From positions 8,668,989 through 8,732,988 of the forward strand of contig CAIIXF020000006.1 of the NCBI GenBank assembly GCA_903813345.2: 64,000 bases of DNA. The letters run 5' to 3'. This document shows positions 1-64,000 of this stretch, one piece after another. Each line of letters begins with the position of its first letter. Within the stretch, counting starts at the first letter, position 1. A program made the translations under genes and the position numbers. A model generated the notes under the pieces. It searched no databases. It was not told the DNA's origin and was given only the letters and a program-made list of their open reading frames with translations. The DNA is from Owenia fusiformis (lineage: Eukaryota > Annelida > Polychaeta > Sabellida > Oweniidae).

Positions 1-3000
1 TATTGTGTAAATAAAACACTTGAAAACAATTTAGAAAAATACTTACTGTATGTTCTAATTGTTCTTTCACATTTTATTGACTGGTAGATAGGACCTGGGT
101 AAGAATTAAGATTTCTTTAGTATGCTGTCCCAAGTAGAACCGATGGGAAAACCAAGGATTAATGGAGAAGTATGTGGGCCACGCAGGTTCATCCTGTTAC
201 AGAGCCATGGACAGCATGTTCTTTTGAAAGACTGGAATTTCACATATTTGCGCCACGGAACCATTTTGTTTATTGTCCAAACTCCAAAACAGTTTCAATT
301 ATGAGTAAATACTAAATACCGTAAAGTTATTGACGAGGGAAGAAACTGTTAGGTTGACAACCCTCTGTCACCCATAGCGGGAAATCGTTTGGAAAATTGT
401 GGTTAGACGTCTTGATCGGGTATTACCGGCATTTCAACCGGTGGCATATGGGAGGAAATTCTGTACGACCTGTCCCCGAAAGTTACACTCCCCTTCGAAG
501 GTTTGGAAACCCTTTCCCGATCATCAAAACATGTTTTATACGATATTCGTGTTTGTTTTTTATTTTTCACAAACAATGAAAATTGGGCCTTTTCAGTAAG
601 ACTTGACTTTATTTTAACTTCCTCAAATTTTTTTTATTTTTTCTTACTCGCAAAATGTTGAGCTTTGATGACACAATATTGATAAACTTAGCTTGAAGAC
701 TCGCGAACTCAACTTTCGGCTATCGGCTACCGTCTACCGAATTAACCTATTTTTATGGTCAACTCATTTATTTGCATTCGCGAATACAAGCTTCGTGAAA
801 ATCTTCGTATTATCCAACGAATATGTTTATTGCCAAATACGCCAGGTTAAATCCATTAACATGTCCATGACATGCCGGGATTCACCTGTTAGGTCCGAAA
901 TGACCTTGCCAAGTACAGTGCATTGTGCAACATAAATGGTTTTGATAATCATGTTATATTTTCAACAGGATCTTATTCAATCATATATGACCATGGGCTC
1001 TATCAGAGGTGGTAGAGCCCATGATATGACTAATTCTCATTTTCACTCTGATGATCGCCTACTGAAACTACTGGCCACATTTCGTACAACCTTACTTATG
1101 CTTATGCCTCCATGTATTATGTATATAATTAGTATCATACCCTATTTATTCATTTATTCTTTTCTAAAATATTGTACTCTTCAGAATTGGAAAAAATAAA
1201 GATGTAAACAAACTAAGTCACTTTTAACCCTAACCCCAATCCTAACTTAACTTCGTACTACGACTGACCCTGCAGCTTTTGTTCCCCATTCATTTATTGG
1301 CATTGCATAAGAGCGGAATACAGAACTCATTCCCCCATCTCCACAACGGAAAAACGCTGACAACGGTAAAGTCAGATACTTCCGCTTTCCAAGCTCCATC
1401 CCCTGGCTATTGGACTGGATTGCTTACGGTTTTTACACATAGCTAGTGTGGCCATGCCATGATACCACGAAATAGGCCTTACTTTCTTCCGGGGTGTCAT
1501 TGCTAGAAAATCCTGTATCTGAATTTTACTGCAGTGTGCGACTGAATTATATACAAACATGACTTACTATCTTGTTAGCATTAATATTTGCCTTGGAATT
1601 CCTACAAAATATAAAATGTAATGAATAAATTTTTGCCATTATTTGGTATAAAATGTGAGGCGATCCACAGCGAATTTACTCGGAGTTTTAAACCAAATGA
1701 TTAATTTTCTTGGCCTCATGAGCTTTCACTTACCGAGCGGGTTGAGCAGCTGACAGACGTATACGTCTGTACAACAAGTTGCTACAGCATTCGGCACCAC
1801 GTGGATCACATTGCAGATTATAATAGGATACTTGGCCTCATATTCAGGACACTAAGGACTGGGGGACAATATTCACTGATTTGGTAGGTATATCTGGCTA
1901 TGAAACATCGTTAAATATAACATCTGTATGGATGAGTTTTGCGAGTCTATGCACAGGGTGCCTCAATTTTTGTCTGCGGCGTGAATTCTAAATGAGCTCA
2001 TTATGACCTCCGTGGGAATATCAATAGGAGCATGTACTGAAGAGAGATGCAGATTTTGTTTTTCCTGGTACAAATAAAAGACATGTGTGCCATTTAGCCT
2101 CGTGTGTATTAGGTTATCCAAATGAATCACTTAGTTGCTATAGTAACAAGTTCAGGTTGACAAATAAGGTCATCGGTTTAGGACTTTGTGCTTTAGATTG
2201 ATCGTACATATAATTTATTACAAAATTCGCCTGATTTATCTGATATATTTTGAAGGACCCACTACAAATCCATTTGTAATAATTGGAAAACGATTTTCGT
2301 GCGGCTAAGACAGCATATCAAAAACCAATCGGTAACCATGGAAACTGGTTCTGAATATTTCGGACAGTGCTAGCGATCATTCCCTCGTTGTAGTAAAACA
2401 TGTTTCTGATTAGAAAACAGGAATAGTAATTACAAATATAGGCTAGGCTCGTATATAGGAAAGATCGGTTTCTCATGTTTATGTGCTCTTAGGTTACGCT
2501 ACAAGGAGAGCAAGGAGATAATGGCACCGCTGTTTCTAATTTACTCCTTCCTGATGGACATGATACGGGAGTGGTTAGCTACAGAATCAATACTGATTAG
2601 AATGGGATAGGGGTGGGCTCGTTGTCAGCATCGATAAGACACATGCTAACCAATGGGAATTTTGGAATAATAGGGTAGACTAGGAAAATGGGAGGGGTGG
2701 CAGCAAGGTGAGAGGCATCTCCTTCGGGAGACGATGGGATACACATGAGTATTACACACATACTATAGTACTACTAACGTACTACACCAACAGACCTTTT
2801 TCACAAACCATGATACACGATTTCACCTAAAAATAATTTTATAGACTGTCTATGGTTGTACATTCTAACCCATTGGTGTTCTCTTAAAGTTACAAATACC
2901 CATTTAATTCGCCTACCCACGTTATATTTTCTATAATGGCAATGTCGTGTTAAATCCGTCTCTGTTTCACATTTCATTTGTATAGTTTTCATAGTTTAAT

Positions 3001-4464
3001 CAAAAGCATTATTCAGTAATAACAAATCATCGTTTGAATGATGGCTCAAATAAACTTGAAGTACGTGTTAAGACTTATAATTGGGTCCTCAAAAATGTCG
3101 ACATGTCCTTAATATATTTGAAGGACTAACAGAAATATGAAAAAATCTTCTTAAAAGATAACTCCATTAATGCATAGGGTACAGGTTTAGCTTATTAGAA
3201 GATTTTTTCATATTTTTGTTTGTTCCTCCTTTCGAGAGGTAAGTGTAAATTAGTCAACCTAATACACCCACACCTTGCGGCCCTTGTTAGTTGTATTTGT
3301 ATGAGGCGAGAAAAAATTAAAGAATCGTTTAGCAGACCTCTTAATTCTATTTCAGAACATGCTTATGTTAACAAGTTTACCAAACTTCAAAATATAAGAT
3401 CCATATGGCATTTAACCACTGTTCTTGCACATGTCGTGTATTTTAAGAGAAATATCTTTGCCATTGTACATTTGTATATGAGAAAAAGCAAAACAAATGC
3501 TAAACGTATAAATAAATACTCTCGCCTTGGCTGTGCTGAAGTAGAATGTTGTAGGAGTAAACAGGTAACGTTGCCGTTCCTTTTTTTAACATACGAGAAC
3601 ATTAGGCCAAGCAAAAAATTGTTTGCATTACTAAATTGCTAAGATATTTTGCCACCGGTTGCCATAGAGACAACATGATATATAAAATGTGTACATAAAA
3701 TGCATAAAACGCTGTGAGTAAACAGTAAGGCTACGACATTCACAAGCAATGGTGCGATACGATCGCGAGTGATCAATGGAATGCATGATGGTTAATATTT
3801 TAGGACGACATGAGAAAAAAACAGAATTAGAAATCATAAAATCGTGTTCCAATAAGGAATATCAACTAATTCATCCTCGGTTAGTCCCACATTTACCAAG
3901 AAAAAGAAACAAGACTAACAGGTCCATATAAAGTGATTTTAACAAGAATATTTTACGGACTTTACCCAGATCCAGCTTAAATTATATCAGGAAAATCACA
4001 GCAGTAATTTGTAAATTCGTTTAACAGGTATTTTTACATGGTTCTGTCTCGTAATATCTTTGGAATAAATGTGACCGATAGATTGTGATATGCCAGCAGT
4101 TTCCTTAATGCTAAATAAAATCTCACTGACGATCTTGGGATTTTATTAGCTGATTTCACAAAACGAAACTGGCAATTAGGAAGAAGGAAACGCATGACAA
4201 TTCCATGTAAATAATGAAAATATTGCCACCGAAGAACAGGGCAACAAAGACGAGTGGAGCCTTGCAAGATAAAGGCCTCAATTATTATTTTTTACACGAA
4301 GAAAACATTTCTAACAAAATGTTATGCTATTAGACGAGCCCTGAGAGTAAAAATGTTTCAACCTACTTCTTACAAAATATTATGCTATCTAGGGTCCACT
4401 CGTATTTAGCAAGAAATCTACTTTGGGCATCTAACACTTTATGTAATGAATTTATTTATTTTTC
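1..4464. other. no gene recognised
   Basis: I see no exon with flanking splice signals and a recognisable protein in this stretch. It is AT-rich. It holds a short hairpin at 992-1023 (11-bp arms around a 10-base loop) and a foldback at 3134-3214 with 18-bp perfect arms and a 45-base loop. Open frames such as 3220-3642 lack an ATG start, a domain or splice context. A pyrimidine-rich acceptor at 4453-4464 precedes the first EF-hand exon, so an upstream non-coding exon of that gene may lie here. Confidence 0.5.
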
Positions 4465-4536
4465 AGGTTCTAAACAGCAAAGCTACATAGCTTCCTCAGG
4501 ATTTATACAAACTACATAACTATACATTTTTCAATC

Positions 4537-4695
4537 ATGGATTTGAGCGCCATACAGTCAAATCCTATATTAAAGGCAAAATTCAGGAAAATATTTGACC
4601 TGTTTGACATGGACCACGATGGGGTGATAAATGTTGACGATTTGACTTCTATCTGTAAGAAAATGGGCTTTTCTGTCACTGATGGAAAAATAAAG
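4537..4695 (+). CDS. EF-hand gene, alternative first exon A
   Basis: Encodes 53 residues beginning MDLSAIQSNPILKAKFRKIF, with loop DMDHDGVINVDD. Ligand position 12 is Asp instead of the usual Glu, which in EF-hands generally lowers calcium affinity or favours magnesium. The exon ends KIK in phase 0 at a GTGATC donor. It can only join the shared exon at 6751, because exon B has its own start and no coding acceptor. An acceptor-like site (tttttcag at 4464) lies upstream of the ATG, so a leader exon is possible. Confidence 0.72.
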
Positions 4696-7585
4696 GTGAT
4701 CTTTCACTTAGCATCCATCTCCTGAGATCATATATATCAAGGACGTAGCCAGGGTCTTAAAATAGGCGAGGCAAATTTAAATAGGCGAGGCAAACTTAAA
4801 TGGGGAGGAAAAATGGAGTCAAAGTCAATGTACTATCATTATACTTCATTTTTACATTGTCTCCATTAATGGTTTTAATGTAAAATTTGGGGGAGACAGA
4901 TGCCTCGCCTTCCTCGTGTCCTGCTACGCCAATGGATACAGGGTGTTCCATAATTAATGAACTGGTTCTCTTATCCTTATTTTGCCTTGTTTCGACCTTC
5001 TCCCCCGATCCACTCTATATTTCCTGCCTGAATTTGACAAAAACATGAAGAGACAAGGGTGAGAATGACTTAATGCAAGACTATCTTAACATGCATAGAT
5101 TAGTCATTTAATGTTCATCTAATTACATATGTGAAGCCTCAAAATGTGTCTGATGTTGCCATGGTAAGCTTTTTGGGACACCCTGTACCAATTTCATACT
5201 GAAAGCCTTGATAGATCTAGGTTATATACTACCAGGTGTGTTTCAGAGTTTACTAGTTCGCCTGCTCGTTCCATCTGATTTTACAGTGTACTTATCCAAA
5301 CTAATCACTTGCCGTGTCGTTTGTGTAATAGTGTGCTGTGTAATTTTAAGTAAATCTGTAACATAACAGGCCTCGGGATACCAGAGGCCCCCTTAGATAC
5401 AATACAAAGTGTTTATACACATATTCCTAAGAGTTCAAATCAAAAGGTCAATGTCAATTTACCAATATCAGGGTCAAATATGGAAGTAACTCTGTTTGTG
5501 AGTGTTTTATTGCCAAATTGAGGTAATGAAGTCCATGAGATGTAAGATGGGTCAATCATCATGGGCCAATTAGAATATCATTGTCAAAGGTCGGAAGATC
5601 TATTATCAAATTTACAATAAAAACTCGTTCAGTACACGTACTTCAATACTGTTTTAGTGACACAAATGGGTCATCAAGGTTACATAAAAACCATACGTAT
5701 GACTTTATAATTTGCATCATAAGCATTAACAAAACCAATGTATCTTCAATTCTAGGCATCCAGGACGTGTGAAAACTTGTATCGTCCTGCATTAGATATT
5801 CAGATAATTTATTTTCAAGGAAACATAAAAATAATTCGGGTGCCCAATCCACCAGGGTGTACCATATAATTAAACTCAAACCAAACGCGAGCTAAAATGT
5901 TTTTTTAATCAGTAAGACCAATCAATGGTCTTACTATTAAACAGACTGATACAATGAATACTCTGGGTCTCATTAACATGATGTCAACTGTACATGTTAC
6001 TTATATACCCCATCAGTATACCATATTGAACTAATTATAGATAGTAAACTAAATTATCTAACACTGTGTGCTATTCATATTTTGCTTCAGGCATAACCAT
6101 TGATACAACACACTAAAGGATACTACTTACTGACCACGTTGGTTTATATAAAACACTAACAGCTGAACATTTCAAAAACTTAACAAAATGGCTGCAAATA
6201 TGTCTGAGGCGCAAATTGCTCGCTACAAGAAGATCTTTGACTTATTTGACGAGGATGGCAATGGAACAATCAGCTCGGCAGAGTTGGGTACAATGGCTCA
6301 GAAACTTGGATTCACAGTTGGTGATAACAGAATAAAAGTGAGCTTTACTGTTTTGTCATTAACAATTTTAGTTAACATGTGATATAAGATGTGAATTTGT
6401 TATTCAATATTAATTGTTTTAAGGAGTGATTGCTAAATATTTAAATACTAACTGATGTTTATATACTAAAGAGTTCTAACAACAAAGGTATGGCAACTAA
6501 ATTTTTTATGTAAACTTACTGTATTTCATAGTATGAGAATTACGTATATGTAAAATTCCACATTACACATGATAACCTAGATCTGTAGATAATGATAGTA
6601 TATGACTATAATTCATGGAATTACAACCACACATTCGTGTATGAGACACTATGACTCAGTTCATGGACATTTTCTCAAATTCAACCAACATTTCTCAAGA
6701 TTTTTTAAATTCCACATACAGTATATACATTCAGCATTGATTATTTTCAGGCCATTGTAAACCGTCTAGATCTGGATGAATCTGGTAATATCAGTTTTGA
6801 TGAGTTCCTGAAAGCAATGCCCGGACTTAAAGGTGGTGCTAAATCTCCCCCACAGACACCCGTCGTGGAAGTAGTTCAAGCTCCATCTGACAGGTGAGGC
6901 ATTATGTTTACCATGGTAACATCAACAACCATTTACAATAGCCTTATATTTCATGTATTTATTTTAGAAGGGTTCCATCTTTTGCAAAATTTGATTTTGA
7001 CAAAATTCATGGCTACAAAATTAAAAAATTCAATTTTGTAAAAGATGGGATCTCGATTGTACACAATAATATGATTCATTTTCGGTAAATATTTTTCTCA
7101 GAACCATCTTGGTTTTGTCAATAACAGTAACTTTTCAATATGAAGTCTGCTCTCATAGAATTATTGTTTTGACATACAGCTGCCTATATGTACATTTTTG
7201 AAAATTGCTTGAAACTTTAGGCTACCGATGGAAAACACATAAAACGCTATACAAACACTAGAAAGCTACATCAGATAAATACAATTCTAAATTCTAAATC
7301 AAAAATATTCCAAAAACATAACTTTCATCAGCATTTATATTTAGAAATATTTTATTCACAGTCTGTGTCAGAATGTTTCAAAAATACACCAAAACAGAGT
7401 AGGTCTCTCAGTAGGCCTGCCTCTTTATTCACAATTATTCAATTTTATTTTTCAGCAAACCCCAGGAGTCTGTGAGGAAAGCTAAAACTCCCAGTAAAGC
7501 CACGGAAGTGGATCTTAATGACTCCGGAGATGATGAGCCCAACTTCAATTATGGAGGCTCAGAGAGACCAAGTGTCTTAAATCAG
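4537..7585 (+). CDS. two-EF-hand calmodulin-like protein (3' end unresolved)
   Basis: Coding exons are 4537-4695 or 6188-6337 (alternative first exons), then 6751-6893 and 7456-7585. Each has consensus AG acceptors and GT donors and the frame is kept throughout. EF-hand 1 is in the first exon. EF-hand 2 (loop DLDESGNISFDE) starts the shared exon. Both have the D-x-D-x-[DNS] calcium ligand pattern. After hand 2 the chain becomes Pro-rich (SPPQTPVVEVV), then Lys-rich and acidic (LNDSGDDEPNFN), so it is not a classical four-hand calmodulin. It is probably a cytosolic calcium sensor; partners are unknown. The last mapped exon ends in a good donor (CAG/GTAAGG), so at least one more exon is expected before the convergent MLLE gene. 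A weak candidate is at 8048, giving QYDVNW then stop. If the donor is not used, a stop follows six codons later. Confidence 0.82.
4741..4930. mobile_element. MITE-like dispersed repeat, copy 1
   Basis: The ends are imperfect inverted repeats (GGACGTAGCCAGG against the complement of CTGCTACGCC). The inside carries a 'GGCGAGGCAAA' motif and its inverted form 'GCCTCGCC'. A second copy lies at about 8161-8335. It sits in the intron after EF-hand exon A. Confidence 0.65.
4939..5185. mobile_element. TA-flanked MITE (Tc1/mariner-like ends)
   Basis: Terminal inverted repeats CAGGGTGTTCC and GGGACACCCTG are flanked by TA on both sides, the target duplication of Tc1/mariner elements. No transposase remains in its 247 bp. 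It starts 8 bases after the preceding repeat. Confidence 0.7.
6145..6152 (+). promoter_or_regulatory. TATA-like box of exon B promoter
   Basis: TATATAAA lies 36 bases before the ATG of exon B. A start about 30 bases downstream would give a very short leader. This supports exon B having its own promoter. The motif is short and the region AT-rich, so the assignment is tentative. Confidence 0.4.
6188..6337 (+). CDS. EF-hand gene, alternative first exon B
   Basis: Encodes 50 residues beginning MAANMSEAQIARYKKIFDLF, with a fully canonical loop DEDGNGTISSAE including Glu at position 12. It ends RIK in phase 0 at GTGAGC, the same position in the domain as exon A. Exons A and B are therefore copies of one ancestral exon. 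A TATA-like box lies about 40 bases upstream of the ATG. Splicing goes to 6751. Confidence 0.85.
6971..7054. repeat. short foldback repeat
   Basis: A stretch containing CCATCTTTTGCAAAATTTGA is followed closely by its imperfect inverted complement (TTTTGTAAAAGATGG). It lies in the intron between shared exons 6751-6893 and 7456-7585. No function is implied. Confidence 0.5.
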
Positions 7586-8160
7586 GTAAGGACAAATATA
7601 TAAAAAATACAGGGGACCATTTCAAGAATGTTTCATAATTTCAAGTTTCTATGAATTCAACCATGATTAATTCAAATCTTTAAAATATTAAAGATAAAAC
7701 ACAATTTAATTTGAGAATTGAACAAGAATTCTCAATGCATTCAAACATCAAGAAACTGACCCCTGATTTCTAATAAATGATTGCCTCTGATAAATAGTGT
7801 AAAAATAAAAATGATGTAGCAGCAGGTGTCACCAATATTTAACAAGTTAGCGTAAAAAAGTAAACATGTTTATGATAATGTGTAACTCTATAATATATAG
7901 CCAATTAGGTTATACAAAGCCCTGCCCATATGTAACATTACATTTCTTTGATAAAATATAAAGAATTGTCACATTAAAATAAAATCACGAAGAGAATTGA
8001 ATCCTCAAAATGTAAAAGGTTACTTTTTTAAAAGTACATAATTACAGCAGTATGATGTAAATTGGTAAACAAATATGTTACACGACTAGATACTTTTAAA
8101 TGTGTGCCAATTAAGAACACTCAAGCAGTTGACAATAAGATTGTACCATGGTGGTCACAG

Positions 8161-8335
8161 AGGTGTAGCCAGAATCTGAATTTGCCTCGCCTATTTTAAA
8201 TAGATGGGGCAGAAATTGAGCGAAAAAGGCAGTATAATACTACCATTAAACTTCATTTTTACGGTTTCATCAGAAACAAATTTCTGCATTGATTTTTTCA
8301 AAATTTTGGCCTCGCCTGTCTCATGCTAATGTTAC
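8161..8335. mobile_element. MITE-like dispersed repeat, copy 2
   Basis: Shares with the 4741-4930 element the end motif GTAGCCAG, the inner GCCTCGCC motif and a 'TACTTCATTTTTAC'-like core. It lies between the convergent EF-hand and MLLE genes. The right end is less clear than the left. Confidence 0.55.
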
Positions 8336-8483
8336 AAGCATTAATTCTTGAGTTATAGCTTTAAATGTTGTGTTACCAACTAAATCATCCAGATATAACC
8401 AAAACACAAATTGTGATGAGGGAACTGCAATGTCAAGGCTGGCTGTATTAATCCTCCTTCATTATTGGCAAGTGTTTTTAGCA

Positions 8484-11400
8484 TCAGGATTTTGAATGGT
8501 CTAATATTTTATAAGCCTGGTCAACTTTAGCCATAAATTCTTGTTTATTCTGAAGAAGTTCTTGTAATGTCTTCGTGCCAAGGTCTAATAGCATACCTGG
8601 AATGTAGCAATGTAAATGTGAGAAAAAGAAAATGTAAAGGGCAATATTTGATGAACTACAAAATATATGACGGTTATTTCAAGGGAGATTTAGATATGGG
8701 GTATATCCTGAGAGAAATATTGATCAAGGGGCCTGGAGGGTATGAGGTAAGATATCATATTTCCCGAGGGATATACTCCATATCCAAAACTGAGCATCAC
8801 ATAACTAATTTATCCTATGACAAGGATTTGACTGATTTCGAAATCCCTTTTGCTTCAGAGATTTCTGTTTCTTTGCTAAATCCTCTCTACTTTTCGTAAG
8901 CCTTATATCCATGATGTCAGTGAGAATGTCATAGTTAAACATTTTTCTTCCTTGAATTTCTAAAGACAGTTACGCTATGTTGAATTATTTTGATGAAATT
9001 GACTTTTACTACACTGATCAAAAATGTTTTCCAAGGAATATTCCCAAGATATCAATTCTATATCCCGCTGTTATGTACCTGAAACCTCACTTGTCATGCA
9101 ATAAACACATATCCCTATAAATCAACAATGGGCACCAAACATAACTGTTAAATGATAAGAATGATTCAGAAAATCCCTAATACAATTCAAAAACCAGAAA
9201 TATGGAAAGGTCACAAAAGCTCGCCTATGGGTTCGAAGGCCGAAAACAAGAGAAAGAAATATGTTGTATTCCTGGCAAAATAATTGTTATTAATATTTTC
9301 ATAAGCTTGGCTGCGCTACTTAATATTGCACTTTAATAATAGTAGAAATAATCAGACAATGGATCAGAAGTGAGTAATTACTTGCAGGTTCAAACCAGGC
9401 AAATATTTTCGAGTGTATGAGTTTATTTGATATTAAAGTACAGAAACACACTCTTTAAGCCAAGAGCTTTTGAGAACAAGTTTAAAGTGTGCATTTTGAG
9501 AAGGATCTGATCTTAGAATAGTCATTTTCATCAATCAGTTTTGAAGTCAAGTGTCTTAGTCTTCTAAACTGAAATGCTTACCTGTAATTTGAGAAGCATC
9601 CTCCATCTTGGGATATTTCTCACTGACTCTATCAAACACAGCCTCTCCTAGCTCTTGTATGGTGACATCCTCTTCTTGAGGTGTACCAGTGTCCTGTTCA
9701 TAACCCAACTGTTTGAGATATTCAGTCTTAGCTTTCTGTATAGCATTCTCCAGGTCAGATTCAGAATTTAGTAGTAACTCTATAGATGGTCTGTCCAGTT
9801 CAAGAAGCATTCCTGCAAACAAATTGCTCAATATAAGGAATATTGACAGAACAATGAAAATCAAATTGCTCAATATAAGGAATATTGACAGAACGATGAA
9901 AATCAAATTGCTCAATATAAAGAATATTGACAGGACAATGAAAATCAAATTGCTCAATATAACAAATATTGACAGAACAATGAAAATCAAATTGCTCAAT
10001 ATTCTTTGACAGAACATTGAAAATCAAATTGCTCAATATAAAGAATATTGACAGAACAATGAAAATCAAATTGCTCAATATAAAGAATATTGACAGCACA
10101 ATTAAAGTCAAATTGCTCAATATAAGGAATACTGACAGAACAATGAAAATCAAATTGCTTTATATAAAGAATATTGACAGAACAATGAAAGTCAAATTGC
10201 TCAATATAACAAATATTGACAGAACAATGAAAATCAAATTGCTCAATATAAAGAATATTGACAGAACAATGAAAATCAAATTGCTCAATATAAAGAATAT
10301 TGACAGAACAATGAAAGTCAAATTGCTTAATATAAGGAATATTGACAGAACAATGAAAATCAAATTACTCAATATAAGGAATATTGACAGAACAATGAAA
10401 GTCAAATTGCTTAATATAAGGAATATTGACAGAACAATGAAAGTCAAATTGCTTAATATAAAGAATATTGACAGAACAATGAAAGTCAAATTGCTTAATA
10501 TAAGGAATATTGACAGAACAATGAAAGTCAAATTGCTTAATATAAAGAATATTGACAGAACAATGAAAGTCAAATTGCTTAATATAAGGAATATTGACAG
10601 AACAATGAAAGTCAAATTACTCAATATAAGGAATATTGACAGAACAATGAAATACTTGTTGATGAATAAGCAGAGATGACTTCATCATGTTGCAAATTAA
10701 CCATGATAAGACCTTTATTTACAATGTTTATCTAATAAAGCATAGTCTTGTATCAAGTCTCTGGAGCCATCTCTCTACCTACTTCATACAGACAGAAAGG
10801 TGGGGTGACACAATCTTGATGTAAGAGGAACAGAATCACTTAAATACAGCTTGATGAATAATAAATAAGCCCTGATGGATCTGTCAAGGTGCAAAGAAAC
10901 CATGATAAGCCTTATTTTTTACAATACAACTGGAATTTACAATGGTGACATGGCAACTATAAGATTAGTGTTGAATTAAACATGCTAACAGTACCTGTTA
11001 TTTGAGCACATAATTCACTTTCTATCTCAGCAACTAAAGGGAAGAGCCGTTCACCCAATTCCTCTTGGTCTTTCTCTAATGGTTTACATCTGGAAATGAA
11101 TACACTATTGGTCACAAAAAGTTAAATGGAGAGGACTACTATTTACAATGTGGATATCTCAAAGGGAGGTACCGGATTTTCTCGCATATAAGCCCTGGGC
11201 GTATAACTGAAACAAGGGGTAATTTCGTCTGTTATTTTACCTCTTATTTTTCGCCCATGGGCGTATAATGGTACTACTTTTGATTTTTGGCCCAGTGGGC
11301 GTAAAGGTGAGAAGAGCTGATGAATACAATGGTTCCTCAAAGACTACCGTACCTACTGTTGTAGTCCTACCACATGTTTTGTAAGAATTATAAAGGAAAT

Positions 11401-12413
11401 GTCACCTACAACCTTGGACTTAATGTTGAAATAAAGTAACACAGAACGATCCACCACTGCCACTTACGGCACAGCGTTGAACTTAATGTTGAAACAAAGT
11501 AACGACAGAACGATCTGCCAGTGACAAAATACTCTTGAATTTATTGAAAAAATCAATAAATAGTCATTTTTTATAGGCCCATGGGTGTATAAGCGTACTA
11601 CATTCGATTTTTGGCCCATGGGCCTAAATTTAGGGGGGCGTATATGCGAGAAAATCCGGTACTCAACCTTTCAATGGTTATATGCTCATACATGATGGCA
11701 TGTCATGACATCTGAAGGTAAATGGCTAGCTCCCAAAACATCACTAATTCTCATCGCCATGTATAGACTATATCCTATTTAGTCTGAATTATATTCAGAC
11801 TATAAGGCATCTATGTTAAAGTTTGGTAATACTAAATATTTGTTTACATAGGAAGTGCTATTCAAAATGGCCGATTGGGTAAAATTAATTTTCACATTTG
11901 TTACTTCAACTAGCTTTATTTCCACTTAACAATATGCTATGTTACTTTTTATTGCATTTAATTGTACCTTACTATTTTATTGAAATTTTGTTATGATTAT
12001 TTTATTGAAGAAACGGTTCCTCCAATTGATAATTTTGTGCAAAAAATTTCACTGCAATTTCCACAGGAAAGTAATACATCATAACAGACTGACTTCTAGT
12101 CAGTCTGTTGGATACATACTATCGCCATGTAGGAGTATTTACTTGTGGCCTCTTATGTTTGCAATAATTACATGTATCTGATCAATTCTAACCACATCTA
12201 TTATAATTTTCACCTTTCAATCTGAATGTGTTGTAGGACTTTCTCTATTCTTCTTTTGAGCAACTCTTCATCTTTCAACATTTTCAAAATGTCATCATCT
12301 GTACACTCCATCAATATTCCAGTTATCTTTTGTGAGTCTTTATCCTCAGTCAAGACAGCTACCTTGGCATATAGATGCTCACCTAACACTTCATGTGTTG
12401 TGAGAAGAGCCAT
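8484..12413 (-). CDS. triple-MLLE (PABC) domain protein without RRMs
   Basis: Four exons on the minus strand: 12413-12214, 11089-10995, 9812-9582 and 8596-8484, all with consensus splice sites and continuous frame. They encode 212 residues. An in-frame TAA 12 bases before the ATG fixes the start. Domain 1 (about residues 8-65) has LGEHLYAKV and KITGILME. Domain 2 (about 76-130) has LGERLFPLV and QITGMLLE. Domain 3 (about 155-208) has LGEAVFDRV and QITGMLLD. These are the hallmarks of the C-terminal MLLE domain of cytoplasmic poly(A)-binding protein, which binds PAM2 peptides (PAIP1/2, PAN3, TOB, GW182 and others). There is no RRM, HECT or other domain. Domains 2 and 3 are each split by a phase-1 intron at the same point, directly before MLL, so they look like an intragenic duplication. 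Inferred role: a multivalent PAM2-binding scaffold or competitor of PABP in the cytoplasm. The last exon ends DHSKS then stop. Confidence 0.88.
9820..10650. repeat. 42-bp minisatellite in MLLE-gene intron
   Basis: About 20 tandem copies of a 42-bp unit, for example AATATTGACAGAACAATGAA followed by the rest of the unit. Units differ by a few substitutions. Because 42 is a multiple of three, long false reading frames run through it on both strands (plus-strand peptide MKIKLLNIRNIDRT repeated). The array ends within a few bases of the acceptor of the third MLLE exon and supplies its upstream tract. Confidence 0.95.
11172..11659. mobile_element. TA-flanked inverted-repeat element
   Basis: Ends CCGGATTTTCTCGCATATAAG and its inverted counterpart ATATGCGAGAAAATCCGG, with TA on both sides. 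An inner motif (tttttggccca-tgggcgta) occurs several times, and a block of about 75 bp is duplicated internally. It has no coding capacity, so it is non-autonomous. It lies in the first intron of the triple-MLLE gene. Confidence 0.75.
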
Positions 12414-12453
12414 TACCTTGGTAAATTATTCCTAAAGTGTAACCTCATAGGTG

Positions 12454-13579
12454 GCCTAAAACAAAAATATTTTGCTGATTTATATTCACAACAATTTTTT
12501 AATGCTATATTCTAAAATCATGGGAGTAACACCATGGTCAAATTGTTACAGAAGTGTCTAAAAAGCCCATGGTACATCAAACAATAATAAATATGCGCTA
12601 TAATAATTGAGTATCAGGGAAATCATGGAAGACACTGATACTTGAAATGGGCGATAATGGAGATACTCAACATTAATTTTGAAATATAACTACGTCTGGT
12701 TCACCAGTCTAGCAATCGATAAGTGATTTGTCATTATTACATATATAAATATCTTTACATACCAATCATACTGAACAGTACACTACGATACTGGTATTAA
12801 AGCCAATAAATATGGAGAAATTTCATTTTAAAAGTTTCTTTGACCGAAGAACACTTTTCTAGGTATGGCGCATCTAAAAATAATCCTAATCAATTTTAAG
12901 TTATTTTGATCAATTAAACTTAATTGAAATGAGTAATTTGATTGTCCATCTTAATAAAATCTATACAGACCCTACAGAGATCTACAGATGCAAAGTAAAA
13001 TAAGCAAGCTAATCAGTCGTATTAGTTTAATTTGAAGTGAACAGGCTAACTTCCTCTTTGGAACTATTTTCTGTGGTTAAACAGGTGAAATATTTTTCCA
13101 ACATTTCTACGCGATAGAAGTCATATTATTAATCTGTTGCACATATGTCCATGTTATCTTAGTTCATGAGTATACTGTTTTACTACTCATTTACAAATCA
13201 GCCTTCAAACTTGCCTTCATACTCGAATATTTCATGTCAAACTGAAACACGTTTCTCAAAAAATCCAAGATGGCTGCTCTGTTCCCAAATTTCATTCCAT
13301 TTTTTCTATTTGATGTTGAGTTCTGAATGATTATGTGTCTGCCATTAGCTATCTGAACATTATTAAACATCGTTTATGCTGACAGCATTTACCAAAAGTC
13401 TCGTAGATTATAGCTGTGTTGCATGTCTTTTTATCTTTACAAAATTTCAAATCAGTGAAATAAAATGTGAATGACTGGGCTCATATTCAACAGTAATATC
13501 AATTCTGTACTATCAAAACGTAAATAATAAAGTTAATATGTCTGAAACACTAACAGAGGGGTAACTTTCTTGTCTCTAG
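12454..13579. other. divergent intergenic region between MLLE gene and RPL28
   Basis: The MLLE gene leaves this stretch to the left and RPL28 to the right, so both promoters or leader exons should lie here. An acceptor-like site on the minus strand near 12453 hints at an upstream leader exon for the MLLE gene. The RPL28 coding exon begins just after an acceptor, so its non-coding first exon is also expected here. AAGATGGCTGC at 13268-13278 resembles the YY1-type element seen in ribosomal protein promoters. I could not place a transcription start. Confidence 0.4.
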
Positions 13580-13588
13580 GTATCCACC

Positions 13589-15842
13589 ATGTCTGCCGAT
13601 CTTCAGTGGATGATTATCAGGAACAACTCCAGCTTTTTGCTGAAGGGAAACAAGCAAACATTCAGCAAGGTAAGATACTTTTTAGTATACTAAAAGGATC
13701 ATGTTACAAACACAATACTGTACAATGTTACAGATAACTCCGACATTATTGTTGAAATGTTTAGTTTAGAATCCTGTGAATGTGGCACTTCTCTAGTTAC
13801 CTTGCTTGAGCTTGTATTGTTTTGATTTTCTCATGGGCTTCAAGAGAAAGCCCATGGTTATTTTCATTAATCACAGTGACATGTTCACATCTTTATTTCA
13901 GCTTTACCTTTTTTGAGTTGTGATAATAATATCTGGATATTCAAGCTAGCTTCACATTGGATAAAAGCCATGTCTAGCTCACAGTCATCACATCTGAATT
14001 AACCTAGGTTGTGACAAGTCCACATACACGCCCCCCATTACTGTTTTACTGTAATTTAGTTTTTAAAGCAAATGTATCCACTGTTTTAGATTATGTATTA
14101 TTTTGTAATACTTTCATGGTTCTGTTTAGAGGAACATTTATTTGTGATTTTGTTTGCATCTGAGATTAATGTAGCATTTGGAATTCAACTGCCGGCTGAT
14201 GGTTTACCCTACTTTTTATGGCCAGCTCATTTCAATATGAACATGGAAGAGATGCAGTTACTATTCATATTTAAATGAGTTGGCCATAAAATAGTCTGGA
14301 AATCTGTCAGCCAGTAGCTGAATTCTTAGTCATGAACTATTCATCGGCTCTAACACAGAGTTTTTGTGTAAGCTTTGTATACATGTACAGGTTGTTTCTT
14401 TAATACTTATTATACTTATAGCATGTATGCAATGTGGATTTTTTCAGGAACCAAACAACCTGAGAAACCGCAATTCGTTCCGTTACAATGGTTTAGTCCA
14501 GAAGAAAACTGTAGGAGTTGAGCCATGCGCTGATGGCAAGGGAGTTGTCCTGGTAACTAAAAGAGCAACAGGTAAGAGTCACTTGACTTTTACTATATTT
14601 GTTGTTTGTATGCCATCACAAGTCAATTATAGTATATATGTATCAATTATAATTTTTTTGCAGTTCAAACCTTGAGCTTATCCCAAAACTTGTGATCATA
14701 TTGGCTTTGTTAAACATGTACTTTTTATGGGTAATAATGATGTATGGATAATCCCAGCTCGCTTTGAGTGAATGCCACATTGAAGAGAACTTGTTCCGAC
14801 TAGCTCACAAAGTCTTATCTGAATTACCCATAGTACAAGATCTCTTAACTGAAACACAATCTTTAAATTACAGTCCCATTCTAATCAGTATCAATAATGT
14901 AAGTTTTAAGATATAATCCTTACTTTGTAAATGCATGGAGGCTTTTTGTGTTAATTGTGTTTATAAGTGCCTTCTATATTGTTACAGCTAGATAATAAGA
15001 AACTTATTTACTGCAAGTCACATAAATATAAGCCAATGGGTTGTACATTGTGTACTTTCTAAGTACAATTGTTATTTTAGGCTGGAGGAAGCCTGCCAAG
15101 TCTCACGTTGGTGTAGAACTGAAGAGAGGATCTCGCAGATCACTCAACACCATCAGGAAAACACTCAGAAATAACAGATACAGGAAAGACTTGAAAATGG
15201 TTAGTATCGATCTTAGATCAGGGAACTTAAAACTTCAGATCAGGGTATTTTGAATTGAAGGTGTTGTGTTGACCCTGTTGATGTATGGATAATCCCAATA
15301 AGCTGTTAGTGAATGCCACATTGAAGAAATTGTGCATGCTAAATTGTATTCTACATAGAAAATATTTAACATATCTTTCAATTTAAATTGATGCACATCC
15401 TGCATCAGCAGGCATCATTATTGTCATATACTATCTATTATATGGTAAAGTTACTGAAGTATTGCATTTCTGGCCACCCTCTATCTTCTTCCAATCAAGG
15501 GTTACTTTTAGGAACAAATGAAGTTGCGAATCATAATCCCTTTTTGTTAAACCAAGGCAATTTGTAGGATTACACTTGCGATCTCATGATTTGCATGCAG
15601 AAATGTTAGTAAAAAATTGTAAGAATTTTGTGAAAATAAGCAAAGTTGCCCTGAAACTGTACAAATGGCATAAACAATAGAAGGCATGGTCTACTTGATT
15701 GATCTATTTATTTTGACTGCTCCTAAATATTTATTCTTTGTTTCCATTGTACTTCCAGGCTGCTCTCCGCCGTGCAAGTGCTATCCTACAGAGCCAGAAG
15801 CCCGTAGTTGTAAAGCAGACCAGAGGAAAGAAAAGAGACTAA
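13589..15842 (+). CDS. RPL28: 60S ribosomal protein L28 (eL28)
   Basis: Four coding exons: 13589-13669, 14448-14571, 15081-15199 and 15759-15842, with consensus junctions in frame throughout. They encode 135 residues, close to the usual 137. Family signatures are [20 protein letters not shown] at the start, [16 protein letters not shown] and [17 protein letters not shown] in the second exon, and [12 protein letters not shown] near the end. The C-terminus is short and basic (TRGKKRD). It is a structural component of the large ribosomal subunit. An acceptor (tctctag/G) lies ten bases before the ATG, so a non-coding leader exon exists upstream. The introns carry a C/D snoRNA, a decayed snoRNA copy and a foldback element. 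Confidence 0.97.
14181..14325. mobile_element. foldback MITE in RPL28 intron
   Basis: A 145-bp near-palindrome starting GAATTCAACTG and ending AGCTGAATTC. The inner arms TTTTATGGCCAGCTCATTT and AAATGAGTTGGCCATAAAA pair almost perfectly around a loop of about 35 bases. It is non-coding. Confidence 0.75.
14727..14831 (+). ncRNA. C/D box snoRNA in RPL28 intron
   Basis: A perfect 9-bp terminal stem (ATGGGTAAT with ATTACCCAT) closes a 105-base element. Just inside the 5' arm is a C box ATGATGT (consensus RUGAUGA, last base differs). Directly before the 3' arm is a D box CTGA. A degenerate inner pair (TTGA followed by GTGAATG) may be D' and C'. Ribosomal protein introns are the classic hosts of such RNAs, which guide 2'-O-methylation of rRNA or snRNA after debranching. 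I could not name the family or identify a convincing rRNA target, so it may be an orphan or lineage-specific guide. Confidence 0.78.
15279..15330 (+). pseudogene. partial copy of the RPL28 intronic snoRNA
   Basis: The next RPL28 intron repeats the C-box side (TGATGTATGGATAATCCCA) and the inner GTGAATGCCACATTGAAGA segment of the snoRNA at 14727-14831. After that the sequence diverges. I find no CTGA D box at a suitable distance and no matching terminal stem. It looks like a decayed or truncated duplicate. Confidence 0.6.
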
Positions 15843-15878
15843 ACAGACAATTGCTTCATTCCTTGTATAAATTCTGTT

Positions 15879-15884
15879 AATAAA
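15879..15884 (+). terminator. RPL28 polyadenylation signal
   Basis: AATAAA lies 37 bases after the RPL28 stop codon, giving a short 3' UTR as usual for ribosomal protein genes. Confidence 0.85.
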
Positions 15885-16465
15885 GATAGCACAATGAGAA
15901 AAGAGTGTGGTGTTCTACATGTCCAGTGTGAGAAATAGGTGTCATCAATAGACATTTTACAGGTGTGCAGGGTTGGGTGTATATTGAAAATGTGTTGTGT
16001 TATATGAAGTCACAAATGTAGAGATTGACCACAGGATAACTTACAGAATAGAATTCAGCTTTACCATCAAAATTGATCTCAACATCTCTTTGGATTTTAT
16101 CAAGATGGAGATTTTTATTATTAATTGTTTCTGGCATTTCTGACATCTATGACTTGCTGTTGGAATGATCTGAAAAATTGGTGTCAACAATATTAACATT
16201 CACCCTGAAGTCAAATCTAGAATTAATGATGTTTTATCCAGTTTCCATTTGAGAATCTGTTTCTCTTGTGCTATTGAGTGGACGGAACATGATATCTTGG
16301 CATCAAGAGAGTATGAAAACTGCTCGTATGTTGATCTTGAATTTTTTACAAATGCAAGAGCAGAGTAATGGTTCTTTACACTTGGACGTGATTTCTTCAT
16401 GTCAAATATTCAACAGACGTTTGTTCTGAACGAAAACATTTTGAGATTTCGGATCAGTATGAATT

Positions 16466-17460
16466 GGGGTGTTTCATTTTTCAAGAATATTCTCAGCAAA
16501 TTGTGCTGGCAGTGCCGGTGTAAAAGGGGTAGGAGGTCCTATCAAAGTAAGATCCTACTTTCCGTTGATTTATATGGTGACCTAAATACAACTCTCCCTT
16601 ATTATCGTATCCACAATCAGGGCCAGTAAGGGCCTTTAAGAAAGGGGACTATAATCCCAAGGGGATCATGTTTTCTTTTACACCGGTGATGCTTGGAACC
16701 AATATTCCTGTTATAAGGATTTGGAAACACATCAAAACACTATTAATTGATGAAAACTAGAATGTTCTAGCACGTTTTATCGTCTCTGCGATAAGAAGTG
16801 CTAGAACAATCTAGTTTGCATCAATTGAGAGTGTTTTGATATTATTCCCAAATGTTTATAACAGGAAATACGTTATAAAAGTAGTTAAGAAGTGCAAAAC
16901 AAGGTTTTCCACTGAAAAGTGGGCGTCGCCCGCAATGTAATCCAATGGGACGGAAAGAATGACAGACGGACCAGTTTTAACGTTATCCGAATTTGTTAAA
17001 GGGCCGCTGAGAACATTCTTGAAAAATGAAATAACCTGGGACAAACATTGTTGTGCAGCTGATATAAAGATGGCACTACTTAATAATGCTTGTTACCGCT
17101 TACCTTGTGTACCGGTGTGAAAGAAATTATGCTCCCCTGGGGATTATGGTCCCCTTTCTAATCGGCCCTTACTGGCCCTGATTGTGTATAAGATAATAAG
17201 GGAAAGAGTTGTATTTAGGTCACCATATAAATCAATGGAAAGTAGGACCATAATTTGATAGGACCACCTACCCTTTTACACCTGTGTGAAAGAAATGATG
17301 GTCCCCTAGGGATTATGGTCCCCTTTCTTAACGGCCCTTACTGGCCCTGACTGTGTATAAGATAATGAGGGAAAGAGTTGTATTTAGGTCACCATATAAA
17401 TCAATGGAGAGTAGGACCATAATTTGATAGGACCTCCTACCCTCTTACAACGGACTTTCC
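16466..17460. mobile_element. composite foldback element
   Basis: A block at about 16519-16690 (gggccagtaagggcc... and caccggtg) recurs inverted as two tandem copies at about 17112-17285 and 17286-17455. Between them, ATTTTTCAAGAATATTCTC (16474 on) has its inverse near 17035. A central palindrome pairs ATCAAAACACTATTAATTG with CAATTGAGAGTGTTTTGAT around a TTCTAGCAC/GTGCTAGAA core. It lies between RPL28 and the kinase gene. No transposase is visible. Confidence 0.75.
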
Positions 17461-19335
17461 GCATCGACTGAATGGAAAATTAAGTGTTGAATCTCCAACT
17501 CTTTGCCTTATTTAAATTAAAACACAGCCAGCAATTCACACCATCAATAGACATTGATAAAAACCTTTTCTGAACATTAAAGCTTAAAAATCCTTGTGTA
17601 AACGACATGTCAGTCCAAATAAGTCGGCCTTGAACACCTTACTGTATACCTTCTAAGTCGTTTTATTCATAAGTGTCAAAATTTGAGTACTTTTTGGAAG
17701 CTGTAATATTTACATGAATCGATATATATCACCTCTTTAACAATCGAAGTATACTGATGATGTAAGTTATTGCCTCTTTAATTTTTGAGTTTAAAGCCTA
17801 TTTAAAATCGATAAACATTAGTTGAAACTGAGGTAACAGTGATAAACATTACATTCAAAACAATTCAAAAACGGACTTGGTTCTATTTCGAGTGAACATG
17901 GGAGGCCCATCGTTTTTTGTGTTCTATGGGTAACTAAAATAATATTTTGAAGATTGAGAAGGTCACTGTTTTTATACTTTATTATTGCTTTTCTATTACT
18001 AAAAGCAATGTGGATTAGTGTCTGTCCTGTTAAAGTCCCGGATGGCTTGAAGATTTGCACAACTGATTCTAGGAAATTGTGACAAATCTCTTATCCACTG
18101 ACTAATTATACTCTTCTAATAAACACGAAAGAAACGTTACTTCTTATTAGTGAATTGTAACTAAAGTAGTTTATAAGTATAACGAGGCAATAAAGAAAAT
18201 AAGTAAAAAAACATCCTAATATGGGATTTGCTAAGCCCTGGCATTCTCGTTCTCTTATCAAAAAGTAAGTGTTTTTCTCGAATTAAAAGCCAAACGATGA
18301 CAATAATCATGTAGGTACACTTCATAGAACAAGCAGCTTATCAGACAGTAGATTAAAACACGAAAATTAGACTTTAACCTCAAGTTTATTGAGGACTTTT
18401 TAGCAATACATATATTCAAGTGCTTCACTTACTAATAGATAAAGTACAAAAATAAAGGACATCGGACTTTAGCTCGATGGCTATGCTGCTCCACAGCAGC
18501 CGTGCGAGGGCGCATCATGGCAAACCTGTCAACAATATCAAACACCTTGGTAACACTGTACGTACATGTATGTGCTCCCTGGTAACACCCGTGTACTCTT
18601 TCGCAACACCTATGTACTCATTGCCAACATCCGTGATCTCTTTAGGAATAGTCGTGTAATTTTGAAAACACGAGACTTTTATCACCATACAACACAATAG
18701 CAAAAATACAAACAGCACAACACAAAGTAACAATCTCGCAATGTTCGATGTCTCTGAAGGTACCATTGCAATAACCGCGCCCACTTATATTGATCTTTCC
18801 GAATGCGAACGACAGAAAAGAAGGGTCTGGTAAACGAGAATGCCCTGGCGCCGTAGTTGGGCACTTCTGGAATTCTTTGTGTTTGTATGTTACATCATGA
18901 TTGATATGTGAGTAGATGGGTAAGTATGGGTACGGGGTGGGTCCAAGATATAAACACAAAATTCCAGGGACCAAACACGTCAAATCTGTGCGAATCATGT
19001 AAGGTCAATGTTAATACCAATCTTTGGTAATTAGAGGGGTGTCGCAACGTCACATTTATTGGCCGGCTAATGCATTGCCACATATCAAAAAATCATAATA
19101 TTACTGGTATCGATGATCATCATGTAAGAAAGTCGTTCTGCTGATATATTTTAGATTATTGGGTGTCGGAGCAAAATTAAGCGAGTGAGAATTTTCTGGG
19201 ATCCTGGCATGTATGACCAGTGCGATAAATGGGCCAACATTTTGCCGAAACGCATGCATTTTGATACATATTTGACTCAGAATACATTGTCCATATAATG
19301 CCCTTATCAACCGAGGTCCTTTAATTCTTTATATA

Positions 19336-20317
19336 CAGAGTGTCTCAAAAAAAATGTTACACTTACACAAAGTTCAATATCTTTCATAATTTTGAATTTT
19401 CCCCTAAATATACTTTGGATATCAAAAGACAAATCTTTCTCGAATAATTTGACACCATCAGATTCAAAATCTGTACTTGATTGACTCCACAGGACAGCTT
19501 TTAGTGTCCCATAGTAAAATCTGACTTGCGCCAACTTCTAAGTGATTGGATGGACCAAATGACAAAAGAGGAACAGTTTCTTTAACATTTAACTTTCTTC
19601 TGAGCAGAAGCTTGACCTTTAACTGAGTCATTCTGTAATTTTACTATTTCTTTACATATGGTCATTAGGTCTATCCACATAAACATGTGGTCCCCTCAAC
19701 ATGTTCAATGTGAAAGCAAATCTGAGGTACCCTTGCCCATGCGAACATGCATTGTAATATCACACTGATTCCATCAATTATTTTTGTAGAAGTTCATTTA
19801 GGTTAGTTTGTGATGCTGTAAAGCGCTTTCAGAGGCCCTTCAAAAAATCAAGGGTGTAAAGTGGGATGACCCTGGTGGCCAATCAAATGGGTAATTGAAT
19901 GCTATCTTCTGATTTCCAAACAGTTCTACCAAATGATCTGCCACAGGCCTTTGCACTATCCTGTTGCCATCATATGTAACAAAATTGAACCTTTGACAAT
20001 GAAATGTTGTATTCTATCCAGGAAAGAAACAACTGAATCATTGATCATATCAAGATATCACTGTTCACAGCATTCACACCAAAAAAGAATTTACCACCGC
20101 ATGTCCAACCACTGAGAAGTTGGCGCAAATCAGATTTCACATGCGTCTATAAAATCAGTCCTGTGCAGCCAATCATGGACGGATTTTGAATCAGATGGTG
20201 TGGATTTATTCGAAAAAGGCTGGTCTGTTGGTATCTAAGTATATTTTAGGGGAAAAGTCAAAATCATGAAAGATATTGAACTTTTTGTAAGTGTAACATT
20301 TTTTTTGAGACACACTG
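19336..20317 (-). mobile_element. degenerate mariner-like DNA transposon
   Basis: Long terminal inverted repeats of about 200 bp begin CAGAGTGTCTC and end GAGACACACTG, each flanked by TA. On the minus strand the interior translates, with frameshifts and stops, to pieces resembling the C-terminal part of a mariner-type DDE transposase: a WWQQDSAKA block like the QQDGA motif, and FDWPPGSSHFTP like the WPPRSPDLTP motif. It is broken and non-functional. Confidence 0.75.
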
Positions 20318-20572
20318 TAGAACTAGCCAAGCACCTCAGATACCACACTAATCTATAAAACAACGTTTATTAACATATTTCTATCTAATAATACATCTCG
20401 AAACGGTTCAAATACGAGGCATATCATAAAATATCAAGAAAAACTCTAGGGTAATTCCGAATGTAAAACAAGAGAGTTGCCTACTCGCGGTAGTTGTAAG
20501 ATTTATTGCCCGAGCTCTTGCCGAGCGTTGGTTTCGTTTCAATATACGTTGTATAAGGCGATTGGTAAAGGA

Positions 20573-20578
20573 TATATA
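20573..20578 (+). promoter_or_regulatory. TATA-like box before candidate kinase exon 1a
   Basis: TATATA lies 95 bases before the ATG at 20668, with an inverted CCAAT (ATTGG) just upstream. The surrounding 200 bases are less AT-rich than the region around them. It is a plausible promoter for the exon encoding MANE. Confidence 0.35.
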
Positions 20579-20667
20579 GCTTTGAACATTCCTCTGCTTG
20601 CCTATCCCGCATCGTAGTCTCAGGTGGATATTGCCAGTGGATACGCTTCTTCGGATCAACCAGCAAA

Positions 20668-20679
20668 ATGGCAAACGAG
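20668..20679 (+). CDS. candidate kinase first exon 1a (MANE)
   Basis: ATG GCA AAC GAG is followed directly by a strong GTGAGT donor, with a strong start context (CAAAATGG). Phase 0 fits the core exon, giving MANE-EPLQFDRVMDP, a length typical of a soluble phosphagen kinase N-terminus. The 15-kb intron makes the link inference. It could belong to another gene, but no other plus-strand gene is visible before the core exon. Confidence 0.5.
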
Positions 20680-23600
20680 GTGAGTACAATTAAATTACAT
20701 ATTTTAAAAAATCAGACTTATCCACTATTTCTACACCCTCATGGTTTTATTCCTGAGATGATTGTCAATTGTAAAGCATCAAATTGAACTGTTGAAATTA
20801 TTTTGAATGACTTGATTTAATCGGATAAATTGGAAGATGAACTGGAATAAAAACACTACATGTACTACATATAGGTTAATAATCTGAAAGTGCATCACGA
20901 TCACAAGTCAAACCCCATTGTACAAACGCATATGGTTGATTGATTGTTTGTTTGGTTGGTTGATTGATTCGAATCATATTTGCCACATCAACATAATTTC
21001 GATTTAATGTCATTCAGAAATAAAATACAATTTTGGTTAAGCTTTGCTAAATTGGTTAATGAACAAGTACATCATTGGTGCTATTGAGCAACAGCAGCTA
21101 TATACTACACATGTCCGAGTCTAATTAGCTAGACTTGAATCGCAAAGCACATGTAGGCCCCTTGTCTTTGCTCAAAACATTAGAGATGGGCGTAAATATT
21201 CACCTAGAATATGTACTCAGGTATTAAAATTAAACTTGACTATGGATCCGAATTATCGGTCTGTCAACATTTTTAACTCTTCGATTGGACAAGTTATGTT
21301 TCAGCCGAATTTAAGTGAGTTTCCATTATTTGCAAATCGTTCTTCTTACGTCTTCATGTCAATACTTTATTTATATGGTTTATGGGTGATGATTTTGTGT
21401 TTCCATGTTGCCCCTTGTGCCTTTTCATTATCTCAATTTGTCATTTATGCATCTCAGTTCAATGTTACCATGACCTTCACATAATGGTGGTAACAAAGTA
21501 CATGTGGTAATCAATAACCTTCAATCATTCACTTATTGTGGGAGACAATTGAAATGTATACGTGTGAAACTGCAGCAAGCTTATTCTTTTTAATTACCCT
21601 TCATTTTTTTATAAAATGAGGCCAAGCGTTATCAGTAGTCAGTAAAGCCCCAAAAGTTCAAGATATTTCCTATTTTCAAAAAGAGTTAATTAGCCTAGTT
21701 CCTTTGAAATGGCATATTATTGTCGATGTCTTTGGAAATGGTTATTCAAGGGCATACACCGTATTTAAGGGTGACACCCTTAATGAAACAAACGAATAAA
21801 ATGGAATTAACTTTGATTCAAACTGTAAAATTGTAAAGGACGAATGAACTTCAGTGCATAACTGTCCAGACGAAAAGCGATATGCGAGAACAAAATATAC
21901 ACATCATGCTGTGATCTGTAGTCGATGGACAGTCGATTGATATTATTTATGACACATATCTTATCTTATATTCAAATACTAATTTCCCGTCATATAACAA
22001 TTGCATACACATGTTTCATCTTTTTAACAAAGCGTAGAAAGAATATGAGAGATATGACCATTTAAAAAATAGACCTGACTACGACTAGGTCTAACATTGT
22101 TATTAACCAATTAAATACGAAATGCAAAGAATTCAATTAATCACCCCCCCACATTCGAAACGAGATAGAACAAGATATCAAGTCCACAACAACATAATGA
22201 ACACTACACTACACTTCACTGCACTACACTGATGATGCAAAACATGTAAACTTAGTTACACCCACTTCAAAAAGTTAGTGGCACCTTGTAGTCTCATTTG
22301 GACCACGTGCTATTTAAAGTGTGTTCATCTTAGCAGTTTAGCAAATTCATACTAAATAAAAAACAAAATCAAACTCTTGAATGATCCAAACGCAAATTAG
22401 TTCTTTAACACGTTATTCAATCTGGGAGTTTTGGCTGCGACGCTTATAGAGGGCGGTGTATTTCATCTAATTGTTAGTTTAATTTGGTACCAAGTTGACT
22501 AAATCGCATCTCGTGTCTTGCGTCGATACATAACTTTAAATTAGAAGATTCGATTGTTTCATACATTAGAACAACATTCAGAATGTATTTGGATGTTCCA
22601 TTATTGAGAGCTACAATGATTAATGCTTATGCCATTCTACATTCCACGAATTCCAATCAAATATGTCGTTCCTTATTCGATTATCTCAATTTAATTTTCG
22701 TTAAGTAGCGAGCGGAACGGTTACACTGTCAGCGCCGAAAATGTTTTGAACGTCTCACGATCAGTTTATGGCACAACCCTAAGATATGGCACAATCACAG
22801 TATAGTCCCAAGATATGTTACAGTCTATGGCACAGTATAGACATATGTCACAGTCTAAGATTCAGCTTCAGAATATGTCACAGTTTAAGACTCAGCACTA
22901 ATAAATGTCACTGTAGTCACAGTCTATGGCACTGTTTCAAGATATCTCATATTCTGTGGTATAATACCAAGGTATGTCACGCTCCAATTCACAGCATCGA
23001 TATGTCACACTCTACTGCACAGCTCCAATTTATTGACACCAATATATATCACAGTCTATTGTACAGCCTCAAAGTATATCACAATCTAAGACACAGTGCC
23101 AATATATGTAACAGTCCTTGGCAAAGTCGCGAGATATATGTCAAAGTTTAAGTCACAGTCCCAATTTATGTCATACTCTATGGACACCAATATATATCAC
23201 AGTCTATTGTACAGCCTCAAAGTACAGTATATCACAATCTAAGACACAGTGCCAATATATGTAACAGTCCTTGGTATAGTCCCGAGATATGTCAAAGTTT
23301 AAGACACAGTGCCAATATATGTAACAGTCCTTGGTATAGTCCCGAGATATGTCAAAGTTTAAGACACAGTGCCAATATATGTAACAGTCCTTGGTATAGT
23401 CCCGAGATATGTCAAAGTTTAAGTCACAGTCCCAATTTATGTCATACTCTATGGACACCGATATATATCACAGTCTATTGTACAGCCTCAAAGTACAGTA
23501 TATCACAATCTAAGACACAGTGCCAATATATGTAACAGTCCTTAGTATAGTCCCGAGATATGTCAAAGTTTAAGACACAGTGCCAATATATGTAACAGTC

Positions 23601-26600
23601 CTTGGTATAGTCCCGAGATATGTCAAAGTTTAAGACACAGTGCCAATATATGTAACAGTCCTTGGTATAGTTCCGAGATATGTCAAAGTTTAAGTCACAG
23701 TCCCAATTTATGTCATACTCTATGGACACCGATATATATCACAGTCTATTGTACAGCCTCAAAGTACAACTTATATCACAATCTAAGACACAGTGCCAAT
23801 ATATGTAACAGTCCTTGGCATAGTCGCGAGATATGTCAAATTAAGTCACAGCCCCAAGAACTTTATATTCTATGAGCACCAATATATGTCACAGTATATG
23901 GTACAGCCCCAAAGTATATTACAATCTCAGACACAGTGCCAATATATGTCTTCCCGAGATATGAAAAGTCTATAGTACAGCCCCAAAGTATATCACATTC
24001 TAAGACACAGTACCAATATATGTCACAGTCTATGGCACAGCTCAACGAAATGGCATTTTTGGCAAGTCAGGGGTAGTGTGGGTAGTCGATGGCCTCATCA
24101 TTCAGGGAAAGACAGAACCAGAATCACCTATTACGAAGTGTATAAAACGTAAGTTTGCCATAGAAAACATAGTACCATATTATAATATCCGACCAACCTG
24201 AAATTGCAAGCACTTACTAGTACGTATATGTTTGGAGATAATCACACCGCGGGCAGCTCTAGTGGATTCAACATCCTAAAAAAGATCTGGGATACCTTTC
24301 CAATTACCCTTAGGTGCGAAGAAATATAACCCACACATGTATATCAGAACACTATCCGCCACTAAACAACGTATTTTTAGTTTTTATGTACCAATACGAT
24401 TTATTGCAGAGATTCAGGCCCATATGTTGGTGTATTTTGGTTTTTGATCTATTAATAAGCGTTGATAAGCAATGGTCTTCACTTTTACAAAAAATGCTAA
24501 AGTTAAGAAATAATCTAACCATGAATTAGGATATAAGTGAGGGACCCATTTGGATCACATGTATTTAAGTTTTTAACTTGCAATAAATGTAATCCGTGTT
24601 TGACGATATATGTTCATCTTGATTGTTTTCTTATCTCAAAACATATACATTTTGCCAGTGTTAAGCAATTCTCATCATCATAACAATAAAACATCATAAC
24701 TATGAAATGAAAAGGTTTCTAAATGTACCACTTCAAACACTTATCTCCTTCCACTAATTGCTGAACCTGTCAAAATGCAATCTTGTAATGGCATTGTAGG
24801 TTATGAAACCTAGAGATAAGACAGATGTGTGTTAAGACCCCTGAACAACAACCTCTAGACTAGAGTTTTTGGTGTATGTTACTTTGATATTTCCCCGGGG
24901 ATATTTCTCTTACAGGGTGGTCAAAAAACAGAAATCCTCCATTTTCCTCATATCTTTTTCATTTAAAAGAGTTGCCCACTGATATTTGACACATTTGTAC
25001 ATCATTCAATCTCCTACGACCCTACCATATTCCATGACCATCAGACGGATAGTCACAATGTTATGTAATGCTGTACAGCACTTTAAACAACATGCTTCAG
25101 GTTTGGCATTCAGGTTTGGCATTCCTTAGCAGGTATGGCCTGGATGACACGGATGAGGTCTGCAATTCTCATATAATACACAATAATATAATACACTCTA
25201 TCTTATCTCTAAGTCAGGTAGGAACATTTTGGACGACGTGTGCAGGTTTGCCAACACCGCAATAGTGGCCATTGGAGCATGTTCTTTAAAGTGCTGTAAT
25301 ATTGTGACTATCAGTCTGATTGTCATGAAATAGACAATTGAATGATGTAAAATGTGTAAAATATCAGGGAGTTATTCTTTAAAATGACAATGATATGAGG
25401 AAAATAGCGTAATGGTAATTTTTGACCACCCTGTACTTTTCAACTAAAAAGCCGCTAGAATTCTTATATGACAATGTATGAAAGCATACATCAGACACAC
25501 ACATTGCACGCCTGGGCTTTTTCCGGTTCGACTTGCATCTTCTTGCTTAACAAATACATATAAGTCAGTCAATGATTGAGTCAAAGCAGGAAATATCCGA
25601 AATATACTAGTGTCTGGAGTACGATTCGCTGCCAGGGCAAGTGTGGTAGAGGTCTTGCCAGGTAAACACAATATTTCCCCATTATTAAGATTGAAAAAAA
25701 CTTTTTCCTATGATACGAGTAATTCATTGTTTTTCACTGAGAATGATTTATGGAGAACACATAATACAAAATGTTGTATACTTAAAAATAGCTTTGTACT
25801 TAGGTTACAGACATCTGAAAGATGAGGAAAGATTTTTGCATAGAACTGTTACTCTGAACAGGCAAAATCCCTGTCAAAAATGAACACTTGGCAATATTCG
25901 TAGAACCAAAAAAAAAAACACGCAAACTATACATGAAATAACATTATGTCAGGTTTACAAATTGACTATGACAATGTATGAACGGCTCTACACAGTCTAT
26001 AAATATTGAAGCCTAAATCCATTCTATATCGTCTTATCTAAAAAATGATGCTAATACTGGCTCCTTTATATGGAATTATGAAATCAAATATCCAGCTATG
26101 TTTTTTCTGCTTATTGAATGTCGTGTTAATCTCCTCGAATTGGCATTCCTGAGATGCATCACCATTTTCTCTGGACGAGTCTTGGTTCATGACTCGATTC
26201 CTATTACAAAACGTATCGGTGCTACAGGCTATTTCGTCATATCAATTTTCTAAAGGAGTGGTATCGATATGGAGAACTGAATTCAACAATGTCTTTCTCT
26301 TAAACCAATCATTGAAAAAAATTCTGTAAAAAAACATGGTATTTTATGTAATGTTGACTGATTGACAACAATTTAATGCGAAAATTATTTAGAAATATTT
26401 TATATAACTGTTTTTGTTAACATTTTTTGTTTTTTTAGTGCAATTGTTTTTGCTCCTTCTACCAATTCTTGAGAATGAAATAAAATGTCTTTCCGAACCT
26501 TGTTGGAACAAAATAGCATATACAATATGTTTTTAGACCTCTCAATATTATAGTTATACAAAGGAATTTTGGGTTGATTCCCCCAAAATAGATAAAAATC

Positions 26601-29600
26601 AAGATAAACCTTTTATTTCATTAACAAGATACTTTTTTAAAATCAACCAAAATTTCCTTTGTACAATAACAATATTGAGAGACCTAAACACATTGTGTTT
26701 ATGTCGTTTTGTTCCAATGAGGTTCGGAAAGATGTTTCATTTCACTCTGGAAACAGGATACCAAGAACAAAACAAGTGTTTGATGTATTTTCTAAAACAA
26801 TATAGATGAAAGTATACTAGTATATATATTTTTCAAATCATATTGTTACCATTCAAAAGATGACCATTAAATAAACGATGTGTTAATTTTCTAGATTTTT
26901 TTATGAAGAGAAACGCGTGTTTAAAAAGTTCTCGATACCGATACCACTCCTTTCCTAATAAAAAGAGAATCCGTCACAAATAATGCTCATGGGTATGAAA
27001 CGTTCATGAGAAACAAAAAGATGAAAATACATGTATCTCATAAAATACCAGAATAACTGAAAAATAACCCCAACCTAACTACTGGGCCACGCGTTATAAT
27101 AGAAAAAACTAGGATGAAAGACAAATCAGATCACTAAATAGAGTATATTTTCCCTTCAATATCAGACTCTATTTATATATTTTTCACAATGGCCTAATCT
27201 TGCTCTACGATGTAATGATCACCTCATCCCACACAGTTATATAATTTACGAGCATATAAGGGTTTGTAAATACATACACATAGCATCCTTGCTGCAAGGG
27301 AATTTAGGCATAAATGAAGTCCTTTGAAGAAGGATGACACATAGTGCAATTATGCATTCATTTAACATGTACTTATTTTTGGAGGTGAGGTGAAAAATTA
27401 TAAGTGCAAACGATCCCCTTCACTCTATGAAATGTTCAGTGAAGGTGTATCTTGTTCAAGCGAGATACGTCAATTTTAAAGGCTAGTATTTTTTATCAAG
27501 TTCAACGTTGGCTTTTCGAATTGGCCCAATTTTGTATATTGTCGGTGAAAATCAAAACGTATGGTGCAAATATAATTAACAAATTCAATACATCCGGTTG
27601 GATAACTAATGAAAATCTTGACACTGAAAAAGATCGGATTCCATAGCCACATCTATGATCATGAACTATTTGTTCCCCGTGATCCTTTAATAAAAGGTTT
27701 TGCAAGGCTTCTCATGCATATAAAACAGACATATTGCAACATGTTGGAAAATATTCATCAGACCAATAAAAACCAATCCATGAGAAAACAATTACTTTGT
27801 CATTTTTATTGTTATTTATATCAAATGGAACATTGAATTGCAGACGTCTGTGTTTTAGGTAATAAAACTATGGAAATGTCAACCTTGGATTCTACACAGA
27901 GGTTAGACGCAACATTTACACGACTACGTGTGCGTGAACGTGAGCATTAGAATGTTCCTTCAGATTATTACATTTACATTGCAACATCCTTTGATGATTT
28001 ATTGCCTAAAAACAATGAGATCAATTCAATGTAATCACGATATGAAGTAATTTCCATGGCAACGTCGTATCACACTCACGTAGCAACCGCTATGAATAAA
28101 ATCAAGGTCAACTTGTATCTGCAAACGATGCATATCATGATTAAACATTGCTGAAACAGAAACAATCGTCCTTTCATGCAAAAGGATTTATTTTGATTAA
28201 GTACACGCTTGTGATTTTCATTCTTTGAGTTGCTCGAGTGAATGGTAGAGGCCATGTAATGCTGTATCACTAATATCCCATTATCTCCCAAAGGGGATAC
28301 CTTTCAGCTAGATGACATTTCTATGTCATACGTATTCTTAAAGAATGTCACGCTCGGATGAATAATAGAAACGTCTTGCTTTGTATTTGTATTGAAACAA
28401 TACAAGCACAATTACTCAGTCATATTTAATTTTGTTCGGTTGATATTTCATTGCCTCTGTCTATTAATACCCTTTGCATTCGTTTGACTTCACTTCTTAA
28501 AGCAGGGTATCTGTTAAGTACTTCAACGTCTGCCTTGTGCATTCAAGAGTTAAAGGGTAAAAAGTTAATTGCCGGTAAGGCTGTTGTTAGCTATCAACTT
28601 AATAAACATTCGTACATGCTTTGTCTATCACCTTTAACTTACCTTTCACTGTTGCATAGCAAATCATCGTACTAAAGCGATCTCGAGATTTAGTGTGTTT
28701 AGATGTAATAAATGATGTGTTGATGACACGATAGAATGAGCCCAAACAAAGATTAGGTAATAAATAAATAAATGAAAATATAAATATGCTTTTACACTCC
28801 CCAAAATAGGATTAGACTATGACCCTTCTATGTTGCACTTGTCACATTTCAAAAAATAAATCCATTTGCAGCATGGCGGAACTATTTCACTTATGGATTG
28901 AAATGTGTGGAAGTTAGAGGTTCGCTACATTCGCTATTTGCCTCGATACTATCTTTGCCCACTGAAACACTATGATACATAAAGGATGGACGTTTACTAA
29001 AAGCCTGGGATCCCTATTGATATAAAACAATGACAGGAAAATCTGTTCATAAAAAGCCACCCCGAAACATTTTTCAACAATGACATTCTTTCAAACTCGA
29101 CATAATTCAAACATAATTTGACACATTTTACTTAAGTTAAAGTCTCCGATTTAGCCAAGAGTATACAAGTATTCATTATATATTATGTAATCAGGACGAT
29201 GCCTCACTACAAGAATAAAGCAAAGTGGATATTTATACACAAGCAATGTTTATTCCATTGATTTTATCATTAGTCTTTATAGACCTATCACTTTACCATG
29301 GTAACAGCTTTTTTGCTTTAACAATATATCACAATTAAGCAGATAAGCCTTCAAATTTTCCCTTTCATATTCTATTAACTCAAGCAAAAAACAGAAACTC
29401 AACGAGAGAAGCAAATCTTAAGAAATTCCTCATTTTAAACAATTCGTGCTAGACGACTAGGATAGTTTGCAATTTAAGGAAAAAAGTACACCCAAAACAA
29501 TCGAGTCTTGAGTTAATAATAATTAAAAAATGAGTAAGATTATTCATTTTCATTTCATTTTCTCAATTTTCAGTAATTCTGATCTCTTTGAGACTTTCAC

Positions 29601-32600
29601 AGAATAAAAATTCTTTTTGGGGGTGTCAAAGAGAATGAGAGGGTGAAGTGGGGTGGGGTGCCAGAGGGTGAGCAAGGGATTGTCCCCAAGAAACATTGAC
29701 CATATCAAGGTGCCATTTGATGCCACTTTAAAAATGTCTGAGACAATACATGAAATTCAGAATTTTCTCAATTGTTTTGTGGGGGATGTGAGGCGTGGCA
29801 AACTCTTCTAGAAAATTTTACAATTTTAAGATTATATTTGGTGCTTCTAGGCACTTTTAAAGTGAATGAGTCAATCGAAAAAAAAGAAGAAAAACTATAC
29901 ATTTTTTCAATTTTTTTTTTTGGGGGGGGGGTGTCAAACGGGGGTGCCAGAGGGGGAGGTGGGATTAGGGTGCCAGAGGGGGAGCAAGTGTTTGTCCCCC
30001 ATATCTGTCCCCCAGAAACATTGATCATATCAAGGTGCTATTTGATGAGTCTGGGCACTTAAAAAGTGTCTGAGACAATGCATGAAATAAATTCAGAATT
30101 TTTGTCAATTGTTTTGTGGGGGATGTGAGGGGTGGCCTACTTCCCTAGAAAATTTTACAATTTTAAGATGCTATTTGGTGCTTTCTGGGCACTTTCGAAG
30201 TGTATGACTCAATAAGAAATTTGAAAAAATCACAATATTTTGGGGAATGTCAAAGGGGAGGGGGTGCCAGAGGGAGAGGTGGGATGGGGATGCAAGAGGG
30301 CGAGTAAGTGTTAGTCTCCCAGAATCATTGACTATAACAAGGAGCTATTTGATGATGTCTGGGCACTTTACATGTGTCTGAGACGATACATAAAATAAAT
30401 TCAGAACTTTTCAATTGTTTTGTTTTGGGTGTGAGGGGTGGCCCACTACCCTTAGAAAATTTTACAATTTTAAAACGCTATTTGGTGCTCTCTAGGCACT
30501 TTCAAAGTGTATGAGTCAAATAAAAAATCGAGGAAATCAAAATTCTTTTCAGTTTTTTGGAGGGGTGTCAAGGGGGGGGGGGGGGTGGCAGAGGGGGAGA
30601 TGGGGTGGGGTGGGGATCCCGAAGGGGAGCAAATGTTAGTCCCCCAGAAACATTGACTATATCAAGGAGCTATGTGATGATGTCTGGGCACTTGGGCAGT
30701 TTAAAACTTGGACAATACATAAAATAAATTCAGAATTTTTCCATTGTATTGAGGGGGTGTGAGGGGTGGCCCACTCCCTCTAGAAAATTTTACAATTTTA
30801 AGATGCTATTTGGTGCTTTCTGGGCACTTTAAAAGTGTATGAGACGATGAAAAAGAATTCCAAAAAAAAATTTTTAAACTTTTTTGGGGGGTGTCAAAGG
30901 GGGGTGCGGTCGCACCCATCGCAATGCGCAACGTGAGCAATTACTTTAAAGAAATCAATGAGGAAATAAGGTGCTTAACCTGCATACACACCTCTCTTGG
31001 TTTGTAAGCAGAAAACTATTGCCAAGAGTAGAGATATATTACCCCCATGACCTAAACAGAAGTAACGATAGCAACCATAACTTTTGTGCATTCTCTCACC
31101 AATATGTACCTACACTACATATTCTCAACTATATGTATCTTTTGAAGTACATTCTCTTACCAGTGTATATCTTAAGCATATACTCTCACCAGTGAATGTC
31201 CTCCTCAGACCATACTGTCTCCAGTAGATACCCTCTCCAGTATATACTCTAACTAGTGTGTAACATCATGGGTATACTCTCACACCAGTGTGTATCATCA
31301 GTGATACTCTAACTATTGTGATTATCCTCCTCTATATACTCTCACATGGACGTATCATCATCAGTGTATACTCTCACCAGTAGGTATCCCGATCAGTGTT
31401 TACTCTCACCAGTATGTATCCCGATCAGTGTTTACTCTCACCAGTGCTTATTCCCCACAGTATATACTCTCTCAACTAGTGTATTTCACAATGATAACAC
31501 TCTCACACCAGTGTGTATTTGTATCATCAGTGTATAGTCTCACATGTATGTATCCTCGTGACCCTCGTGAGAATATTCTCACAACAGTGTGTATCATCAC
31601 CAGTGTATACTTGAGTATATACTCACACTTGTGTTTATCCTCCTATTCAGTGTATACTCCCACTAGTGTGAATTGTCATGAGAATACTCTCACACCAGTG
31701 TTTATCATCAGTGTATAGTATGTATCCTCGTGAGAATATTCTCACAACAGCGTGTATCATCACCAGTGTATATCCTATGTTTCAGATTATAACTAACTAA
31801 TTGCATGTATGAATCCTAATCAGAATATTCTTACACCAGTGTGAAACCTCGTCAGTGTATATGTGCTGCATAAAAGTTGTAAACAAAATAACATTGTAGA
31901 AAACTAATATTTCGGAAAATAATTTTTTATGACAAATCCTTCAAAAATATTATTTTCTGTCTCGTAATATTTTTTAGTCATCACTTGTATTTATTCAAGG
32001 GATCTTCATGAAAAATATTTTTCTCACAGATTATACGAAAATAATATTTTTACTTACAAATTTCACAAAATAATACATTCTTACTTATACATTGTACGAT
32101 TCTTACAAATAGTACGCAACATATACTCACGCTGGTGTTTATCCTCTTAAGTAATTACTCTCACCAGTATGTATCCTCCTCGGTTGATACTCTCACCAGT
32201 ATGTATTTTCTTCAGAACATACTCAAATCAGGTGAATCGCGCTGGATCACATCATACTCACACCGTTGTGATTTTAAGCTGGTATTATATACTCATCAAT
32301 GTGTACTAACACCAGGTTTATCCTCCTATGTATATACCTTTCACCAGTGTTATCCTTTCCAGTATATACTCTCGATAACCAGTATATATTTTCATCAGAA
32401 TATACAAAGACCAGATTAAATTCGCATCACCTTATACTCACAACTGACAATACATTACAAAACGTACAGCTTACGCATTCCATATCAATGGTTGGTTTTG
32501 ATTTAATAAATGTTTGAGATTGAATAAATGACGGTAATTTTTAAGGAAAAATTGATTTGTTGATTGTAAGTTACACCCAAGGTAAAATCTACAAACTTTT

Positions 32601-35600
32601 TACTTCATTTAAAAAAATAAAAGCATTATTTAAATAAAGAATGCAGCAGGGGGCAAAGTACTATGAACTAAAGCTGTCCCTGTAATGTATATGACATTGA
32701 GAGACCATGGGTTCCCATAGTAACATTAGAGTATATATACATTGAATGATACATTGAGACTTATAAATCAAGTTCACCGAGGTCATAAGTCATGTTTTTT
32801 GTTGAAACTCACTCTTGTAAATCTTTACATTAGAATCCAAAGTGTCATCATAACATATGCTAAGTTAGTTGTAAGTGAATAACAGTGAAGAAAGTGATTT
32901 TGTTACATGAAACTGGGTTAGTATTCTAAGGATTACTCGGAGAAGATGGGGACATGTATCAAACAGTCTACAAAGCCAAACGAAGATGTTAATGCTAATA
33001 TTACGGTAAGACGATTCATTGGTTTAATGAAATTTCGGGATCATTCCATGAATCGAGGGAGGGTGCTAACTGCCACATCGCCTATGGAACATATACAGGG
33101 AAGATGATACCAGGTGTGATATATATATACCATTTAAAAGAATATTGTAAAGTGAACTGAATTTCAAAAACTCGAGATATCAGCTAGGGTTATGCCGTCT
33201 CTTTCAGTTCCCGTGGAAAGGATGTACAGTAAAACCTATCTAATCCGAAATCCAAAATCTGATTCAAGTATTTAGTCATGCTTGAAAGACCATTAATAAT
33301 CATTACGATTGAGACTATTTGATGTTTTTATCAAAAGTTTTAATAGCATAGCAAATTAGAATTAAATCGACGATATTTGAGCAATTTCTGTAAGAAATAT
33401 ATATTTTGTGGAAAGTGTTAATGTTTCAAATATGAGTGTTCACTGTTCAAATTAGGTGAGTCAATGGGAGGAAGAAATGGGACCGGGAAAAGGTTTTCGG
33501 ATTAGCCAGGTGTTCGATATACAGGTTTTACTATTACTTCTATATACTAGTTCATCAACCATTGTTCCTCAAAATGGCGTAATTCGTGAAAAAGGTTTCC
33601 ACGTACCATTATTTAAAGAAAAACAATTGCAAATTGTTAATATGGGCAATTGCACATTGGATCATACTATTTCCAATTTGTAAAAATTGTATGTTATCCA
33701 CAGCAGGAGAATGAAAAGAAGATTTCATTCTGACTTTTCATTATTACAATGACATCCTCAATAGAAAACCATGAAACATACAACATAGCACAAAATGTAA
33801 GTAAAATGAAACACCCTGTAGTTATTTCAAAGCATAATCGTCGCCCAAATTGAACATTCTACATCATGCTGTATCCGTCCATAAAGATCAAATTAACATC
33901 ATTTAGTATCCTACATAGCACGAAAACGCTGCTTTTAAAATAGAACAGACAGCAATTTAGTTCGATCTTATAGCGAAAGAACCAGCAATGGGCGAGCCAG
34001 CATTGTACATAAAGTGATCCCAAAGCGCATCTTGTAAATAGTAAACACACCTTGTTGCCTTCTTCGTCTAAAGACTAGGGTGTTGTGGGTTATTAATGAA
34101 TCGCCCGAGATAACCCTTCCTGAGAATAACCATATCAAAGAAGCTCATAATGTTTTTGATAAAAACAACACGCCGGTCATATCTAAAGGTGTCTAACAGG
34201 AGTGTAGTACAATAGAGCTGAACAATGTAAACATTGACGATATATACGAATTTCCCATCTCTGAATATATTTCCCAAGTACTCGGCTCCGTATCTAGTGA
34301 AACGGGAGGGGAGGGGTGGAGTGTGTGTGTTTGTGTGTGTTGGGGGGGGGGGGGTAGATAGGGAGTGTCAAAAGGAGCTTAGGTAGGGATGGGGTATTTA
34401 TAACAAGGGTAGGCCTACATTACAGTACAACGTTGTGAATGTGTTTACAAACGGAATATAAGATTAGTTATCTAAAATATATTTCATTGATGTTACCACG
34501 TAATGTGGATTTATGGATTTTGTACATTTCATTTTTTAAGAAACATTAACTATCCACCATCTTGTTATTTATTCATTTCAAATTCGGTCAAATAAGGGAA
34601 TAATAAAAGGTCGATGTGATAACGACCAGGTGATGTCAACGATGTTGACGAATGTCAACCCGGGGGATGTCATGAATTATAAAATTAGTCCAGCTTTACG
34701 AATCACGATGTACGATGTACGTATTCGGCTTAGAAATAAATTCAGTCAATGTGATTCGGCAATGAAAGCCAATGAGGCTATCATCAGTCATGTCATCCCA
34801 TTTTTTGCAACACGGGGTTCCTGACGAAGTTAGTGACATGGCCTAAACGAAACTAAATGTCATTAATAAAGTTGGGCCGGCGAACATGATCTGAATACGT
34901 CAAACGGTACAGTTCAAACACATAGCAACAGTTTGAACCACAAGCTTTGAAATAAAATTACAACTTTAATATAAACTAAACAACAGAAATAAACGGACAA
35001 CCCATGGACCTCAATGCAAGTAGTATTCACGGACTAGATTGTCTCAAATATTGAATCATGGTAGAGAAAATTCATTTCTTTAGATATAAGCCCAAAATAA
35101 AAAATCGTTAACATTGTCAAAAATACAAGTATTTACTGACTTCAGCTTGAGCTTCTACTGTTGTTTTTTGCATCAAAGCCATGATTATTATTTCTTATTA
35201 ATTTTAAAATATACACAAGTACATACAAATATACGTACGTACTCAAGCCGTATTAATGTTTTAACAAATTAGAAAAGCGTCTCTGATATTATATAACATG
35301 TTTCACAGGCAATGAATTACAACGATGGGGAACAAATGAAATCGAAAATTTAACATTATCATATTCTCTAAATTATCAAGCTTTCAAACATTCTACAATT
35401 TTTCTAGCGCCACCTTTAGATTGTCTTTACTATGATTTATATTCCCATATATTCTATGAATAGTGAACTATGAGTGATGTTTTACGTTTATTGTTTCGTC
35501 TGTTCTCAAATGGTCAGAGTTGTTTACAGTTTCAACAAACTGAGGTAGTGGGTCAATTTTTACTTATGAGGTCGACCAATAGTGGTTATTGTCTAGGTTA

Positions 35601-38600
35601 AACACCTCGATAACAGTTTCTTACCTCAATCCGTTCCATGGATTATCAACCTCTCCAAAGCATCCATATTATTCAACCGCTCAAACGACGAGTTATCCTT
35701 ATGGACAATCTCAAATATATTGAAATGGTCATGTCGAACTGTGTATATTCACGTGATTCTCTGATTCCAGATAATGCAACTTGTCACAAAAAGTGACAAT
35801 TGTATCAGTAACCTAAACTATCCGTTCATCTGATTCTATTGACCGTTTTTCATGTTGTATGCTTTCAGGAACCTCTTCAGTTTGACCGGGTGATGGACCC
35901 ACAGTTGGCTAAGAATGAATTCCCAACATTCAAGGACGACAACAGGTCCCTCATGCGCAAACATCTCACCAAGGCTTTGTGGGACAAACTCAAAGACCAC
36001 AAGACCAAGACTGCTGGATGGACCCTTGCTCAGGCCATCAACACCGGAGTTGTGAACTCCGATTCACTCGTCGGCTGTCATGCCGGAGATTCAGAATCAT
36101 ACACTGACTTCAAGGAGCTGTTTGACCCCGTCATTGAAGAGTACCACGGCGGGTATGGACCCGAGAGAAAGCACGTAACCGATTTGGACCCAGCTAAACT
36201 GAAGGGAGATATCGAAAAGAAGAGCAATATCAAAAGTACAAGAATTCGATGTGCTCGTAACCTGTTTGGTTTTCCTCTGAACCCAGGGAGCACCAAAGAA
36301 CAGAGACTCCAGATCGAGGAACTCATGAAGAAAGTCTGCGCGGGTCTCACTGGGGACTTGGCCGGTACTTACTACTCAATTGCTAGTATGACAGAAGAGC
36401 AACACAAGCAGCTCGTCGCTGACCATTTCCTTTTCCGTCCCGGAGATCGTTTCCAAGCTGCATCCGCTTATCATAACTACTGGCCCGCTGGTCGAGGCAT
36501 CTTCCATAACAAGGAAAAAACCTTCTTGTTGTGGTTCAACGAGGGTGACCACATCAGAATTATCAGTATGCAGCAGGGAGGCGACGTCAAGGCTGTCTTC
36601 GATCGCTTATGCAGGGGTGTGAAAGCTATCGAGGCCGGTATCTTGAAAAACACAGGGAACAAGCAAGCTTTCCTCTGTGACGACCACTTGGGAATGTTAA
36701 CATGTTGCCCTAGTAACCTCGGCACTGGCCTCAGGGGCGGCGTCCATATCATCCTCCCAACCTTGTTTAAGACCAAAGGACTTAAGGAACTCGATACCTT
36801 GGTGCGTAGCCTAGGATGTCAAGTTAGAGGAACCCATGGAGAGCATACTGAGATCGTTGATACGTGTGATATATCGAACTTCCACCGTATAGGACGTGCC
36901 GAGTATGAGCTGGTACAAAATATGATTGACACAGTCAATCTATTGAATAAAATGGAAGATGAAGAGGCAGCTAAACTTAAGGTATGTAAACTGTGATGTC
37001 CAATACACAATCAGGTGATGGCCATATATGGTAAAGAGAAGTGCATTTGATTATGAAATGCGCATATGATGATGGGATATGGAACGACTACTACAAGGGG
37101 TGGGTATAATCAGCTTATGCCCATACGACTGCATGGTGAATGTAAAGGGGCGTGCATGAAGAGCCAACTAATCCTGCATGTTGTTTTGGGGGATGTGAAC
37201 AGTACGACCAACGAATGTTCATGTCGGACTAAGAGAACGTGGCTTATCACATTTCATCCACCATCCAGAACTACAGACGCATACTATTAGACCAATATCG
37301 ATGCAATGAAGTCTGATTTATGGTTCAATTATTGTCGATGTTGTAGCATTGAGTAAATTGCTTTTGGTTCAGCATGCTGCAACTTATGGACTTTAGCACT
37401 TCGCTTTATTTTACTGATGATTTTTAATCTAAGTTGAGTGGCTAGTGACTGGCAGTGTTCTTCATAACTTCATTTAGTGAAATAACAATTATACCAATGA
37501 ATAATATTAGATGACCAATTTCAACAATGTTCCTCGGGCTAACATAAAATTTCCATTACATACTAAAGTAATCGAGGTATCCATAGACTGATGCATTTGA
37601 TCAAACGTCCATCTTCAAGAATCAATTAAGGGGTATTGAACTAGAATGAGTTATGCATATGGCGTGGTGTACGGCACAGTGGCAATAACTGAAGTTGAAA
37701 TGTCCAAGTTGGCAATCCATTTAGGAGGTTAAGCTACACGTTTTAAGAGAACTTGTACGTTAAACGTGTAATATTATGACTTTCAAGAATGACCACCCCT
37801 TCTAAATTTGTTTTTTCCATGGACCTAATAACAACTATTATTATATACCCAATATGTAACACTAATCCTGATTGGTCAATACCTAGTCACGTGTTCCGAA
37901 ATAGATTTACTATTTCCCTCGGAAAGTTATATTCCCTCAAATGTGACGTCAGCGGGAATATACATTTGAACTATTGCCCGCTGACGTCACAATTGCAAGC
38001 TCTATTACCCTTGGAAACGTCTGCTCATCATCACTGCGCAGACGAAAAACAGAAAAATGGAGGATGAGCACAAACACAAATCAACTCCGTTCACCATGAC
38101 AGACGTGCGTGAACGATACAATATAAGCAACGTGTATAAAGTTCCCTAAGCTCAATACGTCTGTGTTATTTCAAGTGCTATGATAATCTATTCCGCGTGT
38201 TAAACGCGATTGAATTTGCCAAGTGAGAGTCTCAGAGGCAAAAATTTCTGTTGAGCATCTGATGACGTCACAGCTTATAATGCTAACAATGGACCCGGGG
38301 AGGGGGCTTTCTAAGCCTTTTTGGCCTTCGCAGAGGAAACGGGACAAGAGTCAGTATAGGGTATATAATAAAACAAATAGTGACTGCCTAATTTCGAGCA
38401 ATAGTGTAAATGATTTCCCCTTGGGAATATCCTCTACAATATACTATTCCCTCAGCCTGCGGCTTCGGGAATAGTACATTGTAGAGGATATTCCCTCGGG
38501 GAAATAATTTACACTATTGCCCTCAATGGCAGTCACTATTTGTATATTATCATATACCTTCATACTCAGTCCGGCAAGTAAATACTACGAAGGGGAGACT

Positions 38601-41600
38601 CTGGTCTTCTATAGATGAACATAATTCTATACGTCCACCTACAAATTTCTTTAAAACGTGAACCTTAATCTCCATAATAGTAAGACATGAAATGAGACCA
38701 TCAAATAATTTGTCGAACGCTTATCGACAATTCTATCATTATAAATGTTGTTTTGGAAGTTTCTAAGGGAACTTAATAAAGAAATTGCAACCTCCAAGCA
38801 TGGTAAATAGGTTCGTCGTCAATAATTCTTCCTAGGTTATTCAGGACAAATGATGCAGTTGGAGACTAATAGCAATTTATTGATAAAACCAATGAGATGG
38901 AAATGATTCCATGTACGATAAGAATACATCTACGGGGACCTGTCATCCTGTAGTCATCTGTCTATTATCCCCAGTTTGACGTGAATACGTTGGTTGAATA
39001 TGAATCAAATGAGTTGATTGGAACGTTATTGACTTTATTACTAGCTGTACGAATTGTTTTTAAAAAAAAATATTTTGTAATGTTTTTTAAACTTTTAACC
39101 ATTGATTGATTTATTGGTTAATTTGGAGTTTACGTCTTTGATATCAGAGAATAAAAATGATGTTTGGATCCAATTGTTTATGAAATCAGAGCCAATATTA
39201 TTTCAGACGTGGGTAAAACACGTATGTTTACAACCTAAATAAAATAAGGAAATGGTTAACAGCAGCTATGACCTTATAATTACCCCATCCGCTCATCCAC
39301 GTTCATTTCGTGCAAATGTTCCGAAATTATATGTGATACTCCACATCACTGTGATGTTTAAATGAAAATATACTTTCCTTTATCTTGACATAAATTACTA
39401 AGTCATAACGTTACTGAATTGTACCAGAAACTAAAATCCTATTTTTAACCGTGTACGACTGAATCTGCACGGGAATATAGAAAAAATGTTAGAATATCTT
39501 GAATCCATCAAGGTTTTCAAACAATTCAAATGAATAGTCAATCAGAACACTGATAAGGTATTGTGAGAGAGTACAGACTTCAATCAATTCCTTCCTTTCT
39601 AGAATACTGTTAGTTTGAAATTAGAAAGATGCGAGACGTATCAAAATGGTGGTAAGGTCAATACAGTGAACTAGCTATCAGGCTATGGATGGCAGATGGA
39701 GGTCGCATTTGCTTGTTACCTAACCCTGTCATTGTAGTCTTCCATTTTTGTTCAATTTCTATTTTTATACATGTAGAATATGTATCTCTTAGTAAATGGC
39801 AATAACGATATATCCACATGCACAGCAGAAACATGGACTTCTATCGAGAAAGGGGTTAATGATACATCATCCAAAATCACTTATGCATGACAGCTGTCAA
39901 TGTTACCATTACATGTGCAAATGCACCAACATGTGCAGTTTGAAACATTTGAAACAGAATCCTGCCTATGCGACCTTTAAAAACAACAACATATGTATTC
40001 ATCGATAACTTGGTTATTTGTTAATTCGTTTTGTACTTTGTACGCCTTCCATTTTTAAGGTCTCTCCGTCTGCAAAACATTCATTAATGTTGGCTGCTCC
40101 CTAAATAAATATGGAGAAAGGAAGAAATAGTTTTCTCTGCTTTGACTAAAAATAGAAATATGCTGAATATCAGGTTGATATGTTTTACCTTGATACTCAC
40201 ACTCGTATGGGGCCGTTTCAAGGCGTTCAAGGTTTAGTAAGGCGCAAGGTCTACTAAGGCGTGAAGTATACAGTTACACATTAGTTTACAGACGATATTG
40301 ACAATTTAGAAAGTTTTTGTCCAAAAATTAAAACGGACTCCGATAATGCACGAAACAATAACTATCTAAAATTGAGTACAAACGCAAACATATGAGATTG
40401 CCCCAAAGAAAAACATAAGGTATAGTATACCAATGATGTAGCAGTTATGGCAAGATGCTTCTGCTCTCCAAGGGACCGTATAACACAGGTTTAAAAAATT
40501 CGCAATTTTGAGTTGAAAATATTTGCTTGCACTCCTGCATGTATTTCATACATGTACCTGAAAACATTGAAATTACTTTAAAATAATCTAGAATATAAAA
40601 TAACCATTGAAGCTTGAGATTGTTAATGTTTAGTTGTTGAACAGTCACTCTGATTTCCTTACACTTTGCTAGAACAAGTCAAGTATGTATTTTGAGAAAC
40701 AAGTATATCTAAAAATACTTCATTGGATGAGGAATTAGATGGGGGAAATGTCATATGCACTTATAAACACAGCTTATCACCTACATAACATGCCGAATAT
40801 ATAGAACTACTTGGACATTTACATAGAGGTACACATGCAAGCAATAGCCGCTCGTCATCAAACGTCCTGTCTTAATATTTTCATTTTCATTTACTATAAT
40901 TTTGGGATATTAAGTGCGACTCCTCATCTGTCTGTGAGAAGCCAGCTGCAATATACAGGGTGTCAATAAAGTATCTTTAAAATTACAATACTAAGTCTGT
41001 GTAACGTGTCAAGACACTTTATGGACACCCTGGCACTAAAATCAAGCGCTTTACGTGTGTTTATAGTTTCCTAATTTAGGGCCTTTTTAGTTTGTACACC
41101 CTCCATAAGTTTGGCAAATGGACGTTTCCATTGGACATCATGTTAAAAATCTTAAATTTCTGACTGGGTGCCAAATGATATAAGCAGGCTTTATACACTT
41201 GGTGAAAAGGGGAGACTTCCAACTACCAACCTTTTGGAGGGGAGTGTATGTCTCTTCAGCGGTCTCTATCTGTTTATCATCAATTCTCAGGCTTTTCTTC
41301 AGACTTTTTTGGGTTCCGGGATTTTCTTCCATTTCACACTTGAATAAAGCCTGATTGTCAGTGATTGTAAAAAGCTCTCTGGAACAGATTCTGAATCTGT
41401 ATGGACATTATGGGTCTGCATGGCATGGATATGCAAATGCTTTTTCAAATACCCGATAATCTTGAATTCTTGGGTGTATCACTATATCGATACAACGTAA
41501 CACTTCCCTAAATAGTTGTAAAATTATGCGATAACTTATTCTATACTTTTTGGCCCCCCATATGATATTCACACATAAAAAAGCTTAATCGAGCAATGAA

Positions 41601-42907
41601 AAAGTTCCATAAAGTTACACTCCCCTCCACAAGTTTGGCAACCAAAAGTTTTTATTGGATAGCTTATCAAATGCTGACAATGTTTGAATCTTAATTTTGT
41701 TCCTTAATTGCAATAGTTTAGATATTTGATATTTTAAAACCGCCAAACATAAACAAGCTTTGATAAGTGATCCAAAAAGGGGACTTCCAGTTGCCAAATT
41801 GATGACGGGGAGTGTATCTAATACGTGACTGTTATCTTGAATATCAATCTCTTTAAGCCAAATGTAAAGGTCCCCTGGCCCCCATCTAACATCATTATTA
41901 TGTTTTACTGTAAATCGATATAGTGATACGGTCCCTTACTTCGTTTTACTAATAAAGTGATGCCACATAATACAATTTCTCCCAAAAATAAACGCTATCT
42001 GGTTAATTACAAAACAGTTTGCCGGAAATTGGATCCTTGCTATCTTAGATCTGAGACTAAAATGAGGTATGTTAGTCTCAGCTTAGATCCACAGATCGGA
42101 CTATATTCTATAAAAAAGAAAAGAGTTGAAGCAGATTCATGCTTTCAAAAGTTTTCAAATGTTTCTTTTCAAAAGTTGTACAAAAGTTCTCAAAAGTTTT
42201 AGAGTGCGTTGGGCTCATACCAATTCTTGACCTACCTGTATTCTATAAATTACAAATTCATATTGATTATCGATTTTTTCATTTATTTTACAATTTTGTT
42301 CTAAATAAACGATTTTACTCATTTTACCACCCAGTCTGAAATACATTTATCATTCGTTGAGATAGCATGGATCTTTCAAGATAAGATATAGGTATTTGAG
42401 GTAAAGAATACATTGGAAGGTCAATTGTACACGCCGCTTTGCACTTTGTTCACACCATATTTCTGATTGCACCTTTAACTCAAGACTTTAACTCAAACTT
42501 TTCATTGTATTCCCCAGGATGTAAGAATTACCTTGTAATCATTCCGTTTACTCAGAATTCAATCTCATTTTCAACACAAGGAGATAATTTTTGGCAAGTG
42601 GAAATCTAATTCAGGCTTCTATCTCACCGTGAAATATTATTCTTTTGGTTCTTCCCTAAATCCAGTCTATGTGATAAAGGTTTTTCATTTATTTGATTAA
42701 GTTGATTCCCAAAAGTAAAAAAACTGGATATATTCCTGGGGAATACATGAAGGATTAAATTAACGATCTGTTGAGATTCTTACTAACATTGTGTTTCTTG
42801 TTTAACAGGAATCATGGTCCATACGACGAGTTGCTTTAACCCTTGCCGCTCCTCTGTCTTTAGTTCTTATAGCAGCCATTGCCAGAAAAATCAACAAATT
42901 ATGGTAG
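20668..42907 (+). CDS. phosphagen (arginine-type) kinase, tail-anchored, alternative N-termini
   Basis: The core exon 35869-36981 encodes 371 residues of a complete ATP:guanido phosphotransferase, which regenerates ATP from a phosphagen. The active-site signature is CPSNLGTG (core residue C280). The specificity loop before VG is 8 residues (VNSDSLVG), the length seen in arginine kinase and 4 shorter than in creatine kinase. Tyr in EYHGG and Glu in RGTHGEHTE are also arginine-kinase-type. GCHAGDSESYTDFKELFDPV is more creatine-kinase-like, so the gene may be an arginine kinase of the creatine-kinase branch. The usual NEEDH reads NEGDH. The 5' end joins in phase 0 to exon 20668-20679 or 32946-33005. 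The 3' end joins in phase 0 to 42809-42907, a hydrophobic tail. The 32946 form would be 423 residues. Substrate is inferred only. Confidence 0.9.
22786..24045. repeat. 60-bp tandem repeats in a 271-bp higher-order array
   Basis: The proximal part is a loose array of units such as CAGTCTATGGCACAG. From 23281 an exact 60-bp unit repeats. A 271-bp block starting near 23190 is repeated almost identically from about 23461 and partly again near 23730. It lies in the first kinase intron and has no coding evidence. Confidence 0.9.
24913..25433. mobile_element. TA-flanked foldback MITE
   Basis: Ends CAGGGTGGTCAAAAA and TTTTTGACCACCCTG with TA on both sides. The arms extend imperfectly inward for about 200 bp (for example GTTATGTAATGCTGTACAGC and its inverse near 25290), leaving a short unique centre. 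This is a Tc1/mariner-type non-autonomous element in the kinase intron. Confidence 0.8.
26252..26953. mobile_element. 700-bp foldback element
   Basis: The outer arms AAAGGAGTGGTATCGATA and its inverse TACCGATACCACTCCTTT end the element. A second inverted pair (AATGTCTTTCCGAACC with GGTTCGGAAAGATG) lies inside, followed by pairing near CCTCTCAATATT/AATATTGAGAG. It is non-coding. Confidence 0.75.
29585..30915. repeat. G-rich satellite, about 320-bp units
   Basis: Four to five imperfect copies of a unit of 305-340 bp. Each carries 'CAATTGTTTTG.GGGG.TGTGAGGGGTGGCC', 'TAGAAAATTTTACAATTTTAA' and a long G-rich stretch of the type GTGCCAGAGGGGGAG. Strand asymmetry is strong: the plus strand has runs of up to 14 G. 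It lies in the kinase intron. Confidence 0.9.
31130..32420. repeat. degenerate CTCACCAGTGTGTAT repeat field
   Basis: Dozens of imperfect units containing TATACTCTCACCAGTGTG and TATCCTC, spaced about 25-40 bases. They are interrupted at 31870-32110 by AT-rich sequence with repeated AAAATAATATTTTT-like motifs. This is an old, diverged minisatellite. Confidence 0.85.
32946..33005 (+). CDS. kinase alternative first exon 1b (MGTCIKQ)
   Basis: Encodes 20 residues starting MGTCIKQSTK and ending NANIT, with a purine at -3 and G at +4. The donor is ACG/GTAAGA in phase 0, matching the core exon. Gly2 and Cys4 near the start suggest possible lipidation, as in MGC-type kinases and flagellar creatine kinases. 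However, Lys occupies the position where N-myristoyltransferase prefers a small residue, so this is weak. Confidence 0.6.
34318..34356. repeat. GT microsatellite and G14 run
   Basis: An interrupted TG repeat (GTGTGTGTGTTTGTGTGTG) runs directly into a stretch of consecutive G, in the kinase intron before the core exon. Confidence 0.85.
35869..36981 (+). CDS. kinase core exon
   Basis: A single 1113-base exon carries the whole N- and C-terminal phosphagen kinase domains, from EPLQFDRVMD to EDEEAAKLK. Its acceptor is GCTTTCAG and its donor AAG/GTATGT. ATP-binding arginines are visible in TRIRCAR, HIRIISM and RGTHGEH. The codons are richer in G and C than the flanking introns, as expected for a highly expressed gene. 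Residue 226 of this exon (36544-36546, GGT) is Gly where the family has Glu. Confidence 0.96.
37942..37991. promoter_or_regulatory. inverted pair of CRE-type TGACGTCA sites
   Basis: TGTGACGTCAGCGGG and its exact inverse CCCGCTGACGTCACA face each other across 20 bases. A third TGACGTCA lies at 38263-38270. TGACGTCA is the CREB/ATF consensus. The symmetric layout may only reflect a MITE arm, so a regulatory role is inference. Confidence 0.4.
38348..38572. mobile_element. near-perfect palindromic foldback
   Basis: Arms of about 105 bp (including AAATAGTGACTGCC, CAATAGTGTAAAT and GGGAATATCCTCTACA) pair with their inverse around a short centre at about 38450-38465. It lies in the last kinase intron. 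Confidence 0.8.
40956..41032. mobile_element. 77-bp mini-MITE
   Basis: Ends CAGGGTGTCAATAAAGT and ACTTTATGGACACCCTG, preceded by TA. It is one of several elements here with CAGGG/CCCTG ends. Confidence 0.65.
41100..41814. mobile_element. pair of related foldback repeats
   Basis: About 41100-41250 and 41618-41814 each begin with a CCTCCA.AAGTTTGGCAA motif and end with an inverted relative (GCCAA....GGGGAGTGTA). They are two diverged copies of one family in the last kinase intron. Confidence 0.55.
42809..42907 (+). CDS. kinase last exon encoding a C-terminal membrane anchor
   Basis: The acceptor TTTAACAG is followed, in the phase required by the core exon, by 32 codons and TAG. The peptide is ESWSIRR, then an 18-residue uncharged hydrophobic segment (VALTLAAPLSLVLIAAIA), then RKINKLW. 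One hydrophobic helix bounded by basic residues at the extreme C-terminus is the form of a tail-anchored protein. The basic end suggests an outer mitochondrial, peroxisomal or ER membrane. The 5.8-kb intron leaves room for other exons. Confidence 0.72.
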   Translation, partial: ESWSIRRVALTLAAPLSLVLIAAIARKINKLW

Positions 42908-43224
42908 GCCATCTATCGTGTAATTAACAAACTGATTAATCAAACAAACAACGATGAAACAACCAATCAATAGAGTGAAACAAGTGTTCAGATTCATTGG
43001 TGTTCATATAAACCTGGCATAATCACATTATTCCCATGGCAAATTGTTTCTATGGCACATTGCTGCATGCTTTTGGGAAAATAGTTGTTTGATCGTGTGT
43101 TGAATTCCTGCAAAATCACACTACTTCAGATCAAAAATTATGAAAATTTTTGGTTCTCATGACCAATTATCGATTTCCTCAAACCTTCATGGCAATACAC
43201 AGGGGGGGGGGACCAATATAAAGG

Positions 43225-44215
43225 GGCTGGAACAATATACAAGGGTGTGGCAATATACAGGGTCTTTGGCATACACAGAGGCTTGGGGCAATATATATGA
43301 GGTGTGGTAATATACTTGGTCTTTGGCATACACAGAGGCTTGGGGCAATATATATGGGGTGTGGTAATATACTGGGTCTTTGGAATACACAGAGGCTTGG
43401 GGCAATATATATGGGGTGTGGTAATATACTGGGTCTTTGGAATACACAGAGGCTTGGGGCAATATATATGGGGTGTGGTAATATACTGGGTCTTTGGCAT
43501 ACACAGAGGCTTGGGGCAATATATATGGGGTGTGGTAATATGCTGGGTCTTTGGCATACACAGAGGCTTGGGGCAATATATATGGGGTGTGGTAATATAC
43601 TGGGTCTTTGGAATACACAGAGGCTTGGGGCAATATATATGATGTGTGGTAATATACTGGGTCTTTGGCATACACAGAGGCTTGGGGCAATATATATGGG
43701 GTGTGGTAATATACTGGGTCTTTGGAATACTCAGAGGCTTGGGGCAATATATATGGGGTGTGGTAATATACTGGGTCTTTGGAATACACAGAGGCTTGGG
43801 GCAATATATATGATGTGTGGTAATATACTGGGTCTTTGACAAACACAGAGGCTTGGGGCAATATATATGGGGTGTGGTAATATGCTGGGTCTTTGGCATA
43901 CACAGAGGCTTGGGGCAATATATATGGGGTGTGGTAATATGCTGGGTCTTTGGCATACACAGAGGCTTGGGGCAATATATATGGGGTGTGGTAATATGCT
44001 GGGTCTTTGGCATACACAGAGGGTTGGGGCAATATATATGGGGTGTGGTAATATGCTGGGTCTTTGGCATACACAGAGGCTTGGGGCAATATATATGGGG
44101 TGTGGTAATATACTGGGTCTTTGGAATACACAGAGGCTTGGGGCAATATATATGAGGTGTGGTAATATACGGGGGATGGGGCAGTATATAGGGAGTAGGG
44201 AAATATACAAGGTGA
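43225..44215. repeat. 57-bp minisatellite downstream of the kinase anchor exon
   Basis: About 17 copies of a 57-bp unit (GGGCAATATATATGGGGTGT and following). The unit is a multiple of three, so several frames on both strands stay open; the longest is a 368-codon minus-strand frame with 19-residue repeats such as PKTQHITTPHIYCPKPL. No signal, domain or splice context supports coding. A diverged remnant lies at 44470-44585. Confidence 0.95.
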
Positions 44216-46008
44216 CACAAAATGCATCCAACATAATGTTCCATAACGTTTTTATCTGCATAAATTCTGACTTGTTCTTTAATACATTAAAACTGGACTC
44301 CGTGGATCAACTCTTCAAGAAATTTTAGATTACTAGCTCAACTAGATACACTTTAATAAAATGTGTTCTAAATATTGTCCATTTCTTAGCAGGACCTGGG
44401 TTCCATGTCCGAATAAATGCAGATAAAAAGGCTATGCAACAATATGTTGGTGGAATTTTTTGTGTCGCCCTGTACAAGAGTGTGGGGCAATATACAGGGG
44501 ATAGGGCAATATACAGGGGATGGAGGAATATACAGGTGTGAACAATATACAGGGGTTGGGGTAGTATACCGGGTGGTATACAGGGGCTTGGTGCTAAAAC
44601 TAGTGAGCACTTTACATTCAGATCATTTGGCTTCATCAGATCAGAGGCGAATTATGCTTCCTAAACCATTACTTCATCGAATTGAAAGATAGTTCTGCTT
44701 TCCAGTCACATAACATGTATTACACTAGAATGATAAAATAGATGAGCTGAGGCTCAGAAATAATTAACATTTAGCCTATCACTCCACAGTTTGTAAGTAG
44801 TAGTTGTTGTTGTGTCTAGATTGTAGACCTCTTGAATATCTCCTTTGACCTTATCTGATAAAATAAAGAACATTGCTTATGTACATTGTACTTCTCTATA
44901 GTATACAACTTTAGTAACACAGTGATTTCTGTGTTTAGCCTAGTCGTGTTATGTCATAATGAACAGCAAATATAATTCTATGTAGTGAACGGTTTTCCTG
45001 TGGTTGTTAACAATTTTACTATATAGAAACACCTGTATGTGAACACTATTTCAACAGTGAACATTTTTAATATGCTGACTGATAAATCATTGAAGTCCAC
45101 CCCTGTATATTCAAAAAGGCAGCCTTTTAGAAATCAAGGCCCATTTTTCCAAAAAGGCCCAAATAACTAATTGGCCACACAACTCCCAACAATTATCTTA
45201 CATGCTGGATGGTCTTGCTGGTGTCATATTGAACAAATTATCTTTATGTTCAAACATGTTTTAGCATAAAAAGAAGAATACTGAGATTAAGGAAGTACAT
45301 GTAAAATGAAAAAGCAGCTTGGTAAACCTTGCATTTCCAGTATGCTTTACCATACCACACAAGGGTGTAGTTTTCTAATACTCTGTGACACATTGAAGGA
45401 ATGTTTTCTATACTTGTGTGGATAACTAATATATATTGTGTCTGGAGAAGAACTTGAAATAACCTGAAGTAAAAATGCCAAATTACAGTACAGTAAAACC
45501 TGTCAAATAGTACACCACTGAGACAGAAGTGATTAGCTCTCTGGATATCAGTACCACAGTCACCTTAATTGCAGTGGATTTACAACTTTACAATTAATTC
45601 ACATCAATATTCACAGGAAAACATTTTAACTCCATTCGGGTGTTTGACCTCACAGTTTAACTACAACTTATTATCATATATAAGTCAAGTGTTTGACAAA
45701 CTCAGGAAAGAATGAGCCTTAAGGTAGTTCCATGCTATCACAAAAAGTTGAAAACAAGAAAATTGAGAAGGAATTACTCCAACATTTATTTGCAGTATTT
45801 TCATTTTGAATCCTGTGTTCTACCATATTGTGTAAATATCCTTTAAATTGTATGAAACAGTTCATCAATTATGGGTAATTATAATCATGAAAACAACATA
45901 AAAACTCTCATCGTGCTGATGTACCTTAATTTCAGAAGGTTTATGCCCTCTCGTGTTAACAATTGACTATGTCTAAAGCCTCTTAATTCATTTTTTATTG
46001 TTTTTCAG

Positions 46009-48401
46009 AAATAGGTGAATAGTAAATGAAATAAGATGTACGAAAGATCAGCGTCCACTGCCAGTATGCATCTTCACAATGGCTACGAACACTACCATAG
46101 CAACATTATCATCACCCTAGCAACATAAACATAGCAATGACACCATTACCATGGCAACCCCAGTGAGAAACCGCATACAATGTAGATGCCCAATGATATA
46201 GCTGTAGAGGAAAGTGCATTGCCAGTGATCAACAAAAACTATAATTTTAAAGAAAATGCAAGAGAACAACCCACATATGGGTTTTTCAGGTACCTCACAA
46301 AATGCTTAGAAGGAAGTAACAATTCTAATTTTGCATGCACAAAAATTAGTCATGGCTATTTGCAAATACAAACATAAGGCAATATATATACAGTGTATTT
46401 ACTAATGTACATTTAGAATATGAATTATTTAATATGAATTTTTATTATTTATTTCATAAATGCAGCTTTTTTAAATATAAGTGTAATATGTGAAAATATG
46501 ATAAGTGTAATAAGGCTTATAAACAATTGGTGCCACTAACTTCATACTGTTGCGTTTAATTTCAGTGTAGTGATGATGCAGTGCCATTTATAGAATTTTT
46601 ATGAGAATGTAGTGTTTTCTCTTTAAAAGCTAACCTTGAGCATTCTTGACATTTCTGAAAATGCTAAAACAATTGAAGCTCAAATAACAACATTAGGAAT
46701 GAATTTCACCTCATAAATACTAAATAAAGAGCTTTTTGTCCACTCATGTTAGTGAGACTGGTGGGTATAATTTCAACCTCAAAAATAGATTTATATATTC
46801 TTTCACTTTCTACATATAATCAGTATAAAGCTTAGGATTTGGCATCTCTTGAAAAATATCTGGCTTGGGTATGTATACTAATGTAATTTCCACTTGGAAT
46901 TTTCTATTCTCAAGTCCCCTAAGGAGATATGTAGAAAAACTAATTCTGTCTCCCATATACCATCTCTGAAATAAAATCATTATTCCCCAAATTGCAAAAT
47001 TAATAGGAAATGTATGAATTTATCAACAGATAAAATGAAAGGTGCAGACACTAATCTGAAATATTTATACAGTAGATGACAAAAACAATATGTCTGCTCA
47101 TTGTGGTGTTTTAGAAAAATCTTTCAAATGAGAGACTAGTAATTTTTTGGAAGGATGTATTGATCGTACAGTGAGATTGGTCCCGAAAGAGTCATACATC
47201 TAAAGAATATTCCAACGAGTAAAATATTTATTGTGCTATAGGAAATGCTTTTATAAACCATCTACATTTTAGATGCTTTGCAACAGCTTTCATTCTGTAA
47301 TAACAAACCTAATTAACACAGCTAACATCAGTATGAACCATATATTAATTAACAGAAACGTCATTTAGCGAACATCAAACAAAACCAATGGTAAAGTGTT
47401 AAAGGTGTACTGTCATTGTGTCGACTAATAAACCCAGGTTATGGGATTTTAAATGTGTTTTGAGATATTCTGATGTAAAATGTGTTTATTGTAGGATTAG
47501 TTTGCTTGATTTATGACAGTTAAGGCCTTCATTACCTCGTGACATGCAAGTGTAAACTGAGCTAAGGAAAATACAAATGTCTATTTTGAATGATTGCAAA
47601 TCAGTATACACAAAATTAATTATAAAACATCCAATTGAGATGGATTGAAGGGGTTTCCATAATAACTGAATTCTGATTTGTATGTTCATGAAGGGTGTCA
47701 GCGAACTCTTGTTAAATTGTCAATCAGTACCCCACTCTGATTACAATTTGCATAATGCCGTATATTTCATGATTTCTGTATATTATCGCTCCCATTAGTA
47801 AAGCTCAACGAACTAAAAAGAATTCTGAATTTTGCCAAACAACCCAGTTCTTTCACATATAAGCAGTTTAATGGCAGCGATTATACATCTAAAATATATG
47901 CAATTTTATTACGTTTTAGATATTTTAGTGTGAATGAATGTGAAAATTTTAGCATGAGTATAATGTACTGAAGCATGAGTACTATTTGGGTCTCATTCTT
48001 TTATGCGTTTGCTCATGGTATCCATGGGGACCATACTTACCATACTTGCATATTAGTATAGCCCCTTGCACGAGCTATGAAACCCCTTGCATGCTCATGG
48101 TAGGATGGGGTCTTGATGGTACATATGCAAAGAATGTAAACCAAGAGTTCTTTCACAAATGAGGTCAATGATTATATATGTTATGTGATTTTATGTTTAT
48201 ATTATGTTGTAATATTTTTATTAATTATTATTGTATTTTATTTTGATTATTTTTGATTTGTACATGTCAGGTATGTGGTGTGTAACCATAGGATTGTTAT
48301 TATGTACAGAATATACAATTTGTTGAATTTTAGAAAAAGTTAAGAACATTTCTATCAAATAATGTTGTACTTTGAGATAACAAATAAAATGATAAAATAA
48401 A
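46009..48401 (+). other. possible 3' UTR exon of the kinase gene
   Basis: A strong acceptor (15 bases of mostly T then CAG) at 46008 opens a 2.4-kb AT-rich stretch with no long coding frame. It ends in clustered AATAAA signals at 48383-48388 and 48396-48401. No plus-strand gene other than the kinase can own it. The link is inferred. Confidence 0.3.
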
Positions 48402-50003
48402 GTGAGAAATGTGTATTTTTGTTAAAAGGTCATGGACTCACGAGAGAAAACAGATAAAATCCTCCTATCTTGGGTTAAACACAGCATCAAAATGAGAAAA
48501 ACCTTGTTTAGGTAATTAAAACTGCTTCAACTCAAAACTACAGCAGGGAATTAGCTGAACAGAGCCTATAATAAGGACACTCATAAAACATATCATAAAA
48601 TATGTCCCTGCTTGAACCAGATAAAATAGCAGAAATGCAATAAAGTCATAATGATTGTATGATTCCTGAAACAAAAAGAAACACATCAAACCAGGACTCT
48701 TTATTAAATAATCTTAGTTTCAAACCAAGTTTGCCAAATTATTTTTTTCATTACATTCAAAAATTATCATTTTAATATATTTTGTTTTGCTCTTTTTTTG
48801 TTTTTGTACACTTTTTCACATTTTGTGAATAGGAAGACATCTTTTGACCAAGCTAAATCTAAATCTTTTAGTTTTTTTTAAATACAGTAACATGACCTGA
48901 CATCTTTACATAGGTGCATCCACTGAATCAAAATGAGAGGGCAATTCATATAGGCCAAATGGGAAATGAGCAGAAAATTAAGGGTACCACTGCACATGAG
49001 ACAAAGGAGGACTACATCCCCAGATCCCTAATGTAAACATGGATACACCCAAGAGTTCACAAGTACAATATATTTAGCACACCAGTTCTTTTTTCTTGAT
49101 ATTTCAATAATCTGCTGGGTGACAAGAAACAGCTTTTTTACATCCTCATAAAACCAACATAAAAAGCAATAAATACTTTATGAGATATGTTTATTCTAAA
49201 ACAATGGTATCTACATTTACTAGTCTACTTTGTACATATTCAATGATGTCATCATTTTAATTTACAATATTCACTGTCAAAAGAACACCATTATGAAACC
49301 TACACAGTATAAATGTGATGTACAAAGAATGTGAGATAAACCTGACTCAGACCCTTCTGGTCTTTATCTGGACCAGGTGATTTTCAACATGTATTAGACC
49401 AACTAGTCAAAAATTTAATCAACATGTCTAAAATACTTGACAAAACTTTATTATGAAGAAACATTAACCGAAGTGTCAAAAATAGTCATGTGTAGAAATA
49501 TATAAAAATGAGTTGCTAATATCAACTAAAATTGACGATATCTACATGTACATGCTTAACATCATTCACACTCTTATATTTAACATTTAATTTTACAGTC
49601 ATTTGAAAGTTAGATTTAAAGTATGCAATCACATTTTTGAACACATATTTTATAAGATTTCCAAAACATGATCATAGCTGCAGACATCCACTTGCTTTGC
49701 AAATGTTCGTTTAAAACACTGAACGAAGACCATGCTTATTTGTTCATCTCAGTTGTGTGATGTTTTACTTTACTATATTGCTAATGACTTAGGCATTTTA
49801 AATAAAACGCCAGTGTCAATATCAAGATTCATAATCCATAATTTTTGCCATATGTTCCTTTTAGGAAAAGTATCACCAAAGGGATCGTAATCATAAAACA
49901 CACACACAGATATTTTTTATCACATTTCCAATGTCCATGTACAATGTGAAGTCATATGTGATGTGATTTAATGAGACTGATGATAAATACTTCCTCTCAA
50001 TTG
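48402..50003. other. intergenic region / API5 3' UTR
   Basis: No coding exon was found. The API5 3' UTR must start at 50003 and run leftward. ATTAAA on the minus strand at 49972-49967 is a near, non-canonical polyadenylation signal. The rest is plain AT-rich sequence. Confidence 0.4.
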
Positions 50004-50104
50004 TTAATATCTCTTAAAGCCCCTACCTCGGCCCCGCCCACCTCTCTGTTGTCTTCTATAGCCGCCTCCACCCCTGTAACCACCGCCGCCACCACCATTG
50101 TTAT
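50004..50104 (-). CDS. API5: API5 last exon, RGG-rich tail
   Basis: The acceptor AATTGCAG and phase match the donor of exon 12 (CGAG/GTAAGT, one base carried over). The peptide reads DNNGGGGGGYRGGGG, then YRRQQRGGRGRGRGF, then KRY and stop. RGG tails bind RNA and are arginine-methylation targets. Without the splice, exon 12 reads straight into GK and stop. Confidence 0.85.
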
Positions 50105-53100
50105 CTGCAATTATAAGATATAATTACTTTCAGGAAGTTTTAATAAAAACGTATACATGTGTGAAACATATAGTGATCTACCTTGAAATAAAACAAACAG
50201 GCACTGTACTGAAAATTGCATTGGACCCTGGGTTGTGGATATGCAAAAATCAGAAAATTTGAATTAAATGTTGACCTTTTTAGTGGAAATTGACTTTACA
50301 TTAAGATCATACCTACTGAAATAAAAGTCAATAATTTTCAGGAAAAAATTGACTTTACAAAATATCATAGAAATTGAAGTAAATTAGAACCATTTTTGTA
50401 GAAACTGACATAACATGAGATAAACTATTAAAATAAACAACATACAATTATTTTATGACACTGGGACCTCATCAGGACATGATTCTATCACTTTTATGAG
50501 GTTGTTGTCATTGCCTCAAACTCGATGCACCAATAGTAGCAGATAATCAAATTATTCTAATTGCCAATTGTTTCATCAATTAATTAACTTAAGTCTATAG
50601 TAGTCCATGGGCCAATAACAACAACATTAACAATACCATTGCACTACAAGTTTAACCAAAACATTGACACTATATCCAAAATAAACATGGATTGTAGAAT
50701 TTTATGGATACTTCTTCAGGTTCTTGCAACTGGTTTATTTTCAGATGAAAAAGAAATAAATATATCAAATGTACAAGAAACAAAGGATGAGCTTCAGGAG
50801 GATGAACTGAAAGTAATGTTCAATAGTGAAGATGATGAAAAAGGGATTAAAGGGATCAATGGAAATATTGAGGCAAAATCAAAAGTGGCAAAGATAAGGG
50901 ACTCTGGGACAGGAGTCAGTGTATGGTACAATAACACAAACATTGTACCACTAGCACGCAAAAGAAAAGTATACAAACGGCTCACAAAGGACCTAGAGAT
51001 GTTTCTGCATGGTCAGCGTTTACGCGATCGGCTTGAAGTTTGGAAAACTTTGGCAATCATGCAAAAAATTATTGCCACCATTATGGGGCGCCCAGAGAGT
51101 AGGTTTAATGTGGAAGAAAGTGACCTCTATGAAGGGGATGTTGTACTCAGAGTTGAAGATCTTTTAGATGAGGTCCATAACCTTGAAGAGAACTTTGAAA
51201 TAATTGCTTCTTCAGTTACTAGAAAATTTGAAACATCCCAGACTGACCCAATAGATAATGCAAGGAATGAGCTGAAAAAATTGAAACAACGACTTCAAAG
51301 ACGAAGCCAAAAGCACTCATCATCAATGCGCAGAAACAAGAGATCAATACTAACAAAGAATTCTCCAAGGAAGAGAGTGTACACCTACAGAATCTCAAAG
51401 AGTTATAACACCAGTGAAACAGATCGTATTGTACAAGGCATGGTGGGGTGGGCAAACCATACTTGCCTCTCTTTCAAACCATGGGTTAGAGGGAAAAAAC
51501 TGGATCTGTTTTTCTTCAGAGGGAGAAAATGTAGCTCCCCTATTGGAGTAAAGGGTACCAACAGGATCAGCTTGGATACAGGGTGTCTCACACCTGGCTT
51601 GATTCAACACGAAATAGGGCATTCTCTAGGTCTGATACACCAACATAGTCGGCCTGATCGTAACACACATATTAAAATTTTATTTTCCAGAATTCGTCAC
51701 AAGTTATCTCCATTTGTAAAAAGCTCATGGACACGTACAAATCCTTTCGGTGTTCCGTATGATTTATCCAGTGTCATGCACTACCCATCTGCTGCATTTG
51801 GAATCTCGCCAAGAACCATCACCATGGAGACAATTGATAAGGAAAAGAGGGGAGTTATTGGTCAAAGAAATGGGATAAGTTTCTGGGATGCCCGAGTGAT
51901 TAACATGTACTATTGCTCCAACCAATGTGTTGTAGGAGGCCTAGATGCTGGGGACTGTAATAACTATGGTTATCTCCACCCTGGCAATTGCCAGATTTGT
52001 CTTTGCCAGGATGGATGGTCAGGGACTAGATGCTCTAGCATACAAGAAGGCTCACCAGAACCATGTGGTGGGGAGGTAGTTGCTATGGAACAACCACAAT
52101 TCCTTAACTCCCCTGGCTTCAATCAAACTAACTACACACATGGTCAGCAATGCAGCTGGCTTATTACTACAACCCCTGGTGATGTCATTTTGATGAAATT
52201 TATTGACAATTTTGGCATCATCCCACCACAAGGCACACGAGTGCGAACATGTGAGGACTATGTAGAAATCAGATACAAACATCTCGCAACTGTTGGACCA
52301 AGATTTTGTGGGAGTACAAGACCAACACAGATATTTATATCTCACAGCAACAGAGTGATGGTTCTCTTCAGGGCCAACAACCCTATCACCACCTCAGGGG
52401 ACCAGGGGTTCAAGCTGGAGTACACCAGGGTCAGGTGTGGCGGTTGCACAAGTACTCTCCCAATTTCTCAGCCTGTTTGCCAAAGGACAACACAACATGA
52501 CTGCTCGGTTCAGGTCAGATATGCTTCACAATTTAATTTCAAGATCTATAGGCAAACTAGCAAAATAAAATTGAAACAATTGAAATGCATAACTATACAA
52601 CCACATTTGTGCTTGAGGCAAATAATAACTGATAACATGTTTCTTTTTATATTTTTAAAATGTAAATATATTTTATTACTTGTAAAAATTCAAGAACTGT
52701 TGAATAAATAATTTTATACATGTAGATTTAAAACTACATGTGTCTATTTGACTTAAAAATCTTGATAAGAGGTAGTAAAGCAATGTTCTCCATGAGGCAA
52801 TAATGAGCTATGATATTTTCCACTCGGATACAAGTAGCACTACAGACTTTAAACCTAAACCAACCTATTTTAAATGTGGAGAATCTTCAAGTCGATGATT
52901 TGTTCTTTTACATTAATTACAGGTGTCAAGGAAACTAACGAGGCAGAACACATGTTTCAAGAAAAACACTTTTTGCTGTACTGGATTCACCCAAACTAAC
53001 AACAATACAATGTGTACCAAGTCAAAACCAATTGGGCAATGGAGCCAATGGGGAGCCTGGAGCGATTGTACAGAATCATGTGGTGGCTGTGGGGCCAGGA

Positions 53101-56100
53101 GCAGGAGACGTGGGTGTATCAGTGGTGCCCTCTGTGTGGGTACCTCCATGGAGACAGGGGCGTGTAATACGAAGGTTTGCCTAGAGGCGGTAAGGCAAGA
53201 GAGCTTCTTGTGTTCATTCCTTGTTAGGAGGCGTCGTAGGGGAAGGAGGCCTAGGTTTGTCACTAGGTATAGGATGTGTGTTAGAGATAGCATGTGTTGT
53301 GAAGCAGCACCCAACAACATTGCTGGCATATGTACGCCATAACATTATGTTACTCACTTTTTATAACGCATTATAAACATTTGTTTTTTTGTTCATTCTA
53401 CCTAGGAATAGAAGGTATTTTACCTACATTTTCCCAATGTACAGAGCATGTTGTGATTTTTGTGGGCTTATTATGTCGATTATATTCCAAAAGTTAGAGC
53501 TGTCTTAATACTTATCCAGAGTCTTTGTTTCTACCGATCAGTCTGAGGAGAACATCTATATGGTCAAAGAAAAAGCAGCCATCCCAATTTCGATATAAAA
53601 AAATTATTATCTCCTATACTTCATTTATTTTATAAATATAGTCTACATATAGGTATATACATATATTTAGACTTATATGATGAATGTTGTTCTGTTGAAT
53701 AAAATGCTGGGCTTGAACAGTTACTATATTGAACATCAGGCCATAGCTTAACCTGTAGTTCTTCCATGTTTTAAGATACTTCTGGGTTTTGAATAATCCC
53801 ATGCATTGGGATTTTACTTTTTGACACCATTTCATTTTCATAGATTGAAATGTTTTCAGATACATCTCTCATGAGCTTCATTTGGGGGTTACGCACTTTT
53901 AATGGTCTATGTGATAGTACTTTGACATCAGCATATATTTAAAGGTGTCACTTACCTCGGAATGTGCCTGCTTTATCACTGAACTTGCCACTAGGGGGAG
54001 CATATATTTTCCTGTCTTGTTGTTTAGATATCTTATTTTTGCTTTCTGAGTCAAATGTCACTGGTGTTATATTTGATCGCTTTTGCCTGAAAAATAAAAA
54101 ACATTGTTATATGTTTTACATGAACACTTATGGTTGGCTCCTAGATCAGAATTCAGAATGTTAATGTTTTTTTACGTACATGTATCAAACATTGTGAATA
54201 ACTAAGTTATATCTTATTTCACTTAGAGCACTTAGAGTTTGCCTTTTCTTGCTAAGTTCCATTACAACTTTTGGTCCTTTCCCTATATTATATATTCACA
54301 TCTCAGATGATGACAGCATGATAATAATCCATATTTTGATAATAAGGCTATGTTTTATACCCTTATTAACTTTTAATATATGAATTTCTTAGGTTATCCC
54401 TGAACCCCTGTAGTTAAACCTGTGTGTAGTGAAAGGCTAAACTCACCCTGTGGCTGGTGTAGGAGAAGCTGCAGGTTTCTGAAAGAAAACAAAGTTTTAA
54501 TGAAAGTCTCTTCAGAAAAAGACAGCATCACTTTATTTAAATCTGAACTGTTGAAATTCTAACTAAATACTGAAAATGCAACATAAGTATTACCATTTCT
54601 ATAGTTTCAATGTACCCGAGCCAAAATTTCAGTAGTAAAGTGGACATGTGGTGGGAAGTCATTTATTTTGGGGAGAGCACATAGGAGAGATCCACTATCC
54701 ACGCCTGTTTCTCCATTCCATAGGTGAACATACAAAAGCACTAACATAATATTTAACAAACTGGGTAGAAGGTACTTACCATTGGTTTCCATGAGAGATG
54801 TAAGACAGCCTTGTATGAAGGTGGATTGTGGAACAAGTCTTTGATCAAAGTGTTAATGTTGGATGTAATTTTAAGTGCTATCACCTTTAGTTTATTCTGA
54901 AAGAAAATTTCAAAACTTTTAAGTACAGTGGCAAAAGGGGAAATCCTATAAGTTATAAAGAATCAACGAAAATAGAACAAAATCAATTATGAAAACCAAA
55001 AATATTTGAAATAGATGAACATAAATAAACAAAGAGATAATGAACTCCAACTATAATTGCAGTTGATTCTATATTTAATAGTCAGTAATTTTACAGAACA
55101 CTTTATTTAACATCTAAATTTGGATACAAATGGATATCAAATCACTAATCAAGCAACTTGTTTGGTACCAAATATCCTTTCAGAAATCAAATTCTTTAAA
55201 ACGTTTTCAGCTGAGAGTACATCTAATAAATCAACTCATCAGTTTTAATTACTGAGGACAGATTTAAAGATTCTCTTTCATAAGATACCACTCACCTCAT
55301 CAGTTTTTAGAGCATCTCCAGTTTTTCCTTGTAGAGCCATTCTCAGCTGCTTAATGTAAAGTTGTAATCCCCTAGCAAAGTACTGTAACCTGGAAATAAA
55401 ACAAAATAGCAAATTAATATATTGGCCAATGCAGAGAGACATATTTAGCCATGTTGTCACATACAATCATGAAAATCATGTAATATAATCCTTCTCTTTT
55501 GCTTAATTGATGAATTTACAAAATTTGAAGTCAATACACTTTGAGAAAATAAGATTAAATTGTGTGGTTGTTACAACTGGTGGGCTCACACTGCACACAG
55601 TGAAAAAATGCCAAATGAAAAAAACAAAAAGTAGGAGCTGGAACCAATGGTATAAACTACCAGTATGAATCCCATAAAATGAACATGGGCATTTGATAAA
55701 TGGCAGTTTCCATTTGTTTGAAAAATTCTTGTTGGATGAGAGATCAAATCTCTATGGTTACCATATGAGCCAAAACAAAAATCCTTTAGAAAAACAATAG
55801 CAGTAGTGCCCGTTGTATTTATGTTTACCTGATTCTGAAATCCTTTAACCTCTCCCCATTATCTTCGCCTGTGAGGAACTCAGGATGTCGCCTGGCTATC
55901 TGATGGAAGGCATACATCAAACATTCAACATAAGAGAACTCAAGTTTGGGGGCTTCCACAGGGGCACTGTTTTCTTCCTCTGGGGGCTGTGGCATGTAGT
56001 CCTGAAGGAAACATGGACAAATTAAAGACATTACAAATGGCATTGGTTTTCTTATATGTTTTGTTTTTAAGAGCCTTCTTGTAAATGTACAGCATCCAGA

Positions 56101-59100
56101 ATTATGACAATACATTTGAAACAATAAAGACGCTGAATACTAAGAAAATTAATACATGTATAGGTGTGAAGGATTTACAACTAACCTGACAGTTTTTAGA
56201 TTCACACGTTTAACATGAATATGATTTAGAATTGTTAAACTCTGTAAACGCATGAATATCAGAATAAATAAAACGATTCTTTAGTAGATCAAATCCCCCA
56301 TTAAATAAATATTATTTGACAAGCTGACACATTACAATTACTTCAAACTGTTCTGGTCAACAACATGGCCGATCTCAGCTGATCAACAACATGGCCAATC
56401 TCAATAAAGTTGTCCACAACATGGCAAATCTTAATCGAATTGTCAACATGGCCAATCTTAATCGAATTGTCAACAACATGACCAATCTTAAAAGAATTGT
56501 CAACAACATGGCCAATCTTAAAAGAATTGTCAATAACATGGCCAATCTTAATAGAATTGTCAACAACATGGCCAATCTCAATAAAGTTGTCCACAACATG
56601 GCAAATCTCAAAAGAGTCATCAACAACATGGCAAATCTCAATAGATCAACAACATGGCCAATCTCAACAGAGCATGTTTATATAGAACCTAGTCAACCTA
56701 CCAACAATTTATCAAAAACACGCTGCACTTTTTCAATTCCATCTTCTAACTCTCCAGCATTAGTGGACATTTCAGCAAATAGTTTGAGAATCTCTAACTT
56801 GAGATCAGTCCCCTCAGCTTGGTTTTCAATACTACTTAAAGATGGCAGCACTTGGTCACATATGTATGAGACGAATGCTGCTGAGTGCACATTTTTCTGA
56901 AAAAAGAGAATGTTTTATAAAATATACATTTTTTATTCACAGTATAGATATAATTTATCATCTTAATTGAAAACTGGGTTGCTAAGTTACTAAATGAGTA
57001 ACATTTTTTTCAGAAAAATATCACTCAAGTCACATGATAAAGTCAGAGGGAAAGATTTGCCTAATTCACCTATTTGAAAATCCTGGCTAATTGGAATTAA
57101 AACTGAATTGAACGATTCTGATCAAGCATATCAAGGTACTATTGAAAACAGGTATGTCATATTGTATTGCACTTGAAAGTTGAGAAAGTGGTCACTACTT
57201 ACTGAGAAAAATGGCATTGCTTGCCTTATACATTGCATCAGTCTGTCAACACAGTCACTGTCTGTTGGCTGAAATACAAAAATGTAAATTCAAATATTTG
57301 ATGCAATGTTTAATCATGTTGGCAGTAAAATAAATAAACAAAGAAACCTGAATGACACATTTTGAGTACTTCTTCTCAATTCGAATATGATACGTGATGT
57401 CACAATAGCTCCAACAATTGATTTACTGGTGTATATTAAAGTATGTATGACCCCTAAAATTCATAAATGCAAATAGTTGTGTTTCTTATCTATTTATCAT
57501 ATCAGAATCGTAATAAAGACCGAGATTTTATGATTCATGGCAAATATTATGACCTCAAACCTTATTCTGACCATTGCCAAAGACTTCAATCACTATGTGA
57601 TTTCGGTGTTTTAACAATGAACAGAATGAAATTTTCAGTCATATATTACACCATAAATCATACAATCTCGGTCTTTATTCCTAAATATAAAAAGTTACTA
57701 AAGATTCAAAATGTCATAATAAAATGTCCAAAGATGTGGTACTTTAGATCAACTGGTTCACACAAAAGTATGTGAATGTCATATGACTATACAGAGATAT
57801 TCAATGCCCAAATATAATGAAAGGCTTTTGAAAGGTCAAAATAAAGGCTTTTGAAAGGTCAAAATCAAGGCTTTATATATCTTGATTTGAAAACTTCCGT
57901 CGATTGTAAAACCTGGACAAATACACATGTATGTAACTACTCACCTGGAATTCTTCTTTGAGACTCGCCTGTTCGACTACGATCTCCACCAACTGTTGTC
58001 GACCAATTACTGTATTAATTGATGTAAGACTTGAGAGAATTTTCATAAAAGATACAAACTCATCACCCGTTACGTCGTCAAATACCTACAACACATGAAA
58101 CAGACATTATCAAACAAGGCATTAACTTGCAAAATGTCACTACCTGCCATTTGTTACAGACACCAACCAGCGATTGCCATTTGTTACAGATGTCAACCGC
58201 CGAGCGGACACCATCCACAAAAAAGTTTAAGACAATAACATATTGGTTTTTATGTCAGATGGCCAAATTGTGAGGTGGACGGAATATTTGGGGTGGGCAC
58301 AATACAGGTTGAGGTGGGCCCTGCACAATGAAAGAACCCCCTGGGGAGATCATAGCACTTTTCCAAATAATAATGAGAGATATAATGAAATGTTTACCTT
58401 TTTACATTCACTTAGAAAGTATTCCTCGATATCTTTATTGAAGATTTCATCGACAGATTTCTTCATCCTATTCTCCATAAACTTTATGGCCCTTTCTCTG
58501 ACTATATCTTCACCATTGTTAATCTGGGAGAATAGACCAGTCAAAGTACCTGAAATGTCATATCGAGTATAAGCTGTCTATCATTTGAATACTACACATC
58601 AATGTTTTAAGTAACATGAAAATATTCCCTGCATCTTTAGTTCTTTCCTTATCTTGGTGTAAAAAAACAAGCCAAAATACTACTTAATCAAGAAATGTTA
58701 GCAGAAAAAACAACTAAAATTGTGACACTTTTTCAAAAAGTTTCCATCAATTGGACTTCATTGCCACTTTAATCCACTTAAAGTGCTCATGCAACACTTA
58801 ACAATATTCCAAATTGGGATTTGTTAATAAAGACTTAGTAATAGAAATCCTGTACTGAGACTGAAAGGCATACCTTTCACATCTATCTTCATAAGCACCA
58901 TGAGGGAGCTCTGCACTAGGGATAGCTCCATGGAGTCCTCACATTGGAGTAGTTGACTTAGGACATCTGCTATCCTGGGGACATGCTCTTTGGCATCCTT
59001 ACAAAGTCCTGGTAGGTCCTTGATAGCCTGTTTTCTGATCTAAAATCAAAGTGATTTTTGAATTCGAGTACTAGTATCGTGCACAGGAGTTTCAGTATCA

Positions 59101-60568
59101 GTAGGCAAGAAGAAATTTCCTGCAGTTGTTTTCAAGTGTTTTCATCTGTACATGTAAAGTAATCATCTTTACATGTAAAGTAATTATCTTTACATGTAAA
59201 GTAATTATCTTTACATGTAAAGTATTCATCTTTACATGTAAGAAATCATCTTTGCATGTAATGTAATCATATTTACATGTAAGTAATCATCTTTACATGT
59301 AAAGTAATCATCTTTACATGTGAAGTAATCATCTTTACATGACTGTTATCCCTATTGTCAGAAAGTCTAATGGAAACATTTAGTGTTACTATGCATATCA
59401 GGCTTATCAAATAATTTGAAAAACTGATCACAATTTATCCTCTGAAGGGTGCAATAGAAAGTGTGAAGTGAATTCAATTTGTTCCAGGGTAAGAGAGATT
59501 TATCTCAATGTATTATTTTAGCAATTAAATAATTCAACTAACACAAGTGTGACTTTTTAGGATGAATGATGGCTGTATTTTTATGGGATAAAGATGGCTG
59601 AATATGAAATATAAGACAAAGCTAAACGCCACACAATTCTCTATCATAAGAATCTTAGAGATACTCTCCTTAACCATTGTGCAGAAAATGTACTAGAAAT
59701 CTTCAAATTTTACACTGTTACTTACTGCAGAGTCATCGTCTTCACATAAATCCAACTGAGCATCGATAGCATTGTCAGCAAGAGAAGGGAAATATTTGAA
59801 AAATCTTGCGATGAATTGTGAGGCAAGTCTCTTCTCATTGGCCCCACCCTTCACTCCACTGATGATTGACAGGTACTCCTTCTCATGCTGGAACATAGAG
59901 AACATGTTGAGATCTGCCGCATGCAATCATTTTGTCTATTTTGATTATTTTGGGAGAGCATCCCCCAATAATTGCATGCCTTTGGTAATACCAAACTATC
60001 TATTTCCACACATCGTTCAATTCAATTCATACATCTCTACTAAAAGTGGTAAGTAACTAGAACAGTTCTCTTTCCAATCATTTCATTTTGCTTGTAAACC
60101 TATGGAAATATTCAGATGCCTCTATGCCGATCAAGCAGTTACTGCTGGTGAACAAAGGCTGAAATATCAGATCAGCCCAGCCTTTGAAATAGGTAAATGT
60201 GAGGTAAATTTAAACAAATATAAAATTACTAAATGTAAATTGTCCAAAGGAAACCCGACTGCCATTACGTCCATAAATGTGGGGTAGGCTAGAATCTAAT
60301 GGTTGTTGGCTAATCGTTGGATAATGGACATGGGATAGAATGAGATCTCAGGAAACGAAATGAAATATGAGCAATAGAGGGAAGATGTCCAAAGTGAATT
60401 TGGAGCATAATTAGTCTTAGTGACATACCGAGAACAAGAAAAAGGGAAAATGGGAAAAATTCATAAAAAAATTATGAAAATAAAAAAAAATCAACTCACT
60501 TCACCGGCTTTATCTTTGGCATCTGCTAGCACAGCAAAATCCTTGTACAGCTGCTCGATGGAAGCCAT
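50004..60568 (-). CDS. API5: apoptosis inhibitor 5 (API5/AAC-11)
   Basis: Thirteen coding exons on the minus strand: 60568-60500, 59887-59726, 59039-58874, 58549-58398, 58085-57945, 57268-57203, 56896-56702, 56001-55829, 55389-55296, 54896-54780, 54478-54447, 54086-53956 and 50104-50004. All junctions are GT-AG and frame is kept, giving 532 residues. Diagnostic stretches are EQLYKDFAVLADA, GGANEKRLASQFIARFFKYF, AQLDLCED, IVRERAIKF, FSYVECLMYAFHQIARRHP, and the leucine-zipper segment LQYFARGLQLYIKQLRMALQ. API5 is a nuclear HEAT/ARM-repeat protein that blocks E2F1- and Acinus-linked apoptosis. GQKRSN and the following basic stretch suit a nuclear signal. The final exon adds a 30-residue Gly/Arg tail. 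The last intron (3.85 kb) holds a protease gene on the other strand. Confidence 0.95.
50687..53342 (+). CDS. secreted astacin metalloprotease (astacin-EGF-CUB-TSP1)
   Basis: Two exons, 50687-52513 and 52923-53342, joined in phase 0, encode 748 residues. MDCRILWILLQVLATGLFS is a signal peptide. A long charged propeptide ends in a furin-type site RRNKR (215-219). The catalytic domain (about 226-413) has the zinc motif HEIGHSLGLIH (308-318) and the Met-turn SVMHY (M364, Y366). An EGF-like module (about 414-449), a CUB domain (about 460-578) and a TSP1 repeat with WSQWGAWSDC (649-658) follow, then an Arg-rich, Cys-containing tail. Residue 319 is Gln where astacins usually have Glu. This order matches the nematode NAS-33 to NAS-37 group (DPY-31, HCH-1), which process cuticle or hatching substrates. 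The role here is extracellular proteolysis, substrate unknown. The whole gene lies in the last intron of API5, antisense. Confidence 0.93.
52703..52708 (+). terminator. possible alternative poly(A) signal inside protease intron
   Basis: AATAAA overlaps the stop codon (TAA at 52709-52711) of the open frame that continues past the protease exon-1 donor. It would end a transcript that keeps the start of the intron and lacks TSP1. Confidence 0.3.
53624..53629 (-). terminator. possible poly(A) signal for a short API5 form
   Basis: AATAAA on the minus strand lies about 330 bases after the stop (TGA) that follows exon 12 if its donor is not used. It would give a short API5 ending FRGK, and overlaps the 3' UTR of the nested protease on the opposite strand. 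Confidence 0.35.
53698..53703 (+). terminator. protease polyadenylation signal
   Basis: AATAAA lies 356 bases after the protease stop codon and still inside the API5 intron. That would keep the whole nested transcript within it. Confidence 0.5.
56345..56665. repeat. API5: 30/27-bp minisatellite in API5 intron
   Basis: About 11 units of AATCTTAAAAGAATTGTCAA plus CAACATGGCC, 27 or 30 bases long. They end about 35 bases from the exon 7 donor (56702). Open frames through it are by-products of the unit length. Confidence 0.92.
57500..57695. mobile_element. foldback MITE in API5 intron
   Basis: AATAAAGACCGAGATTTTAT near 57512 pairs with ATACAATCTCGGTCTTTATT near 57660-57681. The interior is unique and non-coding. 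Confidence 0.65.
59155..59340. repeat. API5: 21-bp palindromic tandem array in API5 intron
   Basis: About nine units of ATCTTTACATGTAAAGTAAT(T), each holding the perfect palindrome CTTTACATGTAAAG. It lies between API5 exons 2 and 3. Confidence 0.92.
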
Positions 60569-63500
60569 CTCTCTGCAGTATTTAGGACAGACAGAATACT
60601 CTAATAATGCTTTTATTTAGCATAAATCAAAAGATTCTTGGTGAAAATACAAAAGCATGTATTTAACAAGCTGCGCACCGGAAATCGATTCAACATGCGC
60701 AAATGTATTATCGCCCACTTCAGTTTTAAAAAATGGAGCAAACATTTGCAAACGATTTAAGCCTAAAGGTAGGTTGTTTAGAATATACATCGCTTGTTTC
60801 AATCTCAGAAAAAAGGATTTAGAATACCATGGTTGAAAGATGTACATCATCAAGTCGATTGCACGTCAAATGAAATAATGTCAAAGTTTTCAATTTTTTT
60901 AAAAAAATGGGTGAACTCATTCTCAAGTGATAGGCCTAGCCTACCATAGGCCAAATGAAAAGTTGTATTAAAATCAGTAAAGTACTATTTTTTCTCATGG
61001 GATCCGTGTTAACGGCCTACTAGTAGAACTACTGACGGTTGTGATTGGTCAGTATACATTACGTAAAAATGTTGTGATTTGATTGGCCATGGGCATTCAC
61101 ACTGGTGCTCCACTCGATTACGCTGGTTACTGTTTCAGTAACAAAATTTCGGAACGTCGAAGGTACGATTTTTCTTTTTTCCTTATTTCACGCGTCGTAG
61201 GCAAATCCCCACGACATTTTTTCTCTCAAATGTGTATCATACCATATATTTTAGAAAATGTCCATGTTTGCGAAGAAATAGCTCAAAAGACAACAGAATC
61301 GTCGATTTAATTCCTCACTTGGTAGGGGTTAAAAGTGCAGATCTTAACTGTTTTTCGAAATACCGTTTATGTAACTTAGTGAGGAATTAAATCGTCGATT
61401 CCGTTGTCTTCTGAACTATTTGTTCGCAAATGTGTTAAACATATGATACTGATACACCTTTGTGATAAAAATGTTGAGGGAATTCTGCCTACAACGTGTA
61501 AAATAAGAAAAAAGAAAAATCGTACCTTAGACGTTCCAACATTTAGTTAACGTAAAGGTTCCAGTGTAATCGGAGGATCACCAGTACTGATTCAATAGAT
61601 GCACTGATGGCCCTTAGTATTTGATATTTGATAATTGGCGGGTATGAAAACTGAGTTAATGGGTAACAGAGACTGAGTTGACTTGGATCAAATACTGACA
61701 TGACGACACTATTTTTCAATCTTTTGCTGTGCCAGTTTTAATTCAATATGCAAGACTGCAAACTTCTCATCATTATTATTTGGTTCAGAATTCATACACA
61801 TTTGAGGCAAGTGGTGATATATTGTTTCGCCAACTTTTTGTGATGGCAGTTGGCATTTGCCCGGTGTTTGGCATTTGGTAATTGGTGTTCAGCATTCAGT
61901 GTCTGCAACAAATGGCAGGTTGTGAGATTTTGCATGTTAATGCCTTGTCATAGTATGCTGATGAAAACATGGATTGTTCATCAAATCAATTGTGAGTCAG
62001 TTTGAGCCAAAATGAATAGCTTGTTTATCTTAATTAATTGGCCCATGGGTTAACCAGTTCTAACTGTAATATTACATAGTATACACAGCTGACGTTGGTT
62101 GTTCATGTATTTATTTCTAATGTTTTATAGAATTTCAAAATTTATTATTTTTATACTTTTGTGAACTAGGCCTAATGGAATAAATTCATATCTAAAAACT
62201 CTTTTGACAGTGACAGAGGATTTTGTTGTTATTTAACACATTGAATGTAATGGAAGCATGACACATTTTTAGACAAATTACCCAATATGACAGCTAGTTT
62301 TTGAAAGAAATAGAGTTTTAATAGTTAGAATTTAAACCTGCACACCACCTCAAAACGCAATATGTGGACATATATTACTTTCACATTTTCATACAACCAA
62401 CAATACTATTAAGACTGTAATATAAAGTTGATGTCATTTTAAACTTTTTTTCTGGTAATATCAAAGCACAACCATTTAGTTTAAAAAATAAAAATCATGT
62501 TCATGTTTGAACGATGGTGGCAAGTAAACATTCTGGCAATACACCACCAAGAGTAATTTAACATGTATCATTTAAAACATTTTAATTCTGTAGTGACCTC
62601 ATATTCTAAATTTATAAACCTTCCAAATATCAAAATGTCTATGACAATCCTAGCAATCGAAGGAACAATCCTGATAATGACACATTTATCATGAGTATTT
62701 GTACATAAGATTTGCCCCATTTGTTTACTTAATTGTATATTCTTTCATATAGCTCAAAATCTTACCCGAAACAACCCAATACTATACTAACTATCATTCT
62801 TTTGAAAATGACTGATTTGACTGTCATGTACTTGACAAGATGTATAATGGAATTGTATTGTTTTCATCTGGTTTATTTTTAAACGGAATCAGCGACCAAA
62901 TCATGGTTATTTGATGAGCTTTTCAAGGTTGAAACCACTCGTTATCTGCCCGAACAGATTAATTAATGATTGACTAGATGTTAATGATAAAATCAAGTTG
63001 ATTGATGTGTTACTTGAGACTTTAAAGTCCTATTCTTCCCCTTTCTAATGTTATTATCTTTAAATGAGAGCCCTTTGTCAAAATTAAATCCACAAATGCC
63101 AAAATTACATGAAATATCTGCTCCAAGTACATGTATATTGTATCATTGTTTTGCGATTCAATCAAATGTCATTTTTACAATTGTAATGTCCGGGGCTAAG
63201 GCCGTGGGTGGCGATAATAAAGATAACAAAATGCCAAAGTTAAAATATATAAAATCACACTACTATACCTTGCATTTGGTGTTCATGAGCAACCCATTTG
63301 GCTTATTAGTAATGATTATGTATTTGTTTTTATTTGTCTGTTCCTTATGAATGGTTTATCGGTTGAAAATTAGATGCTAGTAAGGCACTTTCAAAAATAT
63401 ATTAAACAATTCAATTAGACAAACAAAGTATCTTATGCATTTCTAGGTGTTAGGTATAGTAGTGTGAAAATGGTCTATTTCAAATAAACTTAGTGTTCTC

Positions 63501-64000
63501 TGTATAATCTCAAAGCAACTACCAAGCTGGGCAAACACCCAAACTCAAGTGAGTGAGTGTGTTTTCCATATATGGAAGTGACACAATACAAAACAACATT
63601 GAACATACAACATGAAAAGCTAAAAACTGGTTTGAAACAAAAGAAAGTGAAAAGGCAAGGCATGGCAAACAAGAGGATTAAAACATTTATCACTGATACA
63701 ATAGTAACCTAGGGACCTGTTATATTGATAAGTGAAATATAAAGGATTGATCAATATGAAGTGAAAAATATAAAAACATGAAAATGGCCATGTTACATCC
63801 ACGCGGACAACGTCTAAATGCGTCCCGCATTTACCTTAAGTCGGTCATAAATACAAAATACACAAAGGATAAATATTTATAGCAATTTAAAATTATGTAA
63901 CACATCTGTATAAAAATGAGCTTATTCCTCCCCTAATAGCATCCACAATGGTCAACATTATAAAGCAAGGTATAACATAATTCTAAAGTATAAAATGTTG
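60569..64000. other. API5 upstream region, no further gene recognised
   Basis: This should hold the API5 promoter just right of 60568. CTGCAGAGAG precedes the ATG on the minus strand. A large foldback occupies 61097-61597. The frame at 63048-63350 and the Met at 63187 (MSGAKAVGGDNKDNK) have no splice donor in a fitting place and no domain. The remainder is AT-rich. Confidence 0.4.
61097..61597. mobile_element. 500-bp foldback element
   Basis: The outer arms (ACTGGTGCTCCACTCGATTACG and its inverse near 61561-61592) and inner arms (CAACAGAATCGTCGATTTAA with its inverse near 61385-61410) pair along nearly the full length around a loop of about 60 bases. It lies about 530 bases upstream of the API5 start codon. 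Confidence 0.8.

What the first reader, a model, noticed from the sequence alone, without database searches (positions are those of the whole stretch)
42809..42907. Arginine-type kinase with a predicted C-terminal membrane anchor
The core kinase exon splices in frame to a last exon coding for an 18-residue hydrophobic helix bounded by basic residues, ending three codons' length from KINKLW. Phosphagen kinases are normally soluble, or peripheral through lipids or lipid binding. A tail anchor would place ATP regeneration on a specific membrane, for example beside a pump or on the mitochondrial outer face. I know of no described tail-anchored phosphagen kinase.
Basis: partly seen in the sequence, partly recalled or inferred. 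Interest (0 to 1): 0.85.

Follow-up and report, generated by a model that had tools for sequence, protein, structure and literature searches.

The report
Tail-anchored, possibly disarmed arginine-kinase relative
An animal gene for a relative of arginine kinase appears to end in a spliced-on membrane anchor, and it has also lost the glutamate that normally holds the substrate, so it may be a membrane-bound sensor or weak enzyme rather than an ordinary energy-buffering kinase; transcripts are needed to prove it.

Summary
The kinase core (35893-36981) ends at AAG|GTATGT, the best of 57 GTs between 35893 and 37000, and joins in phase 0 to 42809-42907 behind a good acceptor, giving ESWSIRRVALTLAAPLSLVLIAAIARKINKLW*. 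It is the only one of 135 acceptor-like + strand sites giving such a tail (- strand 0 of 168; resampled sequence 3 of 38,197, none with basic flanks). No second copy of either exon was found in the 498-Mb genome. Splicing is unproven: no transcripts or animal relatives were available, codon usage is uninformative, and read-through gives a plausible soluble end. Nucleotide arginines, Cys271, Glu314 and arginine-type Tyr89 remain. "ATP regeneration at a membrane" is therefore doubtful. Best reading: a tail-anchored, catalytically altered phosphagen-kinase relative, a new variant of a known kind. An arginine-kinase domain elsewhere in the genome ends -KKSSSCVLI*, resembling a prenylation motif.

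The parts
35869..35892 (+). Start of the core exon before the Met, behind an acceptor-like site (TATGCTTTCAG) at 35868/35869; suggests an upstream exon, which was not identified
   Evidence: sequence
35893..36981 (+). Core exon: 363 residues, ATP:guanido phosphotransferase N and C domains in one exon
   Evidence: Pfam PF02807 and PF00217 over cut-off; AlphaFold2 model mean pLDDT 85.8, pTM 0.87; Foldseek top hits are creatine and arginine kinases
36067..36081 (+). Guanidino-specificity residues L59-H63 (LVGCH); His63 is at the place of Tyr68, Leu59 at the place of Gly64 (Gly64 itself varies among relatives)
   Evidence: Tyr68 contact with arginine seen in passages of PMC5598448 and PMC12387690
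36544..36546 (+). Codon GGT, Gly218, at the place of Glu225 of arginine kinase
   Evidence: Glu in 30 of 30 other rows
36982..36987 (+). Donor site GTATGT
   Evidence: best of 57 GTs between 35893 and 37000; 12 of 3,480 on the + strand score as high, itself included
36994..36996 (+). TGA stop used if the intron is not removed (protein then ends ...KLKVCKL, 367 residues from the Met)
36982..42808 (+). Proposed last intron, 5,827 bases; no Pfam match over cut-off in the six open frames tested, of nine of 70 or more residues inside it
   Evidence: one weak match, thiamin pyrophosphokinase, E 0.19, 12.1 bits against a cut-off of 30.7
42809..42907 (+). Proposed last exon: ESWSIRR-VALTLAAPLSLVLIAAIA-RKINKLW-stop, tail anchor
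   Evidence: no second copy found in the genome

Best explanation
The gene makes a tail-anchored member of the ATP:guanido phosphotransferase (phosphagen kinase) family. An intronless core, probably an old retrocopy or otherwise intron-depleted copy, is spliced to a last exon that adds a short linker and one C-terminal transmembrane helix. The protein would be inserted after translation, with the kinase on the cytosolic face of an organelle membrane, most likely the mitochondrial outer membrane, with peroxisome or ER possible. The last helix of the kinase (residues 337-362 of the model) runs almost directly into the anchor, so the kinase would sit against the membrane. The residue that clamps the guanidino group, Glu225, is Gly, while the nucleotide-binding arginines are kept. 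It is therefore more likely a weak or altered enzyme, or an ATP/ADP- or guanidine-binding membrane protein, than a standard ATP-regenerating arginine kinase. Shown: sequence, frame, splice-site quality, residue changes. Inferred: splicing, membrane insertion, organelle, reduced catalysis, retrocopy origin.
For: Exact in-frame junction and tail. Donor is the best of 57 in and just after the core and lies within the score range of 14 donors of the same genome. The acceptor has 75% pyrimidines, CAG and no AG in the 15 bases before it; of 40 acceptor-like sites between 37030 and 50500 the next most hydrophobic tail has KD 1.75 against 2.45. Null test 3 of 38,197, none with basic flanks. No core segment above KD 0.86. 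No second copy of either exon found. 63 of 69 near-invariant family columns kept, so the core does not look decayed; Glu225 is changed while Arg124/126/229/280/309, Cys271 and Glu314 are kept (which residues bind nucleotide is recalled). Confident fold, last helix ending at the junction. Glu225 forms an ionic contact with the guanidino group (passages of PMC5598448, and PMC12387690), and its equivalent in human uMtCK is called the catalytic base (passages of PMC5133464).
Against: No transcript evidence, and no animal relatives could be searched; the tail peptide was found once in the genome. The read-through end ...EEAAKLKVCKL* resembles the plain end EREKELEAAKV* of a paralog. Synonymous codon usage of the tail is at the non-coding level (58% of 2,569 non-coding windows score as high), though 10%, 17% and 36% of windows of three held-out coding sequences score as low. 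Exon GC of 42% is reached by 13% of intron windows. Poly(A) signals do not discriminate: the first lies about 1.4 kb after either stop. On the altered-catalysis part: the window is not unusually degraded, with 6 of 69 conserved columns broken, while bacterial row L032 breaks 10 of 71 and has Glu225.
Confidence: 0.55

Rival explanations
1. Tail-anchored and fully active: the changed residues are tolerated, or adapt the enzyme to another guanidino substrate, and the protein regenerates ATP at a membrane.
For: Cys271, Glu314 and the arginines are kept. Tyr84 stands at arginine kinase position 89, which by my own mapping is the specificity position called residue 95 of Danio CK in PMC3836730 (passages), where Tyr is arginine-type. 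From memory, Glu225 mutants of arginine kinase keep some activity (Pruett et al. 2003, not read; PMC5598448 cites it for substrate alignment).
Against: Glu225 is Glu in 30 of 30 rows, including taurocyamine and creatine kinases. Its equivalent is called indispensable in human uMtCK. Long branch, 1.28.
Confidence: 0.17
2. No tail: the exon is not used. The mRNA reads through the donor-like site and ends at TGA 36994-36996, giving a soluble but divergent phosphagen-kinase relative of 367 residues; the hydrophobic frame at 42809 is coincidence or belongs elsewhere.
For: The read-through end looks natural beside the paralog ending EAAKV*. Intronless phosphagen kinases exist in this genome (MtCK at C10:18524105). 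Codon usage of the tail is uninformative. The listings and passages I saw show no phosphagen kinase with such a tail, and a nematode arginine kinase is reported to lack a transmembrane domain (PMC5485575, passage).
Against: Strong donor at the very end of the core, good acceptor, matching phase, and a tail rarely produced by chance in the null test.
Confidence: 0.18
3. Composite terminal exon: both ends are made. Splicing gives the anchored form, and intron retention with polyadenylation inside the intron gives the soluble form ...KVCKL*, a switch between soluble and membrane pools.
For: Both ends are open and plausible; a poly(A) signal lies about 1.4 kb after each stop. A splice isoform of the kinase DMPK carries a tail anchor (PMC2778554, abstract).
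Against: No direct evidence for either 3' end.
Confidence: 0.07
4. The intron is real but another last or internal exon follows, so the true C-terminus is different.
For: 40 acceptor-like sites lie between 37030 and 50500; 12 of them, the one at 42809 included, give tails of 18 or more residues.
Against: Apart from the one at 42809, none of the listed tails is strongly hydrophobic. No Pfam match over cut-off in six of nine open frames of 70 or more residues in the intron; shorter exons were not tested.
Confidence: 0.03

Closest known systems
Arginine kinase (tick, shrimp, Anthopleura; bacterial arginine kinases, mostly Campylobacterota)
   Same: Both Pfam domains; 40-49% identity to 16 bacterial arginine kinases and 49% to the tick enzyme; short guanidino-specificity region; Tyr at position 89; Cys271, Glu314
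   Different: Glu225 to Gly, Tyr68 to His; proposed C-terminal anchor; long branch
Mitochondrial and cytosolic creatine kinases of the same genome
   Same: Family and fold; 43% identity to MtCK; weak grouping in the tree (86/75)
   Different: Lacks the creatine-type insertion (PGHPFIK); GEHTE instead of GGVDT loop; Tyr not Arg at position 89. MtCK uses an N-terminal presequence and binds lipid peripherally (recalled)
Drosophila ArgK1 mitochondrial isoforms
   Same: Arginine kinase brought to mitochondria by an alternatively used terminal exon (passages of PMC13215054)
   Different: N-terminal signal, not a C-terminal anchor; catalytic exon shared by all isoforms
Trypanosoma brucei flagellar arginine kinase AK3
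   Same: Arginine kinase isoform with an added targeting sequence, found at the flagellar membrane (passages of PMC4517888)
   Different: N-terminal extension resembling acylated calflagins; no C-terminal anchor mentioned in the passages seen
Tail-anchored enzymes: DMPK A, FALDH
   Same: Cytosolic enzyme placed on an organelle by a C-terminal helix; FALDH has ER and peroxisomal forms differing in tail (PMC2778554 abstract; PMC5450235 passages)
   Different: Unrelated enzyme folds

Membership tests
ATP:guanido phosphotransferase (phosphagen kinase) family | N-terminal and C-terminal domains and fold of the family | tested here: met
   PF02807 E 7.4e-25 and PF00217 E 5.4e-66, both over cut-off; Foldseek top three 4z9m, 1p50 and 1bg0, TM 0.84-0.86 by query length
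ATP:guanido phosphotransferase (phosphagen kinase) family | Nucleotide-binding arginines (124, 126, 229, 280, 309; list recalled) and reactive Cys271 | tested here: met
   conserved in the window and in all 30 other rows
ATP:guanido phosphotransferase (phosphagen kinase) family | Invariant catalytic Glu225 (Glu232 in CK) | tested here: not met
   Gly218; Glu in 30 of 30 other rows
Arginine kinase | Short guanidino-specificity region | tested here: met
   lacks the insertion seen in the creatine kinase row
Arginine kinase | Tyr at position 89 (specificity position; mapping to residue 95 of Danio CK is mine) | tested here: met
   Tyr84; Tyr in 27 of 30 other rows, Arg in the 3 creatine kinase rows
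Arginine kinase | Tyr68 contacting the substrate | tested here: not met
   His63; Tyr in 25 of 30 other rows, which are all 25 arginine-kinase rows; Val in 3 CK and Arg in 2 TK rows
Arginine kinase | Glu314 in the GEHTE loop | tested here: met
Arginine kinase | Phosphorylates arginine | not testable with these tools
   needs an enzyme assay
Tail-anchored membrane protein | Single hydrophobic helix at the extreme C-terminus with a short tail, none elsewhere | tested here: met
   in the spliced model: segment 371-388 of 395, KD 2.45; core maximum 0.86. Holds only if the exon is used and no upstream coding exon adds a signal
Tail-anchored membrane protein | Last exon spliced to the kinase in mRNA | tested here: inconclusive
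   splice sites, phase and null test support it; codon usage does not; no transcripts
Tail-anchored membrane protein | Post-translational membrane insertion, N-terminus cytosolic | not testable with these tools
   needs localisation and protease protection
Mitochondrial outer-membrane tail anchors | Moderate hydrophobicity with moderate positive tail charge | tested here: inconclusive
   net tail charge +3; best KD mean 2.45 for 18, 1.89 for 20, 1.76 for 22 residues; the mammalian rules seen in PMC5450235 do not settle the organelle

The most novel reading that the evidence does not exclude
A tail-anchored pseudo-phosphagen kinase: a membrane-integral member of the family that has given up the guanidinium-holding glutamate but kept its nucleotide site, and serves on an organelle surface as an ATP/ADP (or guanidino compound) sensor or as a docking partner for the active arginine or creatine kinases of the same cell.
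Probability: 0.33. Interest if true: 0.75.

Novelty: new variant of a known kind. Interest (0 to 1): 0.58.

Why it matters
Phosphagen kinases are treated as soluble or peripherally bound energy buffers. An integral membrane form would fix the phosphagen system, or a sensor derived from it, to one organelle surface and would make local energy buffering easy to test. A member lacking the conserved substrate glutamate would also be a natural test of how essential that residue is, and a candidate pseudoenzyme of this family.

Tried and rejected
Rejected: that the tail is part of a repeat or mobile element (one match each; that search can miss copies in masked or very common sequence); that the core is itself a membrane protein (maximum KD 0.86); that the core is a decayed pseudogene (363 open codons, 63 of 69 near-invariant columns kept; the six broken are D114K, L170I, L195Q, E225G, A281G and G345T in arginine-kinase numbering); that Gly218 is a one-base error for Glu (GGT differs from GAA and GAG at two bases; inference from the code).

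Led nowhere: codon usage of the tail exon; GC content; poly(A) signals, AATAAA and ATTAAA only; placement in a tree (long branch, long-branch warning); the window protein alone against prokaryote contigs (22 pattern matches, no relative), then an alignment (19 loci, all with bacterial titles). The organism was not identified.

Literature: ten searches of one open-access library. For a tail-anchored phosphagen kinase: one search gave 1 paper, in whose passages 'arginine kinase' refers to bacterial McsB; one search gave 4 and one search gave 7 papers, all listed, none of whose titles or abstract starts describe one. Of these eleven rows I looked inside two: one reports no transmembrane domain in a nematode arginine kinase, the other holds the term only in a reference. 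Searches returned 489 and 466 papers on loose terms, of which 20 and 15 were listed, none about phosphagen kinases. For an inactive member: one search gave 204 papers, 15 listed; the one arginine kinase paper with 'catalytically inactive' means an open conformation. A review of phosphagen-kinase structures has no 'membrane' or 'transmembrane' in the held main text (PMC12467219). Most subscription papers are not in the library, so this is weak evidence of absence.

Rows dropped: L034 (truncated before position 225) was left out, so 18 of 19 bacterial loci were used; L020, L028 and L034 were left out of the structure alignment, so 16 of 19. The cytosolic CK row ends before position 314. Control: nine of the 30 other rows were scored the same way and broke 0 to 10 conserved columns.

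Mended on rechecking: bacterial identity range (40-49%, not 43-49%), number of open frames tested in the intron (six of nine), and the taurocyamine-kinase argument, which concerned position 89, not 68.

Full report
What was checked. The open frame 35812-36996 holds a complete phosphagen-kinase core starting at Met 35893. Pfam finds both family domains, and the closest solved proteins are arginine, taurocyamine and creatine kinases. The core exon ends in AAG|GTATGT at 36981/36982. Joined to 42809 in phase 0 it gives a 395-residue protein ending ESWSIRRVALTLAAPLSLVLIAAIARKINKLW. Without splicing it stops at 36994-36996 after VCKL. An acceptor-like site at 35868/35869, 24 bases before the Met, suggests an upstream exon, which I did not identify.

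Is it more than chance. I built a donor matrix from 14 donors read by eye in three arginine-kinase domains of the same genome. The window donor scores 9.85, inside their range of 6.4-12.6; it is the best of 57 GTs between 35893 and 37000, and 12 of 3,480 GTs on the + strand, itself included, score as high. The acceptor has 75% pyrimidines and no AG in the 15 bases before it. Between 37030 and 50500 there are 40 acceptor-like sites; 12 give tails of 18 or more residues, and the one at 42809 gives the most hydrophobic by far (2.45 against 1.75 for the next). Over the window, 1 of 135 acceptor-like sites on the + strand and 0 of 168 on the - strand meet the tail criterion; in 300 resampled windows 3 of 38,197 do, and none with basic residues on both sides. 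The criterion was set after the tail was known, so these numbers are a guide, not a formal probability. No second copy of either exon was found in the 498-Mb assembly.

What speaks against it. There are no transcripts, and the genome library holds no animal relative. Synonymous codon choice in the tail is no more coding-like than non-coding sequence, in a test of low power. The read-through ending EEAAKLKVCKL is close to the ending ELEAAKV of a paralog at C1:48.499M. I therefore keep about one chance in five for a plain soluble protein.

I aligned the core with 30 other rows: five kinases of the same genome, 18 bacterial arginine kinases and seven PDB rows. All 30 have Glu at position 225 (arginine-kinase numbering, set by the tick enzyme 7re6); the window has Gly218, codon GGT at 36544-36546. 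Tyr68 is His63; the other 25 arginine-kinase rows have Tyr. Gly64 is Leu59, but Gly64 itself is Gly in only 16 of 30 rows. Arg124, 126, 229, 280 and 309, Cys271 and Glu314 are kept, and 63 of 69 near-invariant columns overall. Tyr84 keeps the arginine-type residue at position 89, where the three creatine kinase rows have Arg. In arginine kinase Glu225 forms an ionic contact with the guanidino group and Tyr68 contacts the other end of arginine (passages of PMC5598448, and PMC12387690). The equivalent Glu227 of human uMtCK is described as the catalytic base (passages of PMC5133464). I recall, but did not read, that mutants of Glu225 keep part of their activity, so loss of function is likely but not certain. 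As a control, one bacterial row (L032) breaks more conserved columns than the window, 10 of 71, and still has Glu225.

Structure and origin. An AlphaFold2 model with 16 bacterial relatives has mean pLDDT 85.8 and pTM 0.87; its last helix spans residues 337-362 and so ends at the splice junction. Foldseek matches it to creatine and arginine kinases, TM 0.84-0.86 by query length for the top three. The core has no introns, whereas the arginine-kinase paralogs at C1:14.81-14.83M and C1:48.499M are split into several exons; the mitochondrial creatine kinase of this genome is also intronless. Retroposition is the simplest reading, not proven. The tree leaves the window kinase on a long branch (1.28) beside creatine kinases with 86/75 support and a long-branch warning. 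Identity is 40-49% to the 16 bacterial rows, at most 49% in the tree set (tick arginine kinase), and 43-45% to four kinase rows of its own genome.

How it would work. Tail-anchored proteins are sorted by helix hydrophobicity and tail charge. In mammals a highly charged tail favours peroxisomes, a smaller charge mitochondria, and a hydrophobic helix with low charge the ER (passages of PMC5450235). Here net tail charge is +3 and mean hydrophobicity is 2.45 for 18 residues or 1.76-1.91 for 20-22. I favour the mitochondrial outer membrane, with peroxisome and ER open. Precedents for placing an enzyme by a variable end exist: DMPK A (PMC2778554, abstract), FALDH forms (PMC5450235, passages), Drosophila ArgK1 reaching mitochondria through an N-terminal exon (PMC13215054, passages) and Trypanosoma AK3 with an N-terminal extension (PMC4517888, passages). 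Arabidopsis G6PD5 is recruited to the ER by N-terminally extended splice forms (PMC9478949, abstract).

Novelty. Ten searches of an open-access library showed no tail-anchored or inactive phosphagen kinase in the listings and passages seen; several lists were capped and most papers were not opened (details under tried and rejected). I call it a new variant of a known kind.

Verdict. A tail-anchored relative of arginine kinase with a changed active site is the best reading (0.55). Tail-anchored with full activity gets 0.17, no tail 0.18, both ends made 0.07, another last exon 0.03. A transcript check should come first.

Side finding. In the same genome the second arginine-kinase domain of the cluster at C1:14.81-14.83M ends GEKVGEKKSSSCVLI-stop, which looks like a polybasic stretch with a CaaX prenylation motif (motif recalled, not tested; a further intron was not excluded). 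If real, two phosphagen-kinase relatives in one animal carry two different C-terminal membrane signals.

Noticed in passing
L009:2589-2813 (also in L014), second arginine-kinase domain at G000 C1:14.832M: Last exon ends ...MEKKLESGEKVGEKKSSSCVLI-stop: a polybasic run plus a CaaX-like box, suggesting a prenylated, membrane-bound arginine kinase.
   Followed up: partly
L012, downstream of the first arginine-kinase domain (C1:14814083-14814226): A phase-0 intron seems to follow the end of the kinase domain, then an acidic Ala/Glu-rich exon (ASSEGTAEPEEAAPAAEAAV...); possibly the linker of a two-domain arginine kinase.
   Followed up: partly
L003/L004, G000 C1:48609722-48611917: Intronless mitochondrial creatine kinase with a truncated tandem copy (open frame of 322 codons) beside it; a further full intronless copy on C10:18524105 (L002).
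   Followed up: no
window 35893-36981 against L016-L033: The window kinase is as close to bacterial arginine kinases (up to 49%) as to tick arginine kinase (49%), and a little closer than to four kinase rows of its own genome (43-45%); origin not resolved.
   Followed up: partly
window 43243-44174: 57-bp tandem array, 16.4 copies, 96% matches, starting 336 bases after the proposed stop, so it may lie in the 3' UTR; it creates long spurious open frames on both strands.
   Followed up: no
window 38391-38527: Long hairpin inside the proposed intron: 67-nt arms, 87% complementary, 3 nt between them; might be a small mobile element.
   Followed up: no
window 9820-10652, 17111-17453, 23026-23949, 30007-30842, 56383-56671, 59142-59341: Other tandem arrays (42 bp x 20; 169 bp x 2; 60-271 bp nested; 307 bp x 2.6; 30/90 bp; 21/41 bp).
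   Followed up: no
window 50588-53344 (+), 56693-59926 (-), 4474-6382 (+), 14322-15253 (+): Neighbouring genes by Pfam: astacin protease with CUB and a nearby TSP1 domain, API5 exons, two EF-hand frames, ribosomal protein L28e exons.
   Followed up: partly
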